A stretch of 64,000 nucleotides of DNA from Tenacibaculum sp. 190130A14a. GTDB lineage: Bacteria; Bacteroidota; Bacteroidia; Flavobacteriales; Flavobacteriaceae. Position 1 is the stretch's first letter. Each line of letters begins with the position of its first letter. The notes under the pieces are model-generated. The model was given only the letters and a program-made list of their open reading frames with translations. It had not been told where the DNA came from and ran no database searches. Location of the stretch: NCBI RefSeq assembly GCF_964048965.1, contig NZ_OZ040189.1, positions 1,674,001 to 1,738,000 on the forward strand, in the 5' to 3' direction. The position numbers and the translations under genes were made by a program. This document shows, one piece after another, positions 1-64,000 of the stretch.

Positions 1-467
1 GTGCACGTCGCTATGCAGAATCTCAATACCATGGTGTTGAACGGTATATGAAAAGTATTGGAGTTGATAAACCAATTCATATAGGAGAAACAGGTTGGGC
101 TAGTTATTCAAATGAGTTTTATGGTAATAAAGGTTCTAAAGCCACAGATGAATATAAAGAAGCACTTTTTTATGAGCATATGAGAGATTGGACAGCTAAA
201 GAGGGCATGTCGTGTTTCTATTTTGAAGCTTTTGATGAAACTTGGAAAGATGCTCAAAACCCTGAAGGATCAGAAAACTATTTTGGTTTATTTACCGTAG
301 ATGGAAAAGCAAAATATGCTTTATGGGATTTAGTAGATAAAGGAGTTTTTAAAGGATTAAAACGAGGAGGAAATAAAATAGTTAAAACCTACAACGGAAG
401 CAAAGAGAATCTTCTGGTAGATGTATTAATGCCTCCTTTAAGAAAGGAACTGGTAATAACACCATAA
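1..467 (+). CDS. GH17-type beta-glucanase, 3' part only
   Basis: The frame is open from the first bases of the window (codons start at position 3), so the gene begins upstream and only about 154 residues are visible. They align by eye with the C-terminal half of the two GH17 domains further right: an IGETGW motif carries the likely nucleophile Glu (bases 87-89) and is followed by FYFEAFDETWK and a YFGLF segment, the positions of FYFSSFDESWK and YWGIW in the paralogues. GH17 enzymes cleave beta-1,3-glucans such as laminarin. A C-terminal tail of about 45 residues goes beyond the end of the paralogues and is not recognised. The stop overlaps the next ATG by one base (TAATG), so the two genes are probably translationally coupled. 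Signal peptide and acid/base residue lie outside the window, so the cellular location is unknown. Confidence 0.8.
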   Translation, partial: ARRYAESQYHGVERYMKSIGVDKPIHIGETGWASYSNEFYGNKGSKATDEYKEALFYEHMRDWTAKEGMSCFYFEAFDETWKDAQNPEGSENYFGLFTVDGKAKYALWDLVDKGVFKGLKRGGNKIVKTYNGSKENLLVDVLMPPLRKELVITP

Positions 468-1963
468 TGATTATGATACTTATAAAGAGATTAACATTTT
501 TCGTTCTAATTTTTATAATGATGACTCAATGTAAAAATAATTCAGAATTAAAGCTAGAAGTACTAGAAACATCAGCTAGTGGGAATAAACTAACGCCAAT
601 ATCTGAATTTTCTATAGAAGGACATTTATCGAAAATAAGTATCAATCCTGAAAAAAAATATCAAACAATTACCGGGTTTGGAGGCTCTTTTACAGAAGCA
701 TCTGCCTATTTGTTAAACAAACTAAGTAAGAAAAATAGAGATAAAGTATTACAAGCATATTTTGGAAAGGAAGGAGCAAATTATTCCTTAACAAGAACGC
801 ATATAAGCTCCTGTGATTTTTCATTGAGCAACTATACATATGCTCCAGTAGCTGAAGATATGGAGCTTGAACATTTTAATATAGAAGAGGATAAAGAAGA
901 TTTGGTACCCATGATAAAAGATGCTATGTCTATTTCTAATGAAGGGTTTAAGATTATAGCATCTCCATGGACCGCTCCACCTTGGATGAAAGATAATAAC
1001 CATTGGGTTGGAGGTAAGCTGTTACCAAAATATAATGATAGCTATGCGCTGTTCTTTTCTAAGTATTTAAAAGCCTATAAAAAAGAAGGAATTGATATAT
1101 GGGGAGTAACAGTTGTCAATGAACCTCATGGAAATGGAAACAATTGGGAGAGTATGCACTTTTCACCGAAAGAGATGACCGATTTTGTACAATATCATTT
1201 AGGCCCAAAACTAGAAAAAGAAGGCTTAGAAAAGGTGAAAATTTTTGGGTATGATCAGAATAGAGATGGTTTAAAGGAATGGGTAGATGAAATGTACAAA
1301 GATGAAAATTCTTCTAAATACTATGCAGGAACTGCAATTCATTGGTATGAGAGTACAGTTGATTATTTTCCAAAGGCATTGCAATATGCACATAAGAAAG
1401 CTCCTAATAAGTATCTAATTCAAACAGAAGCTTGTGTAGATTCAGAAGTTCCTAAATGGAAAGATGATGCTTGGTATTGGAGTAAAGAAGCTACAGATTG
1501 GGGTTGGGATTGGGCACCAGAGCATCAGAAAAGCTGGCATCCTAAGTATGTACCCGTATACCGTTACGCAAGAGATATTATTGGCTGTTTAAATAATTGG
1601 GTAGATGGCTGGGTAGATTGGAATATGGTTTTAAATAAACAAGGAGGCCCTAATTGGTTTAAAAATTGGTGTGTAGCTCCGGTTATAGTAGACGAAGAAG
1701 CAGATGAGGTATACTTAACACCAATTTATTATACACTTGCTCATTTCAGCAAATACATTCGTCCTAAGGCAGTAATCATAGAATCAGAAACAAATGATGC
1801 TCAAGTTATGGTTACCGCAGCACTCAATCCTGATAAGACCATTTCAGTAATATTATTTAATCCTACTCATGAGAAGAAGCAGTTCACAATTGAGTTAAAT
1901 AATAAAACGAAAAACATTTCAATAGGAAAGCAAGCAATACAAACTATCATCATTACTAATTAA
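467..1963 (+). CDS. GH30-family glucosidase lipoprotein
   Basis: A 498-residue glycoside hydrolase of family GH30. The N-terminus is hydrophobic and ends in a lipobox-like MMTQC with Cys22, so the enzyme is probably a lipoprotein of the cell envelope. The TIM barrel opens with the TGFGGSFTEA motif. The likely acid/base is Glu219 in VVNEPHG and the likely nucleophile is Glu321 in QTEAC. The C-terminal 80 or so residues match the beta-sandwich that GH30 enzymes carry. In laminarin loci GH30 enzymes are usually thought to remove beta-1,6-linked glucose branches; that substrate is inferred from the GH17 neighbours. The start at 467 overlaps the preceding stop; an alternative ATG at 473 would shorten the protein by two residues. 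The length is normal for the family. Confidence 0.9.
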   Translation: MIMILIKRLTFFVLIFIMMTQCKNNSELKLEVLETSASGNKLTPISEFSIEGHLSKISINPEKKYQTITGFGGSFTEASAYLLNKLSKKNRDKVLQAYFGKEGANYSLTRTHISSCDFSLSNYTYAPVAEDMELEHFNIEEDKEDLVPMIKDAMSISNEGFKIIASPWTAPPWMKDNNHWVGGKLLPKYNDSYALFFSKYLKAYKKEGIDIWGVTVVNEPHGNGNNWESMHFSPKEMTDFVQYHLGPKLEKEGLEKVKIFGYDQNRDGLKEWVDEMYKDENSSKYYAGTAIHWYESTVDYFPKALQYAHKKAPNKYLIQTEACVDSEVPKWKDDAWYWSKEATDWGWDWAPEHQKSWHPKYVPVYRYARDIIGCLNNWVDGWVDWNMVLNKQGGPNWFKNWCVAPVIVDEEADEVYLTPIYYTLAHFSKYIRPKAVIIESETNDAQVMVTAALNPDKTISVILFNPTHEKKQFTIELNNKTKNISIGKQAIQTIIITN

Positions 1964-1975
1964 AAGAAACTAACA

Positions 1976-4306
1976 ATGTCACAATCAGTAAAAGTTCCAT
2001 TCGGTCAAAAAGTCGCTTTTGGTGTTGGTATGTTTGCCAATCAAATGTTTCCTGCAATATTGGGTATTTTCATGGTAGTCTTGGTAGAAGATTTAAAATT
2101 TACAGGACTTATGTGGGGAATGATTTATTTATTCCCAAGATTGTTTGATGCTATCACCGATCCTTTAATGGGGTTTATTTCAGACAACACGAAATCTAAA
2201 TGGGGAAGACGTAGACAATATGTTTTGGCAGGAGGAATTGTAATGGGAATTGCATATGTTTTTATGTGGCAACTCTTTAAAGAGAATACGGTACAATACA
2301 ATTTTTGGTATTTCTTTCTTTGGTCTGTTGTGTTTTACTTGGGACTTACGCTTTTCAGTGTTCCTTATGTAGCGATGGGATATGAAATGAGTGATGATTT
2401 CCATGAACGTACAAATATTATGGCAATTGCTCAATGGATTGGACAATGGGCTTGGGTAATAGCACCCTTATTTTGGATTATTATGTACGATCCAGAATGG
2501 TTTCCTTCTGCAGATGTAGCTGCCAGAAAATTAGCCATATGGGTAGCCGTTCCATGTGCTATTTGTGCTATTGTACCCGCATTGTTTATTAAAAGTGAAT
2601 CTACCTTAGATAAAGATTATGAGCCATTAAACATTTTAAACATTAGTGGTAGCTTAAAGAAAATACTGAGGAGTTTTGTAGAAGCATTTAGAATGAAAGA
2701 GTTTAGAAAGCTATGTCTTGCTACATTTTTTATTTACAATGCCTTTATGGCTGTATCCTCATTAACATTTTTTGTAATAGTCTATAAGTTATTTAATGGT
2801 AGTGCAGAAGCATCGGGTATATGGATATCCCTATTTGGAGCTTTAGGAGCTTTAGGAACCACTTTTATAGTAATACCTGTTGTAGCCTGGCTTTCAAAAA
2901 GAATGGGTAAGAAAAAGGCATTTATGTTATGCCAAACGATTTCTATTCTAGGATATATTATGATGTATTTTCTGTTTATTCCAGGGAAACCATGGATGTA
3001 TATCATAGCCTTACCATTCTTTTCTTTCGGTATTGGGAGTTTATTTACCATTATGATGTCAATGACAGCCGATGTAATAGATATTGATGAATTGAATACA
3101 GGAAAACGTAGAGAAGGAATTTTTGGAGCAATTTATTGGTGGATGGTAAAAGTAGGTTTCGCAATTGCAGGAGCATTGAGTGGTGTTATCATATGGGCGG
3201 TTGGTTTTAATGCCGATTTACCAACAGTAGAGCAGCAAGCTTCAGTAGATGGATTACACGCATTTTTTTGCTTTTTCCCCATTATAGGAACAGTAGCGGC
3301 AATGTACGTAATGCGTAATTATAGTGTTTCAGAAGCAAGAGCGAATGAAATTCGTGCACAACTAGATCGTAGAAAGAAACCAGTAGGGTCTTCATACTAT
3401 CAAACAAATAAATTGGCATCTTTATTTTCTTCTAATTTAAATATTGATAATTCTACAGAGATCGATTTCAAATCAAAATCAGCAGAAGAAATCAAAACAA
3501 TGTTCAGAAACACATTGCAAAATAAAATGCACGGATTGTGTTTTAGTCCGTATTTAGAAGGACAAAACATAGGAGACCAGCTATCAGAAAGTCAAATTCA
3601 ACAACGTATGGATATTGTTGCTCCTTATACAGGTTGGATTCGTTCTTTTTCATGTACAGACGGAAATGAGCTCATACCAAAAGTAGCCAAAAGCAGGCGC
3701 TTAAAAACAATGGTGGGAGCTTGGATTGGAAATGATAGCGATAAGAATGCAGTAGAGATTGATAATTTAATCAAGTTGGCTAAAGAAGGATATGTAGATG
3801 TAGCAGTTGTTGGAAATGAAGTTTTATTACGTGAAGATTTAAGTGAAGAAGAACTCATAAACAATATCCTCAAAGTAAAAAAAGCCTTGCCAGATATTTC
3901 GGTAGGATATGTAGATGCTTATTACCAATTTGTAGAAAGACCTAAATTGGTTGAGGTGTGCGATGTTATTTTGGTAAACTGTTATCCGTTCTGGGAAGGA
4001 AGTTCTATTGAAGAGGCTTCAGAGTATTTAAGAAAAATGTTTGCAGTTACACAACAAATAGCTAATGGAAAACAAGTAGTTATTACAGAAACCGGATGGC
4101 CTAATAAAGGAGATAATACAGAGAAAGCAGAACCTTCAGAAAGTAACGCGATGAAATACTTTATAAATACCATTGTATGGTCTCAACAAAAAAATATACC
4201 GCTGTTTTATTTCTCTTCTTTTGATGAATCTTGGAAAGTACATCAAGAAGGAGATGTTGGTTCACGTTGGGGAATTTGGAACAAGAATGAAAAGTTAAAA
4301 TATTAA
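1976..4306 (+). CDS. Sugar:cation symporter fused to a GH17 glucanase domain
   Basis: A 776-residue two-part protein. Residues 1 to about 455 are a full-length GPH-type (MelB-like, MFS_2) sugar-cation symporter with about twelve hydrophobic segments and conserved loop residues such as DPLMGFISDNT and KWGRRRQ. A polar linker (about 455-488) leads into a complete GH17 domain (about 489-776) with acid/base Glu615 in VVGNE and nucleophile Glu705 in ITETGWPNKG. Transporters of this family have both termini in the cytoplasm, so the GH17 domain should face the cytosol and hydrolyse imported beta-1,3-gluco-oligosaccharides at the inner membrane; this topology is inferred. There is no frameshift or internal stop at the junction. 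The downstream gene is a free copy of the same GH17 domain. Spacing to the GH30 gene is 12 bases, so the genes look co-transcribed. Confidence 0.9.
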   Translation: MSQSVKVPFGQKVAFGVGMFANQMFPAILGIFMVVLVEDLKFTGLMWGMIYLFPRLFDAITDPLMGFISDNTKSKWGRRRQYVLAGGIVMGIAYVFMWQLFKENTVQYNFWYFFLWSVVFYLGLTLFSVPYVAMGYEMSDDFHERTNIMAIAQWIGQWAWVIAPLFWIIMYDPEWFPSADVAARKLAIWVAVPCAICAIVPALFIKSESTLDKDYEPLNILNISGSLKKILRSFVEAFRMKEFRKLCLATFFIYNAFMAVSSLTFFVIVYKLFNGSAEASGIWISLFGALGALGTTFIVIPVVAWLSKRMGKKKAFMLCQTISILGYIMMYFLFIPGKPWMYIIALPFFSFGIGSLFTIMMSMTADVIDIDELNTGKRREGIFGAIYWWMVKVGFAIAGALSGVIIWAVGFNADLPTVEQQASVDGLHAFFCFFPIIGTVAAMYVMRNYSVSEARANEIRAQLDRRKKPVGSSYYQTNKLASLFSSNLNIDNSTEIDFKSKSAEEIKTMFRNTLQNKMHGLCFSPYLEGQNIGDQLSESQIQQRMDIVAPYTGWIRSFSCTDGNELIPKVAKSRRLKTMVGAWIGNDSDKNAVEIDNLIKLAKEGYVDVAVVGNEVLLREDLSEEELINNILKVKKALPDISVGYVDAYYQFVERPKLVEVCDVILVNCYPFWEGSSIEEASEYLRKMFAVTQQIANGKQVVITETGWPNKGDNTEKAEPSESNAMKYFINTIVWSQQKNIPLFYFSSFDESWKVHQEGDVGSRWGIWNKNEKLKY

Positions 4307-4320
4307 AACAAAGAATTGCA

Positions 4321-5217
4321 ATGTCATTTAGAACGGGAAAAATAAAATCTTTAACAGTAAGTTCAGGAATATCTTTTGAGGGGAAATCTACAGAAGATTT
4401 GAAGGAGTTATTCAATGATATTTTAGCGAATGGAATGTATGGTTTATGTGCCAGTTTTTATGAAGAAGGTCAGGAACCAGGAGATCAACTAACCGAAGAA
4501 CAAATAAGAAGAAGGTTAACCATTATGAAACCTCATATTAAATGGATTCGTTCTTTTTCTTGTACCGAAGGAAATGAGTTAATTCCCAAAATAGCTAAAG
4601 AAATGGGAATTAAAACCTTAGTGGGAGCTTGGTTAGGAGATGATTTAGAAATCAATGAAAATGAGATTAAGGGACTGATACAATTGGCAAAAAAAGGATA
4701 TGTTGATATTGCTGCGGTAGGTAATGAGGTAATGTATAGGAGAGATTTATCGGAAGAAGAATTGCTAGCATATATGCAACAAGTAAAAAAAGAGTTACCT
4801 ACAAATATTCCTATGGGCTATGTTGATGCCTATTATGAATTTACTGAAAGACCTAAAATTACGCAAGCTTGTGATGTCATACTTACCAACTGTTATCCTT
4901 ACTGGGAAGGTTGTCATATAGATTATTCTTTGATGTATATGAAGCAAATGTATTATCAAGCTTTAGATGCAGCCAATGGAAAACCAGTTATTATTACAGA
5001 AACAGGTTGGCCAAGTAAGGGAGAAGGTTTAGAAGGAGCAATACCTTCTTATGAGAATGCCTTAAAGTATTTGATAAATGCTCAAAAATGGTCTTCAGAA
5101 GATAATATACCGATGTTCTATTTCTCTTCTTTTGATGAATCTTGGAAGGTTGGAGATGAAGGAGATGTAGGAGCATATTGGGGAATTTGGGATAAAAATG
5201 AAAAGTTAAAGTATTAA
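4321..5217 (+). CDS. Cytoplasmic GH17 beta-1,3-glucanase
   Basis: A 298-residue stand-alone GH17 domain that aligns along its whole length with the C-terminal domain of the preceding transporter fusion; both end in KNEKLKY. The likely acid/base is Glu136 in AVGNEVMYR and the nucleophile is Glu227 in ITETGWPSKG. There is no signal peptide, lipobox or membrane segment, so it should act in the cytoplasm on imported laminari-oligosaccharides. The close similarity to the fused domain suggests an intragenic or tandem duplication. The ATG lies 14 bases after the previous stop, and the next gene starts 2 bases after this stop. The exact specificity (exo or endo, oligosaccharide length) cannot be read from the sequence. 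Confidence 0.88.
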   Translation: MSFRTGKIKSLTVSSGISFEGKSTEDLKELFNDILANGMYGLCASFYEEGQEPGDQLTEEQIRRRLTIMKPHIKWIRSFSCTEGNELIPKIAKEMGIKTLVGAWLGDDLEINENEIKGLIQLAKKGYVDIAAVGNEVMYRRDLSEEELLAYMQQVKKELPTNIPMGYVDAYYEFTERPKITQACDVILTNCYPYWEGCHIDYSLMYMKQMYYQALDAANGKPVIITETGWPSKGEGLEGAIPSYENALKYLINAQKWSSEDNIPMFYFSSFDESWKVGDEGDVGAYWGIWDKNEKLKY

Positions 5218-5219
5218 AA

Positions 5220-6194
5220 ATGGTTACGTTAAAACAGTTATCTAAAGAGTTGGGAGTATCAATTTCAACTGTTTCTAAAGCTTTAAGTGATAGTTTTGAA
5301 ATAAGTGAAAGAACCAAGAAAAAAGTACTAGCATTAGCTAGGAAATACAATTATCGTCCCAATAATGTAGCTGTTAATCTTAGAGCGAAATCTACAAAAA
5401 CAATAGGGGTAATTATACCTAATATTTTCAATCATTTTTACACTAAAATTCTCTCTGGAATAGAACAAGAAGCAAAAAGGAATAACTATAAGGTTATTGT
5501 TTCTATCTCTAATGAAACAGTCTCTTCAGAAAAAGAAGGTATTTCTTTTTTCTCTAATGGAAGTGTAGACGGAATTTTGTTAGCACCTTCAGAAGAAACA
5601 GAAAAATTAGGAAACTATAAGCATATTTCTGCCTTACACCAAAAAGAGATTCCGTTTGTTTTATTTGATCGATATTCAGAAAAATTGAACTCAGATAAAG
5701 TAATTATCAATGATTTTGATTCTGCAAAAAAAACGGTAAAGTATCTCATAAATAAAGGAAGAGAAGAAATAGTAGTCGTTTCTTTAATAAAACATTTGAG
5801 TGTAGGAGAGTTGAGAAAAAAAGGAGCTTTTGATGCATCTAAGAAAATTACACTACTAGAATTTGAAAAAGAAGAGGAGTTAGAAGAAGCATTTCTAAAA
5901 TTAATTAAGCGTAAGCGTATAGATGCCGTTTTAGCATTGGATGAGTTGTCGGGTATTATAACTTTAAACATAGCAAGAACAGTAGCATTTAAAATTCCTG
6001 AAGAGTTAACCATTATTAGTTTTAGTCAAGGAGTTTTATCTGAATATTCGTATCCGAAACTTTCTACAATTAATCAGCATGCAAAAGAAATAGGAGAAAA
6101 TTCTGTACAGTTATTATTAACTAGATTAAAAAACAAAGAAGCCTCTTATAAAACAAGAATCATTAAAACAGCTTTAGAGATTCATCAAACATAA
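5220..6194 (+). CDS. LacI-family transcriptional regulator
   Basis: A 324-residue LacI/GalR-type regulator. The N-terminal helix-turn-helix (residues 2-25, LKQLSKELGVSISTVSKAL) is followed by the hinge helix region (RPNNVAVNLR) and a periplasmic-binding-like effector domain starting at TKTIGVIIPNIFNHFY. The length is slightly below the usual 330-345. The ATG begins 2 bases after the GH17 stop, so it is very probably part of the beta-glucan operon and autoregulated with it; the inducer would be an imported glucoside, which is inferred from context. It ends 4 bases before the convergent Pol IV gene, and I see no hairpin terminator between them. Confidence 0.92.
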   Translation: MVTLKQLSKELGVSISTVSKALSDSFEISERTKKKVLALARKYNYRPNNVAVNLRAKSTKTIGVIIPNIFNHFYTKILSGIEQEAKRNNYKVIVSISNETVSSEKEGISFFSNGSVDGILLAPSEETEKLGNYKHISALHQKEIPFVLFDRYSEKLNSDKVIINDFDSAKKTVKYLINKGREEIVVVSLIKHLSVGELRKKGAFDASKKITLLEFEKEEELEEAFLKLIKRKRIDAVLALDELSGIITLNIARTVAFKIPEELTIISFSQGVLSEYSYPKLSTINQHAKEIGENSVQLLLTRLKNKEASYKTRIIKTALEIHQT

Positions 6195-6198
6195 CTAA

Positions 6199-7416
6199 TT
6201 ACCTTCTTCTATTGGCTAATAATGGAGGAGGTTCTCCTTTAAAAGGATTCCATCTAGAAATACTTTTAGCTTCCATACCTTGGGCACGCATTACAGCTCT
6301 ATCGCCATACCGTTCTCTTAGTTTATCCATTGCGCTATATAGGTTGATAATCTTTTCATCATCATCAAAAAGATCAATTTGATGAGCACCTTCAACCAAA
6401 TGAGAAAAACGAACCCCTACAAGGCGAACGAGCATTCTTCTTTTGTAAAGCTTTTTATAGAGCTCTTTAACAATAGGAATTATTTTATGATCAGCAGCGC
6501 TATAAGGAATACGTTGTTGTTGGGTATAGGTTTGGAAATCGGAATATCGTATTTTAAAAGTAATGCATGCAGTAAGTTTGTTTCCGCGTCGTAATTGATA
6601 AGCTAAATTCTCAGCCATAGCCACAATAATACTTTCTAATTTTCTAACATCTGTAGTGTCTTTATCAAAAGTACGTTCGGTAGAAATTGATTTTCGTTCA
6701 TGATATTGTACAACAGGACTGTTATCGATTCCATTTGCTTTTTTCCAGATAGAAACTCCGTTTTTTCCAAATACTCTCGACATCATTTCAATAGGCATTT
6801 CTTGAATAGATTTAATTCTTTTTAATCCTAAATCACAAAGAGACCTATAAGTAACTTCACCAACCATAGGGATTTTCTTTACAGAAAGAGGGGAGAGAAA
6901 TGGTTTTTCGTTGCCTTTATCAATCTTAATTTGATTGTTAGGTTTTGCTTCTCCTGTAGCAATTTTAGAAACGGTTTTATTAATAGAATGTCCAAATGAA
7001 ATAGGGAGTCCGGTTTCTTTAATGATTTTCTGTCGTAGTTCTGTAGCTAATTGATGACAACCAAAGAATTTATCCATTCCAGTTAGGTCTATATAGAATT
7101 CATCTACAGAAGTCTTTTCATATAAAGGAACCGATTCTTTGATTACTTCAGTAACCAAATTAGAATACTTAGAATAAATTTGAGAGTTTCCCCGAATAAT
7201 AATGGCTTCAGGACATAATTGCTTTGCCATTCGCATAGGCATTGCAGAATGAATTCCGAAAGTTCTGGCTTCGTAACTACAAGAAGCCACGACACCTCTG
7301 TCGGAGGTACCACCTATAAGAATGGGTTTTCCAATTAATTTACTATCTAATAATCGTTCACAAGAAACAAAGAAAGTATCGAGATCCATATGTACAATTG
7401 ATCTTTGTGTACTCAT
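6199..7416 (-). CDS. dinB: Y-family DNA polymerase IV
   Basis: A 405-residue Y-family translesion polymerase. The catalytic acids are visible: Asp11 in the N-terminal HMDLDTFF and Asp105-Glu106 in SVDEFYIDL. The little-finger domain occupies roughly residues 240-350, and QIDLF at 346-350 fits a beta-clamp binding motif. The start codon overlaps the stop of the upstream dnaE-type gene (ATGA), so the two polymerases are translated from one message. Pairing a Y-family polymerase with a second DnaE and a LexA-like repressor resembles the inducible mutagenesis cassettes (imuB/dnaE2 type) of other phyla, though ImuB itself lacks an intact active site whereas this protein keeps its own. Confidence 0.93.
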   Translation of the reverse strand: MSTQRSIVHMDLDTFFVSCERLLDSKLIGKPILIGGTSDRGVVASCSYEARTFGIHSAMPMRMAKQLCPEAIIIRGNSQIYSKYSNLVTEVIKESVPLYEKTSVDEFYIDLTGMDKFFGCHQLATELRQKIIKETGLPISFGHSINKTVSKIATGEAKPNNQIKIDKGNEKPFLSPLSVKKIPMVGEVTYRSLCDLGLKRIKSIQEMPIEMMSRVFGKNGVSIWKKANGIDNSPVVQYHERKSISTERTFDKDTTDVRKLESIIVAMAENLAYQLRRGNKLTACITFKIRYSDFQTYTQQQRIPYSAADHKIIPIVKELYKKLYKRRMLVRLVGVRFSHLVEGAHQIDLFDDDEKIINLYSAMDKLRERYGDRAVMRAQGMEAKSISRWNPFKGEPPPLLANRRR

Positions 7417-10406
7417 AATATGCTTTTTTTAGGTTTAGGGCGTTGTGCTTTTCTACTGTCTGCATATCGGGGATCTTCTATAATGGCAAGGCGTTGCATT
7501 GTTTTTGTTTCAATAGAAATACAATCAAACTCCTCTATAACTTTACCTGTTATTCGGTAGATGCCTTTACCTCTAAATGGAAATTTTTTAGCCTCTGACG
7601 GAAAGTGAACCGTATCAATAAAATCACCTTCGAGGTCTAAAAATGTTCCAAAGTACATTTGTTGTCCTTTTGAAGTGCTTGTCTTTTTTATAGTAACCAA
7701 ATACCCTTCAATAGTAATATATTTTCCTGTATAGTGAGGAAGCATTTTAGCACGAATAGGGTGAAGTTTTTTTTCTACAAGAAGGCTAAAAGGACTTGAT
7801 AACGGAAAACCTAATAACTCAATTTGATCAAAGGCATTTTCTAATTGAGTAGAGTTTAACTTAGGAATCTCATAACGTACCTTTTCTACTTGAAACAGGG
7901 ATATATGAAATTCATCAACCGTTACATTGTTAATTTTCATATGTGCTTCCCATAAGAGTTCTCTTTTGTGTTTTTTAGAAAAACGAAAAGCATCGATTTT
8001 TATTAAAATAGTAATCTGTTCTACAGAAATAGGAACACGTTCTATGAAATCATCTAAAGAGCTAAAAGCACCATTGGCATTTCTTTCTACTAAAATTCTC
8101 TGAATAGTTTTTGCTTCTAAAGATTGTAAAAAACGAAAGCCAAGATAAATATCTTTATCTTGAATAATAGCTAAATATTCACTTGTATTAATACAAGGAG
8201 CATGAATAATACCTCCATGTAATCGAGCTTCATGAATGTATAATTCAATACTATAAAAACCTCCTGAATTATTAATAGTAGCTACCATGTATTCTAGAGG
8301 GTAATAGGCTTTTAAAAATAGACTTTGATAGCTTTCTACAGCATAAGAAGCAGAATGTCCTTTCGCAAAGGCATATCCAGCAAAACTCTCTATTTGTCTC
8401 CATACATCTTTGGTCAGTTCAAAACTCTTTCCTGAGCTTTTACAATTATCAAAAAATTGCTGTTTCACTTTTAAAAATTCCTCACGAGATCGAAATTTCC
8501 CAGACATTCCACGGCGTAACATATCGGCTTCTCCCAAGGTAAGCCCTCCAAAATAATGTGCTACTTTAATCACATCTTCTTGGTATACCATAACTCCATA
8601 GGTTTCTGGCATAATATCTAATAGTACAGGGTGTGCATCTTTTCTTCTATTAGGATATCTGAAGCGTAAAATATATTCACGCATCATACCCGATTTAGCT
8701 ACTCCAGGTCTAATCACCGAACTAGCAGCTACCAATCCTAAATAATGATCTACTTGTAGTTTCTTAAGTAGCATTCTCATAGCTGGAGATTCTACATAAA
8801 AACAACCAATAGCTTTCGCATTTTTTAATAGGTATTTAATTCGAGCATCTTCTTTAAACTTTGCAATATTATGAATGTCAATAGGAGGGAGTTCAGGGTG
8901 ATTATTAGCTACAATTGACACCGTATCTTTAATTTTTCCTAGACCTCGCTGACTAAGAATATCAAATTTATACAAGCCAATATCTTCAGCAACGACCATA
9001 TCTATGTGGGTGGTTGCAAAACCTTTAGGAGGCATAAAAGTTGCACAGTAATGATGTATTGGTTTTTCAGAAATAAGTATTCCACTGGCATGAATTCCCA
9101 AGTAATTAGGAAAACCTTGAATATAGGTACTGTAAATAATTACCAATTGTGATAATTTATCTAAGGTATTATAGTTGTAGCTTCCAGAAGACAGTAAATC
9201 AATTTCATTTTTTGGTAATCCAAAAACCTTTCCTAACTCTCGAATTGCAGCTTTAAACTTAAAAGTATTGTATACAGTAATTAATGCTGTATTGGGAAAT
9301 CGGTTAAAGATAAATTCCGTTATATCATCTCTGTCTTGCCAAGAAAAGTCAATATCAAAATCGGGCGGATTCTTTCTATAGAGATTGATAAAACGTTCAA
9401 AGTATAAATCTAGTTCAATAGGATCTACATCAGTAATTCTTAAAAGGTAGGCAATAATACTATTAGCTCCACTACCTCTTCCAACATAAAAATAACCTTT
9501 AGAACGAGCGTATTTGAGTATTTTCCAATTGATTAAAAAGTAAGATACAAAGCCTTTTTCTTTTATAATTTCTAATTCTTTATCAATTCTTTCAAATACA
9601 TGTGAATCAGGTTGTGGATAGCGGTACTTAATTCCATTAAGACTCAGTTTCTTTAAAAGTTTATAGTCTAAAATTTCATTCCCTGTGTATGCTTTTTGGT
9701 TATTGGTTGTTTCTCCAGAGAAATCAAAATCAATAGAACACTTTGAAACAAGTTCCTGTGTGTTTTCAATAATTTGCGGATACTCTTCAAAATAGGTTAG
9801 CAATTCTTCTTTTGAAATAAACTGATGCCATTCTTTACCTTGTTCAGTAGTTGCTAAACGACTCAAAAGCTCGTTATTATCAATAGCTCTTAAGAGTCTA
9901 TGTGTATTAAAACCTTTTTTGTTTTGAAAACTTACCGTATGAAGAATTACAAGTTTATCTAATTTGTTTTTCCATTTTGAAAAAGGGAGTCGTGTTAATT
10001 CAGTATGAGAAATTCCTATAAATTCATTAGAAGCTAATTCAAAATCTATGTCTTTTTCAAAAGGATATATAACAAACGTATGAGCTAAGCTTTTGGCTCT
10101 TGTAGGAATCTCTAAATTCTCCTGATGCAAAAAATCAGAGAGATAGGTGTTTATATTTTGAAAACCATTATTATTTTGAGCAACTAAAACAAACTCTTGG
10201 CATGCCTTATTTCGAAAATCTACACCTATCAAAGGAGTAATGTTATATTTTGGAGCCAATCGTATAAACTCTAAACAAGCAGTAGTATTATTAATGTCGG
10301 TTAAAGTAATAGTGTTGATGTTCATGGTTTTAGCGAGTTCTAATAACTCTTCAGTACTCATGGAACCATAGCGTAAACTGTAATATGTATGACAATTTAG
10401 AAACAT
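7413..10406 (-). CDS. Accessory (error-prone type) DNA polymerase III alpha subunit
   Basis: A 997-residue C-family polymerase, shorter than a replicative DnaE (about 1150-1180). Order: PHP domain (about 1-90), palm with the catalytic triad Asp349, Asp351 and Asp353 in PPDFDIDF, fingers, helix-hairpin-helix (about 770-800) and an OB-fold (about 890-970). The PHP signature is incomplete: the second motif reads LTDINN where metal-binding versions have a His after the Asp, so PHP-type proofreading is unlikely. This is also seen in other DnaE proteins. Its neighbours are Pol IV (4-base overlap) and, divergently, a LexA-like repressor, which supports a role as damage-inducible DnaE2/ImuC-type polymerase and not the main replicase. 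The start ATG lies 4 bases downstream of a candidate -7 box. The gene symbol dnaE2 would be plausible but is not certain. Confidence 0.9.
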   Translation of the reverse strand: MFLNCHTYYSLRYGSMSTEELLELAKTMNINTITLTDINNTTACLEFIRLAPKYNITPLIGVDFRNKACQEFVLVAQNNNGFQNINTYLSDFLHQENLEIPTRAKSLAHTFVIYPFEKDIDFELASNEFIGISHTELTRLPFSKWKNKLDKLVILHTVSFQNKKGFNTHRLLRAIDNNELLSRLATTEQGKEWHQFISKEELLTYFEEYPQIIENTQELVSKCSIDFDFSGETTNNQKAYTGNEILDYKLLKKLSLNGIKYRYPQPDSHVFERIDKELEIIKEKGFVSYFLINWKILKYARSKGYFYVGRGSGANSIIAYLLRITDVDPIELDLYFERFINLYRKNPPDFDIDFSWQDRDDITEFIFNRFPNTALITVYNTFKFKAAIRELGKVFGLPKNEIDLLSSGSYNYNTLDKLSQLVIIYSTYIQGFPNYLGIHASGILISEKPIHHYCATFMPPKGFATTHIDMVVAEDIGLYKFDILSQRGLGKIKDTVSIVANNHPELPPIDIHNIAKFKEDARIKYLLKNAKAIGCFYVESPAMRMLLKKLQVDHYLGLVAASSVIRPGVAKSGMMREYILRFRYPNRRKDAHPVLLDIMPETYGVMVYQEDVIKVAHYFGGLTLGEADMLRRGMSGKFRSREEFLKVKQQFFDNCKSSGKSFELTKDVWRQIESFAGYAFAKGHSASYAVESYQSLFLKAYYPLEYMVATINNSGGFYSIELYIHEARLHGGIIHAPCINTSEYLAIIQDKDIYLGFRFLQSLEAKTIQRILVERNANGAFSSLDDFIERVPISVEQITILIKIDAFRFSKKHKRELLWEAHMKINNVTVDEFHISLFQVEKVRYEIPKLNSTQLENAFDQIELLGFPLSSPFSLLVEKKLHPIRAKMLPHYTGKYITIEGYLVTIKKTSTSKGQQMYFGTFLDLEGDFIDTVHFPSEAKKFPFRGKGIYRITGKVIEEFDCISIETKTMQRLAIIEDPRYADSRKAQRPKPKKSIL

Positions 10407-10407
10407 A

Positions 10408-10454
10408 CTACAAAATTAAGTACAAAATATAGCAAAGATTGCTTATATTTGTAG
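10408..10454. promoter_or_regulatory. Operator and divergent promoters between dnaE-type and LexA-like genes
   Basis: The 51-base gap between the divergent starts holds an imperfect inverted repeat at 10421-10453: TACAAA-N4-AGCAA-N3-TTGCT-N4-TTTGTA, with 11 of 15 arm positions paired. A further TACAAA lies at 10409-10414, forming CTACAAA/TTTGTAG with the right arm. A candidate -7 box TATATTTG (10444-10451) points right, 6 bases before the repressor ATG. TAATTTTG on the minus strand (10411-10418) points left, 4 bases before the polymerase ATG. The palindrome covers the rightward box and abuts the leftward one, as expected for an autoregulated repressor. I found no convincing -33 element for either promoter. 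That the neighbouring LexA-like protein binds here is inferred. Confidence 0.65.
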
Positions 10455-10457
10455 CAA

Positions 10458-11228
10458 ATGAAAAATATAGCAAAAAACATCCGTCATTTACGTAAGTTAA
10501 AAAGTCTTACACAAGAGCAGTTTGCTGATGATGTGTCTATTACTCGTTCTCGAGTTTCTTCTTATGAAGAAGGTCGGTCAGAACCTCCTATTGAAACATT
10601 GATTAACTTTTCGAATTACTTTAATTTACCGATTGATATTTTGGTAAAGAATGATTTGACTTATGCTACAGATACTTCTTTTATAGAAATAGGAAATCAA
10701 CGTGTATTGTTTCCAATAGCGGTAGATAATACCAATGAAAATATGATTGAGGTAGTACCTACAGAAGCTTCAGCAGGATACCTTTTAGGATATGACGATC
10801 CAGAATATATTGAGCAGTTACAAAAAATAAAACTTCCGTTTTTGCCTGTAGGAAAACACAGAGCATTTCCTATTAAAGGAGATTCTATGCACCCTATGAA
10901 AGATGGTTCATATGTAATAGCGAGCTTTGTTGAAAATGTAAGAGATGTAAAGGATGGAACATCATATATCATTGTGACTAAGAATGATGGAATGACTTAC
11001 AAGCGTTTGTATAATAAAATAGAGGAGAGTAATACTTTATTACTTGTGCCTGATAATAAAAACTATGCATCGTATAATGTTCCAGTGGCTGAGGTGGTTG
11101 AGTTATGGGAATTTACCTGTAGCATCAATACACAAGAGTATGATGAAAGAGATTTAAAAATAAGTAGTATTGCCAATATGCTCACTCAATTAGGAGTGGA
11201 ATTAGAATCATTAGCCAAGCTTCAATAA
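10458..11228 (+). CDS. LexA-like self-cleaving XRE/S24 repressor
   Basis: A 256-residue repressor with an XRE-type helix-turn-helix (about residues 5-60, LTQEQFADDVSITRSRVSSYEEG) and a C-terminal S24/LexA-type peptidase domain. The self-cleavage elements are all present: Ala106-Gly107 in EASAGYL, nucleophile Ser143 in KGDSMHPM, and general-base Lys182 in MTYKRLY. Spacings of 36 and 39 residues are close to those of E. coli LexA (84/85, 119, 156). DNA damage would therefore be expected to trigger RecA-stimulated autocleavage and derepress both flanking transcription units. The stop overlaps the ATG of the downstream nuclease (TAATG). Phage CI-type repressors share this architecture, but no phage genes are nearby. 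Confidence 0.9.
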   Translation: MKNIAKNIRHLRKLKSLTQEQFADDVSITRSRVSSYEEGRSEPPIETLINFSNYFNLPIDILVKNDLTYATDTSFIEIGNQRVLFPIAVDNTNENMIEVVPTEASAGYLLGYDDPEYIEQLQKIKLPFLPVGKHRAFPIKGDSMHPMKDGSYVIASFVENVRDVKDGTSYIIVTKNDGMTYKRLYNKIEESNTLLLVPDNKNYASYNVPVAEVVELWEFTCSINTQEYDERDLKISSIANMLTQLGVELESLAKLQ

Positions 11229-12640
11229 TGAATTACGCAATAGTTGATATAGAAACTGACGGAGGAGTAAAAATTACTGAAATAAGTATTTTTATTTTCG
11301 ATGGAGAACAAGTAATTGATGAATTTACCACATTGGTTAATCCGGGAACTAACATTCCTGGATTTATTACACAGCTTACTGGAATTACCAACTTTATGGT
11401 AAAAGATAGTCCTAAGTTTGAAGAAGTGGCCAAAAAGATTTATCAGATTACAGAAGGCTGTATTTTTGTAGCTCATAATGTAAATTTCGATTATGGAATT
11501 ATAGGAAAAGAGTTTAAATCATTAGGATTAACCTATCGAAGAAAGAAACTTTGTACAGTTCGATTATCAAGAAAATTATTGCCAAATAAAAAATCATACA
11601 GCTTAGGGAAGCTATGTGTTTCGGAAGGAATTACGATTGCAGACAGACACCGAGCAAGAGGAGATGCAGAAGCAACAGTTATTTTATTTCAAAAGTTAAT
11701 CGAAAAAGATCGAGTAGATGATTTTAAAGTGATTAATTCCTTTTTAAATCCGAGATCTAAAGAAGCAACCTTACCACCTTTATTAGCGAAAGAAGTTTTT
11801 GATGGTTTATCAGAAAAACATGGAGTCTATTATTTCTGGAATAAAGATAAAGAGGTCATCTATGTAGGAAAAGCTAATAATATCAAGCAACGAGTATTAA
11901 GTCATTTTCATGATAAGAAAAAGAAAGAAATACTTATGTGTATGGCAACTGCTAATATAACGTACACAGAAACAGGAAATGAGTTATTGGCACTTTTATT
12001 AGAATCGGCAGAAATTAAGCGATTGTTTCCTAAATATAACAGAGCGCAAAGAAGAAAGCAGCATGGTTACGCATTGTTTAGCTATTATGATAGAAAAGGA
12101 ATTCTTCATTTAGCGTGGAATAATTTAAAAATGGTGAATCAACCACTGATGAAGTTTTATACGCTTACAGAAGCACGAAATTTTGTAGAACGTTTGTGTA
12201 GCACTTTTGAATTATGTCCGAAATATTGTCATTTACAAACCAATGTAAGTAGCTGTTTTCATTACCAAATAAAAGAATGTAGAGGTATTTGTAGAGAAGA
12301 GGAAGCTATAGAAAATTATAACAGTCGTGTAGTTGAAGCAATAGCTTCGTTGGCTTTCGATAACAAAGATTTTGTAGTACATGAAGCAGGAAGAGAAGAG
12401 AATGAGATAGGCTATGCTTTAGTAGTGAATAATATTTATAAAGGATATGGTTATCTAAAAAAGCAGAAAACCTATACTTCAAAAGATTACCAAGAGAATC
12501 TACAAAGCCAATCTGATAATCAAGATGTACGAAGAATACTCAATGCGTATTTAAGAAAGAATTCAGAAGCAATTATTGAAATAGATGCAAGCTCTTATCA
12601 AGAAGATTCTGTGATAGAATTGGAGTTTAAGTTTGAGTAG
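11228..12640 (+). CDS. DnaQ-like exonuclease fused to GIY-YIG nuclease
   Basis: A 470-residue fusion. Residues 1 to about 165 form a DEDDh 3'-5' exonuclease of the DnaQ/epsilon type with Asp7 and Glu9 (DIET), Asp88 (HNVNFD), His141 and Asp146 (HRARGDAEA). Residues about 193-275 form a GIY-YIG endonuclease domain like the UvrC/Cho N-terminus (HGVYYF at 198-203, IYVGKA at 211-216, Glu252 candidate metal ligand). The remaining 190 residues include several Cys (for example CPKYCHLQ and CRGIC) similar to the Cys-containing part of Cho/UvrC proteins. Such DnaQ-UvrC-like fusions are known in several phyla. The one-base overlap with the LexA-like gene makes this part of the same damage-inducible unit; a role in excision repair or proofreading for the adjacent polymerase is inferred. 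Confidence 0.88.
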   Translation: MNYAIVDIETDGGVKITEISIFIFDGEQVIDEFTTLVNPGTNIPGFITQLTGITNFMVKDSPKFEEVAKKIYQITEGCIFVAHNVNFDYGIIGKEFKSLGLTYRRKKLCTVRLSRKLLPNKKSYSLGKLCVSEGITIADRHRARGDAEATVILFQKLIEKDRVDDFKVINSFLNPRSKEATLPPLLAKEVFDGLSEKHGVYYFWNKDKEVIYVGKANNIKQRVLSHFHDKKKKEILMCMATANITYTETGNELLALLLESAEIKRLFPKYNRAQRRKQHGYALFSYYDRKGILHLAWNNLKMVNQPLMKFYTLTEARNFVERLCSTFELCPKYCHLQTNVSSCFHYQIKECRGICREEEAIENYNSRVVEAIASLAFDNKDFVVHEAGREENEIGYALVVNNIYKGYGYLKKQKTYTSKDYQENLQSQSDNQDVRRILNAYLRKNSEAIIEIDASSYQEDSVIELEFKFE

Positions 12641-12808
12641 TATTGCTTATAGTAACTAAAAGTTAGCTATCTCTGCTTTTGTACCATTACACCTTACGGT
12701 TGTGAAAGAGTAAATAGAAAGAATTATTATACATACGATTGTATCCCAGGCTCCCGCACGATTGTATCGTGTGGTAATTGGCAAATAAATAGATAGATAA
12801 TAATAATG

Positions 12809-12845
12809 AAAACTACTTTAAGAAATTGAAGTAGTTTTTTATTTT
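12809..12845 (+). terminator. Intrinsic terminator after the nuclease gene
   Basis: Stem AAAACTACTT (12809-12818) pairs perfectly with AAGTAGTTTT (12829-12838) around a 10-base loop and is followed by TTTATTTT. It lies about 170 bases after the DnaQ/GIY-YIG stop, so it would end the LexA-like operon. Confidence 0.7.
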
Positions 12846-12914
12846 AAATAAAAAGTTACTAACCATTTAGACTTCTTTATTTTCTTTTACATTACAATAG
12901 TTACTTCGCACATA

Positions 12915-12944
12915 TAAATTTGTATTTTGTATCATGTATATTTG
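12915..12944 (+). promoter_or_regulatory. Tandem Bacteroidota -7 boxes upstream of the TPR regulator
   Basis: TAAATTTG (12915-12922) and TATATTTG (12937-12944) both match the TAnnTTTG consensus of Bacteroidota housekeeping promoters and lie 47-69 bases before the start at 12991. The first box also supplies a TTTG 14 bases upstream of the second, a short spacing for a -33 element. Which of the two is used cannot be told from sequence. Confidence 0.45.
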
Positions 12945-12990
12945 TTTTTAAATGAATAACATTTTATTTACCCTACATTTTTAGTTCATT

Positions 12991-14859
12991 ATGTTAAAAA
13001 AATTAGTCGTATTCACTTTCTTATGGTTGATATCATTCCCCAGTATATCACAAAACTCTATTGAAGATTTAGAAAAAAAGTTAGCAACTGTTTCAGATAA
13101 AAATGAAAAACTCGAGATCTTAGATAAACTAACAAAAGCTATTCTTAAAAATAAGAAGGATTATGAATTGACCTATTTTAATGAATATGTAGCGCTTGCT
13201 CAGGAGTTGAAAAAATATGATTTAGCTGCTCAAAAAGCACGTTTTATTATACAGCATTATACCAATTTTGGAAAACTAGATTCTACAAAGTATTATGTAG
13301 ATAAAATGTTAGGATATAAGGAGTTTTTTAAGGATCCAACAACAGAAGCACACTTACTACTTAAAAGAGCAAGTTACTTTTATAATACAGATAAATATCA
13401 AAAAGCAATTGCAGATTATAAACGTTCAGGAGATATTTTTATCAAAGAAAATAAAGGTGTAATTAATGCAGCAGATGCAAGACTTTTTACAGCGCAGGTT
13501 TATAACGATTTAAATGAGTTTTTAAATGCAGTCACTAATTACGAAGAAGCGTATAAATTATATGATGAATTAAATGATAATTTTTATAAAAATTTCACTT
13601 TGTCAGAGCTAGCTGGTATCTATTCTAAAAATGGTTTTCACGAAAAATCAATTTCAGAACGTGAAAAAGTGCTCCAAAACGCTAAGGAAATAAAAGACTA
13701 CGCTTCCTTATTTTATGCTTATGGGAATTTAGCCAAGATTCATCAAAAAGTTAAGAATTTTGATAAAGTTAAAAAGTATATTGATTCTACAAAGTTTTAT
13801 GCCGACAGTGTACAAAACAGGCAACGAAAGGTATTGTCTAATTTGTTTTTGGCAAACTTAAATATGGATTACAATTTGGATCTAGATAATATTTCTGAAG
13901 CAGAAAAATACTTGGAAGAAGCTAAAACTTGGGTTCAAAAATCTAGTGCTCCTGAATTTTTCCAGAGAATGAATTATGAATACCAGGCTAAAGTTTACAG
14001 TAAAAAGAAAGAGTATAGAAAAGCAGAAGAAGCATTACAAAAAGTATTAGCTCTGAAAGGTCAAGAGGGTCAAGAAGAAAAGGTTAAAAGTGCAGAAAAA
14101 GAACTTGCTAAAATTTATGGGGCTACTAGACAGTATAAAAAAGCATTCGAACATTTAAATACCTATTTACAATTAGAGGAAGCGAATAACAAACTTGTAA
14201 AGGACAATACGTTTTTATATTATCAATCTCAGTTTGAAACACAAAGAAAGGATGCCGAAATTCTTAAAAAGGAAAATGACATTCAACTGTTAGAAAAAGA
14301 AAAGGAACTATCTACAGCAAAAAGAAAAGTATTATGGTCAGTTTTTCTATCAATTGTGGTCATTTTATTGCTAACGGCATATTTCATTTGGAAACAAGGA
14401 AAGCACAAAAGAAGAGCATTGGCCAAGAAAATAGAAAAGAATAAGCAAGCGTTAGAAGAATATACCAAGCAACTTTTAGAAAAAAGAAGAATACAAGAAA
14501 CATTAACAGAAGAGATAGAAAGATTAAAAGAAGAGGCAGGAAGTAAAAATTCTGCTGAAGAGGAAATTGAAAATTTAACTTCTGTTAAAATTCTTACAAA
14601 TGAAGACTGGTATAATTTTAAAGAAAAATTTTCGAGTGTATATCCAGATTTTTTTAGAAATATAAAAGAAAAAGGGTATTCACTAACAAAAGCTGAAGAA
14701 CGATTATTGGCTTTGGAAAAATTATATCTCGATACAAATCAAATAGCAAGTATGTTGGCTATTTCAAATACAAGTGTGGTAAAAAGTAGGTTCAGACTTC
14801 GAAAAAAAATTAACGTCCCTAAAGGAATTTCCACATTACATTATTTAGAAGCTTCTTAA
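12991..14859 (+). CDS. Membrane-anchored TPR protein with cytoplasmic HTH domain
   Basis: A 622-residue protein with a signal peptide (residues 1-20, ending SIS-Q), a TPR-like helical repeat region (about 25-400), one transmembrane helix (about 447-468), a charged coiled coil (about 470-530) and a C-terminal helix-turn-helix (about 565-610, LTKAEERLLALEKLYLDTNQIASML). This is the layout of a family common in Flavobacteriia in which periplasmic TPRs are joined across the inner membrane to a LuxR-like DNA-binding domain. Ligand and targets are unknown. It lies 170 bases upstream of a 2883-residue adhesin gene in the same direction, so control of that surface-protein locus is a reasonable inference. 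No kinase or receiver domain is present. Confidence 0.82.
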   Translation: MLKKLVVFTFLWLISFPSISQNSIEDLEKKLATVSDKNEKLEILDKLTKAILKNKKDYELTYFNEYVALAQELKKYDLAAQKARFIIQHYTNFGKLDSTKYYVDKMLGYKEFFKDPTTEAHLLLKRASYFYNTDKYQKAIADYKRSGDIFIKENKGVINAADARLFTAQVYNDLNEFLNAVTNYEEAYKLYDELNDNFYKNFTLSELAGIYSKNGFHEKSISEREKVLQNAKEIKDYASLFYAYGNLAKIHQKVKNFDKVKKYIDSTKFYADSVQNRQRKVLSNLFLANLNMDYNLDLDNISEAEKYLEEAKTWVQKSSAPEFFQRMNYEYQAKVYSKKKEYRKAEEALQKVLALKGQEGQEEKVKSAEKELAKIYGATRQYKKAFEHLNTYLQLEEANNKLVKDNTFLYYQSQFETQRKDAEILKKENDIQLLEKEKELSTAKRKVLWSVFLSIVVILLLTAYFIWKQGKHKRRALAKKIEKNKQALEEYTKQLLEKRRIQETLTEEIERLKEEAGSKNSAEEEIENLTSVKILTNEDWYNFKEKFSSVYPDFFRNIKEKGYSLTKAEERLLALEKLYLDTNQIASMLAISNTSVVKSRFRLRKKINVPKGISTLHYLEAS

Positions 14860-14892
14860 CAAAGTCATATGGGTGATTTATTCCGGTTTAAA

Positions 14893-14965
14893 TTGTCTTT
14901 TTTTTGTCCATTTTAGTTGGTTTAAGTCTTGTTAATCAACGGTTTGGGTTTGTCTTTTTTTTGTC
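14893..14965 (+). repeat. Two exact copies of TTGTCTTTTTTTTGTC before the LRR adhesin gene
   Basis: The 16-base sequence occurs at 14893-14908 and 14950-14965, with start positions 57 bases apart, in the 170-base gap between the TPR/HTH regulator and the giant LRR gene. Each copy is itself two GTC triplets around a T8 tract. The arrangement resembles a pair of regulator binding sites upstream of a promoter. No TAnnTTTG box is obvious nearby (TTTATTTG at 15000-15007 is a near match), and the regulator is not established. Confidence 0.45.
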
Positions 14966-15029
14966 TATGATCATTCTTTAAGTAATTGAGAGTTTAGTTC
15001 TTTATTTGAACTAGACTTTAAATTCCTTA

Positions 15030-18000
15030 ATGATTATGCAAAAAAGATTACTTATAGTTTTAGCTTTTTGTAACATCTTTATATCATTTACCAATGCACA
15101 ATCTATAGAGTGTTCTTTAGATGAAACTACCTTTTCAGGAACGATAACAACAACAGGTGCTGGTGGAGTAAAAATAAAAGCGAGTGACGCTACTTCAAAC
15201 TATAGATTTGGAGAGCGAGTAGCTATAGATGGTAATATTGCTGTTACAGTATCTCGCAATAATGGAGCAGTAGCAGGGAAAGTATATGTATATATTAACG
15301 ATGGTTCAGGAAACTGGTCTCAACAAACCATATTAACAGCTAGTGATGGTTTTGCAGGTGATAATTTTGGATCTAGTGTTGCCTTAGAGGGTAATTACTT
15401 AGTTGTTGGAGCTAGATCACAAACCAATACATCAGTAGTAGATTCAGGAGCAGCTTATCTATTTGAATATGATGGAGTAAGTACCTGGACAGAAGTTAAA
15501 ATATTTGAACCTAGCGATGGAAGTTCAGGTGATCGTTTTGGAGAATCCGTTTCTATTGAAGGAAACTTAATTCTTGTTGGAGCTAGGGATGGAGCAGTAG
15601 GAGGATGTGCTTATTTATATGAAAATGATGGAACCAATACATTTACATACACCGAAACTAAATTAGAACCTCAAGTACAATCTAATTATTCAGGGGCAAA
15701 ATTTGGTTATGATGTTTTGGTTAAAGATGGTCGCGCCTATGTTGGTGGGCCTGCGGATTATTCTTCTGTAGGTAGAGCTTCTGCCGGATCGGTACAAATA
15801 TGGGACCAAGCTAATGATGGATCTTGGTCGCGAACACACAGATTAAGAGGTACAGAAACCTCTGAGTATTTTGGTAGCGCTATTAGTGTTAATGGAGATT
15901 ATTTAGCTATTGGTGCATATAATTTTGAAGTATCCTCTACACCTGAAGCTGACCAAGGTAGAGTGTTCGTTTATAAAGCCGATATAAATGGTGATTATTT
16001 AGATGCCAACAGAGTAATGGTTCAGAATGATGATAAGGACAGTTATAATGACCAACGTTTTGGAACAGATGTGGTAATAGATAATGGTTTTTTATATGTC
16101 GGAACTTTTGGAAATGGATCAAACAGCACTGATGCCGTTTATATTTTTAAAGATGATAGTACTAATAATTGGTCTCAATTAACTAAACTGACTTCTGGTG
16201 GCGGATGGGATGAATTTTCAAATAGAGCGTTAGCAGTTTCTTATCCTTATCTACTTATAGGACAAAATGAAGATGATTCACCTTCAAATTCCGGTGCAAT
16301 TCATTTTGTATCTCTAGCAAGTACAATAACTCCAACTGCTTCGATTTCGGAAGTTACATCAGCATTTATAGGTCAAAATAATGCAACTATAAAACTTAAT
16401 TTTACAGATGAAGCTACACGTACTGAGATTCAATTTAGTATTGATGGAGGAACAACTTACCCATATGCCTTTAGTGATGATTCAGGAACAGCTGATATAA
16501 CTAATTTAGGAGTAGGTTCGTATGATCTTAAAGCAAAATATAATTCTGGTTCATGTGTTTTAGACTTAGGAACTGTATCTGTAAATCAAGCTCCCTATAC
16601 GGCTATTCCAGATGCAAATTTTGAAGCTGCTTTAGAAGCCTTAGGATATGATGATATTTCTGGAGATGGACAAGTGCCAACAGCTATTATTGAAGTGGTA
16701 ACTTCTTTAGATGTTTCGAACGGATCAATTTCTGACATGACAGGAATTCAAGATTTTCTTGCCTTAGAATATCTAAATTGTAGAGTTAATCCTCTTGAAA
16801 GTATAGATCTATCAAATAATGCACAATTAAAAACATTTATTAGTGACAGTAGTCGATTGGATGAAATTGACGTAACAAACAATCCATTATTAGAGGTATT
16901 AGATGTTTCTGCTAATGATGACATAGCAGTATTGAACCTTAGTAATAATTCATTACTTAGAGAATTAACATGTAATTTTAATTCAATTACTGCTTTAGAT
17001 TTAAGTAATAATACAGTTTTAGAAGTTTTAATAGCGTATAACAATAATTTAACTTCATTAGATTTAACTAGCAATGCTGCATTAGTACAACTAGATGCTA
17101 GAAACAACAGCTTAACTTCTCTAGATATTAAAAACGGGAATAACACGAATATGACAACTTTTGATGTTCGTTCTAATTCTGGATTATTTTGTATTAATGT
17201 AGATGATAAAGCATATAGTACCACTAATTGGACTCAAATAAGTTCCGGAATGGTATTTAGTGATGATGGTTGTCGATATACACAAATACCAGATACTAAT
17301 TTTGAAGCGGCTTTAAATACTTTGGGTTATGATGACCTTTTAGGTGACGGACAAGTGCCAACAGCTTTAATTGAAGTTATCACCACACTTGAATTAAACA
17401 ATCAAAACATTTCAGATTTAACAGGAATCAATGATTTTATTGCATTAGAATCCTTAAAACTTCAATACAACAGTTTGACTTCTTTAGATGTTTCAAGCTT
17501 AGTCAATCTTAAAACACTTTGGGCTTCAAATGGAAATATTTTCAACACTATAGATGTTAGTAATAATACGGCACTACAAGATTTTAGAATTAGACAGTAT
17601 AAAGGAACAACAATAGACTTGTCAGCTAACACAGCATTAACCCGTTTTGCTTGTACAAGTTGTGATTTAGAGACAGTAGATACAAGTAATAATCCCAACC
17701 TAAATTTTCTAGATTTATGGGATTCAGACATTACATCGATAGATGTGAGTTCAAATATAAATTTAGCTACATTAGACGTTGCATACACAAATTTATCCGA
17801 ATTAGATTTATCATTAAATACTGGCTTAACAAATTTAATTGCTCATGATATAAACTCGTTAACGAGTTTAAATGTTAAAAATGGTACTAATACAAGCATT
17901 ACTGGATTCAAGACTGCTGGAACCCCTGTTCCTTGTATTTTAGTAGATGATGTTACTTACAGTACAACCAATTGGACAAATATTGACGCAACCTCTACAT

Positions 18001-21000
18001 TTAGTAATACCTATTGTAATTATACGGCAATTCCAGATGCTAATTTTGAAGCAGAGTTAGAAGCTTTAGGTTATGATGATATTTCAGGTGATGGACAAGT
18101 GCCAACCGCATTAATTGAAGTTGTAACAGCTTTAGATGTTAATAATAAGAATATTTCAGATTTAACAGGAATTGAAGACTTTACTGCATTAATAGAATTA
18201 ATAGCTAATGCTAATAATATTACTAGTATAGATATTTCTCAAAATGTAGATTTAGAAACACTAATAATTGGAGCAAATGATTTAACGGTATTAGATATTT
18301 CTAATAATACGTTATTGAAGCGATTAGATGTTTTGTATAATGACATTACAACTTTAGACACTAGGAATAACCCTAACTTGGTTACTCTAAAGGCTTATAA
18401 TACAGATGTTACTAGTTATGACTTTAGCAATAACCCTCTTTTAGAAAAAGTAGAAATATATAATAATAATGCTTTAACAGCTTTGGATGTTTCTAATCTA
18501 TCTCAATTAGATGACCTTAGAATAAACAATACAGGGATTTCAGTATTAGATTTAAGTAATAACCCTAATTTAAGAATTATAAGAGCAAGTGATTCTAATA
18601 TTCAATCATTAGACTTATCTATTCAAACTAGTTTAATACACGTATACGTTGATAATACCCCTATAAATCATCTTAATGTAAAGAATGGAAACAATACGAA
18701 CTTCACTCAGTTTCATGCAGATGGTACACCAAACCTGAACTGTGCTGTTGTAGATGACGCAACGTTTAGCACTACTAACTGGACAAATGTAGATGTCGGG
18801 ATGATTTTTAATGATACCTTTTGCAGATACACTGCTATCCCTGATGCTAATTTTGAAACACGATTAAATACATTAGGATATGATGATATTGCTGGTGATG
18901 GTCAAGTACCAACAGCTTTAATCGAAGGAATTACCACATTAGATGTAAGTAACCAAAATATAGCAGATTTAACAGGTATTGAAGGTTTTACAGCACTTGT
19001 AGATTTAAATGTAGAAACAAATACATTAACAAGTTTAGACCTTAGTAACAATACTAATCTTCAAGCTTTAAATTTTGATAATAATACTATTGCGAATTTA
19101 AACTTAGGCGCAATTTCAAATTTAACTTCAATAGAAGGTCGTTACAATCAATTGTTAACAATAGATTTGAGTAAAAATACCAACCTAACATTCGTTAACT
19201 TAAGAGATAATTTATTCACAAGTCTAGATGTTTCAAGTAATCCTCTTTTAGAAACGATTAATTTAAGAGGTTGTACCAACTTAACAAGTATTGATATAAG
19301 TAATAATCCTAATGTGAAGTTTTTATATTTTCAAGACACCTTGTTAAACGGATTAGATGTTTCTCAAAATCCATTATTAGAAGTTATAGTTATTGAACGT
19401 GTTAATTTTAATAGTATTGATGTATCTAATTTACCACTATTAAGACAATTAAGAATTGCAGATAATAGTTTTACAAGTTTAGATGTATCAAATAATCCAG
19501 CTTTAGTACGATTAGAATGTGAAAATAACAATCTAACATATTTAAATCTTAAAAATGGCAATAACACCAACATGCCAAATGGAGATTTTATAGCTACAGG
19601 GAATACTTCTTTAACCTGTATTATAGTAGATGATGCTATTTACAGTGCAACCAATTGGACGAACATTGATGGTACTGCAAGTTTTACTGATGCTGATTAT
19701 TGTCAATATACTGATATTCCAGATGCAAATTTTGAAGCAAGATTAGAAGCTTTGGGTCATGATGATATTTCTGGAGATGGTAAAGTTCCTACAAGGTTAA
19801 TTAAAGAAGTTACTTCTTTAACCGTAAATGGACATTCGGTATCAGATTTTACAGGAATTGAAGATTTTACGGGATTAACTTATTTAGATGTAGGTAATAA
19901 TAATATTACTAGTCTTGATGTGTCAAATCTAATTTTACTAGAATTTTTAAGAGTTGACGGAAATTCGTTAACAAGTTTAGATCTTTCAAATAACACTATA
20001 CTAGTAGATTTGAGATGTTCTTATAATTCAGGAATTGCTGGCTTAGACTTATCAAGTAATACATTATTAGAAACTGCACACTTAGGTAACAATAGTATTG
20101 CTAGTTTAGATGTAAGTAACAATACTTTATTGTACGATTTACGTCTTACGGGAAATAACTTAACTACATTAAGCGTAACGAATAATACGGCATTACAAAC
20201 CTTAATTGTAAGCAGCAATCCTTTAACCACTTTAGATTTAACTGCAAATATAGCATTAACTTCTTTTTACGGAACTAATTGTGGTTTGACAACTGTAACG
20301 AATATCAATTCAACAGTTTTACAAGATTTATATTTACAAAGGAATAATCTTACTAGTATTGATTTTTCAAGTAGTGCAGCAACAATCACTAATGTTTATT
20401 TATCTGAAAATAGTATAACTGATTTAGATTTCACAGGAGCTATTAGTTTAAAAAAGCTATCTGTTTATGAGAATAATATTTCAAGTTTAGATGTTACACA
20501 AGCAGTAAGTTTAGAAGAAGTGTATGTTACTGATAATGATTTGACATACTTCAATATAAAAAACGGAAACAATACGGCAATTCATGAATTTCATGCAGAT
20601 AACAATCCTTCTTTAACTTGTATTTTAGTTGATGATGCTTCAACAAGCACTACTCGATGGATTAGTGGTATTGATAATACTGCCAGCTTTAGTGATACGT
20701 ATTGTCGTTATACAGCAATTCCAGATTCAATATTTGAAGCAAGATTAGAATCTTTAGGTTATGATGATATTTCTGGAGATGGACAAGTACCAACAGCACT
20801 AATTGAAACGGTAACATCGTTAACAGTAAATGATCTTGGAATTAATGAATTAACAGGAATTGAAAATTTTACTGCATTAGTTACATTAAACGCCAGAGGT
20901 AATAATTTTACTACGTTAGATGTGAGTGAGAACGTTTTATTACAGCACTTATATATCAATAGCAATAGTTTGCCATCAATCGATGTATCTAAAAATGTTG

Positions 21001-23681
21001 TTTTAAGAAATTTAAATATTGGTTCTAATAGCATTACTTCTCTAGATGTATCTAATAATCCAGATTTGAGAGATTTATGGGTACAAGGAAATGGAGGATT
21101 GACAAGTTTAGACCTAAGTAATAATCTTGAAATAAGAGAATTATACACATATAGTTCTGGAATATCAACATTAGATTTAAGTATTCATGTAGAGCTTCGA
21201 ATACTTTCTGCTTATAGGACATCTATGACATCAATCGATCTTTCGAATAACCCTGAATTAAGATCACTACGTGTAGATGAAACTAATATTTCAACCTTAG
21301 ATTTAACTAACAATACCAAAATCGAAACACTACGTGTAAATGATACAGGTATTGCAGTCTTAGATTTAAGTAATCAAACCAATTTAGAGAAACTTTGGGC
21401 ACACGATACAAGCTTAGGTAATTTAAATGTTAGAAATGGTAATAACACTAATGTTACAACTTTTGAAATAGAGAACAATCCTAATTTAACCTGTGTTTTA
21501 GTTGATGATTTAGTGTATAGTTCAACCAACTGGACAAATAAGGATGCTACTACAAACTTCAGTGATACCTATTGTGAATATACTAGTATTCCTGATGCTA
21601 ATTTTGAGGCAACTTTAGAGGCCTTAGGCTATGATGATATTTCTGGAGATGGACAAGTACCAACACCATTAATCGAGGTAGTTGAAGATTTAGCAATCGT
21701 ATCAAAATCAATTGCTGACATTACGGGTATTGAGGATTTCATCGCATTGAAAACATTAAACTGTGCAGGAAATACTTTTACAAGTCTTGATCTTTCAAAC
21801 AATACACAACTAACTTCTGTAATCACAAAGTTTACTCCTCTCACGACATTAAACATAAGTAACAGTACTAACTTAGATGTACTTGTTTGTTCATTCAATA
21901 ATTTAACAACCCTTGATGTTTCCAATAATATAGCGTTAACATACTTAGAGTGTAATAATAATAACCTAACAAACCTAGGTGTTTCCTTGAATACCGCGTT
22001 ATTAGATTTACGTTGTGGGAACAACAGTTTAACGGCTATTGATGTTTCTACTAATACAGCACTTACATCTTTCTGGTGTCAAGACAATTCAATTACCGAT
22101 TTAGACCTTAGTAACCAAACAGGACTAGTTTCAATTACAGTAAACAATAACAGTTTAACTAGTTTAAACGTTAAAAATGGAAACAATACTAACGTTACGA
22201 ATTTTATAGCAACAGGAAATCCTAGCTTAACATGTATTACTGTTGATGATGCCGCTTATAGTACTACAAACTGGTTAGGTGTTGATGATACAGCTAGTTT
22301 TAACAATTTAGGTTGTCGTTACACACAAATTCCTGATGTAAATTTCGAAGCGGAATTAGAAGCTTTAGGTTATGATGACATTTCTGGTGACGGACAAGTA
22401 CCAACCTATTTAATTGAAGGAATTACGACTCTAAACGTAAATAACCTATCCATTACAGACTTTACTGGAATAGAAGATTTTGTTGGACTAACTCATTTAG
22501 ATGTTGGAAATAATAATGCTGGAAGTATTGATATAACTAGTCTTGTTCTATTAGAATTTGTAAGACTAGATGCCATGTCGTTAACATCAATAGATCTTTC
22601 TAAAAACATAGCACTTACCGATTTACGTTGTTCATTTAATACAGGAATAACAAGTATCGATGTATCAAATAATGCTTTACTGGAAACAGCACATATTGGG
22701 AATAATGGTCTGACTAGTATAGATCTAAGTAATAACACATTACTATATGAGTTGAGAATGTCTAATAACAAGCTAACAAGTGTCGATTTATCAAACAATA
22801 CAGCGTTAACAGAATTGAATCTATCAAATAATGAGTTAAGCTCTTTAAATCTTAAAAACGCGAATAACACTAATATTGTATTAATTTATATTACAGGTAA
22901 TCCACTTTTAAGTTGTGTTTTAGTTGACGATGCAAATTACAGTACAATCAATTGGACGAATATTGATAATACAACAAGTTTTAGTGACACCAGCTGTTTA
23001 GGTGTTCAAATAGCTTTAAAAGTATACTTGCAAGGTGCATTTTTAAATCCAAATACAGGAGAAGAAAGCTTGATGCGAGATGATTTACGTGTATCAGGAG
23101 GCGTTTACGGTTCTACCTCACCTTATAGCGACAGCGCTACTATTTCAGATGCCATTAAAGTGGATGATGCGGGATCTGATTCAATGGTAGATTGGGTTTG
23201 GGTAGAGTTAAGAGATGCTGATAATCCAAGTCAAGTAATCGCTGGTAAATCTGGAATTTTACAACGTGATGGAGATGTCGTAGCTATAACTGATGATAGA
23301 AATTCTCCCATGTCATTCAATGTAAGTGCTGATAATTATTACATAGTAATTAAGCATAGGAATCACTTAAATATTATGACAGCTGCTGTCATAAACTTAT
23401 CCAAAACAATTACAACTGTTGATCTCTCCTCAACTAACACTGCAGTGGCTGGGGGTGTAAATGGAGTTGTAGATATGGGTAGTGGAATTTTTGCCATGAT
23501 TTCAGGAGATTTTGATGAGAATGGACAAATTCAAAACATTGATACTAATTCCGTAATCCAACAACTGGGAGTTTCGGGGTATAACAAAGCCGATTTTGAT
23601 ATGAACGGTCAGGTGCAAAACTCAGATATCAATAACCTTTTAAATCCTAACATTGGAAGGGGGGAGCAACTTCTTAAATAG
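15030..23681 (+). CDS. Giant secreted leucine-rich repeat adhesin
   Basis: A 2883-residue exported protein. The signal peptide is at about residues 1-23 (alternative start ATG at 15036). Residues about 30-430 contain FG-GAP/beta-propeller-like repeats (RFGERVAIDGNIAV type). A single beta-sandwich-like segment follows (about 435-520). Eight LRR domains then occupy about 523-2657; each opens with IPDxNFExxLxxLGYDD, runs through LTSLDLSNNxxL-type units and closes with a Cys-containing VDDxxYSTTNWTxID cap. The last 225 residues are a beta-sandwich followed by two dockerin-like loops (DFDENGQIQN and DFDMNGQVQN), shared with two downstream proteins. I see no T9SS type A or B sorting domain. Such LRR domains are widespread in Flavobacteriia; a role in binding proteins or surfaces is inferred. 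Confidence 0.85.
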   Translation: MIMQKRLLIVLAFCNIFISFTNAQSIECSLDETTFSGTITTTGAGGVKIKASDATSNYRFGERVAIDGNIAVTVSRNNGAVAGKVYVYINDGSGNWSQQTILTASDGFAGDNFGSSVALEGNYLVVGARSQTNTSVVDSGAAYLFEYDGVSTWTEVKIFEPSDGSSGDRFGESVSIEGNLILVGARDGAVGGCAYLYENDGTNTFTYTETKLEPQVQSNYSGAKFGYDVLVKDGRAYVGGPADYSSVGRASAGSVQIWDQANDGSWSRTHRLRGTETSEYFGSAISVNGDYLAIGAYNFEVSSTPEADQGRVFVYKADINGDYLDANRVMVQNDDKDSYNDQRFGTDVVIDNGFLYVGTFGNGSNSTDAVYIFKDDSTNNWSQLTKLTSGGGWDEFSNRALAVSYPYLLIGQNEDDSPSNSGAIHFVSLASTITPTASISEVTSAFIGQNNATIKLNFTDEATRTEIQFSIDGGTTYPYAFSDDSGTADITNLGVGSYDLKAKYNSGSCVLDLGTVSVNQAPYTAIPDANFEAALEALGYDDISGDGQVPTAIIEVVTSLDVSNGSISDMTGIQDFLALEYLNCRVNPLESIDLSNNAQLKTFISDSSRLDEIDVTNNPLLEVLDVSANDDIAVLNLSNNSLLRELTCNFNSITALDLSNNTVLEVLIAYNNNLTSLDLTSNAALVQLDARNNSLTSLDIKNGNNTNMTTFDVRSNSGLFCINVDDKAYSTTNWTQISSGMVFSDDGCRYTQIPDTNFEAALNTLGYDDLLGDGQVPTALIEVITTLELNNQNISDLTGINDFIALESLKLQYNSLTSLDVSSLVNLKTLWASNGNIFNTIDVSNNTALQDFRIRQYKGTTIDLSANTALTRFACTSCDLETVDTSNNPNLNFLDLWDSDITSIDVSSNINLATLDVAYTNLSELDLSLNTGLTNLIAHDINSLTSLNVKNGTNTSITGFKTAGTPVPCILVDDVTYSTTNWTNIDATSTFSNTYCNYTAIPDANFEAELEALGYDDISGDGQVPTALIEVVTALDVNNKNISDLTGIEDFTALIELIANANNITSIDISQNVDLETLIIGANDLTVLDISNNTLLKRLDVLYNDITTLDTRNNPNLVTLKAYNTDVTSYDFSNNPLLEKVEIYNNNALTALDVSNLSQLDDLRINNTGISVLDLSNNPNLRIIRASDSNIQSLDLSIQTSLIHVYVDNTPINHLNVKNGNNTNFTQFHADGTPNLNCAVVDDATFSTTNWTNVDVGMIFNDTFCRYTAIPDANFETRLNTLGYDDIAGDGQVPTALIEGITTLDVSNQNIADLTGIEGFTALVDLNVETNTLTSLDLSNNTNLQALNFDNNTIANLNLGAISNLTSIEGRYNQLLTIDLSKNTNLTFVNLRDNLFTSLDVSSNPLLETINLRGCTNLTSIDISNNPNVKFLYFQDTLLNGLDVSQNPLLEVIVIERVNFNSIDVSNLPLLRQLRIADNSFTSLDVSNNPALVRLECENNNLTYLNLKNGNNTNMPNGDFIATGNTSLTCIIVDDAIYSATNWTNIDGTASFTDADYCQYTDIPDANFEARLEALGHDDISGDGKVPTRLIKEVTSLTVNGHSVSDFTGIEDFTGLTYLDVGNNNITSLDVSNLILLEFLRVDGNSLTSLDLSNNTILVDLRCSYNSGIAGLDLSSNTLLETAHLGNNSIASLDVSNNTLLYDLRLTGNNLTTLSVTNNTALQTLIVSSNPLTTLDLTANIALTSFYGTNCGLTTVTNINSTVLQDLYLQRNNLTSIDFSSSAATITNVYLSENSITDLDFTGAISLKKLSVYENNISSLDVTQAVSLEEVYVTDNDLTYFNIKNGNNTAIHEFHADNNPSLTCILVDDASTSTTRWISGIDNTASFSDTYCRYTAIPDSIFEARLESLGYDDISGDGQVPTALIETVTSLTVNDLGINELTGIENFTALVTLNARGNNFTTLDVSENVLLQHLYINSNSLPSIDVSKNVVLRNLNIGSNSITSLDVSNNPDLRDLWVQGNGGLTSLDLSNNLEIRELYTYSSGISTLDLSIHVELRILSAYRTSMTSIDLSNNPELRSLRVDETNISTLDLTNNTKIETLRVNDTGIAVLDLSNQTNLEKLWAHDTSLGNLNVRNGNNTNVTTFEIENNPNLTCVLVDDLVYSSTNWTNKDATTNFSDTYCEYTSIPDANFEATLEALGYDDISGDGQVPTPLIEVVEDLAIVSKSIADITGIEDFIALKTLNCAGNTFTSLDLSNNTQLTSVITKFTPLTTLNISNSTNLDVLVCSFNNLTTLDVSNNIALTYLECNNNNLTNLGVSLNTALLDLRCGNNSLTAIDVSTNTALTSFWCQDNSITDLDLSNQTGLVSITVNNNSLTSLNVKNGNNTNVTNFIATGNPSLTCITVDDAAYSTTNWLGVDDTASFNNLGCRYTQIPDVNFEAELEALGYDDISGDGQVPTYLIEGITTLNVNNLSITDFTGIEDFVGLTHLDVGNNNAGSIDITSLVLLEFVRLDAMSLTSIDLSKNIALTDLRCSFNTGITSIDVSNNALLETAHIGNNGLTSIDLSNNTLLYELRMSNNKLTSVDLSNNTALTELNLSNNELSSLNLKNANNTNIVLIYITGNPLLSCVLVDDANYSTINWTNIDNTTSFSDTSCLGVQIALKVYLQGAFLNPNTGEESLMRDDLRVSGGVYGSTSPYSDSATISDAIKVDDAGSDSMVDWVWVELRDADNPSQVIAGKSGILQRDGDVVAITDDRNSPMSFNVSADNYYIVIKHRNHLNIMTAAVINLSKTITTVDLSSTNTAVAGGVNGVVDMGSGIFAMISGDFDENGQIQNIDTNSVIQQLGVSGYNKADFDMNGQVQNSDINNLLNPNIGRGEQLLK
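16596..23002 (+). repeat. Eight LRR domain repeats (680-1000 bp each)
   Basis: Domain starts, taken at the Tyr/Thr before IPDxNFE, lie near 16596, 17274, 18021, 18828, 19707, 20709, 21579 and 22320. Entry and cap segments are strongly conserved while the number of 21-residue LRR units between them varies, giving the length differences. The fifth and eighth domains share phrases (for example YLDVGNNN versus HLDVGNNN followed by VLLEF/ILLEF) that suggest a more recent duplication between them. Confidence 0.8.
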
Positions 23682-23767
23682 CACCGATTAACCACAATAA
23701 GCATATAAAATTTTTAATTATAAAACGGGATTGCAGAAGATTTCCCAGCAATTTTAATTCAATAAAC

Positions 23768-25417
23768 ATGAAAAAATTAGGTACTTTTTTATTTTTAACT
23801 CTCTTCTCTTTAGTTTCTTATGCTCAAACTCCAGAAGGATTTAACTATCAGTCTGTTGTTAGAGATGCTTCAGGAGATATAATAGCAAATACCGCAATAG
23901 GAGTACAGTTTAAATTACATCAAACTACAGCAGTAGGAACGGTTGTATTTACAGAGACACATACACCAACAACAAACGCATATGGAGTTTTTAATTTAGT
24001 GGTTGGCCAAGGAACAACTACCGATGATTTTTCAAGTATTGATTGGTCTGCTCACAGTTACTTTATTGAAGTAAGTATTGATGTTGCTGGAGGAACAACT
24101 TATGTAAGTATGGGAACTACACAGTTATTAAGTGTTCCATACGCACTACAAGCGAAATATGTTGAAAATGGAGATGATTTAGGAAATCATACAGCAACGA
24201 AAAATTTCCAAACAGGAGGTTTCTGGATTTCTAATGATGGTGATGATGAAGGATTACTAGTAAATTCTGGAGGAAGAGTAACTACATCACACAAATTGTT
24301 CTTAGGTAGTAATATTAATCTTGACACGCATTGGATTAATGGCGATGGTACTGACAATAAAGGTATCCAATTTGATACAAGCGGGAATGTAACCACTTCT
24401 GGTAAAATTTCTTTAGGAGGTAATGTGCAGTTAAATGACAACTGGTTATCTAATGATGGAGACGATGAAGGAATTAAGATTTTAGATAATGGAACTATAG
24501 AACTTACGGGTAATATAAAATTAGCTGATAATTGGATTAACAATGATGGTGGTGACGAAGGTTTACAGTTCGATACTAATGGTAACGTAACTTCTTCTGG
24601 AACTTTAACTTTAGGAGGTAACGCATTATTAAATAATAACTGGTTATCTAATGATGGTGGAAACGAAGGATTACAAATTGATAACACAGGAAATATAACT
24701 ACCTCAGGAGATTTAACTTTAGGAGGAAATTTTCAGCTAAATGGAATATTAACATCACCATCTGAAAACCAAATTTTTGGTACTTATGACAATACAAGTA
24801 ATCTTTCAAATCTTGATAGAAGAAATGTAATTATTGGATATCAAGCGGCAGAAGGTGCTCAATCTGGAGATAGTAATGTTGTTATTGGATACTTTGCTGG
24901 ATATAATTTAAACGGAGATTCTAATGTATTGATAGGAACGGCAGCAGGAGCAGGTGGAACATTCTCTAATCAATTACATATCAGGGATTTAATTTATGGA
25001 GAGTTTGATAATGATTTATTACAAGTAAAAGGAGAACTAAAAGTTGATGAAAATATATCTACTGATGGAAATGTAATTATTGACGAAGACGGTGATGATT
25101 TAAGAGCGGCAGGAGCGGCAAATAATGTAGAAATTATTTCTGTAATTGTAGATACTGATGGAACACTAAATTCTAATGTTACCAGCTCATCTGGTATTAC
25201 AGCTTCTTTAAGTGGAAACATATACACCGTAAATTATTCGAATCACTTTTCAAGTATTCCTTCAGTAACTATTACTTGCGTTGCTTCTACTTCGAAAACT
25301 CGAAATGCACAAATTACTTCTCTCGCTCAAGGAAAAGTAGAATACTTAGTTAGAAGTTCTGGAGGTGATGCTAAAACTGATGCTATAACTGTTTTACAAA
25401 TTATTGGTAAAAGATAA
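23768..25417 (+). CDS. Secreted repeat-stalk protein (fibre or trimeric-adhesin-like)
   Basis: A 549-residue exported protein with a signal peptide (about 1-19, ending SYA-Q). Residues 20-135 form a domain often found at the N-terminus of Bacteroidota surface fibres (PEGFNYQSVVRDASG and LLSVPYALQAKY). Residues about 150-325 are about five copies of a 32-37-residue unit of the form WLSNDGGDEGL-x-D-x-G-x-TSG-x-LxLGGN, likely a beta-helical or trimeric stalk. Residues about 350-400 resemble head-type repeats (NVVIGYFAGYN). The last 95 residues form a separate beta-rich cap. No T9SS sorting domain is evident. It lies in the LRR locus 86 bases after the giant gene and 7 bases before the next. Confidence 0.75.
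   Translation: MKKLGTFLFLTLFSLVSYAQTPEGFNYQSVVRDASGDIIANTAIGVQFKLHQTTAVGTVVFTETHTPTTNAYGVFNLVVGQGTTTDDFSSIDWSAHSYFIEVSIDVAGGTTYVSMGTTQLLSVPYALQAKYVENGDDLGNHTATKNFQTGGFWISNDGDDEGLLVNSGGRVTTSHKLFLGSNINLDTHWINGDGTDNKGIQFDTSGNVTTSGKISLGGNVQLNDNWLSNDGDDEGIKILDNGTIELTGNIKLADNWINNDGGDEGLQFDTNGNVTSSGTLTLGGNALLNNNWLSNDGGNEGLQIDNTGNITTSGDLTLGGNFQLNGILTSPSENQIFGTYDNTSNLSNLDRRNVIIGYQAAEGAQSGDSNVVIGYFAGYNLNGDSNVLIGTAAGAGGTFSNQLHIRDLIYGEFDNDLLQVKGELKVDENISTDGNVIIDEDGDDLRAAGAANNVEIISVIVDTDGTLNSNVTSSSGITASLSGNIYTVNYSNHFSSIPSVTITCVASTSKTRNAQITSLAQGKVEYLVRSSGGDAKTDAITVLQIIGKR
24210..24745 (+). repeat. Stalk repeats of about 100 bp in the fibre-like gene
   Basis: About five consecutive units, recognisable from TGGTTATCTAATGATGG-like and TTAGGAGGTAA-like phrases, encode the WLSNDG...LGGN motif. 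Copies three and five are closest to each other. Boundaries are approximate because the units have diverged. Confidence 0.65.
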
Positions 25418-25424
25418 TCAGAAT

Positions 25425-26288
25425 ATGAAACAGTTTTTATTCATGATATCATTGCTAATTACTTCTTCTTTGTCTTCTCAAACAATAGAACGAACTGTAA
25501 TTGGATCAAGCGGAACAACTTTAAGCACGGCAAATGCTAGCTTAGGTTTTACCATAGGAGAATTAGTAGTTGCCACTAGTTCAAATGCTAGTAATACCTT
25601 AACTCAAGGTTTTCAGCAAGAAACAATCGTTTTAAAGATTAAACTTGCTCCAGTAGTGTTTTTACAAGGTCCTTTAATGACTTCTGGAACTACAATGGAT
25701 GATAGTTTACGAGCTAATAATTTGTTGCCTACAACAAGTCCATATGCTGATGGATTAGCTTGTAATTCTTCAGTTTTTGATACTACTGGTAGCAATGCAA
25801 TTGTCGATTGGATTTGGATAACATTGCATGATAAAAATGATAAAGCTGTTATTCTTGCGAGTCAATCAGCATTATTACAAGCCGATGGAGATGTTGTTGA
25901 TGTTGATGGAGTATCAGTTTTAAAATTCAATTTGTCTTCAGATAGTTATTACATAGCTGTAAACCATAGAAATCATTTAGGAATTATAAGTACATCTACT
26001 GTTGCTTTAAATACAGATTCTTCAGTAATAGTAAATCTGAGTAATTCTACTGCTTCAGTTTTTGGAGGAATCAACTCTCTGGTAGACATGGGGAATGGAA
26101 TTTACGCCATGATTTCTGGAGATTTTGATGAAAATGGTCAAATCCAAAATACCGATACAAATGCGGTAATTCAATTGTTAGGAATTTCTGGTTATAATAA
26201 AGCTGACTTTGATATGAATGGACAGGTTCAAAATGCAGATATCAATAATATTTTGAATACTAATATTGGTAAAGGACAGCAATTTTAA
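25425..26288 (+). CDS. Secreted protein with shared dockerin-like C-terminal module
   Basis: About 287 residues. I chose the ATG at 25425 because it gives a normal signal peptide (KQFLFMISLLITSSLSSQ) and a 7-base gap after the fibre gene; a TTG at 25404 would overlap that gene and prepend polar residues. A short domain (about 20-65: SLGFTIGELVV, TQGFQQE) is the motif that precedes C-terminal modules in many Flavobacteriia surface proteins. The remaining 220 residues match the C-terminus of the giant LRR protein almost throughout (DWIWITL, DGDVV, YYIAVNHRNHLGI, then the loops DFDENGQIQN and DFDMNGQVQN). The protein is therefore little more than the shared module on its own and may act as an adaptor or co-assembling subunit; this role is inferred. 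Confidence 0.78.
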   Translation: MKQFLFMISLLITSSLSSQTIERTVIGSSGTTLSTANASLGFTIGELVVATSSNASNTLTQGFQQETIVLKIKLAPVVFLQGPLMTSGTTMDDSLRANNLLPTTSPYADGLACNSSVFDTTGSNAIVDWIWITLHDKNDKAVILASQSALLQADGDVVDVDGVSVLKFNLSSDSYYIAVNHRNHLGIISTSTVALNTDSSVIVNLSNSTASVFGGINSLVDMGNGIYAMISGDFDENGQIQNTDTNAVIQLLGISGYNKADFDMNGQVQNADINNILNTNIGKGQQF

Positions 26289-26307
26289 CAACTAACCCCT
26301 AATCCTC

Positions 26308-28764
26308 ATGGTTTATCATAAATCTACTACAAAACTATTTTCATGGAAACTTTTCATGTTTGTTTCTATGATGTTTCTGAACATTGGGCATCCCCTCATG
26401 GCCCAATGTCCTTCAGGATCTGTATATCTTACTTCTCAAACGGCAGTAAACGATTTTATCAAAAACTATCCTGATTGTACCTCAATTACCGGAAACTTAG
26501 TAATCTCTAGTACTTCCGTAACAGACATCTCTGGATTAAATAATAAAATCAAAAGTGTTACAGGTTTATTATCGATTTCTAGTACAAGCCTTACCAACTT
26601 AAGTGGTTTACAAGGCCTTGAAACTATTGGCAGTTCTTTATCAATAAATAACAATGATAATTTAACTAGTTTAACATCGCTCTCTAACTTAACAACCATA
26701 GGAAATGGATTAACAATATCAGGAAATGATGCTATAACCACAATTGATGGTATTGGAAATGTGTCAACCGTTTCATCAATCAAGGTAACTTCAAATTACG
26801 CCTTAACAGATATGAGTGTTTTTAGTTATCTCGCTAATGTTGATTTTGACATTACTGTTGGCTATAACAATTTGATGAATTTACAGGGATTACACAATTT
26901 AACAGGAGTAAAAAACCTTACCATTGCAGAACCTAAAATAACGGACCTTAAAGATCTTAATAAATTAACCAATGTCAATCGATTAATTGTTCAAAGTAAT
27001 TCAATTATTACTTCTTTACAAGGGCTAGAGAACATCACAAGTGTTGATGAGGTTTTATTTTCAGATTTAACAGCATTGGTAGACTTAAACTACTTTCCTA
27101 ATGTTAGTAATTTACCAAGGTTAAAATTAAGAGGGTTGAATACCATTACAAATCTAAATGGTTTAAGTAATCTTCAAACAATCACAACTTTTGAAATTGA
27201 AACTTGTAGTGCATTAGCATCTTTATCTGGAATTACAAATCTTACAAGTGTTACATCTTTATTCTCTTTAAAATACCTTTCTCTAATAGATTTATCAGGT
27301 GCAGAAAATGTAATTTCTTTAAATGATTTAACTATTGATACCTGTAATAATATAACCAATTTAACAGGACTTGATAATGTAGTTTCTTTGAATGATATTT
27401 CAATTACGGATGCAGGGGCTCTCGAAAATTTAACCGGTTTATCAAACTCAAATACGATTAAAAGTATCACAATTGATAACTGTGATAGCTTAACAGGTTT
27501 CAATGGTTTAAAAAAGAATGCAACAGATACAATTGACTTAAAAAATAGTGATGCGATGAATACTTTAAATGGCTTGAATTCATTTACTACCATGAGCTCT
27601 TTAAGTATTCAAAACTGTTCAGCATTTAATTCGTTAGATGGAATTCAAAACCTTACCAATCTAGATAATTTAACGATTCGAAATACAGGATTAACTAGCA
27701 TGAATGGATTTCCGAATATTACAAGTATTGGATATGTATTACTACTAGATAATTCCGCATTAACTTCCTTAGACGGATTTGAATCGCTAACAAACATTGA
27801 CAGGATAAATATTTCAGGGAATGGGCTATTAGAAGTTGATGGCTTGCAAAATTTAAAATCGATAAATGCTGCAAATATTGCTTCTGTAGACATTTACTTA
27901 GCTGAAGAAAACCTACAAACAGTTAACCTAAGCTCTTTACAAAATGTAAATGTTAGTTATTGGTCTTTATATATACCTAATACCAGTAATGTTTGCGGAA
28001 TTGTAAACTATGCTTTAAACGGTACAAAGCCCACTTATATTTCTTTATATGCTGATGGAGGAAACTATAACAGTTTTGAAGACATAGTGAACGGATGCAC
28101 AGTTCAATTAACTATAAAAACCTTTTTAGAAGGAGCAGGGATTCATCCTAATTCGGGAGAAGAGGATTTAATGAGAGATGACTTGAGACTAACAAATAAT
28201 GTTCCTGTAATTAGTCCTTATAATAACTCAATAACCTGTGATGATGCCATTTTTTTAACATCGGGAGAAACAGCAATTGTAGATTGGTTGGAAGTTACAT
28301 TATTAGATGGATCAGACATAAATACTGTAGTTAGTACGTACTCTTTTTTGGTTCAAAGAAATGGAGCTGTTCTAGATCCTACAACAAACAGTACTAGTTT
28401 AAAATTGATTGTACCTGAAGGAAGTTATTATTTGACCATTTCTCACAGAAATCATTTAACAATACAAACAAATTCAACCATTACTTTATCAAAATCTTCA
28501 CAAACATTTGATTTTACAAGTGATACCTCTTTAACAAAGGGAGGAGGTAATGCGTTTGTACAATTAGCAAATAACAAATATGCAATTCCCTCAGGAGATA
28601 TAGATCGTAATGGACAAGTTCAAAACTCAGATATAAACAATGTAATTCAATTTTTGGGTAGCTCTGGGTATAAAAATACAGATACAGATATGAACGGTCA
28701 GGTACAAAATACAGATATCAATGACCTAATAAACCCTAACATAGGTAAAGGGAATCAATTTTAA
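26308..28764 (+). CDS. Secreted receptor-L-type LRR protein with dockerin-like C-terminus
   Basis: An 818-residue exported protein. The N-terminus has a long basic lead and a hydrophobic segment ending PLMAQ (about residue 33; an internal Met is possible as start). After a CPSGSVYLTSQ motif come about 550 residues of LRR-like units of the type LSGLxNLTSIxxLxIxxxxxLTS, resembling receptor-L-domain proteins of Bacteroidota and distinct from the IPDxNFE LRRs of the giant protein. From about residue 598 it carries the shared C-terminal module (MRDDLRL, VDWLEVTL, YYLTISHRNHLTI, DIDRNGQVQN, DTDMNGQVQN). No T9SS sorting domain is seen. It starts 20 bases after the preceding gene and probably belongs to the same transcript. 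Confidence 0.8.
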   Translation: MVYHKSTTKLFSWKLFMFVSMMFLNIGHPLMAQCPSGSVYLTSQTAVNDFIKNYPDCTSITGNLVISSTSVTDISGLNNKIKSVTGLLSISSTSLTNLSGLQGLETIGSSLSINNNDNLTSLTSLSNLTTIGNGLTISGNDAITTIDGIGNVSTVSSIKVTSNYALTDMSVFSYLANVDFDITVGYNNLMNLQGLHNLTGVKNLTIAEPKITDLKDLNKLTNVNRLIVQSNSIITSLQGLENITSVDEVLFSDLTALVDLNYFPNVSNLPRLKLRGLNTITNLNGLSNLQTITTFEIETCSALASLSGITNLTSVTSLFSLKYLSLIDLSGAENVISLNDLTIDTCNNITNLTGLDNVVSLNDISITDAGALENLTGLSNSNTIKSITIDNCDSLTGFNGLKKNATDTIDLKNSDAMNTLNGLNSFTTMSSLSIQNCSAFNSLDGIQNLTNLDNLTIRNTGLTSMNGFPNITSIGYVLLLDNSALTSLDGFESLTNIDRINISGNGLLEVDGLQNLKSINAANIASVDIYLAEENLQTVNLSSLQNVNVSYWSLYIPNTSNVCGIVNYALNGTKPTYISLYADGGNYNSFEDIVNGCTVQLTIKTFLEGAGIHPNSGEEDLMRDDLRLTNNVPVISPYNNSITCDDAIFLTSGETAIVDWLEVTLLDGSDINTVVSTYSFLVQRNGAVLDPTTNSTSLKLIVPEGSYYLTISHRNHLTIQTNSTITLSKSSQTFDFTSDTSLTKGGGNAFVQLANNKYAIPSGDIDRNGQVQNSDINNVIQFLGSSGYKNTDTDMNGQVQNTDINDLINPNIGKGNQF

Positions 28765-28787
28765 ATAACGCAATAAACGTTTAACAG

Positions 28788-28958
28788 ATGAAAATATTTA
28801 AAAGAAGAAATACCTTCAAGGTACGGCATGAAGTTAAGAAGTTTTCCTATTTCCCAATCTTTTACAAAAGATCGGTGTTTTGGTTATCTCGAGTAAAGAT
28901 AGAGCGGTCATTTAATGGAATGACTATGCGGATTATAAACATTCAAAAAATTCAATAA
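28788..28958 (+). CDS. Possible 56-residue basic protein
   Basis: An ATG-initiated reading frame of 56 codons sits in the 293-base gap between the LRR gene and the T9SS gene. The product begins MKIFKRRNTFKVRHEVKKF and is rich in Lys, Arg and aromatic residues, without a signal peptide. The bases before it (GTTTAACAG-ATG) resemble those before the next gene (GTTTAAC-ATG). I do not recognise a family, and it may equally be untranslated leader. The rest of the gap (28959-29057) holds nothing I can identify. Confidence 0.3.
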   Translation: MKIFKRRNTFKVRHEVKKFSYFPIFYKRSVFWLSRVKIERSFNGMTMRIINIQKIQ

Positions 28959-29057
28959 CCCCAATAACCCCAAAGATAAACAGAAGCTTCTTGGTTATAT
29001 AGTAGTATAATTTTAAGGGATACAAGGAGCTGAAGTTTATCAATAAAACAGTTTAAC

Positions 29058-31295
29058 ATGATAAAAAAAATACAATTATTAGTATTAATTCTGATAACAC
29101 CGTTGTGTTTCGGGCAAAACATAACATTTACCTTTGAAAATGCTCGAAATACGAATGATGGAATCGATGATTTTTATGAAGCCGATATTTATATAGCTTC
29201 AGATACAGATTTTAAATTAGGTTCAGGTCAAGTTTATTTTACCTACAATACAGCAGCTTTTGGAAGTAATATTCATACAAGTGGTAACTTTCAATACTTG
29301 CAGCCATCAGGAAGTATTTTAGGAGAAGTTTATGGTTTTCCTGCTTACAAAGATTTTATTGTAAACGATAATACAACATCAAGAGTATCTACTTCTTTCC
29401 AGCAAGGAGTAAGTAGTGGAACCATTACGGCGAATAATGTAACCACAACACCAAAACACTTATTTAGTATAAAAATCAAGTATACTGATATAAATGAAAC
29501 ACCAAATGTAGCATTTGAAACAGGAGCAGTGTATTTGGATCAATTTTTCACTGCTTGTGGACCAACTACATTTGGATTTCCAGACTGTACGAATCATCCT
29601 GGAGTACAATTAACAGGCGATTCTTTTGATTCAACAGGAGCAGTTGTTGTAGCTGGAGTATCTTGGTTAGGAACAGTAGATTCTAATTGGACAGTTACAG
29701 GCAATTGGGGTGGAGGAGCGCTACCAACAACCACAGATAATGTAGTAATACCAAATGTAGCAACGACTCCAGTAATAGGAAGTTCAGTTCAAATCAACGA
29801 TTTAACAGTAGCATCACTTTCTTCTTTTGAAATCAATGAAAATGGAGGAGTACAAGTAGATGGTAATTTAGACAACAACGGAACTTTTACCATGACATCA
29901 ACAGCAGCAAATAGTGCTAGTTTGATTGTAAAAGGAACTGCTACAGGACAAGTAAGCTATGAGCGTGGAGGTTTAGTAGCCAACAAATGGAGCATTGTAA
30001 CCGCTCCAGTCTCTGGTCAAAGTGTAAAAGACTTTGTTGAAAACGCATCGAATAATATTCGAGTAAACACTACAGTAACTCCTAATAGGTATGCGGTAGG
30101 ATACTATGATGATAGTAGAACAGCAGGAAATAAATGGGTGTATTATACGGTTGATGATTTGGCCTCTAACAGTATTACTTTTGAACAAGGAAGAAGTTAT
30201 GCTATTTCAAGAGCAAGCAATGGAGCTGTTACATTTACAGGGACTGTAGCAACGATTGATGTAAACCATACAGTAACAGCCTCTCAATGGAATGCAGTAG
30301 GAAATCCATACACAGCTTTCTTACCAATTAATGAAAACTCAGGAACGAACTTTATCAATGATAACCTAGCTAGTTTTGATCCGACTTATGTAGGAGCCTA
30401 TGTTTGGGACAATACTCAAAACAAGTATGTAGCTAAAACATTGGCAAGTGGAGAAAGTTCATTAGCACCCGGACAAGGATTCTTTGTAAAAACTACTAGT
30501 GGAATCAGTGCAGTATCATTTAAACAAGCTCAAAGAAAGGTACAACCCGCTACAGGAGGTACTTTTAGTAGAACAGCAAGTGTACCTTCTATAGAATTAT
30601 CAATAGCTTCTAAAAGTATAAAAGTAAACACTAGCATTAGTTATAGAAGCAATGCAACTAAAGGATTAGATGCAGGATATGATGTAGGAAACTTTGATGG
30701 AGCAGGTTTAGATATTTACACCCGACTATTAGATGGTTCATCAGAAAAGAACTTTACTTATCAATCTTTACCAACAGAAACCAATGAAACTGTTGTTATT
30801 CCCGTAGGAGTTAAAGCAGCAGCAGGAACATCTATTATCATTAGTGCAGAAAGTACTTCTTTACCAGAAGGAGCTGAGGTGTATTTAGAAGATAGGTTAT
30901 TAGAGAAGTATATTGACTTAACCAAAGAATCTTATCAAGTAACGCTATCACAATCAGAAAATGGAATAGGAAGATTTTATTTACACAGCAAAGTAGAAGT
31001 AATTATTCCAGAAGTGACTTCAGAAGATATCAAGCTTTATACAGCGAACCAAACATTATTTGTAGAAGGTATTCAAGGAGAGCGTTTTGAAGTAGCATTA
31101 TACAACACTTTAGGATCGTTGGTATATCAAGGAGAATTTACAGGAAGCGGAAAGAATAGTATTGCTTTACCAACGGTAGAAACAGGAGTTTATGTAGTGA
31201 ATGTAAAGAGTACTATTGGAGTAATAAATAAGAAGGTAATTCTAAAAAAAATAAGCATCGATGAAAACACAAAATACGACAAGTCAAGAAAATAA
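29058..31295 (+). CDS. T9SS type A sorted surface protein
   Basis: A 745-residue exported protein with a signal peptide (about 1-19, LCFGQ). The N-terminal domain (about 20-195) is beta-rich and cohesin-like in feel (FKLGSGQVYFTYNTAAFG, KHLFSIKIKY), followed by a linker, a WLGTVDSNWTVTGNWGGGALP segment typical of Flavobacteriia surface proteins, and a large beta-sandwich region. The last 70 or so residues (from about 668) fit a type A T9SS sorting domain: LYTANQTLFVEG, YNTLGSLVYQG, TGVYVVNVK, then a basic end. A cohesin-like fold next to three dockerin-ended proteins would be notable, but I assign it only from the general pattern. Its 3' end overlaps a 59-codon ORF by 35 bases. Confidence 0.8.
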   Translation: MIKKIQLLVLILITPLCFGQNITFTFENARNTNDGIDDFYEADIYIASDTDFKLGSGQVYFTYNTAAFGSNIHTSGNFQYLQPSGSILGEVYGFPAYKDFIVNDNTTSRVSTSFQQGVSSGTITANNVTTTPKHLFSIKIKYTDINETPNVAFETGAVYLDQFFTACGPTTFGFPDCTNHPGVQLTGDSFDSTGAVVVAGVSWLGTVDSNWTVTGNWGGGALPTTTDNVVIPNVATTPVIGSSVQINDLTVASLSSFEINENGGVQVDGNLDNNGTFTMTSTAANSASLIVKGTATGQVSYERGGLVANKWSIVTAPVSGQSVKDFVENASNNIRVNTTVTPNRYAVGYYDDSRTAGNKWVYYTVDDLASNSITFEQGRSYAISRASNGAVTFTGTVATIDVNHTVTASQWNAVGNPYTAFLPINENSGTNFINDNLASFDPTYVGAYVWDNTQNKYVAKTLASGESSLAPGQGFFVKTTSGISAVSFKQAQRKVQPATGGTFSRTASVPSIELSIASKSIKVNTSISYRSNATKGLDAGYDVGNFDGAGLDIYTRLLDGSSEKNFTYQSLPTETNETVVIPVGVKAAAGTSIIISAESTSLPEGAEVYLEDRLLEKYIDLTKESYQVTLSQSENGIGRFYLHSKVEVIIPEVTSEDIKLYTANQTLFVEGIQGERFEVALYNTLGSLVYQGEFTGSGKNSIALPTVETGVYVVNVKSTIGVINKKVILKKISIDENTKYDKSRK

Positions 31296-31440
31296 AATCA
31301 CAAGAAAAGAAGCCTTAGAAAAGTTAGGGAAGTATGGTAAGTATACAGCATTAACCGCCTTAGGGACTTATATGATTTTAAACCCACAAAGGGCCCAAGC
31401 TCAGAGCCCAGAACCAGAACCTCCAGGGGGTGGTTTTTAA
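31261..31440 (+). CDS. Small 59-residue protein with hydrophobic centre and PGGGF end
   Basis: An ATG frame of 59 codons starts inside the 3' end of the T9SS gene (35-base overlap, different frame) and ends 29 bases before a strong terminator. The product has a polar N-terminus with ITRKEALEKLGKYGKY, a hydrophobic stretch (ALTALGTYMIL), an AQAQ that looks like a signal-peptidase site, and the short tail SPEPEPPGGGF. This looks like an exported peptide with a long Tat-like n-region but without twin arginines. I recall similar small proteins near T9SS-sorted genes in Flavobacteriia but know no function for them. Confidence 0.6.
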   Translation: MKTQNTTSQENKITRKEALEKLGKYGKYTALTALGTYMILNPQRAQAQSPEPEPPGGGF

Positions 31441-31468
31441 CAAAGCAGTCAATAAGTTTGTTTATTAA

Positions 31469-31503
31469 AAAAGTCAGCTATAAATAGCTGACTTTTGTTT
31501 TTT
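31469..31503. terminator. Bidirectional intrinsic terminator
   Basis: Stem AAAAGTCAGCTA (31469-31480) pairs perfectly with TAGCTGACTTTT (31485-31496) around TAAA; a T-run follows on the plus strand and, read from the other side, T residues also follow. It separates the surface-protein locus from the convergent response-regulator gene. Confidence 0.85.
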
Positions 31504-31509
31504 TAATCC

Positions 31510-32208
31510 TTATTTTAACAGCTCCTCTATTCGATTTTTATAACTACTACCTATTGGGATAATATGTTTTCCTATGAAAATTCTATTTCCTTCAATACTT
31601 TCAATATACTTTTTATAGACAGCAAAAGAACGATGTACTTGAACAAAATCATCATGAGCGATTGATTCCAGTAATTCAGAAACTTTTTCTCGAACAGTTA
31701 TAATATTACTTGTAGTAAAAACTTTGGTATAATTACCATCAGACTCAAGAAATAGAATAGTATCAATAGCTATTTGAACATGTTTTTTATTAGAACGTAA
31801 AAATAAGGTTCGTTTCAGTTCACTTTTAGATGTTTCAATAGAAGATTGTATTTTTTCATTGGGTTTTACTGCTTTATTTACAGCTTTTAAAAAACGCTCA
31901 AAGCCAAAGGGTTTTAGTAAATAATCAATTACGTTTAACTCATAACCTTCTAATGCATATTCCCTATAAGCTGTAGTAACTATAACTTTGGGTGGAGATG
32001 TTAGGGTTTTTAAAAAATCAAAACCTTTTAATTTGGGCATGTTTAAATCTAAAAAAACTAAATCTACAGTATGCTTACTCAAATATTCTAGTGCTTCAAT
32101 AGCATCATAACACTGTTTTGAAAGTTGCATATAAGGAAGCATATCACAATAGCCCTTAATAATTTTATGGGACATTTGTTCATCATCTATAATTAAGTAT
32201 TTGATCAT
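31510..32208 (-). CDS. LytTR-family response regulator
   Basis: A 232-residue two-component regulator. The N-terminal receiver domain has the acidic pair in IIDDE, phospho-acceptor Asp54 in VFLDLNMP and the conserved Thr and Lys (VTTAYREYA, LLKPFGFERFLKAV). The C-terminal LytTR DNA-binding domain starts near residue 130 (FLRSNKKHVQIAIDTILFLES, HRSFAVYKKYI). Its start overlaps the stop of the sensor kinase gene by 4 bases (ATGA), so the pair is translationally coupled. LytTR regulators bind pairs of short direct repeats; I could not identify such a pair with confidence. The divergent ABC/peptidase operon 190 bases upstream of the kinase is the obvious candidate target. Confidence 0.92.
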   Translation of the reverse strand: MIKYLIIDDEQMSHKIIKGYCDMLPYMQLSKQCYDAIEALEYLSKHTVDLVFLDLNMPKLKGFDFLKTLTSPPKVIVTTAYREYALEGYELNVIDYLLKPFGFERFLKAVNKAVKPNEKIQSSIETSKSELKRTLFLRSNKKHVQIAIDTILFLESDGNYTKVFTTSNIITVREKVSELLESIAHDDFVQVHRSFAVYKKYIESIEGNRIFIGKHIIPIGSSYKNRIEELLK

Positions 32209-33005
32209 GTTAGATATATGGTTAGTGTTGCTTTGTAGATATTTTTTAATTCCGTAAAACTAAGCTGATGTTTTTTGGGATATATCAGCTCCAATCTACG
32301 TTGTAAATTTTTTAACCCAATTCCAGAATGGCTATTAATTTCTTCAGGATCAAAGTTGTTTTCAATTTCAAAATAAATAACAGTTGAGCTCACTTTAAGT
32401 TTAGCCTTTATATAGGCATCATTTCTTAAATTTTCTATTCCGTGTTTAAACGCATTTTCCAATAAATTAATAAACAAAAGTGGTGTAACCTTAATTCCTT
32501 CATCTATAATTTCTACATCAAATGTAATATCTATATTTTTATAATAACGTATTTCATGAAGTTCAATATAATGTTCTAAGAAAATTACTTCTTCTTCTAT
32601 AGTTACATAATCATTGTCACCTCTGTAAATACTATAGCTCATCATATCAGATAATTTAAGGATAAGTGTTTTAGTCTTTTCAGTGTCCTCATCTACTAAG
32701 CCGTATAAATTATTTAGCGTATTAAAAAAAAAGTGTGGGTTTACCTGATTTTTTAAATGTAATAACTCAGCTTTTTTATTTTCAGTTTTCAATGAAATAA
32801 TCATTTTAATTTGTTTGAAAACCCAGTATAGAAAGAGCACTATTAAACTTAAAAAGTAGCATAATGCAATAGTCATATAAGGTTGTTTCCCTCCGAACTC
32901 ATCATTAAAAGCAACAATAATCACCCCGAATAAGATTAAGAATATTGAGTAACCTCGTTTGGGAATTTTAGGGAGTTTATTAATTATTTTAGAAATCATC
33001 TTCAA
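32205..33005 (-). CDS. LytS/YehU-type sensor histidine kinase
   Basis: A 266-residue sensor kinase of the His_kinase (PF06580-type) family. Two transmembrane helices (about 18-34 and 44-62) precede a short coiled coil and the phosphoacceptor His91 in QVNPHFFFNTLNNL. The ATPase domain contains the N-box (LLENAFKHGIEN) and a G-box (SGIGLKNLQRRL). With no large extracellular domain it probably senses a membrane-associated signal. It forms an operon with the LytTR regulator and diverges from the ABC/M1 operon. Confidence 0.92.
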   Translation of the reverse strand: MKMISKIINKLPKIPKRGYSIFLILFGVIIVAFNDEFGGKQPYMTIALCYFLSLIVLFLYWVFKQIKMIISLKTENKKAELLHLKNQVNPHFFFNTLNNLYGLVDEDTEKTKTLILKLSDMMSYSIYRGDNDYVTIEEEVIFLEHYIELHEIRYYKNIDITFDVEIIDEGIKVTPLLFINLLENAFKHGIENLRNDAYIKAKLKVSSTVIYFEIENNFDPEEINSHSGIGLKNLQRRLELIYPKKHQLSFTELKNIYKATLTIYLT

Positions 33006-33171
33006 TTATAATTCAAAAAAGAATATAGAACAAATAAGTTGATAGAAACAGATGTTTTAGGGATTAATTGCTATAAATCTGTGATGAACTATTTTATCTC
33101 GTTTTTTGATTATTCTGCATTACAAAATACTATGTCTATCCCAACTATTAGAAGAGACGAAGAGGGTCATA

Positions 33172-33179
33172 TATGTTTG
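33172..33179 (+). promoter_or_regulatory. Candidate -7 box of the ABC transporter operon
   Basis: TATGTTTG matches the TAnnTTTG consensus and lies 19 bases before the ABC ATPase start codon. No clear TTTG -33 element is found at the usual distance. The rest of the 193-base divergent region (33006-33198) shows no other feature I can support. Confidence 0.4.
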
Positions 33180-33198
33180 ATGAAAAATTAAAACAATT

Positions 33199-34065
33199 AT
33201 GAGCAGTCTTATCATTTCCAATTTGTCAAAAACCTATACGAATGGCGTAAAAGCGTTGCAAAATGTTTCACTTGAAGTACCAGTAGGCATGTTTGGTTTA
33301 TTGGGACCAAATGGAGCAGGTAAATCATCGTTAATGCGAACCATTGCTACATTACAAGAAGCAGATGAAGGAAGCATTACTTTAGGAGAAATAAATGTGT
33401 TAGAACAAAAAAATAATCTTAGAAAAGTACTGGGATATCTACCACAACAATTTGGATTATATCCAAAAATATCTGCCGAAGTATTGTTAAATCACTTAGC
33501 AGCATTAAAAGGAATCATTAATAGAGGAGAACGTAATGATTTAGTAGATGCATTATTACATAAAGTGAATCTATATGATGTAAGAAAGCAGAAATTAGGA
33601 GGCTTTTCTGGAGGGATGAAGCAACGTTTTGGTATTGCTCAAGCATTACTCAATAGTCCTAAATTACTGATAGTAGATGAGCCTACTGCTGGCTTAGATC
33701 CGATGGAGAGAAATAGATTCTACAACTTATTAAGTGAATTAGGAGAAAATACAGCTGTTATTCTTTCAACTCATATTGTAGATGATGTAAAAGAATTATG
33801 TACCAAAATGGCCATTATAAATAAAGGAAATGTTCTTCTTGAAGGGAATCCTTTAAAACTTATTGAAGATATAAAAGGGAAAATATATCAAAAAACGATT
33901 CATAAAAAAGAATTGACACTATATAGAAAAGCATACAGGGTATTGAGTGAAAAATTGTTTTTAGGAAAACCCATTATACATGTTTTAAGTGAAACAAATC
34001 CTGGAAGTGATTTTATTCCTATTGAAGCCCAATTAGAAGACGTGTATTTCTCACAAATATTTTAA
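33199..34065 (+). CDS. ABC transporter ATP-binding protein
   Basis: A 288-residue ABC ATPase with Walker A GPNGAGKS (36-43), a Q-loop in LPQQFGLYP, signature FSGGM (136-140), Walker B LLIVDE (156-161) and an H-loop in LSTHIVDD. The sequence is closest in style to ATPases of ABC-2 exporters. The last 70 residues form a C-terminal extension after the ATPase core. The downstream gene, 20 bases away, supplies the membrane part, so the two proteins should form one complex at the inner membrane. Confidence 0.92.
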   Translation: MSSLIISNLSKTYTNGVKALQNVSLEVPVGMFGLLGPNGAGKSSLMRTIATLQEADEGSITLGEINVLEQKNNLRKVLGYLPQQFGLYPKISAEVLLNHLAALKGIINRGERNDLVDALLHKVNLYDVRKQKLGGFSGGMKQRFGIAQALLNSPKLLIVDEPTAGLDPMERNRFYNLLSELGENTAVILSTHIVDDVKELCTKMAIINKGNVLLEGNPLKLIEDIKGKIYQKTIHKKELTLYRKAYRVLSEKLFLGKPIIHVLSETNPGSDFIPIEAQLEDVYFSQIF

Positions 34066-34085
34066 AAATTAAACAAGTTAAAAAG

Positions 34086-37000
34086 ATGTGGTACGAAGTA
34101 TTTAAATTTGAATTAGAATATCGATTAAAACGTCCAGATACTTATATATTCTTTATTTTTTTATGGGTGTTTTCTACTATAGGAATAGATTTTGTCTTTA
34201 GTGGTGTTGACCTTGGGCAGGTTAAAAAGAACGCACCTATACTCATTGCTAAAACTATGGGGGTAATTTGTGGTATATCCATGTTTATCAGTTCAATGAT
34301 AATGGGAGTAACTGTATTACGTGATTTTGAATATGATATAGCTTCTTTATTATACTCCAACCCTATAACAAAAAGAGATTATTTAGTAGGTCGTTTTTTA
34401 GGAGCATTCGTTATTCTTTTATTTGTTTTTAGTGGAGTTTTGTTAGGAATGTGTGTCGGAGAGTTTTTGCCCTGGCATAAGCCTGAAGAAATGCTGCCAT
34501 TTAATTTTATGGCGTATTTACAAGCTTTTATTTTTATAGGGTTACCTATTGTTTTCTTAGGAAGCGCTCTCTTTTTTGTTACAGGTGCCCTAAGCAAAAA
34601 ACTAATTGTAGTATATACACAAGGATTGGTGTTTTTTGTTTTGTTTGTGTTGATAAACAGTATTGAAAATAGCTCAATTCAAGCCCTTTTAGATCCCTTT
34701 TCACTGAATACATTAAATGAAGATACAAAGTTTTGGTCAGCAATTCAAAAGAACACTCAGTTAGTTTCTATTAGTGGTTTTCTTTTGTATAACAAATTAC
34801 TTTGGATGTCAATTGCTGCAGTAATACTAGGTATAGGATATTATAAGTTTAGTTTTTCCATTATTCAAACTAAAACGAGAAAACAAAAAAGGAAACAATT
34901 AAACTATGAAACAGAACAGAATAAAACATATGAAGATATTAAAATTCTAAAAGCCACCAAAGAATATGGAATGTTAGCATGGTGTATCCAGTTGGTTGAA
35001 CATACATTATTCCATTTTAAAGCAATTATCAAAGAAACCTCTTTCAAAGCCATTGCAATTTGTGGAATGATTATCATTTTAGTGAATTCTGTTAGTTTAG
35101 GTACAAGTTATGGTGTGGATAGTTATCCTACTACTTATTTAATTGTCGAAGAATTAAGAGAAATGGCGCTTTATTTTTTTCTAATTATCCTTCTTTTTTA
35201 TTCTGCAGAATTATTTTGGAAAGAACGAAGCGTTCATTTAAACTTAATTTATGACGCGCTACCAATTTCTAACTTCCTTAATTTGGTGTCAAAATACCTA
35301 AGCTTATTATTAATTTATGCCCTCTTAATGTTTGTGTTAATAGGAACAGGAGTGCTATTTCAAACATGGAATGGATATTATAATTTTGAATTAGAGGTTT
35401 ATTGCTATGGCTTTTTTCTTGAGTTATTCCCTTTTTTGGCATTGTATACTTTTATCTCCTTCTTTTTACAGGCGATTATAAACAATAAATATGTTGGTAT
35501 AATAGCAATGGTATTCTTTTTTGCAATCAGTTTGGTTTTAGAGTTCTTTGGTTATACACATAGTCTGTATAAATTTGGAGGAAATCCTATTGGAGCTTAT
35601 TCAGATATGAACGGGTACGGTCATTTTCTAAAACCTTATTTATGGGTGAAGTTATACTGGACATTATTAGGGGTACTCTTATTAGTTTTTTCTTCGATAA
35701 TTAGTGTAAGAGGTACGGAAACTAGTTTGTTAAAAAGATGGAAAATTCGAGGGCAACAATTCAGTAACTCCTTCAGGAAATTCACACTAGCCATTGCTTT
35801 AGGTGTGATATTTGTTGGGAGCTATATTTTTTATAATACAAATATTCTAAATGAGTATTGGACAAACGACCATGAATTAGAGTTTAGAGCTGGTTATGAG
35901 AATGCATTAAAGAAATATGAATATTTACCACAACCTAAAATTACCGATGTTTATTTAAATATTGATTTATACCCTGAAAAACGTTCTTATGAAGCTAGTG
36001 GTTATTATGTTATCACCAATTTACACTCAGAATCTATTAAGGAAGTTCATGTACAAAAACGAATAGATTCACAGGTAAAGTTAGAGGAGGTTGTTTTTAA
36101 TGTAGAAACAATAAAGAACAACACTTATGCCGAGTATGATTATACTATTTATCAACTAAGTAAACCATTAGAGCCCGGAGAGAGTATTAAAATGTATTTC
36201 AAACAACTATTTGCTCCCAAAGGCTTTGAAGAGGGTGGTTCTACTACAGAAATACTACATAATGGCACCTTTTTTAATAACAAAGTATTACCAACATTTG
36301 GATATAACAATAAATATGAATTACGTCATATAGATGATCGCAAGAAGTTCAATTTAGCAAATCGTGTTTATAAAAAGAACATTGATAACCCAAATGAATT
36401 GGTAAACGCTAGAACAGGAAGCGACTCTAAAGGTGTTCGTTTAGATATTACCTTGAACACTTCTGCAAATCAAAGTACCATTGTGCCTGGAAATCTAATT
36501 AGAAGATGGGAAGAGAATAATCGTAATTATTTTCACTACAGGACAGAAAAACCGATTATTAATTTTTATGGAATAGTATCAGCAGAATATGAGGTGTTAA
36601 AGGATACTTGGCAAGCTAAAGAAGAAGAAGATAATGTAGATTTAGAAATTTATTATCATAAAGGACATGAGTACAATTTGGCTAGAATGATGGAAGGAAT
36701 GAAACATTCTTTGTCCTATTTTACTGTGCATTTTGGAGCCTATCAATACCAACAAATGCGTATTATGGAATTTCCACGTTATCGAAAATTTGCGCAATCA
36801 TTTCCCAACACAATACCTTTTTCAGAAGCCCTAGGGTTTATTTTAGATATTAATGATGAAAAAGATGTGGATATGGCTTTTTATGTAACAGCTCATGAAA
36901 TGGCGCATCAATGGTGGGGACTGCAAATAGAGGCGGCAAATGTGAAAGGGCAATCAATGATTTTGGAAACTTTAGCACAATATTCTGCAATTATGGTTTT

Positions 37001-37676
37001 TGAAAAGAGATATGGAAAAGGAAAGACCAGACAATTTTTAAAATTATGTTCTGAAAACTATTTTAATGGGAAGCTACAAGATAAGAATATGGAAGTACCT
37101 TTAGTATTGGTAGAGAATCAAGATTATCTTTACTATGATAAAGGAGCTTTAGCAATGTATGCTTTGCAGGATTATATAGGTGAAGATAAGGTCAATTTAG
37201 CATTGAGAAACTTTATAAATGATTGGAAATCTTTTAACAATCCAATAAAACCTGAAAGATATGCAACAAGCAAAGATTTAATAGGGTATTTTAGAACTGT
37301 TACTCCTGATGAATTCCAACAGGTTATTACTGATTTATTCGAAACTACAACTACGTATACTACTAGAATTTCTGAAGCAAGCTTAGAAGAGCTTTCTGAT
37401 AGTTCTTATAAAGTGGAATTGTTGATTGAAATGCAAAAATCACACATAAATGAATTAGGAAATAAAGAGTTGGTACCTTTGAATGATTGGATAGATGTCG
37501 AAATAAATGATGAAGAGGGAAAGACAAACTATTTTAAGCAGCATAAAATTAGTCAAGAAGAGACAATGTTTGAAATCTTTTTAGATAAAAAACCTAGTGT
37601 GATATCGATTGATCCGATGTATAAGTTAATAGAAAAAAATAAAACAGATAATGTTTGGAATCTCAATAGGGAATAA
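34086..37676 (+). CDS. ABC-2 permease fused to M1-family metallopeptidase
   Basis: A 1196-residue fusion. Residues 1 to about 570 contain two sets of ABC-2-type membrane helices (FLWVFSTIGIDFVF, SMIMGVTVLRDFEYD, LLFYSAELFWKER and more). After a single anchor helix (about 560-580) the remaining 600 residues are an M1-type peptidase domain that should lie on the outer side of the inner membrane. The zinc site is intact: His937, Glu938 and His941 in HEMAHQWWG with Glu961 downstream. The usual GAMEN exopeptidase motif is not apparent, so aminopeptidase activity is uncertain. ABC-2/M1 fusions are frequent in Bacteroidota but their substrate is not known. With the adjacent ATPase and LytTR system it could process and export, or sense, a peptide. 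Confidence 0.9.
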   Translation: MWYEVFKFELEYRLKRPDTYIFFIFLWVFSTIGIDFVFSGVDLGQVKKNAPILIAKTMGVICGISMFISSMIMGVTVLRDFEYDIASLLYSNPITKRDYLVGRFLGAFVILLFVFSGVLLGMCVGEFLPWHKPEEMLPFNFMAYLQAFIFIGLPIVFLGSALFFVTGALSKKLIVVYTQGLVFFVLFVLINSIENSSIQALLDPFSLNTLNEDTKFWSAIQKNTQLVSISGFLLYNKLLWMSIAAVILGIGYYKFSFSIIQTKTRKQKRKQLNYETEQNKTYEDIKILKATKEYGMLAWCIQLVEHTLFHFKAIIKETSFKAIAICGMIIILVNSVSLGTSYGVDSYPTTYLIVEELREMALYFFLIILLFYSAELFWKERSVHLNLIYDALPISNFLNLVSKYLSLLLIYALLMFVLIGTGVLFQTWNGYYNFELEVYCYGFFLELFPFLALYTFISFFLQAIINNKYVGIIAMVFFFAISLVLEFFGYTHSLYKFGGNPIGAYSDMNGYGHFLKPYLWVKLYWTLLGVLLLVFSSIISVRGTETSLLKRWKIRGQQFSNSFRKFTLAIALGVIFVGSYIFYNTNILNEYWTNDHELEFRAGYENALKKYEYLPQPKITDVYLNIDLYPEKRSYEASGYYVITNLHSESIKEVHVQKRIDSQVKLEEVVFNVETIKNNTYAEYDYTIYQLSKPLEPGESIKMYFKQLFAPKGFEEGGSTTEILHNGTFFNNKVLPTFGYNNKYELRHIDDRKKFNLANRVYKKNIDNPNELVNARTGSDSKGVRLDITLNTSANQSTIVPGNLIRRWEENNRNYFHYRTEKPIINFYGIVSAEYEVLKDTWQAKEEEDNVDLEIYYHKGHEYNLARMMEGMKHSLSYFTVHFGAYQYQQMRIMEFPRYRKFAQSFPNTIPFSEALGFILDINDEKDVDMAFYVTAHEMAHQWWGLQIEAANVKGQSMILETLAQYSAIMVFEKRYGKGKTRQFLKLCSENYFNGKLQDKNMEVPLVLVENQDYLYYDKGALAMYALQDYIGEDKVNLALRNFINDWKSFNNPIKPERYATSKDLIGYFRTVTPDEFQQVITDLFETTTTYTTRISEASLEELSDSSYKVELLIEMQKSHINELGNKELVPLNDWIDVEINDEEGKTNYFKQHKISQEETMFEIFLDKKPSVISIDPMYKLIEKNKTDNVWNLNRE

Positions 37677-37883
37677 AATCTATTTATAATCTTATGTAGT
37701 TGGATACAATGAAGCTTTAGATTTTGGTAAAGAAGTAATCAAAAGAAAGCATAGATTTAAAAGTGAGATTAATTTAATTTAATCTCGCTTTTATGTTTTT
37801 AATATTAGATTAATGAATATTTCATTAAGAACAATTAACTTTATTTTAAGTTTTGAATTCCCGATATTTATCACAAAAAATAG
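37677..37883. other. Intergenic region before the AraC-type gene
   Basis: No gene is visible. The only clear element is the terminator at 37759-37800 that ends the ABC/M1 operon. The following AT-rich bases up to 37883 should contain the promoter of the AraC-type gene, but no TAnnTTTG box is found. Confidence 0.5.
37759..37800 (+). terminator. Intrinsic terminator after the ABC/M1 operon
   Basis: AAAAGTGAGATTAA (37759-37772) pairs with TTAATCTCGCTTTT (37779-37792), with a single A-C mismatch position or G-U equivalent in the middle, around a 6-base loop; TTATGTTTTT overlaps and follows. Confidence 0.7.
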
Positions 37884-38975
37884 AGAAGCATAGAGTTTTT
37901 AGAAGGAATAACGGTATTTAATTTTTTACTTTTTTCAATTATCATATGGTATTTTAGAAAAAAGTTAGACATTTCAGTATATGTGTTTTCATTCTTTTTG
38001 TTAGGAAAAGGAATAACCTTGCTAAGTAATCTAATAATTGCTAGAGTAATTTTTCCCGAAAGTAAAGCTGTTTTTCTAATAGGTATATTCCTTAATTCAT
38101 TTCTGTTTTTTTATGCCCCCATTTTATATCTTTTTGCTGTAAGCATTATTAAAGGAAGTATCTCAATAAAAAAACAGATCATCCATTTTATACCTTTTGC
38201 AATATTTTTGGTATTGAATATAGTACTTGTTCTGCTGTTTCTTTTGAAACGGGATAGTGAATTAACAGCAAACATTTTATGGATTAGAAATTCTTTTGAC
38301 AAACTGTATTTTGTGCAAGTGATTGCCTATACATTTATTTCTTTTTGGGTGGTGTACAAGCATCAGAGCAATAACCTAAGGTTTGTGAAAATTTCCAAAT
38401 GGCTAAAGCAAACTTTGGTTTTCTTTATTATGATTTGGTTGATGTTTCTTACCGGTTCGTTAACGGAAAGCTTACCAAAAATATCTTATACTTTTACATT
38501 TATAGGAGTATTACTATTGTTGGGACTGTCCAATATTACCTTATTTCAATTATTAAACCATCCAGAATTTTTCTACAACAATTTAACGGTAAAACTACGA
38601 AAGGAAACAGTTAATACTAAAATCAATAAGGAAATCTATAACAAGCTTTGTGATTTGTTGGTAAAGGAAAAGTTATATAAAAAAACAGATTTAAAGATCA
38701 GTGATTTATCAGATGCTTTAGGAGAATCTGCCCGAAACGTTTCAATTTTAATAAACACGTTCTATAAAGGTAATTTTTACGACTTTATTAATTTCTATAG
38801 AATAGAAGAGGCAAAATCTCTTTTAAAAAATGGGGACGAAGAAATGACAATCCTAACCATTTTATATGAATCTGGATTTAATAGTAAATCTGCTTTTAAT
38901 GCTGTTTTTAAAAAGACTGTTGGTCAAACACCATCTAATTACAGAAAGAATTATATTTCTGCTATGTACGGATAA
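37884..38975 (+). CDS. AraC-family regulator with membrane-spanning N-terminus; start uncertain
   Basis: The first standard start is GTG at 37983 (330 residues), but the frame stays open back to the TAG at 37881-37883 and encodes a further plausible transmembrane helix (FLEGITVFNFLLFSIIIWYFRKK) without any ATG, GTG or TTG. Membrane AraC regulators of Bacteroidota normally begin with such a helix, so the real start may be a non-standard codon (for example ATA at 37890) or the start codon has been lost. I give the coordinates of the whole open frame. The C-terminus (about 235-325 from the GTG) is a standard AraC HTH pair (LKISDLSDALGESARNVS, TILTILYESGFNSKSAFNAVF). Targets are unknown; the DUF2911 gene follows. 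Confidence 0.75.
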   Translation, partial: RSIEFLEGITVFNFLLFSIIIWYFRKKLDISVYVFSFFLLGKGITLLSNLIIARVIFPESKAVFLIGIFLNSFLFFYAPILYLFAVSIIKGSISIKKQIIHFIPFAIFLVLNIVLVLLFLLKRDSELTANILWIRNSFDKLYFVQVIAYTFISFWVVYKHQSNNLRFVKISKWLKQTLVFFIMIWLMFLTGSLTESLPKISYTFTFIGVLLLLGLSNITLFQLLNHPEFFYNNLTVKLRKETVNTKINKEIYNKLCDLLVKEKLYKKTDLKISDLSDALGESARNVSILINTFYKGNFYDFINFYRIEEAKSLLKNGDEEMTILTILYESGFNSKSAFNAVFKKTVGQTPSNYRKNYISAMYG

Positions 38976-39095
38976 CTTCACTACTGATTTCTTTCCTTTC
39001 TGCTGATGTAGATAATTTTTGTTAAATCACTCTTAAAAGTAAGTACTAATTTCTGTTTTTACAGGCATTAGGACGACTCAATATGCTTTAAAAAT

Positions 39096-39103
39096 TAGGT
39101 TTG
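39096..39103 (+). promoter_or_regulatory. Candidate -7 box upstream of the DUF2911 gene
   Basis: TAGGTTTG matches TAnnTTTG and lies 98 bases before the start codon, which would give a leader of about 90 bases. No convincing -33 element is seen. Confidence 0.35.
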
Positions 39104-39201
39104 CACAAGATTTACTATTTCATTTTATCTAGCATAGAGCGCATTGAATAGTTCTTCTCAATTTTAAAATTAATTATAAATAAAATTAAAAACACAAAAG
39201 A

Positions 39202-40302
39202 ATGAATAAGTTCATAGCTTTCCTGTTTGCAGCATTTTTAACGCAGAATTTAATGGCACAATTTCATACCTTAAATATGCCGCAAGGGAGTCCAAGGGTT
39301 CAAGAAACCCAAAAATTAGGGGTAACCGAGATCACATTAGATTATGGAAGTCCTGCATTACGTAATAGAAATGTTTGGAACAATCCTAATATTATACCAC
39401 AGAACGGAAATCCTATAGCTTGGAGAGCAGGAGCCAATATGGGGACAACTATAGAATTTACAACCGATGTGCTAGTTGAAGGACAGCCGTTAAAAGCAGG
39501 TGTTTATGGGATTCATATTATTCCTGATAATGACACATATACTTTATTATTTGCTCATAATTACAATCAATGGGGAAGTTATTACTTAGATAAAGAGAAG
39601 GATGTAAGCTTAAAAGTAACTGTAAATCCTGAGCCTTGTGCAAAGTCAGAACAGCTAGACTATGAATTCTTAAACAGAACTGAAAACTCATTGGTTATTG
39701 GATTAGAATGGGGTGAAAAACGAATTCCATTTAAAGTAGAAGTTGATTTAAATACAACTGTTGTAGAAAGTTTTAGAAGTGAACTACGAGGTATTAATAC
39801 TTACCATTGGCAAGCATGGAATGATGCTGCTTTATGGTGTTTAAATCACAATACCAACTTAGAAGAAGCTTTGCAATGGGCAAACCGTTCCATTAATGGT
39901 GGATATGGTGGTTTTGCTTCTGATAAGAATTTAACGAATATGTCAACTAAGATAAGATTGTTAAGAAAACTAAATAGAACTGAAGAAGCTAAAACTGCCA
40001 TTGCAGAAGTAAAGGAAATGAATGCGACTGTATATGAGGCAAATGGTTTTAGTAGGTTTTTACTTCAAAATGGTTTATATCAGGATGCATTAGAGTACTG
40101 CAATAACTTACTTGAATCAAACCCTAATACATGGTTTTTAGAATTGAATAGAGGTATATGCCAATATTTTCTGAACAATAAGAAAGCTGCGTTAAAAGAT
40201 GTTAGGAAAGTACTAAAAACAGCGCCAGAACAATTTAAAACCAGATTGAACGAAATTATAAAAGAGATCGAAACAGGAACATATAAATTACCTGTAAACT
40301 AA
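39202..40302 (+). CDS. Exported DUF2911 protein with TPR-like C-terminus
   Basis: A 366-residue protein with a signal peptide (about 1-20, LMAQ). Residues 22-180 match the DUF2911 family common in Bacteroidota (SPRVQETQKLGVTEITLDYGSPALRNR, WRAGANMGTTIEF, LKAGVYGIHIIP). The remaining 180 residues are helical and TPR-like (WNDAALWCLNHN, QDALEYCNNLLESNP). The biochemical function of DUF2911 is unknown. The gene stands alone between the AraC-type gene and the hydrolase operon. Confidence 0.88.
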   Translation: MNKFIAFLFAAFLTQNLMAQFHTLNMPQGSPRVQETQKLGVTEITLDYGSPALRNRNVWNNPNIIPQNGNPIAWRAGANMGTTIEFTTDVLVEGQPLKAGVYGIHIIPDNDTYTLLFAHNYNQWGSYYLDKEKDVSLKVTVNPEPCAKSEQLDYEFLNRTENSLVIGLEWGEKRIPFKVEVDLNTTVVESFRSELRGINTYHWQAWNDAALWCLNHNTNLEEALQWANRSINGGYGGFASDKNLTNMSTKIRLLRKLNRTEEAKTAIAEVKEMNATVYEANGFSRFLLQNGLYQDALEYCNNLLESNPNTWFLELNRGICQYFLNNKKAALKDVRKVLKTAPEQFKTRLNEIIKEIETGTYKLPVN

Positions 40303-40424
40303 TATAGTTGTTCAAAATTAAATTAGGAGTGACTAAGATAGAAGGTTGATGGTTTCTTCATTTAATAGTTTGAGTTCCTCTTCATTTTACCATTTTTTAA
40401 TATTTAATAAAACCAAAGTAAAAG

Positions 40425-41798
40425 ATGAAAACAAGACACATAAGTCTAATAATTATAATGTTATTGGCACAAAATATTTTAGACGCACAAACCTTAAGAA
40501 GAAAAGGTCTTTTAGGTATCACTATGCAAACACTAAACGATAGCATAGTTAAACAAGAAAATTTAAAAATCACCTCTGGAGTACTAATTAATACTGTAAT
40601 GCCTAACTCAACCTTCTTTAATTTAGGAGTCAAGGAAGGTGATGTACTTTCTAAGTTAAATGGAGTATCAGTTACAACTGTTCAAGATGTATTAGTAATT
40701 ACTAGACCGCTTTATGAAGGTGATAAAATCGAAGCTGATTATTATTCAGAAAATAAAAGAAGGAAAAAGACAACTTCTTTATTAGGTAGACCAATTGAAG
40801 CCTTTAAAAAAGCTAATGTCAAATATAGTGAAGTCATATATAAAGATAATGTACTAAGAAGTATTCTGGTTGCTCCAAAAAATATAAAAAATCCACCAGT
40901 TGTATATTTTTTACAAGGTTACACGTGTGGCTCTGTAGAGACAATTTCAGACCAGTACCCTATGAAAAAATTAATGAACGATTGGTTAGAAGCTGGGTTT
41001 GCTATTTACCGTATTGAAAAACCTGGAGTTGGAGATAGTAAAAGTAAAAAACATTGTTTGCAAATAAGTTTTAATGAAGAATTAAAGGCGTTTCAAGAAG
41101 GTTATAAAGATTTGCTAAAACAAAAATCTATTGATACTGATAACATTTTTATGTTTGGGCATTCTATGGGAGGTGTTATCGCACCACTTTTAAACGAACT
41201 TAAAGCACCACGTGGTATTTTAACCTATGGAAGTATTGCTCAAAATTGGTATGATTACATGGTAGATTTGTATACTATTCAACCTAAGCATTTTGGTGTA
41301 TCTGAAGAACAGATCAAGGAAGACAACAAAATTAACTTAAAATTTAACAAGGATTTTTTAATCAATAAACTATCAGGTGAAGAAATATTGGCTAACAAAT
41401 CTTATGCAGATTTTTTCAGTGCAAATGCAATCAATTTTAAACAAAACCAATATATAGGTCGTCATTTCGATTTTTGGCAAAACCTCTCTGATATAGATAT
41501 TCCTGGGGCATGGTCAAAAGTAAAGACTCAGGTTTTAGCAATGCATGGTGAATTTGATATTCAAGCTATAAGTCCAAAAGGAGCCCAAAAGATAGCAGAA
41601 ATAGTAAATAAGAATGGAGGTAAAGGGGATTATATTTTGATTAATAGAGCAGATCATGGCTTCGTAAACTTTAATTCAATGCAGCATAATGTTGAAACTC
41701 TTGGTAGTGGTAACTATTTAAATCACGCCATAAATAATTACAGTACAGATTTAGGAAAAGAAACTGTAAACTGGATGAAATCTAAACTCGAAAAATAG
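40425..41798 (+). CDS. Exported PDZ and alpha/beta-hydrolase protein
   Basis: A 457-residue protein with a signal peptide (about 1-22), a PDZ-like domain (about 28-105, LGVKEGDVLSKLNGVSV) and an alpha/beta-hydrolase domain. The catalytic triad can be read as Ser247 in GHSMGG, Asp378 in HGEFDIQ and His411 in RADHGF; the oxyanion region is FLQGYTCGS. Related proteins are annotated as peptidases or esterases of the periplasm. The substrate is unknown. The next gene starts 4 bases after the stop, so it heads an apparent three-gene operon of exported hydrolase-like proteins. Confidence 0.85.
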   Translation: MKTRHISLIIIMLLAQNILDAQTLRRKGLLGITMQTLNDSIVKQENLKITSGVLINTVMPNSTFFNLGVKEGDVLSKLNGVSVTTVQDVLVITRPLYEGDKIEADYYSENKRRKKTTSLLGRPIEAFKKANVKYSEVIYKDNVLRSILVAPKNIKNPPVVYFLQGYTCGSVETISDQYPMKKLMNDWLEAGFAIYRIEKPGVGDSKSKKHCLQISFNEELKAFQEGYKDLLKQKSIDTDNIFMFGHSMGGVIAPLLNELKAPRGILTYGSIAQNWYDYMVDLYTIQPKHFGVSEEQIKEDNKINLKFNKDFLINKLSGEEILANKSYADFFSANAINFKQNQYIGRHFDFWQNLSDIDIPGAWSKVKTQVLAMHGEFDIQAISPKGAQKIAEIVNKNGGKGDYILINRADHGFVNFNSMQHNVETLGSGNYLNHAINNYSTDLGKETVNWMKSKLEK

Positions 41799-41802
41799 AT
41801 TT

Positions 41803-43329
41803 ATGAAAAAATTATTACTATTTATCTGTTACTTAATGTTTTCTTGCTCTGGAAACTCACAAGAGATAAACCTACAAATTGAAAAAGAGTTATGGAAAGA
41901 AGATATTAAATATTTAAAACAAAGAATTGAGAAAACTGCACCTATGTATCAATATGAAGCAGTTAAAAAAAACTTTAACTCGGTCTATAACAATCTATTG
42001 GATGTAGATTTTAATGGTTATGAAGCAACGTTTGGTATTCAAAAATTAATGAATACTCTAAATGATGAAGGTTGTAATGTACCATTATTTCAAAAAGGGC
42101 TTAAATTACAAGTTTTACCAATTAAAACTTATTGGTTTTCAAATGGTTTGTATGTTTTAGATACTTCGAATAATTATAAAGAAATTATAGGTAAACAAGT
42201 AATTAAAATCAATAATACTCCTATTGAAAAAGTGTTTGAAAAGTTAAAAAATTTCCTAAATGCAGATAATCTACATTATAAAAAATATCTCTTTCAAGTG
42301 TATGGATTTATGCCTTCTATGCTAAAGGCAGTAGGTTTAGGAATTAATGATAATGAAGTAAAACTAGAGTTTGGAACAGGAAAAACTATACTTATAAAAA
42401 GTGAATCAATTAATGAATATGCAAAATTAAATAGAAAATTACCAAACGATGAGTTTTTTAGTTACACAAATAAAAATCATGAAGGAAAGAATTATTGGTT
42501 AGATTTTATTCCAAATACCAAAACCTTATTTGTACAGTTACAAGCAGTTGTAAATAATAATGAAGGATCTTCGTTTTCTAATTTTGTTGATAAAATTGAA
42601 GAAAGTATAACTTCCAATAAAACAGATAAAATTATTATTGATGTTAGATATGGAGGTGGCGGAAATGGCTTTAAATTAAAACGATTTACGGATGTATTAA
42701 GAGATTCTAAAACCATTAATAAAGAAGGGCATTTATTTGTGTTAACAAGTAGAGCAACAAGAGGAACTTTATTAGAATTGGCATCAATTTTAAGCCTTAA
42801 TACCAAAGCAATTCTTGTTGGAGAGCCAACAGCTGAGGGTGTAAATACTGTTGGAGACATCAAATACATTACTTTACCAAACTCTGGTTTAAAAGTTTCG
42901 ATTACTCATACATTGTGGGCGACTAGCTGGAAACAAGATTCTAGTAAAACATTACTACCACATTTAAAAGTTAATTATTCTTTTACTGATAAAAAAGCAA
43001 ACATTGACCCTTGGATTAAGGTAATAGAAACTTATTCAACAGGAGCTAAAAAGAAGTCTGTTCCAAAAGAATTAAGAAAGCAACTTGAAGGTAAATATAA
43101 AATTGAAGACAGAAAACTACGTATTATAGACACGGAAGGAAAATTGTATTTAAAAATGTCTAGACGAATAAGAAGTTTTTTTGAAATCTGTACTGAATTG
43201 TATTATCATTCAGAAGGTGTACTTTCTACAGATATTGAAAAAGTTTTTCTTAAATACAGTAAAAATCCTTCAGGAAGGATAAAAATTGAAACTGTAAGAT
43301 GGAATAACTTAAATCTAAAAGTTGAATAA
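41803..43329 (+). CDS. S41-like exported protein lacking the catalytic serine motif
   Basis: A 508-residue protein with an N-terminal hydrophobic segment ending in LMFSC (possible lipobox, Cys15). Residues about 30-400 follow the fold of Bacteroidota S41 (tail-specific) peptidases, including FVQLQAV, IIIDVRYGGGGNG and VGEPTAEG. At the nucleophile position family members usually read S-R-x-T-F-S-A; here it is Ser316-Arg-Ala-Thr-Arg-Gly-Thr322, so the expected Ser is Gly321 and the protein is probably not a classical serine protease. A small C-terminal domain (about 420-508) has the style of a lipocalin-like DUF3471 module. It lies in the middle of the three-gene operon. Confidence 0.78.
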   Translation: MKKLLLFICYLMFSCSGNSQEINLQIEKELWKEDIKYLKQRIEKTAPMYQYEAVKKNFNSVYNNLLDVDFNGYEATFGIQKLMNTLNDEGCNVPLFQKGLKLQVLPIKTYWFSNGLYVLDTSNNYKEIIGKQVIKINNTPIEKVFEKLKNFLNADNLHYKKYLFQVYGFMPSMLKAVGLGINDNEVKLEFGTGKTILIKSESINEYAKLNRKLPNDEFFSYTNKNHEGKNYWLDFIPNTKTLFVQLQAVVNNNEGSSFSNFVDKIEESITSNKTDKIIIDVRYGGGGNGFKLKRFTDVLRDSKTINKEGHLFVLTSRATRGTLLELASILSLNTKAILVGEPTAEGVNTVGDIKYITLPNSGLKVSITHTLWATSWKQDSSKTLLPHLKVNYSFTDKKANIDPWIKVIETYSTGAKKKSVPKELRKQLEGKYKIEDRKLRIIDTEGKLYLKMSRRIRSFFEICTELYYHSEGVLSTDIEKVFLKYSKNPSGRIKIETVRWNNLNLKVE

Positions 43330-43346
43330 TTGTGTATATGAATATT

Positions 43347-44726
43347 ATGGAATCTCTAAAGAAAATATTTTTTGTTTGTACATTCATAACATTTACAAAT
43401 GTTCTTGCTCAAATTAACTCTGTTTTAGTCTGTAAGGCTGAATTTAAAAACTCAAAGCTTGATAACGCTCATGCAGGAAGTGGTTTTTCACAAAGTCAAC
43501 AATTTAATAAGGTTAAAACCGATTTTCTAAAACAATATCCCTTATTAAGAATTCCAAACTTGCAAATTAACTATGTGAATACATTAAATAGTATAAAGAG
43601 TAAAGATAACATTGCAATTCAAAAACTATTTTTTACTCAATTAAAAGAGGAATTAAAAAGAATAGAGGAGTCTAAACTAGCCGATAATCAAAAAGTCGAC
43701 TATAATATACTTAGCTATGAAACTGAATTAAACTTAGAAAGAATTGAACTTGAAAAACAATGGAGTTATAGTTCAAAATTAGATGATTCGAGAAGTATTT
43801 TCACAGTACAAGATGGAAAGCAATGGTATGCATATTTACTAAAACGTTGGGTAGATAAAGAAGTGTCTCCAGAAGAGTTATATAAGTTTGGTTTGACTGA
43901 AATAGAAAACGTCAAATTACATATGAAAAGGCTACAACAAGCATCGGGTTTATCAAAATCAGATTTCAAGAAATACTTAAGTAATAATGAGTTCTTTTTT
44001 AAAAATCCAGATGATGTAAAAGCAGCTTTTGTTACTATTAAAAAGAAGGTTGCTATGAAGGCTAATAGGATGTTTCCTTATATAAATGACATTTCAGACG
44101 TAAGAATTGAAAGAGGCACTAATGCTTCGCTATCGCAAGTTCCGGCATACTATAACAATAATACATTTTATTTCAATTTTTTTGATAAATCATTTAATAA
44201 AAGAAAGTTAGGTTGGTTATATATTCATGAAGCAATTCCAGGTCATCATTATCAGTTTATGGTTAATAATATTGTTAAAAGAACAGAAATTCAAAATCTG
44301 TTTTGGTATCCGGGTTTTGCTGAAGGTTGGGGGGCATATGTAGAATATTTGGGTAATGAGTTGGGAGTATACGAAACTATATATGATGAATATGGTAAAT
44401 GGGAGTGGGATTTAATTCGTTCAGTTAGAGTGTCTTTAGATGTAGGTATTAATTATTATGGATGGTCCGATCAGAAAGCTTTAGAATTTTGGAAACAACA
44501 TATCAAGGATCAAGATGATATTGGAAAGCGAGAAATTAACAGAATGAAACGTTGGCCAGCTCAAGTAATTACATATAAATATGGAGCCAGTTTATTTTTA
44601 GAATTTCTTGAAAAAGCCAAAAGAGATAAAAATTTTAACTTCAAAAAGTTTCATAAAGAAATCCTTAAAAATGGAGATATTCCCTTATCAATTCTTAAAA
44701 AAACATTGACATATAAACCTAACTAA
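43347..44726 (+). CDS. Exported DUF885-family putative metallopeptidase
   Basis: About 459 residues from the ATG at 43347, which I chose because it gives a clean signal peptide (ESLKKIFFVCTFITFTNVLAQ); GTG 43332 and ATG 43338 are alternatives. The DUF885 signature HEAIPGHHYQ, the downstream FAEGWGAYVEYLG and the C-terminal KRWPAQVITYKYG are all present, and the His/Glu pattern fits a zinc peptidase. DUF885 proteins are usually about 550-600 residues, so this one is short, mainly before the signature. With the preceding two genes it forms a set of exported peptide- or ester-cleaving proteins. Their common purpose is not clear from sequence. Confidence 0.82.
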   Translation: MESLKKIFFVCTFITFTNVLAQINSVLVCKAEFKNSKLDNAHAGSGFSQSQQFNKVKTDFLKQYPLLRIPNLQINYVNTLNSIKSKDNIAIQKLFFTQLKEELKRIEESKLADNQKVDYNILSYETELNLERIELEKQWSYSSKLDDSRSIFTVQDGKQWYAYLLKRWVDKEVSPEELYKFGLTEIENVKLHMKRLQQASGLSKSDFKKYLSNNEFFFKNPDDVKAAFVTIKKKVAMKANRMFPYINDISDVRIERGTNASLSQVPAYYNNNTFYFNFFDKSFNKRKLGWLYIHEAIPGHHYQFMVNNIVKRTEIQNLFWYPGFAEGWGAYVEYLGNELGVYETIYDEYGKWEWDLIRSVRVSLDVGINYYGWSDQKALEFWKQHIKDQDDIGKREINRMKRWPAQVITYKYGASLFLEFLEKAKRDKNFNFKKFHKEILKNGDIPLSILKKTLTYKPN

Positions 44727-44753
44727 TTAAAGATGTTAGATGAAATATTAGTT

Positions 44754-44780
44754 ATTACAAATTAGTGTAATTGTTTTTCT
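44754..44780 (+). terminator. Weak intrinsic terminator after the DUF885 gene
   Basis: A 6-base stem ATTACA (44754-44759) / TGTAAT (44766-44771) with a 6-base loop is followed by TGTTTTTCT. It separates this gene from the convergent mnmE. Confidence 0.4.
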
Positions 44781-44843
44781 AAACTTTATTGATTAGTTGA
44801 ACATTAAATAAATTGTAGAATTACGAAATTTAGGAAAAAGGAC

Positions 44844-46238
44844 CTATTTCCCGATACAGAAATTCCCAAAAATGTGTCCTAAAATATCTTTGTCTACATC
44901 ATATTCACCAGTAATATTTCCTAAATGACGTAAACATTCTCGAATATCTATAGCAAATAAATCAGAAGAGATATTAAGTTCAATACCGTTTTTAACAGAC
45001 TCAATACTTTCTAGAGCTAAAGTCAATGCTTCAAAGTGACGCGAATTGGTAACAATAGTTTCATTATTACTTAATGCACCCGTATTTACTAATGAAGTTA
45101 GTTCAGCTTTTAGTTCATCAACTCCAATTTTTTGTTTAGCAGAAAGTAAAATTACATTATCTATTTCAGATTGTAAGACAGCTGAATCATGACAAGATAA
45201 CGTATCTATTTTATTCGCAATAACTAACAAACGTTTGTTAGGAAAGCGTTCTTTGATAGAGGCAATTTCTTCTAAGAACAGCTCACTTGAATGAATGTAC
45301 TTATTAGAATCTATTAAAAAAATGACCAATTGAGCATTTTCAGCTTTTTCATAAGCCCTTTTTATACCAATGTTTTCAACTATATCTTCTGTTTCTCTAA
45401 TACCAGCTGTATCAATAAAACGAAAGGCAACTCCATCAATAATCATTTCATCTTCTATCGCATCTCTCGTAGTTCCTGCAATGTCAGAAACAATCGCTTT
45501 TTCTTCGTTTAAAAGTGTATTCAATAAGGTAGACTTCCCTACGTTAGGTTCACCAATAATGGCTACAGGAATTCCATTTTTCATGGCATTTCCAAAAGCA
45601 AAGGAATCAATCAAACGTTTTAATACAGAAGAAATCGTGGCAACTAACTGTTTGAATTTTGTTCTATCCGCAAATTCAACATCTTCACCTGAAAAATCCA
45701 ATTCTAATTCAATTAAGGCAGCGAAATCTAACAATTGAGCTCTTAACTCTTTTAATTCATTGGTAATACCTCCACGCATTTGTTGAATAGCTACTTGGTG
45801 AGAGGCTGCTGAATTAGAGGCAATAACATCAGCAACAGCTTCGGCTTGACTTAAATCCATTTTACCATTTAAAAAAGCACGCATCGTAAACTCTCCATTG
45901 TCTGCCATACGGCAACCATTTTTTAAAAACAATTGAATTATTTCTTGCTGTATAAAGCTAGAACCATGGCATGAAATTTCTACAACATTTTCACCAGTAT
46001 AAGAATGCGGATTTTTAAAAATTGATACTAAAACCTGATCTAAAGTGATACCATTATGTACAATATGCCCCAAATGAAGAGTATGTGATTTTTGAAGCAG
46101 TAAGGACTTGTCTTTTTTTATAGATTTAAAAAAGGAGTTTACAATTTCAATTGATTTTTCACCAGAAAGTCTAATAACAGCAATAGCTCCAATTCCAGCA
46201 GGAGTAGCTAAAGCAACAATAGTATCGTTTTGTATCAT
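44844..46238 (-). CDS. mnmE: tRNA modification GTPase MnmE (TrmE)
   Basis: A 464-residue MnmE. The N-terminal formyl-THF-binding domain (TIVALATPAGIGAIAVIRLSG), the helical domain and the inserted G domain are complete: G1 GEPNVGKST, G3 DTAG, G4 NKID. The C-terminus ends FGNFCIGK, containing the conserved CIGK with the functional Cys. With MnmG it installs the 5-carboxymethylaminomethyl modification on U34 of certain tRNAs. It is a single-gene unit on the minus strand; a candidate promoter lies directly before the start codon. Confidence 0.97.
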   Translation of the reverse strand: MIQNDTIVALATPAGIGAIAVIRLSGEKSIEIVNSFFKSIKKDKSLLLQKSHTLHLGHIVHNGITLDQVLVSIFKNPHSYTGENVVEISCHGSSFIQQEIIQLFLKNGCRMADNGEFTMRAFLNGKMDLSQAEAVADVIASNSAASHQVAIQQMRGGITNELKELRAQLLDFAALIELELDFSGEDVEFADRTKFKQLVATISSVLKRLIDSFAFGNAMKNGIPVAIIGEPNVGKSTLLNTLLNEEKAIVSDIAGTTRDAIEDEMIIDGVAFRFIDTAGIRETEDIVENIGIKRAYEKAENAQLVIFLIDSNKYIHSSELFLEEIASIKERFPNKRLLVIANKIDTLSCHDSAVLQSEIDNVILLSAKQKIGVDELKAELTSLVNTGALSNNETIVTNSRHFEALTLALESIESVKNGIELNISSDLFAIDIRECLRHLGNITGEYDVDKDILGHIFGNFCIGK

Positions 46239-46242
46239 ATTG

Positions 46243-46250
46243 CAAAATTA
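46243..46250 (-). promoter_or_regulatory. Candidate -7 box of mnmE, 4 bases from the ATG
   Basis: CAAAATTA on the plus strand reads TAATTTTG on the minus strand, a TAnnTTTG match that ends 4 bases before the start codon. Initiation a few bases downstream of the box would give a leaderless or nearly leaderless mRNA. The box sequence and spacing are the same as for the dnaE-type gene. No -33 element is clear. Confidence 0.45.
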
Positions 46251-46744
46251 CCTATTTAATATGTAAAATCATTAAAAACTAATAAGTGAAGTGATCCTTT
46301 TTAAGCTTAGGGGAAATTCCCCTTTTTAGACATTTAGTTTTTTATAATTAAAAATAAGTTTTACTTTTGATATAGCCGAAAGGTAAAAAACGTAAACCCT
46401 ATAATTCAAAATAACACTTATTAGTATATAACTCCCACGCAGTGTTATAGAATTATTCCCTATTTAAATTGTTGAAAAATGGTTCCCTGCCATTTACTGA
46501 AAGTTAAAGCTTCTATCGTTATGAGGCTAGGATTTTCATTACCTATAAACAATTGCCCTCAATAAATATTTAGTCCTCCCGAATAGAAAGTTGAAATTTC
46601 ATTATGATGAAATTAGGATTTTCATTCCCTGTAAAAGTTTAAACCCTATTAAACATTAAAAACCCAATGTACAAGTTACACGAATAACTTATACGAATTG
46701 GTAGTAGGAATACTGCTATATGTTAAAAATTTAAACAGAGAGGT
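46251..46744. other. Gap of about 500 bases before the giant-adhesin operon
   Basis: No ORF is supported. It holds a candidate promoter box TACTTTTG (46362-46369, TAnnTTTG match), an inverted repeat ATAACACT/AGTGTTAT (46411-46418 and 46441-46448) and two imperfect direct repeats of about 50 bases (46499-46549, 46586-46635). If the box is used, the transcript has a leader of about 370 bases, long for this genome. I see no known riboswitch signature in it. Confidence 0.45.
46499..46635 (+). repeat. Pair of imperfect 50-base direct repeats in the leader
   Basis: Copy one (46499-46549) and copy two (46586-46635) both start GAAAGTT and end TAGGATTTTCATT-x-CCT-x-TAAA, with a diverged middle that contains TTATGA or ATGATGA. 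They lie within the presumed leader of the small-protein/adhesin operon. The function is unknown. Confidence 0.5.
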
Positions 46745-47218
46745 ATGGAAAAAACAATTACTCTAGTTATTATTTTCTTTTTGTATTTGAATGTATTCAC
46801 TGGCTTTTCTCAAAGCTCAGTCAAAGTTACTGTAATAGAGAAGAGTAGTGCGCCTAATTATGTAAAAGAACATTTATACAAAATCGAAGTAGAGAATAAA
46901 ACGGCAAATACTACATCATATGAAATAAGCGTAAACAATTCATATTGTAAAACTAAAAATAGAAGCAACGATATTTCATATAAGCTATACGATACAGACT
47001 TAAAATTAATTGATAACCGAATTAATCTTCTAGCTAAACAAACCAAACAGTTTTATGTTAAATTGATTAAATCGAATATTTCCACCTTAAATTCTTGGAA
47101 TTGTACAAGAATAATGGTGAATACTGCAAATTCTAGGTTACTGACGAATAATAATAACTCCCAATCAAACTCAGTAACTATAAAATCATTTATACCAGAC
47201 CCCAATAACGATAATTAA
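46745..47218 (+). CDS. Small exported protein ahead of the giant adhesin
   Basis: A 157-residue protein with a signal peptide (about 1-22, TGFSQ). The mature part is mainly beta-strand in pattern (HLYKIEVENKTANTTSYEISVNN, NRINLLAKQTKQFYVKLIKS) and looks like a single Ig-like domain with an Asn/Ser-rich tail. It has no T9SS sorting domain, no lipobox and no family I recognise. It starts 37 bases before the 4998-residue adhesin in the same direction, so it is probably co-transcribed and may be an accessory periplasmic factor for that protein; this is inferred from position only. Confidence 0.7.
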   Translation: MEKTITLVIIFFLYLNVFTGFSQSSVKVTVIEKSSAPNYVKEHLYKIEVENKTANTTSYEISVNNSYCKTKNRSNDISYKLYDTDLKLIDNRINLLAKQTKQFYVKLIKSNISTLNSWNCTRIMVNTANSRLLTNNNNSQSNSVTIKSFIPDPNNDN

Positions 47219-47255
47219 ATGAGTGACTAATTGTGCTTAATTAAAATTATTATTT

Positions 47256-50200
47256 ATGAAAAATTTTATAAAAAATATTTCACTCTTTATTGGGTTGGTC
47301 TTTGCATTCAATAGTGGAATTATAACTGCTCAAATAAAGAAAAGTTTTCAGCCCAGATTTTCAGAGGCTGTAAATGGAAATGTAACACTTATAGCGAATA
47401 ACGTATTGTCAAGACACCAAAGTAATAATTATAATGGTAGCGACGGAAATCATGATTTTAGTGACAATGTTTTTGTAGATATTGATAGCGACACATCTAC
47501 TTTTAACTCTAGTAATGCCAATTTTGTAAATCCAGACCCATCGCAAAGCTGTTTAAGTATTAAAAAAGCGTATTTATATTGGGCAGCAGCAGATAGAGAA
47601 GAAGATGATCCAGATGATGAACCAGATTGGGATTATAATAAAGTAAAACTACAACTTCCAGGAAGCAGTGGGTATACTACTATTACTGCAGATGAAGTAA
47701 TATATAGAGGAAGAGATGAAACGAATCATTTTGTCAATGATCCATATATCTGCTTTAAAGATATAACCAATGATGTAAAAGCATTGACAAGTCCATACGG
47801 GACTTATCAAATAGCTAATGTAAGAGCAAAGCAAGGTTCTTTAACATCACATGGAGGTGGAAATACTGGAACTTCCGGTGGATGGCAAATAGTATTTGTA
47901 TATGAAAGCCCTGTTCTACCAGCTAAGAACATATCTTTATTTGATGGTTATGCACATGTAACAAGTAGTGTAAATAATTTTGAAATAGGCTTTAGTGGTT
48001 TTCAAACAGTACCGTCTGGAACTGTGAATGCAGATGTTGTAATTGGAGCTTTAGAAGGAGATAGAGATCTATCTGGAGATAGATTACAAATAAGAAATGT
48101 AAGTAATAATTGGGTAGACTTATCATATAGTTTAAGAAGTGCAAATAACTTTTTTAATAGCTTTATTGGAAAGAATGGAAGTGGTTTTACCAATAGAAAT
48201 CCAGCAAGTACAAATACTTTAGGGTTTGATGCAGATGTATTTCCTTTAAGTAATCCAAGTAATAGTATCATTGGAAATAATCAAACTTCAGCAACCATTA
48301 GATTAACATCAGATCAAGAAACTTATGGGTTATTTTTAATAGGGCTATCTGTAGATGTATGGAAGCCAGATTTAGCCCCTTTAATACTTACTAGTGCACC
48401 ACCTACAGGATCATCTGCTAATGTAGGTGATATGGTAGATTTTTCAGTGGCTGTAGAGAATAATGGAAATGACGATGTTAAAAACTTAAAAATAGAAACT
48501 ACAATTCCTCAAGAGGTAGATTTAATAGAACCTATCACAGGTTTACCTACAGGAGTAACTTACACATATAATAGTGGAACTAGGGTACTAACTTTTAATG
48601 TAGTGGATGGAATAACCGACGTTGGAGATCCATCTTATACCTTAGGATTTAAGGTTACAGTAAAAAACCAATGTTATTTTTTAGAAGGAAGTTGTTCGGA
48701 TAAATTTCAATTGCAATTAACAGCTACGTACATAGGAGAGGAAAATAGTAATATTCAAACTACTTTAAGTTCCAACGGAACAGATGCTTGTGGTATTGGA
48801 GACGATCAACCCAATACGATTAATATTAATCAACCAGATGAAGCGAGTTGGACCACTGCAGCAGGCACATTAAATAGAACGGTTTCTTGTGATGATACTA
48901 TAGGTTTACAAGCCGCACAATTATTAGCACCTGTAGCTAGTTGTAATTTAACCATAACCAAAACCACTGGGGCTTTTGTTCCTTCTATAGATTGTCCGAC
49001 AAATGGAACATATACCAATACTTGGACATTCACAGATGGTTGTGGAAGAGAAAGTGGCGTATTTACGCAGGTAATTACCATTCAAGATGTTACAGCACCA
49101 GTAGTAACAGGAAACTTAAACTCAATAGACCAAGAAGGTTGTGAGGCAAGTGATGCACCAGCTGCGGTAACTACAGTAGCAGGCTTGATAGCTTTAGGAG
49201 GCGTAACAGCAATTACAGATGCATGTGATTCAGACTTAACCGTAACTAGTAGTGATAGTTCAGTAGCAGGAACCTGTCCAACAGTATTTGTAGTAACACG
49301 TACCTATACAGTAACAGACGATTGTGGAAATAGTACTGATATCCAACAAACCATTAATATTAAAGATGAAACAGCACCAGTAGTAACAGGAAGCTTAAAC
49401 TCAATAGACCAAGAAGGTTGTGAGGCAAGTGATGCACCAGCTGCGGTAACTACAGTAGCAGGCTTGATAGCTTTAGGAGGCGTAACCGCAATTACAGATG
49501 CATGTGATTCAGATTTAACCGTAACTAGTAGTGATAGTTCAGTAACAGGAACCTGTCCAACAGTATTTGTAGTAACACGTACCTATACAGTAACAGACGA
49601 TTGTGGAAACAGTACTGATATTCAACAAACGATCAATATAAAAGATGAAACAGCACCAGTAGTAACAGGAAGCTTAAACTCAATAGACCAAGAAGGTTGT
49701 GAGGCAAGTGATGCACCAGCAGCAGTAACTACAGTAGCAGGCTTGATAGCTTTAGGAGGCGTAACCGCAATTACAGATGCATGTGATTCAGACTTAACCG
49801 TAACTAGTAGTGATAGCTCTGTAGCAGGAACTTGTCCAACAGTATTTGTAGTAACACGTACCTATACAGTAACAGACGATTGTGGAAATAGTACTGATAT
49901 CCAACAAACCATTAATATTAAAGATGAAACAGCACCAGTAGTAACAGGAAGCTTAAACTCAATAGACCAAGAAGGTTGTGAGGCAAGTGATGCACCAGCT
50001 GCGGTAACTACAGTAGCAGGTTTAGTTGCTTTAGGAGGTGTAACGGCTATTACAGATGCTTGTGATTCAGACTTAACCGTAACTAGTAGTGATAGTTCTA
50101 TAGCAGGAACCTGTCCAACAGTATTTGTAGTAACACGTACGTATACGATTACAGACGATTGTGGAAATAGTACAGATATCCAACAAACAATCAATATCAA

Positions 50201-53200
50201 AGATGAAACAGCTCCAGTAGTAACAGGAAGCTTAAACGCAATAGACCAAGAAGGGTGTGAGGCAAGTGATGCACCAGCTGCGGTAACTACGGTAGCAGGC
50301 TTAGTAGCTTTAGGAGGTGTAACGGCTATTACAGATGCCTGTGATTCAGACTTAACCGTAACAAGCAGTGATAGTTCTGTAGCAGGAACCTGTCCAACAG
50401 TATTTGTAGTAACACGTACGTATACGATTACAGACGATTGTGGAAACAGTACAGATATCCAACAAACAATTAATATCAAAGATGAAACGGCTCCAGTAGT
50501 AACAGGAAGCTTAAACTCAATAGACCAAGAAGGCTGTGAGGCAAGTGATGCACCAGCTGCGGTAACTACAGTAGCAGGCTTAGTAGCTTTAGGAGGTGTA
50601 ACGGCTATTACAGATGCTTGTGATTCAGATTTAACCGTAACTAGTAGTGATAGTTCTGTAGCAGGAACCTGTCCAACCGTATTTGTAGTAACACGTACGT
50701 ATACGATTACAGACGATTGTGGAAACAGTACAGATATCCAACAAACAATTAATATCAAAGATGAAACAGCACCAGTAGTAACAGGAAGCTTAAACTCAAT
50801 AGACCAAGAAGGTTGTGATGCAAGTGATGCACCAGCTGCGGTAACTACAGTAGCAGGCTTGATAGCTTTAGGAGGCGTAACAGCAATTACAGATGCATGT
50901 GATTCAGACTTAACCGTAACTAGTAGTGATAGTTCAGTAGCAGGAACTTGTCCAACAGTATTTGTGGTAACTCGTACGTATACGATTACAGACGATTGTG
51001 GAAACAGTACTGATATTCAACAAACCATTAATATTAAAGATGAAACAGCACCAGTAGTAACAGGAAGCTTAAACTCAATAGACCAAGAAGGGTGTGAGGC
51101 AAGTGATGCACCAGCAGCAGTAACTACAGTAGCAGGCTTGATAGCTTTAGGAGGCGTAACCGCAATTACAGATGCTTGTGATTCAGATTTAACCGTAACT
51201 AGTAGTGATAGTTCAGTAGCAGGAACCTGTCCAACAGTATTTGTAGTAACACGTACCTATACAGTAACAGACGATTGTGGAAATAGTACAGATATCCAAC
51301 AAACAATTAATATCAAAGATGAAACGGCTCCATCAGTAACAGGAAGCTTAAACTCAATAGATCAAGAAGGTTGTGAGGCAAGTGATGCACCAGCTGCGGT
51401 AACTACAGTAGCAGGCTTGATAGCTTTAGGAGGCGTAACCGCAATTACAGATGCTTGTGATTCAGATTTAACTGTAACAAGCAGTGATAGCTCAGTAGCA
51501 GGAACCTGTCCAACCGTATTTGTAGTAACTCGTACGTATACGATTACCGATGACTGTGGAAATAGTACAGATATCCAACAAACCATTAATATCAAAGATG
51601 AAACGGCTCCAGTAGTAACAGGAAGCTTAAACTCAATAGACCAAGAAGGCTGTGAGGCAAGTGATGCACCAGCTGCGGTAACTACAGTAGCAGGCTTGAT
51701 AGCTTTAGGAGGCGTAACAGCAATTACAGATGCATGTGATTCAGACTTAACCGTAACTAGTAGTGATAGCTCAGTAGCAGGAACCTGTCCAACAGTATTT
51801 GTAGTAACACGTACGTATACGATTACAGACGATTGTGGAAATAGTACAGATATCCAACAAACAATTAATATCAAAGATGAAACGGCTCCATCAGTAACAG
51901 GAAGCTTAAACTCAATAGATCAAGAAGGTTGTGAGGCAAGTGATGCACCAGCTGCGGTAACTACAGTAGCAGGCTTGATAGCTTTAGGAGGCGTAACCGC
52001 AATTACAGATGCATGTGATTCAGATTTAACTGTAACAAGCAGTGATAGTTCAGTAGCAGGAATTTGTCCAACAGTATTTGTAGTAACTCGTACGTATACG
52101 ATTACAGACGACTGTGGAAACAGTACAGATATCCAACAAACAATTAATATCAAAGATGAAACAGCACCAGTAGTAACAGGAAGCTTAAACTCAATAGATC
52201 AAGAAGGCTGTGAGGCAAGTGATGCACCAGCTGCAGTAACTACAGTAGCAGGCTTGATAGCTTTAGGAGGCGTAACCGCAATTACAGATGCTTGTGATTC
52301 AGATTTAACCATAACTAGTAGTGATAGTTCTGTAGCAGGAACCTGTCCAACAGTATTTGTAGTAACACGTACGTATACGATTACAGACGATTGCGGAAAT
52401 AGTACAGATATCCAACAAACAATTAATATCAAAGATGAAACGGCTCCAGTAGTAACAGGAAGCTTAAACTCAATAGATCAAGAAGGCTGTGAGGCAAGCG
52501 ATGCACCAGCAGCAGTAACTACAGTAGCAGGCTTGATAGCTTTAGGAGGTGTAACGGCTATTACAGATGCTTGTGATTCAGATTTAACCGTAACAAGTAG
52601 TGATAGTTCTGTAGCAGGAACCTGTCCAACAGTATTTGTAGTAACACGTACGTATACGATTACAGACGATTGTGGAAATAGTACAGATATCCAACAAACA
52701 ATTAATATTATAGATACGACTGATCCTACTTGGACAAATGAACCAACGGATATGACTAGCGTAGCATGTGATCCAGCTACTAATGCACAAACTTTTAGTG
52801 ATTGGTTAGCAAGTTTTAGTGGAACAGATAGTTGTGGAACGGCAAGCGTAACACATAATAGTACTGGATTAAGTGATGCTTGTGGAGGAACAGGAACAGA
52901 AACAGTTACGTTTACTTTAACAGATGGGTGTGGCAATAGTATTACTAAAGATGCAACGTTTACGATTATAGATACAACAAACCCTGTGATAACAGTACAA
53001 GCTCAAAATATAGAAGTAGAGTGTGACGGATCTGGGAATAATAATGAAATCCAAACATGGTTAGATAATAATGGAAATGCAGAAGCAACAGATACTTGTG
53101 GAGATGTTACTTGGAGCAATGATTATAATGGAGCAACATCCGATTGTTCTACTCCTGTATTAGTAACTTTCACAGCAACGGATGCATGTGGAAACAGTAT

Positions 53201-56200
53201 AACTACCTCTGCAACTTACGCAATAAAAGATACGGTTGTTCCTACAATAACCGTACAAGCAGCAGATGAAACGGTAGAATGTGATGGAAGTGGTAATACA
53301 ACAGCATTACAAACTTGGTTAAATTCTAATGGAGGAGCAACAGCAAGTGATGATTGTTCTTCGATTACTTGGACAAATAACTACACAGAACTTTCAAATG
53401 GTTGTAGTCCAGTTAACGGATCAGCAACAGTAACTTTTAGAGCAACCGATGGATGTGGTAATTTTAGTGAGACCACTGCAACTTTCACCATTCAAGATGT
53501 TACAGCACCAGTAGTAACGGGTAGTTTAAACTCAATAGATCAAGAAGGCTGTGAGGCAAGTGATGCACCAGCAGCAGTAACTACAGTAGCAGGCTTAATA
53601 GCTTTAGGAGGAGTAACGGCAATTACCGATGCTTGTGATTCAGACTTAACGGTAACCAGTAGTGATAGTTCAGTAGCAGGAACCTGTCCAATAGTATTTG
53701 TAGTAACTCGTACATATACGATTACTGATGACTGTGGAAACAGTACCGATATCCAACAAACCATTAATATCAAAGATGAAACAGCACCAGTAGTAACAGG
53801 AAGCTTAAACTCAATAGATCAAGAAGGCTGTGAGGCAAGCGATGCACCAGCGGCAGTAACTACTGTAGCAGGTTTAGTTGCTTTAGGAGGAGTAACCGCA
53901 ATTACAGATGCTTGTGATTCAGATTTAACCGTAACTAGTAGTGATAGCTCTGTAGCAGGAACTTGTCCAACAGTATTTGTAGTAACACGTACCTATACAG
54001 TAACAGACGATTGTGGAAACAGTACTGATATTCAGCAAACGATCAATATCAAAGATGAAACAGCACCAGTAGTAACAGGAAGCTTAAACTCAATAGACCA
54101 AGAAGGCTGTGAGGCAAGTGATGCACCAGCTGCGGTAACTACAGTAGCAGGCTTAGTAGCTTTAGGAGGCGTAACCGCAATTACAGATGCTTGTGATTTA
54201 GACTTAACTGTAACAAGCAGTGATAGCTCAGTAGCAGGAACCTGTCCAACCGTATTTGTAGTAACTCGTACGTATACGATTACCGATGACTGTGGAAATA
54301 GTACAGATATCCAACAAACAATCAATATCAAAGATGAAACAGCACCAGTAGTAACAGGAAACTTAAACTCAATAGATCAAGAAGGCTGTGAGGCAAGCGA
54401 TGCACCAGCAGCAGTAACTACAGTAGCAGGTTTAGTTGCTTTAGGAGGTGTAACGGCTATTACAGATGCTTGTGATTCAGATTTAACCATAACTAGTAGT
54501 GATAGTTCTGTAGCAGGAACCTGTCCAACAGTATTTGTAGTAACTCGTACGTATACGATTACAGACGATTGTGGAAATAGTACAGATATCCAACAAACAA
54601 TCAATATCAAAGATGAAACAGCTCCATCAGTAACAGGAAGCTTAAACTCAATAGACCAAGAAGGGTGTGAGGCAAGTGATGCACCAGCAGCAGTAACTAC
54701 TGTAGCAGGTTTAGTTGCTTTAGGAGGTGTAACGGCTATTACAGATGCCTGTGATTCAGACTTAACCGTAACTAGTAGTGATAGTTCTGTAGCAGGAACC
54801 TGTCCAACAGTATTTGTAGTAACACGTACTTATACAGTAACAGACGATTGTGGAAATAGTACAGATATTCAACAAACAATTAATATTGTAGATACCACAG
54901 ATCCTACTTGGACAAATGAACCAACGGATATGACTAGCGTAGTATGTGATCCAGCTACTAATGCACAAACTTTTAGTGATTGGTTAGCAAGTTTTAGTGG
55001 AACAGATAGTTGTGGAACGGCAAGCGTAACACATAATAGTACTGGATTAAGTGATGCTTGTGGAGGAACAGGAACAGAAACAGTTACGTTTACTTTAACA
55101 GATGGGTGTGGCAATAGTATTACTAAAGATGCAACGTTTACGATTATAGATACAACAAACCCTGTGATAACAGTACAAGCTCAAAATATAGAAGTAGAGT
55201 GTGACGGATCTGGGAATAATAATGAAATCCAAACATGGTTAGATAATAATGGAAATGCAGAAGCAACAGATACTTGTGGAGATGTTACTTGGAGCAATGA
55301 TTATAATGGAGCAACATCCGATTGTTCTACTCCTGTATTAGTAACTTTCACAGCAACGGATGCATGTGGAAACAGTATAACTACCTCTGCAACTTACGCA
55401 ATAAAAGATACGGTTGTTCCTACAATAACCGTACAAGCAGCAGATGAAACGGTAGAATGTGATGGAAGTGGTAATACAACAGCATTACAAACTTGGTTAA
55501 ATTCTAATGGAGGAGCAACAGCAAGTGATGATTGTTCTTCGATTACTTGGACAAATAACTACACAGAACTTTCAAATGGTTGTAGTCCAGTTAACGGATC
55601 AGCAACAGTAACTTTTAGAGCAACTGATGGATGTGGTAATTTTAGTGAGACCACTGCAACTTTCACCATTCAAGATGTTACAGCACCAGTAGTAACGGGT
55701 AGTTTAAACTCAATAGATCAAGAAGGTTGTGAGGCAAGTGATGCTCCAGCTGCAGTAACTACTGTAGCAGGTTTAGTTGCTTTAGGAGGCGTAACCGCAA
55801 TTACAGATGCTTGTGATTCAGATTTAACCGTAACAAGTAGTGATAGCTCTGTAGCAGGAACCTGTCCAACAGTATTTGTAGTAACACGTACGTATACAGT
55901 AACAGATGATTGTGGAAACAGTACTGATATTCAACAAACGATCAATATCAAAGATGAAACAGCACCAGTAGTAACAGGAAGCTTAAACTCAATAGACCAA
56001 GAAGGTTGTGAGGCAAGTGATGCTCCAGCTGCGGTAACTACAGTAGCAGGCTTGATAGCTTTAGGAGGAGTAACCGCAATTACAGATGCTTGTGATTCAG
56101 ACCTAACGGTAACCAGTAGTGATAGTTCTGTAGCAGGAACCTGTCCAACAGTATTTGTAGTAACTCGTACATATACGATTACAGACGATTGTGGAAACAG

Positions 56201-59200
56201 TACAGATATCCAACAAACGATTAATATTATAGATACCACTGATCCTACTTGGACAAATGAACCAACGGATATGACTAGTGTAGTATGTGATCCAGCTACT
56301 AATGCACAAACTTTTAGTGATTGGTTAGCAAGTTTTAGTGGAACAGATAGTTGTGGAACGGCAAGCGTAACACATAATAGTACTGGATTAAGTGATGCTT
56401 GTGGAGGAACAGGAACAGAAACAGTTACGTTTACTTTAACAGATGGGTGTGGCAATAGTATTACTAAAGATGCAACGTTTACGATTATAGATACAACAAA
56501 CCCTGTGATAACAGTACAAGCTCAAAATATAGAAGTAGAGTGTGACGGATCTGGGAATAATAATGAAATCCAAACATGGTTAGATAATAATGGAAATGCA
56601 GAAGCAACAGATATTTGTGGAGATGTTACTTGGAGTAATGATTATAATGGAGCAACATCCGATTGTTCTACTCCTGTATTAGTAACTTTCACAGCAACGG
56701 ATGCATGTGGAAACAGTATAACTACCTCTGCAACTTACGCAATAAAAGATACGGTTGTTCCTACAATAACAGTACAAGCAGCAGATGAAACGGTAGAATG
56801 TGATGGAAGTGGCAATACAACTGCATTACAAATTTGGTTAGATTCTAATGGGGGAGCAACAGCAAGTGATGATTGTTCTTCAATTACTTGGACAAATAAC
56901 TATACTGAGATTTCAAATGGTTGTAGTCCAGTTAACGGATCAGCAACAGTAACTTTTAGAGCAACCGATGGATGTGGTAATTTTAGTGAGACCACTGCAA
57001 ATTTCACCATTCAAGATACAAATGATCCTACTTTTGTAGAGGCATTACCAGGAAATATGGTAGTTAGTTGTGATGCGATACCAGATCCAGTAGTATTGAC
57101 AGCGACTGATAATTGTGATACACAGGTAGATGTAGTATATACACAAACTACAAGTGGAGATGATGATGCGTGTCCATCGGAATATATAATCACTAGAAAA
57201 TGGGTTGTAAACGATTGTTCAGGAAACACAATTGAACATATACAAACATTGACCATAGAAGATACTACAGCACCAACTTTTGTAGAAACTTTGCCAGAGG
57301 ATGTTACTGTTAGTTGTGATAACATCCCTAATCCAGTAGTGTTAACGGCTACCGATAATTGTGATGCCCAAGTGGATGTAGTATATACGGAAACGAATAC
57401 AGGTCATGATGATGCTTGTGGATCGGAGTATATGATAACGAGAAAGTGGAGTGTTAGTGACTGTTCAGGGAATACAACAAATCATATTCAAACAATTACA
57501 GTTCAAGATTTAGAAGCCCCAGAATTTGTAGAGGCATTACCAGGAGATATGGTAGTTAGTTGTGATGCGATACCAGATCCAGTAGTATTGACAGCGACTG
57601 ATAATTGTGATACACAGGTAGATGTAGTATATACACAAACTACAAGTGGAGATGATGATGCGTGTCCATCGGAATATATAATCACTAGAAAATGGGTTGT
57701 AAATGATTGTTCAGGAAACACAATTGAACATGTACAAACATTGACCATAGAAGATACAACGGCACCAACTTTTGTAGAAACTTTGCCAGAGGATGTTACT
57801 GTTAGTTGTGATAACATCCCTAATCCGGTAGTGTTAACGGCTACCGATAATTGTGATGCCCAAGTGGATGTAGTATATACGGAAACGAATACAGGTCATG
57901 ATGATGCCTGTGGATCGGAATATATGATAACGAGAAAGTGGAGTGTTAGTGACTGTTCAGGGAATACGACAAATCATATTCAAACAATTACAGTTCAAGA
58001 TTTAGAAGCTCCAGAATTTGTAGAGGTATTACCAGGAGATATGGTAGTTAGTTGTGATGCAATACCAGACCCAGTAGTATTGACAGCGACTGATAATTGT
58101 GATACACAGGTAGATGTAGTATATACACAAACTACAAGTGGAGATGATGATGCATGTCCATCGGAATATATAATTACTAGAAAATGGGTTGTAAACGATT
58201 GTTCAGGAAACACAACAGAACATGTACAAACGATCAATGTAGAAGATACTACAGCACCCGTCTTTGTAGAAGCGTTACCAGCAAATGCGACAGTTAGTTG
58301 TGATGCAATTCCAGATCCAGTAGCATTGACAGCGACTGATAATTGTGATACACAGGTAGATGTAGTATATACACAAACTACAAGTGGAGATGATGATGCA
58401 TGTCCATCGGAATATATAATTACTAGAAAATGGGTTGTAAACGATTGTGCAGGAAATACTACAGAACATGTACAAACGATCAATGTAGAAGATACTACAG
58501 CACCAGTCTTTGTAGAAGCGTTACCAGCAAATGCGACAGTTAGTTGTGATGCAATTCCAGAAGCTGAAGTTTTAACAGCAACTGATAATTGTGATGCTCA
58601 GGTAAGTGTAAACTATAGCGAATCATTCTCAGGTAATGACGATGCATGTCCATCAGTTTATACTATTACAAGAACTTGGAGTGTTAGTGATTGTGCAGGA
58701 AATACTACAGAACATGTACAAACGATCAATGTAGAAGATACTACAGCACCAACTTTTGTAGAAGCGTTACCAGCAAATGCGACAGTTAGTTGTGATGCAA
58801 TTCCAGAAGCAGAAGTTTTAACAGCAACTGATAATTGTGATGCTCAGGTAAGTGTAAACTATAGCGAATCATTCTCAGGTAATGACGATGCATGTCCATC
58901 AATTTATACTATTACAAGAACTTGGAGTGTTAGTGATTGTGCAGGAAATACTACAGAACATGTACAAACGATCAATGTAGAAGATACTACAGCACCAACT
59001 TTTGTAGAAGCGTTACCAGCAAATGCGACAGTTAGTTGTGATGCAATTCCAGAAGCAGAAGTTTTAACGGCAATTGATAATTGTGATGCTCAGGTAAGTG
59101 TAAATTATAGCGAATCATTCTCAGGCAATGATGATGCATGTCCATCAGTATATACCATTACAAGAACTTGGAGTGTTAGCGATTGTGCAGGAAATACTAC

Positions 59201-62200
59201 AGAACATGTACAAACGATCAATGTAGAAGATACTACAGCACCAACTTTTGTAGAAGCGTTACCAGCAAATGCGACAGTTAGTTGTGATGCAATTCCAGAA
59301 GCAGAAGTTTTAACAGCAACTGATAATTGTGATGCTCAGGTAAGTGTAAACTATAGCGAATCATTCTCAGGTAATGACGATGCATGTCCATCAGTTTATA
59401 CTATTACAAGAACTTGGAGTGTTAGTGATTGTGCAGGAAATACTACAGAACATGTACAAACGATCAATGTAGAAGATACTACAGCACCAGTCTTTGTAGA
59501 AACATTACCAGCGAATGTAACGGTGAGTTGTGATGCAATTCCAGAAGCTGAAGTTTTAACAGCAACTGATAATTGTGATGCTCAGGTAAGTGTAAACTAT
59601 AGCGAATCATTCTCAGGTAATGACGATGCATGTCCATCAGTTTATACTATTACAAGAACTTGGAGTGTTAGTGATTGTGCAGGAAATACTACAGAACATG
59701 TACAAACGATTAATGTAGAAGATACTACAGCACCAACTTTTGTAGAAGCGTTACCAGCAAATGCGACAGTTAGTTGTGATGCAATTCCAGAAGCAGAAGT
59801 TTTAACAGCAACTGATAATTGTGATGCTCAGGTAAGTGTAAACTATAGCGAATCATTCTCAGGTAATGACGATGCATGTCCATCAATTTATACTATTACA
59901 AGAACTTGGAGTGTTAGTGATTGTGCAGGAAATACTACAGAACATGTACAAACGATTAATGTAGAAGATACTACAGCACCAACTTTTGTAGAAGCGTTAC
60001 CAGCAAATGCGACAGTTAGTTGTGATGCAATTCCAGAAGCAGAAGTTTTAACAGCAACTGATAATTGTGATGCTCAGGTAAGTGTAAACTATAGCGAATC
60101 ATTCTCAGGTAATGACGATGCATGTCCATCAATTTATACTATTACAAGAACTTGGAGTGTTAGTGATTGTGCAGGAAATACTACAGAACATGTACAAACG
60201 ATCAATGTAGAAGATACTACAGCACCAACTTTTGTAGAAGCGTTACCAGCAAATGCGACAGTTAGTTGTGATGCAATTCCAGAAGCAGAAGTTTTAACAG
60301 CAACTGATAATTGTGATGCTCAGGTAAGTGTAAACTATAGCGAATCATTCTCAGGTAATGACGATGCATGTCCATCAATTTATACTATTACAAGAACTTG
60401 GAGTGTTAGTGATTGTGCAGGAAATACTACAGAACATGTACAAACGATCAATGTAGAAGATACTACAGCACCAGTCTTTGTAGAAGCGTTACCAGCAAAT
60501 GCGACAGTTAGTTGTGATGCAATTCCAGAAGCAGAAGTTTTAACGGCAATTGATAATTGTGATGCTCAGGTAAGTGTAAATTATAGCGAATCATTCTCAG
60601 GCAATGATGATGCATGTCCATCAGTATATACCATTACAAGAACTTGGAGTGTTAGCGATTGTGCAGGAAATACTACAGAACATGTACAAACGATCAATGT
60701 AGAAGATACTACAGCACCAGTCTTTGTAGAAGCGTTACCAGCAAATGCGACAGTTAGTTGTGATGCAATTCCAGAAGCAGAAGTTTTAACAGCAACTGAT
60801 AATTGTGATGCTCAGGTAAGTGTAAACTATAGCGAATCATTCTCAGGTAATGACGATGCATGTCCATCAGTTTATACTATTACAAGAACTTGGAGTGTTA
60901 GTGATTGTGCAGGAAATACTACAGAACATGTACAAACGATCAATGTAGAAGATACTACAGCACCAGTCTTTGTAGAAACATTACCAGCGAATGTAACGGT
61001 GAGTTGTGATGCAATTCCAGAAGCAGAAGTTTTAACAGCAACTGATAATTGTGATGCTCAGGTAAGTGTAAACTATAGCGAATCATTCTCAGGTAATGAC
61101 GATGCATGTCCATCAGTTTATACTATTACAAGAACTTGGAGTGTTAGTGATTGTGCAGGAAATACTACAGAACATGTACAAACGATCAATGTAGAAGATA
61201 CTACGGCACCAACTTTTGTAGAAGCGTTACCAGCAAATGCGACAGTTAGTTGTGATGCAATTCCAGAAGCAGAAGTTTTAACAGCAACTGATAATTGTGA
61301 TTCAGAAGTGATTGTAGTATATAACGAAGAACAGGGAACAGCAGCCGAAGGTTGTGCTTCATCATATACCATTACAAGAACCTGGAGTGTAAGTGATTGT
61401 GCAGGTAATGAAACAATTCATGAACAAGTAATCACAGTAGAAGATACAGAAGCTCCAATTTTGATAACATCTTTAGACGAAGAAATTACAGTTGAATGTG
61501 ATGCGATTCCAGAAATTCCAGAATTAGAATTCGAAGATAATTGTACAGAGAATATTACTGATATCGATTTTGAAGAGACCAATACTTTTGATGGTACTGA
61601 TGCTGATTATACAATCATAAGGGTATGGACAGTAAGTGACGAATGTGGTAATACTTCTGAATTTACGCAGCAGATTAATGTGTCTGTAAATGAAAATATT
61701 ACAGAAGTGTCAGATTCAAAATGTATAGATGATGGTATTGTTGATTTAAATGATTATTTGAATGATCAAAGTACAGACGGAACATGGGAAGTGGTATCAG
61801 GAAATCTTTTATTAGAATCAGATGGAACATTCGATCCGCAAGATTTAGAATTGGGAGATTATGTCTTTAGTTATACGGTTTCGGATGAAGGATGTTTAGA
61901 TACAACAAGAGTAACCATTAACATTAATGATGATTGTGTTGTGTTACCATGTGGACAAGAAGATGTTATGATTTCTAAGGCAGTAACTCCTAACGGGGAT
62001 CAATGGAATGAAAATTTTGAGGTAACAGGAGTTGAAAGTTGTGGATTTATAGTAAAAGTACAAATATTTAATAGATGGGGATCAAAAGTATACCAATCTA
62101 ACAACTATACAAATAATTGGAATGGAATAACAGATGGCGCCTCATTTGGAGGAGCAACAAGACTACCAGCGGGAACTTACTACTACATTGTAGAGCTAGA

Positions 62201-62252
62201 AAACAGTGGTTTAAAACCATTTACAGGAGCAATTTATTTAGGAACCAAATAA
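47256..62252 (+). CDS. Giant SprB-like repeat adhesin with T9SS type B sorting domain
   Basis: A 4998-residue exported protein. Signal peptide about 1-25 (IITAQ). Residues about 26-380 form a unique N-terminal region (KKAYLYWAAADRE, SLFDGYAHVTSS), followed by a DUF11-like segment (about 385-530). From about 610 to 4730 it is built of HYR/Ig-like modules: 20 of 93 residues, three blocks of 261 residues with three modules each, and 19 of about 82 residues; most carry four Cys. The C-terminal 95 residues (bases 61964-62249) are a type B, gliding-motility-associated sorting domain (AVTPNGDQWNENF, IFNRWGSKVYQ, LPAGTYYYIVEL). SprB of Flavobacterium johnsoniae, the mobile gliding adhesin, has the same plan. 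The downstream PorP/SprF gene is the expected partner for type B secretion. The repeat number may be affected by assembly collapse. Confidence 0.9.
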   Translation: MKNFIKNISLFIGLVFAFNSGIITAQIKKSFQPRFSEAVNGNVTLIANNVLSRHQSNNYNGSDGNHDFSDNVFVDIDSDTSTFNSSNANFVNPDPSQSCLSIKKAYLYWAAADREEDDPDDEPDWDYNKVKLQLPGSSGYTTITADEVIYRGRDETNHFVNDPYICFKDITNDVKALTSPYGTYQIANVRAKQGSLTSHGGGNTGTSGGWQIVFVYESPVLPAKNISLFDGYAHVTSSVNNFEIGFSGFQTVPSGTVNADVVIGALEGDRDLSGDRLQIRNVSNNWVDLSYSLRSANNFFNSFIGKNGSGFTNRNPASTNTLGFDADVFPLSNPSNSIIGNNQTSATIRLTSDQETYGLFLIGLSVDVWKPDLAPLILTSAPPTGSSANVGDMVDFSVAVENNGNDDVKNLKIETTIPQEVDLIEPITGLPTGVTYTYNSGTRVLTFNVVDGITDVGDPSYTLGFKVTVKNQCYFLEGSCSDKFQLQLTATYIGEENSNIQTTLSSNGTDACGIGDDQPNTININQPDEASWTTAAGTLNRTVSCDDTIGLQAAQLLAPVASCNLTITKTTGAFVPSIDCPTNGTYTNTWTFTDGCGRESGVFTQVITIQDVTAPVVTGNLNSIDQEGCEASDAPAAVTTVAGLIALGGVTAITDACDSDLTVTSSDSSVAGTCPTVFVVTRTYTVTDDCGNSTDIQQTINIKDETAPVVTGSLNSIDQEGCEASDAPAAVTTVAGLIALGGVTAITDACDSDLTVTSSDSSVTGTCPTVFVVTRTYTVTDDCGNSTDIQQTINIKDETAPVVTGSLNSIDQEGCEASDAPAAVTTVAGLIALGGVTAITDACDSDLTVTSSDSSVAGTCPTVFVVTRTYTVTDDCGNSTDIQQTINIKDETAPVVTGSLNSIDQEGCEASDAPAAVTTVAGLVALGGVTAITDACDSDLTVTSSDSSIAGTCPTVFVVTRTYTITDDCGNSTDIQQTINIKDETAPVVTGSLNAIDQEGCEASDAPAAVTTVAGLVALGGVTAITDACDSDLTVTSSDSSVAGTCPTVFVVTRTYTITDDCGNSTDIQQTINIKDETAPVVTGSLNSIDQEGCEASDAPAAVTTVAGLVALGGVTAITDACDSDLTVTSSDSSVAGTCPTVFVVTRTYTITDDCGNSTDIQQTINIKDETAPVVTGSLNSIDQEGCDASDAPAAVTTVAGLIALGGVTAITDACDSDLTVTSSDSSVAGTCPTVFVVTRTYTITDDCGNSTDIQQTINIKDETAPVVTGSLNSIDQEGCEASDAPAAVTTVAGLIALGGVTAITDACDSDLTVTSSDSSVAGTCPTVFVVTRTYTVTDDCGNSTDIQQTINIKDETAPSVTGSLNSIDQEGCEASDAPAAVTTVAGLIALGGVTAITDACDSDLTVTSSDSSVAGTCPTVFVVTRTYTITDDCGNSTDIQQTINIKDETAPVVTGSLNSIDQEGCEASDAPAAVTTVAGLIALGGVTAITDACDSDLTVTSSDSSVAGTCPTVFVVTRTYTITDDCGNSTDIQQTINIKDETAPSVTGSLNSIDQEGCEASDAPAAVTTVAGLIALGGVTAITDACDSDLTVTSSDSSVAGICPTVFVVTRTYTITDDCGNSTDIQQTINIKDETAPVVTGSLNSIDQEGCEASDAPAAVTTVAGLIALGGVTAITDACDSDLTITSSDSSVAGTCPTVFVVTRTYTITDDCGNSTDIQQTINIKDETAPVVTGSLNSIDQEGCEASDAPAAVTTVAGLIALGGVTAITDACDSDLTVTSSDSSVAGTCPTVFVVTRTYTITDDCGNSTDIQQTINIIDTTDPTWTNEPTDMTSVACDPATNAQTFSDWLASFSGTDSCGTASVTHNSTGLSDACGGTGTETVTFTLTDGCGNSITKDATFTIIDTTNPVITVQAQNIEVECDGSGNNNEIQTWLDNNGNAEATDTCGDVTWSNDYNGATSDCSTPVLVTFTATDACGNSITTSATYAIKDTVVPTITVQAADETVECDGSGNTTALQTWLNSNGGATASDDCSSITWTNNYTELSNGCSPVNGSATVTFRATDGCGNFSETTATFTIQDVTAPVVTGSLNSIDQEGCEASDAPAAVTTVAGLIALGGVTAITDACDSDLTVTSSDSSVAGTCPIVFVVTRTYTITDDCGNSTDIQQTINIKDETAPVVTGSLNSIDQEGCEASDAPAAVTTVAGLVALGGVTAITDACDSDLTVTSSDSSVAGTCPTVFVVTRTYTVTDDCGNSTDIQQTINIKDETAPVVTGSLNSIDQEGCEASDAPAAVTTVAGLVALGGVTAITDACDLDLTVTSSDSSVAGTCPTVFVVTRTYTITDDCGNSTDIQQTINIKDETAPVVTGNLNSIDQEGCEASDAPAAVTTVAGLVALGGVTAITDACDSDLTITSSDSSVAGTCPTVFVVTRTYTITDDCGNSTDIQQTINIKDETAPSVTGSLNSIDQEGCEASDAPAAVTTVAGLVALGGVTAITDACDSDLTVTSSDSSVAGTCPTVFVVTRTYTVTDDCGNSTDIQQTINIVDTTDPTWTNEPTDMTSVVCDPATNAQTFSDWLASFSGTDSCGTASVTHNSTGLSDACGGTGTETVTFTLTDGCGNSITKDATFTIIDTTNPVITVQAQNIEVECDGSGNNNEIQTWLDNNGNAEATDTCGDVTWSNDYNGATSDCSTPVLVTFTATDACGNSITTSATYAIKDTVVPTITVQAADETVECDGSGNTTALQTWLNSNGGATASDDCSSITWTNNYTELSNGCSPVNGSATVTFRATDGCGNFSETTATFTIQDVTAPVVTGSLNSIDQEGCEASDAPAAVTTVAGLVALGGVTAITDACDSDLTVTSSDSSVAGTCPTVFVVTRTYTVTDDCGNSTDIQQTINIKDETAPVVTGSLNSIDQEGCEASDAPAAVTTVAGLIALGGVTAITDACDSDLTVTSSDSSVAGTCPTVFVVTRTYTITDDCGNSTDIQQTINIIDTTDPTWTNEPTDMTSVVCDPATNAQTFSDWLASFSGTDSCGTASVTHNSTGLSDACGGTGTETVTFTLTDGCGNSITKDATFTIIDTTNPVITVQAQNIEVECDGSGNNNEIQTWLDNNGNAEATDICGDVTWSNDYNGATSDCSTPVLVTFTATDACGNSITTSATYAIKDTVVPTITVQAADETVECDGSGNTTALQIWLDSNGGATASDDCSSITWTNNYTEISNGCSPVNGSATVTFRATDGCGNFSETTANFTIQDTNDPTFVEALPGNMVVSCDAIPDPVVLTATDNCDTQVDVVYTQTTSGDDDACPSEYIITRKWVVNDCSGNTIEHIQTLTIEDTTAPTFVETLPEDVTVSCDNIPNPVVLTATDNCDAQVDVVYTETNTGHDDACGSEYMITRKWSVSDCSGNTTNHIQTITVQDLEAPEFVEALPGDMVVSCDAIPDPVVLTATDNCDTQVDVVYTQTTSGDDDACPSEYIITRKWVVNDCSGNTIEHVQTLTIEDTTAPTFVETLPEDVTVSCDNIPNPVVLTATDNCDAQVDVVYTETNTGHDDACGSEYMITRKWSVSDCSGNTTNHIQTITVQDLEAPEFVEVLPGDMVVSCDAIPDPVVLTATDNCDTQVDVVYTQTTSGDDDACPSEYIITRKWVVNDCSGNTTEHVQTINVEDTTAPVFVEALPANATVSCDAIPDPVALTATDNCDTQVDVVYTQTTSGDDDACPSEYIITRKWVVNDCAGNTTEHVQTINVEDTTAPVFVEALPANATVSCDAIPEAEVLTATDNCDAQVSVNYSESFSGNDDACPSVYTITRTWSVSDCAGNTTEHVQTINVEDTTAPTFVEALPANATVSCDAIPEAEVLTATDNCDAQVSVNYSESFSGNDDACPSIYTITRTWSVSDCAGNTTEHVQTINVEDTTAPTFVEALPANATVSCDAIPEAEVLTAIDNCDAQVSVNYSESFSGNDDACPSVYTITRTWSVSDCAGNTTEHVQTINVEDTTAPTFVEALPANATVSCDAIPEAEVLTATDNCDAQVSVNYSESFSGNDDACPSVYTITRTWSVSDCAGNTTEHVQTINVEDTTAPVFVETLPANVTVSCDAIPEAEVLTATDNCDAQVSVNYSESFSGNDDACPSVYTITRTWSVSDCAGNTTEHVQTINVEDTTAPTFVEALPANATVSCDAIPEAEVLTATDNCDAQVSVNYSESFSGNDDACPSIYTITRTWSVSDCAGNTTEHVQTINVEDTTAPTFVEALPANATVSCDAIPEAEVLTATDNCDAQVSVNYSESFSGNDDACPSIYTITRTWSVSDCAGNTTEHVQTINVEDTTAPTFVEALPANATVSCDAIPEAEVLTATDNCDAQVSVNYSESFSGNDDACPSIYTITRTWSVSDCAGNTTEHVQTINVEDTTAPVFVEALPANATVSCDAIPEAEVLTAIDNCDAQVSVNYSESFSGNDDACPSVYTITRTWSVSDCAGNTTEHVQTINVEDTTAPVFVEALPANATVSCDAIPEAEVLTATDNCDAQVSVNYSESFSGNDDACPSVYTITRTWSVSDCAGNTTEHVQTINVEDTTAPVFVETLPANVTVSCDAIPEAEVLTATDNCDAQVSVNYSESFSGNDDACPSVYTITRTWSVSDCAGNTTEHVQTINVEDTTAPTFVEALPANATVSCDAIPEAEVLTATDNCDSEVIVVYNEEQGTAAEGCASSYTITRTWSVSDCAGNETIHEQVITVEDTEAPILITSLDEEITVECDAIPEIPELEFEDNCTENITDIDFEETNTFDGTDADYTIIRVWTVSDECGNTSEFTQQINVSVNENITEVSDSKCIDDGIVDLNDYLNDQSTDGTWEVVSGNLLLESDGTFDPQDLELGDYVFSYTVSDEGCLDTTRVTININDDCVVLPCGQEDVMISKAVTPNGDQWNENFEVTGVESCGFIVKVQIFNRWGSKVYQSNNYTNNWNGITDGASFGGATRLPAGTYYYIVELENSGLKPFTGAIYLGTK
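49092..52718 (+). repeat. Tandem array: 13 copies of the 279-bp module A
   Basis: Thirteen units of exactly 279 bases, each encoding 93 residues beginning TAPVVTGSLNSIDQEGC and ending TDIQQTINIKDE. The units differ by scattered substitutions only (GLI or GLV, TVTD or TITD, PVV or PSV). No length variation was found: 13 x 279 accounts for the whole interval. Confidence 0.9.
52719..53501 (+). repeat. Module B block, copy 1 (783 bp)
   Basis: Three diverged HYR-like modules in a row, starting TDPTWTNEPTDMTSV and ending ATFTIQDV. The complete 783-base block recurs at 54897 and 56238 with only a few base changes. Confidence 0.9.
53502..54896 (+). repeat. Tandem array: 5 copies of module A
   Basis: Five further 279-base units (5 x 279 = 1395, the exact interval) between B copies 1 and 2. 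They include a TACPI-type variant (GTCPIVF) in the first unit and a CDLDL variant in the third. Confidence 0.9.
54897..55679 (+). repeat. Module B block, copy 2 (783 bp)
   Basis: Near-identical to copy 1; one visible difference is GTAGTATGTGAT for GTAGCATGTGAT near the start, changing VACDP to VVCDP. Confidence 0.9.
55680..56237 (+). repeat. Tandem array: 2 copies of module A
   Basis: Two 279-base units (558 bases exactly) between B copies 2 and 3. Confidence 0.9.
56238..57020 (+). repeat. Module B block, copy 3 (783 bp)
   Basis: Third copy of the three-module block, with the VVCDP variant shared with copy 2 and private changes towards its 3' end (ATDIC, QIWLDSN, TEISN, ANFTIQDT). Confidence 0.9.
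57021..61448 (+). repeat. Tandem array: 18 copies of the 246-bp module C
   Basis: Eighteen units of exactly 246 bases (82 residues, TAPTFVEALPANATVSCDAIP type) and a nineteenth diverged unit from 61449. Units 1-6 are a more diverged set that alternates two subtypes, units 7-17 are nearly identical in DNA, and unit 18 changes in its second half. Units 9-11 (58989-59726) reappear as units 15-17 (60465-61202), marked by the shared variants LTAIDNCD and FVETLPANVT. Confidence 0.9.
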
Positions 62253-62261
62253 GTATAAGCT

Positions 62262-63206
62262 ATGAAGCAATATTACAAACTTTATAGAGTAGTAGCACTA
62301 CTATTCTTATTAATTACGAGTGAAGTAGTAGGACAACAATTACCTCAGTTTACACAGTATATGTATAATACTATTTCTATAAACCCAGCGTACGCTGGGA
62401 GTAGAGAAGTGTTGAGTATTGTGGGATTACATAGAAGTCAATGGGCAGGTTTAGATAGAGCACCAGAAACACAAACATTATCAATTCATACACCATTAAG
62501 AAATGAAAGGATTGGATTAGGTTTGTCTTTTATAAATGATAAATTAGGATATGAAAATTTCACTTTTTTGTATGGCGATTTTTCCTACACGGTCAACTTA
62601 AGTGAAGAAACTAAACTAGCATTTGGATTAAAAGCTGGATTCTCTCAATATTCAATTGATAATGCGTTGCGAAATGCGGAGGCCTCAGATCCTGGTATTG
62701 CAGGGATTCAGAATAGATGGGAACCTAATATGGGAGCAGGATTATTTCTACATAATAAAAGATGGTATGTAGGATTATCATCACCAAGAATGTTGAATAT
62801 AGATCATAATGAAATAGAGGTAAATGGTATAGAGTATGGAGTTGTGGATAGAGCAGTATATTATTTAACCGGAGGATATGTTTTTGATTTGAATAACAGT
62901 GTTAAATTTAAACCAGCAGCATTAATTAAAGCAACAAATGGAGCCCCAATGTCATATGACATTACAGCAAACTTTTTATTTAATGAAAAGTTTTGGTTGG
63001 GAGCAGCTTATAGAATTAATGAAAATACAGGTGGTTTAGGTGCTTTGGTAGATTTCCAAGTAACTAAACAATTACGAATTGGATATGCATATGAATATCC
63101 ATTATCAGATATCCAACAATATTCAAACGGTACACATGAGGTATTATTAATGTTTGAACTAGTTAGAGATAAATCCTATCGAACAAAATCTCCTAGATAT
63201 TTTTAA
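62262..63206 (+). CDS. PorP/SprF-family outer-membrane protein
   Basis: A 314-residue protein of the PorP/SprF family with a signal peptide (about 1-24, EVVGQ), the family opening QFTQYMYNTISINPAYAGSRE and alternating beta-strands to the C-terminus (IGYAYEYPLSDIQQYSNGTHEVLLMFEL). Proteins of this type are needed for secretion or surface attachment of the type B-sorted protein encoded next to them, as SprF is for SprB. It starts 9 bases after the giant adhesin and is followed 11 bases later by the OmpA-type gene, which is the usual gene order of such loci. Confidence 0.93.
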   Translation: MKQYYKLYRVVALLFLLITSEVVGQQLPQFTQYMYNTISINPAYAGSREVLSIVGLHRSQWAGLDRAPETQTLSIHTPLRNERIGLGLSFINDKLGYENFTFLYGDFSYTVNLSEETKLAFGLKAGFSQYSIDNALRNAEASDPGIAGIQNRWEPNMGAGLFLHNKRWYVGLSSPRMLNIDHNEIEVNGIEYGVVDRAVYYLTGGYVFDLNNSVKFKPAALIKATNGAPMSYDITANFLFNEKFWLGAAYRINENTGGLGALVDFQVTKQLRIGYAYEYPLSDIQQYSNGTHEVLLMFELVRDKSYRTKSPRYF

Positions 63207-63217
63207 AATGTATAATT

Positions 63218-64000
63218 ATGAAAACAAAACTTACAGTTTTACTACTATCTTTTATATCGTTTAGTGTTTTTTCGCAAAGAAAATTAGCAGATAAATTCTA
63301 TAAAGAATATGCATATGTTAAAGCAGCTGAGTTTTATAGGAATGCAATAAATAAGGGAGATGATGGAGTCGATTTACTTAGTAAACTTGCAGATTGTTAC
63401 TATAATAATGCTGACTCCAAACAAGCTGTGTATTGGTATGGATTGGCAAGTAAAAGAGAAGGAGGTTTATTAGAAAACGAGAGTATTTATAGGTATGCAC
63501 AATCTCTCAGAAGTGTTGGAGATTATAAAGAAGCAGAAGTATGGTTAAAAAAGTTACCTGAAAGTTATATCAATACACTTAATGTAAATCATGAGAAGTT
63601 AAAAACACTTCACAGAGATTCAGTGCGAATTTCTAACATGAGAATAAATACAAAAAACTCAGATTTTGGACCTTATGTACATAATGGAAAGTTTTATTTT
63701 GCTTCTGCAAAAAACGAAAAGGGAGCGCTTTACGAATGGAACAATGAACCTTATTTAGATTTGTATCAAGGTAAAATTATAAAAGAGAATCAAGATAAAA
63801 CAATAGAAGATATTATTCCTGTTGTTTCTACAAAAGTAAATACAGGATTTCATGAATCAAGTATTGCTATCACTAAAGATGGAAAAACAATGTATTTTAC
63901 TAGAAACAACCTAAATGAAAAAAACGAACTAGAACACAATAAAGAAGGTACATCTCATTTAAAAATATTCAAAGCAGAGTTAGAAGATGGTACATGGACC
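63218..64000 (+). CDS. TPR/beta-propeller OmpA-type protein, 5' part
   Basis: 261 codons are visible and the frame runs off the window. A signal peptide (about 1-20, SVFSQ) is followed by TPR-like helices (KFYKEYAYVKAAEFYRNAI, LLSKLADCYYNN, YRYAQSLRSVGDYKEAE) and then PD40-type propeller motifs (NSDFGPYVHNGKFYFAS, HESSIAITKDGKTMYFTRNN). This is the N-terminal half of the Bacteroidota family that ends in an OmpA peptidoglycan-binding domain and commonly follows type B adhesin and PorP/SprF genes. The OmpA domain itself would lie beyond the window. Confidence 0.85.
   Translation, partial: MKTKLTVLLLSFISFSVFSQRKLADKFYKEYAYVKAAEFYRNAINKGDDGVDLLSKLADCYYNNADSKQAVYWYGLASKREGGLLENESIYRYAQSLRSVGDYKEAEVWLKKLPESYINTLNVNHEKLKTLHRDSVRISNMRINTKNSDFGPYVHNGKFYFASAKNEKGALYEWNNEPYLDLYQGKIIKENQDKTIEDIIPVVSTKVNTGFHESSIAITKDGKTMYFTRNNLNEKNELEHNKEGTSHLKIFKAELEDGTWT

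Follow-up and report, generated by a model that had tools for sequence, protein, structure and literature searches.

A MelB-type transporter fused to a GH17 domain in Tenacibaculum: a known laminarin-cluster architecture with largely separate fused and free GH17 groups

A single gene of Tenacibaculum sp. 190130A14a joins a GPH/MelB-type sugar symporter to a GH17 domain, and its product belongs to a kind of protein that has been described before; the gene lies in a standard laminarin cluster. Both the MFS-GH17 architecture and the idea that it couples uptake to hydrolysis have been known since 2018. What our analysis adds is a near family-wide split between fused and free GH17 domains, with exceptions, as well as an apparently separate fusion in one locus (L109) and signs of transporter exchange. 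Throughout, the window is the whole stretch of 64,000 nucleotides that was analysed (contig NZ_OZ040189.1), and all features with coordinates and sign are on its forward (+) strand.

Results

The fusion gene (1976..4306, +) is one open frame from ATG to TAA encoding 776 amino acids. Its GPH/MelB-type symporter part (1976..3343, +; residues 1-456) contains twelve hydrophobic segments and is followed by a linker (3344..3481, +; residues 457-502) that begins with basic residues, is predicted to be cytoplasmic and is partly similar in fusions of a second transporter lineage. The remainder is a GH17 (beta/alpha)8 domain (3482..4303, +; residues 503-776). Pfam assigned MFS_2 to residues 15-452 (E 4e-64) and Glyco_hydro_17 to residues 699-776 (E 4.7e-13, 49.9 bits against a cut-off of 28.2). 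The latter match is restricted to the C-terminal portion of the domain, and the whole barrel was seen from the AlphaFold2 model, with eight strands at residues 518-522, 552-557, 577-582, 609-614, 642-648, 664-668, 700-706 and 743-746. Glu615 is immediately C-terminal to strand 4 and Glu705 lies within strand 7; pLDDT is below 50 for residues 750-776, and the relative placement of the two domains is uncertain (pTM 0.61). Based on the model and on alignments of GH17 sequences, Glu615 (codon 3818..3820, +) is the predicted acid/base and Glu705 (codon 4088..4090, +) the predicted nucleophile. Glu705 aligns with the Glu of ETGWP in Rhizomucor miehei GH17 (4wtp); the active-site mutant 4wtr has Ala in place of that Glu. 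The catalytic pair is kept in 143/143 aligned GH17 rows. Pfam, the model, Foldseek matches and the 4wtp alignment thus agree on a GH17 barrel with one Glu after strand 4 and another in strand 7, in keeping with the preliminary description of an uninterrupted transporter and GH17 frame with both catalytic residues. The database search that it had suggested returned MFS_2 and GH17 in one chain in all of the best 120 of 7589 matching proteins (71-99% identity; 99% for a Tenacibaculum aiptasiae entry), which rules out an assembly or sequencing error as the source of the fusion.

The surrounding genes point to beta-1,3-glucan use, as had been presumed. Upstream are the C-terminal part of GH17A (1..467, +; GH17A has 426 aa and its gene begins upstream of the window) and GH30 (467..1963, +), both with lipoprotein-like N-termini by eye. 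Downstream are a free tandem GH17 paralogue (4321..5217, +; 298 aa), in which no signal peptide was seen by eye, and then a LacI-type regulator (5220..6194, +). The full upstream series, partly beyond the window, comprises a Y_Y_Y protein (with a LuxR-type match below its cut-off), a GH2-like protein, GH16, a PKD protein, GH149, GH17A and GH30. The GH149 protein is a 1,3-beta-glucan phosphorylase according to an NCBIfam equivalog (1792 bits) and PDB 6hq6 (1603 bits). At the family level this is the variant-1 laminarin PUL set, with GH149, GH30, GH17 and MFS-GH17 together; a Pfam scan of ORFs beginning at L004:39 and reaching up to the window recognised no SusC or SusD. A Muricauda cluster has similar gene content, and the available portion of its description does not mention a fusion of its MFS gene (PMC13188888). 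Elsewhere in the window, inspection by eye revealed a Y-family polymerase-like ORF, a 997-aa DnaE-like polymerase ORF and an adjoining LexA-like/HTH ORF (6199-11228), a trio resembling an SOS mutagenesis cassette. It also revealed an ORF whose N-terminus is exonuclease-like and which includes a UvrC/GIY-YIG-like part (11228-12640), and a 2883-aa ORF of repeated leucine-rich-like units with a recurring IPDANFEA motif (15030-23681). A single very long ORF of 4998 aa occupies 47256-62252.

The closest published precedent is FORMB_24740 of Formosa sp. Hel1_33_131, described in 2018 by Unfried et al. as a transporter-GH17 fusion (PMC6246565). Like the window protein, it is a one-chain MFS-GH17 encoded alongside GH17A and GH30 in a laminarin cluster, and the window protein belongs to the same type by both domain content and neighborhood. 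Its GH17 domain, FbGH17B, was assigned an exo-beta-1,3-glucosidase role, was reported to yield glucose and is exo-glucosidase-like on debranched laminarin; coupling of hydrolysis to uptake was already proposed for it, with the membrane side left unproven in the available text, and BLAST indicated that the fusion is common among marine Flavobacteriia (PMC6246565). In a further study, a GH17-MFS fusion was likewise present in most of the variant-1 laminarin clusters that its active genomes of Bacteroidota and Gammaproteobacteria expressed, with SAR92 and other Gammaproteobacteria among the carriers (PMC10108472). The preliminary impression that no enzyme of this layout had been described is therefore not supported, and novelty of the architecture is ruled out. 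The earlier label of glucanase is imprecise, because FbGH17B is described as acting like an exo-glucosidase; the window protein is predicted to share its exo-beta-1,3-glucosidase activity on debranched laminarin. In the open-licence literature, we found no report of a second transporter lineage in MFS-GH17 fusions, nor the fused/free residue split as a family-wide rule, with the Met of FbGH17B being noted in the available text of PMC11005184.

Taken together, we consider the following scheme probable. Periplasmic GH30 and GH17A would remove the branches of laminarin and cleave it into oligosaccharides, as published for the Formosa homologues, and the GPH part would import laminari-oligosaccharides with a cation, as its fold and conserved cation-site residues suggest. 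The tethered GH17 domain, presumably cytoplasmic, would then free glucose near the transporter exit, consistent with the published activity of FbGH17B; kinetic coupling of import to cutting enters the scheme purely as a hypothesis. The free GH17 and the GH149 phosphorylase would handle the remainder. The fused domain itself most likely arose by duplication of the neighboring free-type GH17 followed by loss of a Tyr linked to transglycosylation, after which it would have been retained almost only in union with a transporter.

Both fused and unfused arrangements are found among relatives. A GH17 match at E 1e-15 was present in 57/199 genomes of the family, and 12/199 had a frame of 780 aa or more without a stop, each with a 299-309 aa copy beside it (12/12). 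Across the phylum, 37/395 genomes had a GH17 match at 1e-40 and 15 of these had frames reaching 780 aa or more; three of the 15 are also among the 12 family genomes, and one (G238) lacks a second GH17 match. Among the fetched loci that were checked, transporter and GH17 share one frame in 7 from the family search and 12 from the phylum search, including L007, truncated where its contig begins, and L112 and L120, both truncated at the edge of the locus. Within the genus (58 genomes), an entire stop-free fusion was found in 5 (61-100% identity), a free transporter in 20 (62-82%), a free second-lineage transporter adjoining a free GH17 in 6, weaker or GH17-only matches in 6 and no match in 21. 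With so many relatives lacking it, the linkage is not essential. Six second-lineage fusions and one first-lineage fusion initially deduced in the genus from frame lengths were discarded, as the matches contain stop codons and the fetched DNA holds two separate genes in 7/7 cases. Evidence for second-lineage fusions therefore comes from five other loci (L045, L048, L075, L093 and L105), in which the same GH17 group is fused to a second GPH transporter lineage, and from database proteins.

Transporters of two distant lineages, 37-39% identical, carry the main fused GH17 group. In four fused rows out of 64 (Psychroflexus and Mesohalobacter), the transporter is only 37-39% identical to that of the window, while their linker and GH17 can be aligned to the window protein and their GH17 falls inside the fused group. 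Among the best 120 listed homologues of one such fusion, 63 were fused and 57 free. The transporter tree (79 rows) requires nine switches between the fused and the free state, of which starred branches force at least seven; the second-lineage transporter tree (all 63 fused and 19/57 free proteins, plus matching loci) requires five, and on the GH17 tree the second transporter type needs four changes, at least two of them forced. These numbers are soft, since the trees are quick searches, and the safer claim is that partner exchange or repeated fusion appears to have occurred.

This pattern bears on a tentative but quite possible alternative, namely that the tether sets only expression level and location, providing one hydrolase per transporter without handing over substrate. 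Free transporter plus free GH17 is indeed common. Of the 80 named loci, which are the best 80 of 577 confirmed stretches and all Bacteroidota by title, 17 show no fused frame, although one of the 17 is probably a fusion that has been cut; the 20/58 genomes of the genus with a free transporter agree. Against a mere tether, the main fused group remains attached on two divergent lineages and the apparently separate fusion L109 exists, which suggests that attachment itself matters. As to co-occurrence, a free GH17 copy is also present at 58/64 fused loci; the six others are three loci that end with their contig and three from Winogradskyella.

Returning to the proposed duplication, we compared fused and free GH17 domains. 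The 80 named loci and the window yielded 64 fused and 79 free rows with at least 45% identity over 200 aligned residues, rows below 45% (mainly of GH17A type) being left out. Their tree needs two label changes, one of which is due to L087_S3, an edge fragment cut as a free row that falls within the fused group. With this row counted as fused and 30/120 window homologues and 63 second-lineage fusions added, a single branch (100*) parts the two groups. After extension with 19 fused and 33 free rows from the family, phylum and genus searches (6/195 rows being duplicates), 83/84 fused rows group together (97*) and separately from the free GH17 that is usually their neighbor. The exception, which overturns the view of one clade without exception, is the fused GH17 of L109 (G238), placed among free rows in a 19-row set with 18 free members (97*). 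Its linker continues into MSFREERFL, which resembles the MSFRTGKIK with which the free window copy begins, and it probably represents a separate fusion of a free-type GH17, as if the stop between two genes had been lost; a single clade of all fused domains was not rejected by the AU test (p 0.217). L109 keeps the Tyr in its free-type GH17. In L112 (G569), the fused GH17 forms a long branch inside the fused group, with the Tyr kept or regained.

A search for free copies of the fused group, limited to proteins 0.55-1.75 times 278 aa, placed 65/120 listed short matches in that group. Most of them are fragments, as they contain a transporter tail or linker. Five (P0131, P0153, P0191, P0148 and P0230) are candidate true free copies, and the statement that the fused group never occurs free is therefore weakened to almost only attached. 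P0148 and P0230 are listed under the isopod Idotea baltica (UNVERIFIED_CONTAM) and are presumably bacterial contamination.

The split is clearest at residue 618 (codon 3827..3829, +), which aligns with Tyr136 of MlGH17B and Tyr102 of RmBgt17A. Fused rows (64) have Leu 42, Met 13, His 6 and Gln 3, and free rows (79) Tyr 68, Leu 10 and His 1, the His being L087_S3 and the ten Leu rows comprising six Cyclobacteriaceae/Flammeovirgaceae and four Flavobacteriaceae. The further rows give Leu 13, Met 3, Tyr 2 and His 1 for fused (19) and Tyr 29 and Leu 4 for free (33), for an overall Tyr frequency of 2/83 versus 97/112. No Tyr occurs among the 120 listed window-homologue fusions (Met 70, Leu 49, Ile 1) or the 63 listed second-lineage fusions (Leu 57, Met 4, Phe 2). 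Columns 756 and 757 are among others separating 64 fused from 79 free rows, the latter column corresponding to Ser275 at subsite +1 by counting from Glu133/Glu615. Because the fused and free groups largely coincide with clades, few ancestral events underlie these counts.

MlGH17B of Muricauda lutaonensis belongs to the same GH17 group as the window domains, and its gene follows an MFS gene as the free window GH17 does (PMC13188888). Unlike the fused window domain, it is free, has Tyr136 and is a transglycosylase, and at this position it agrees with the free neighbor, which keeps the Tyr (GNEVMYR) and has all three aglycone-site residues of MlGH17B and RmBgt17A (Tyr, Trp and Glu). Of this trio the fused window domain has Trp673 and Glu674, with Leu618 replacing Tyr, whereas FbGH17B has Met there (PMC11005184). 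Since fused domains mostly lack a subsite Tyr that a fungal relative needs for transglycosylation, the fused copy has the look of a hydrolase, and the free copy that of a transglycosylase.

That the fused domain is instead a beta-1,3-glucanosyltransglycosylase remodelling imported oligosaccharides, like MlGH17B, seems improbable. In its favor, the R. miehei glucanosyltransferase (4wtp) is the top PDB match by sequence, MlGH17B is 53% identical to FbGH17B (PMC11005184), neither Trp673 nor Glu674 varies across the 64 fused rows and 183 database fusions, and L109 and L112 retain the Tyr. RmBgt17A shares the GH17 fold and catalytic pair with the window domain and differs in being a fungal transglycosylase with Tyr102. 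Against this alternative, the window protein has Leu at this position, Tyr102Ala abolished transglycosylation by RmBgt17A (as related in PMC11005184) and glucose was reported from FbGH17B (PMC6246565).

The transporter part has a full MFS_2 profile and a MelB fold (model residues 6-471, Foldseek), confirming the MelB-type identity given previously, and its putative cation-site residues D58, D62 and K392 are conserved in alignment with MelB structures and relatives. The melibiose symporter MelB (7l16, 9old) shares the fold and aligned cation-site residues and differs at the galactoside-site residues. The C-terminus of MelB is cytoplasmic and, to our knowledge, its tail carries no enzyme. Positive-inside loop counts favor the same side for the window transporter, with the exception of one loop pair (loop 4, 1; loop 5, 2). 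Given these counts and the MelB fold, we infer that the GH17 domain is cytoplasmic, in line with the preliminary description. A periplasmic domain passing its products into the transporter would fit the published coupling of hydrolysis to product uptake, for which the available text of PMC6246565 does not prove the side, but is very unlikely in light of the twelve segments, the basic cytoplasmic loops, the MelB homology and a nearest paralogue without signal peptide by eye.

Discussion

A broader reading of the scheme, which could hold nearly as easily as not, is that the fused domain is a portable hydrolase dedicated to transporters. A duplicated, cytoplasmic transglycosylase-like GH17 would have mostly lost the Tyr and come to reside on two GPH lineages, with at least one further fusion (L109) arising separately from a free-type GH17, and the free copy would have been left as a transglycosylase. 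Repeated origin and partner exchange would then imply selection for coupling of import to cutting.

Much marine carbon is stored as laminarin, and during a spring bloom in the North Sea abundant bacteria expressed clusters of this kind highly (PMC10108472). Fused as well as unfused versions occur in the genus of the window, the latter with either transporter lineage. The coupling idea of 2018 is therefore testable within one genus, and comparison of near relatives, together with separation of the two domains, could probe whether uptake and hydrolysis are linked as published.
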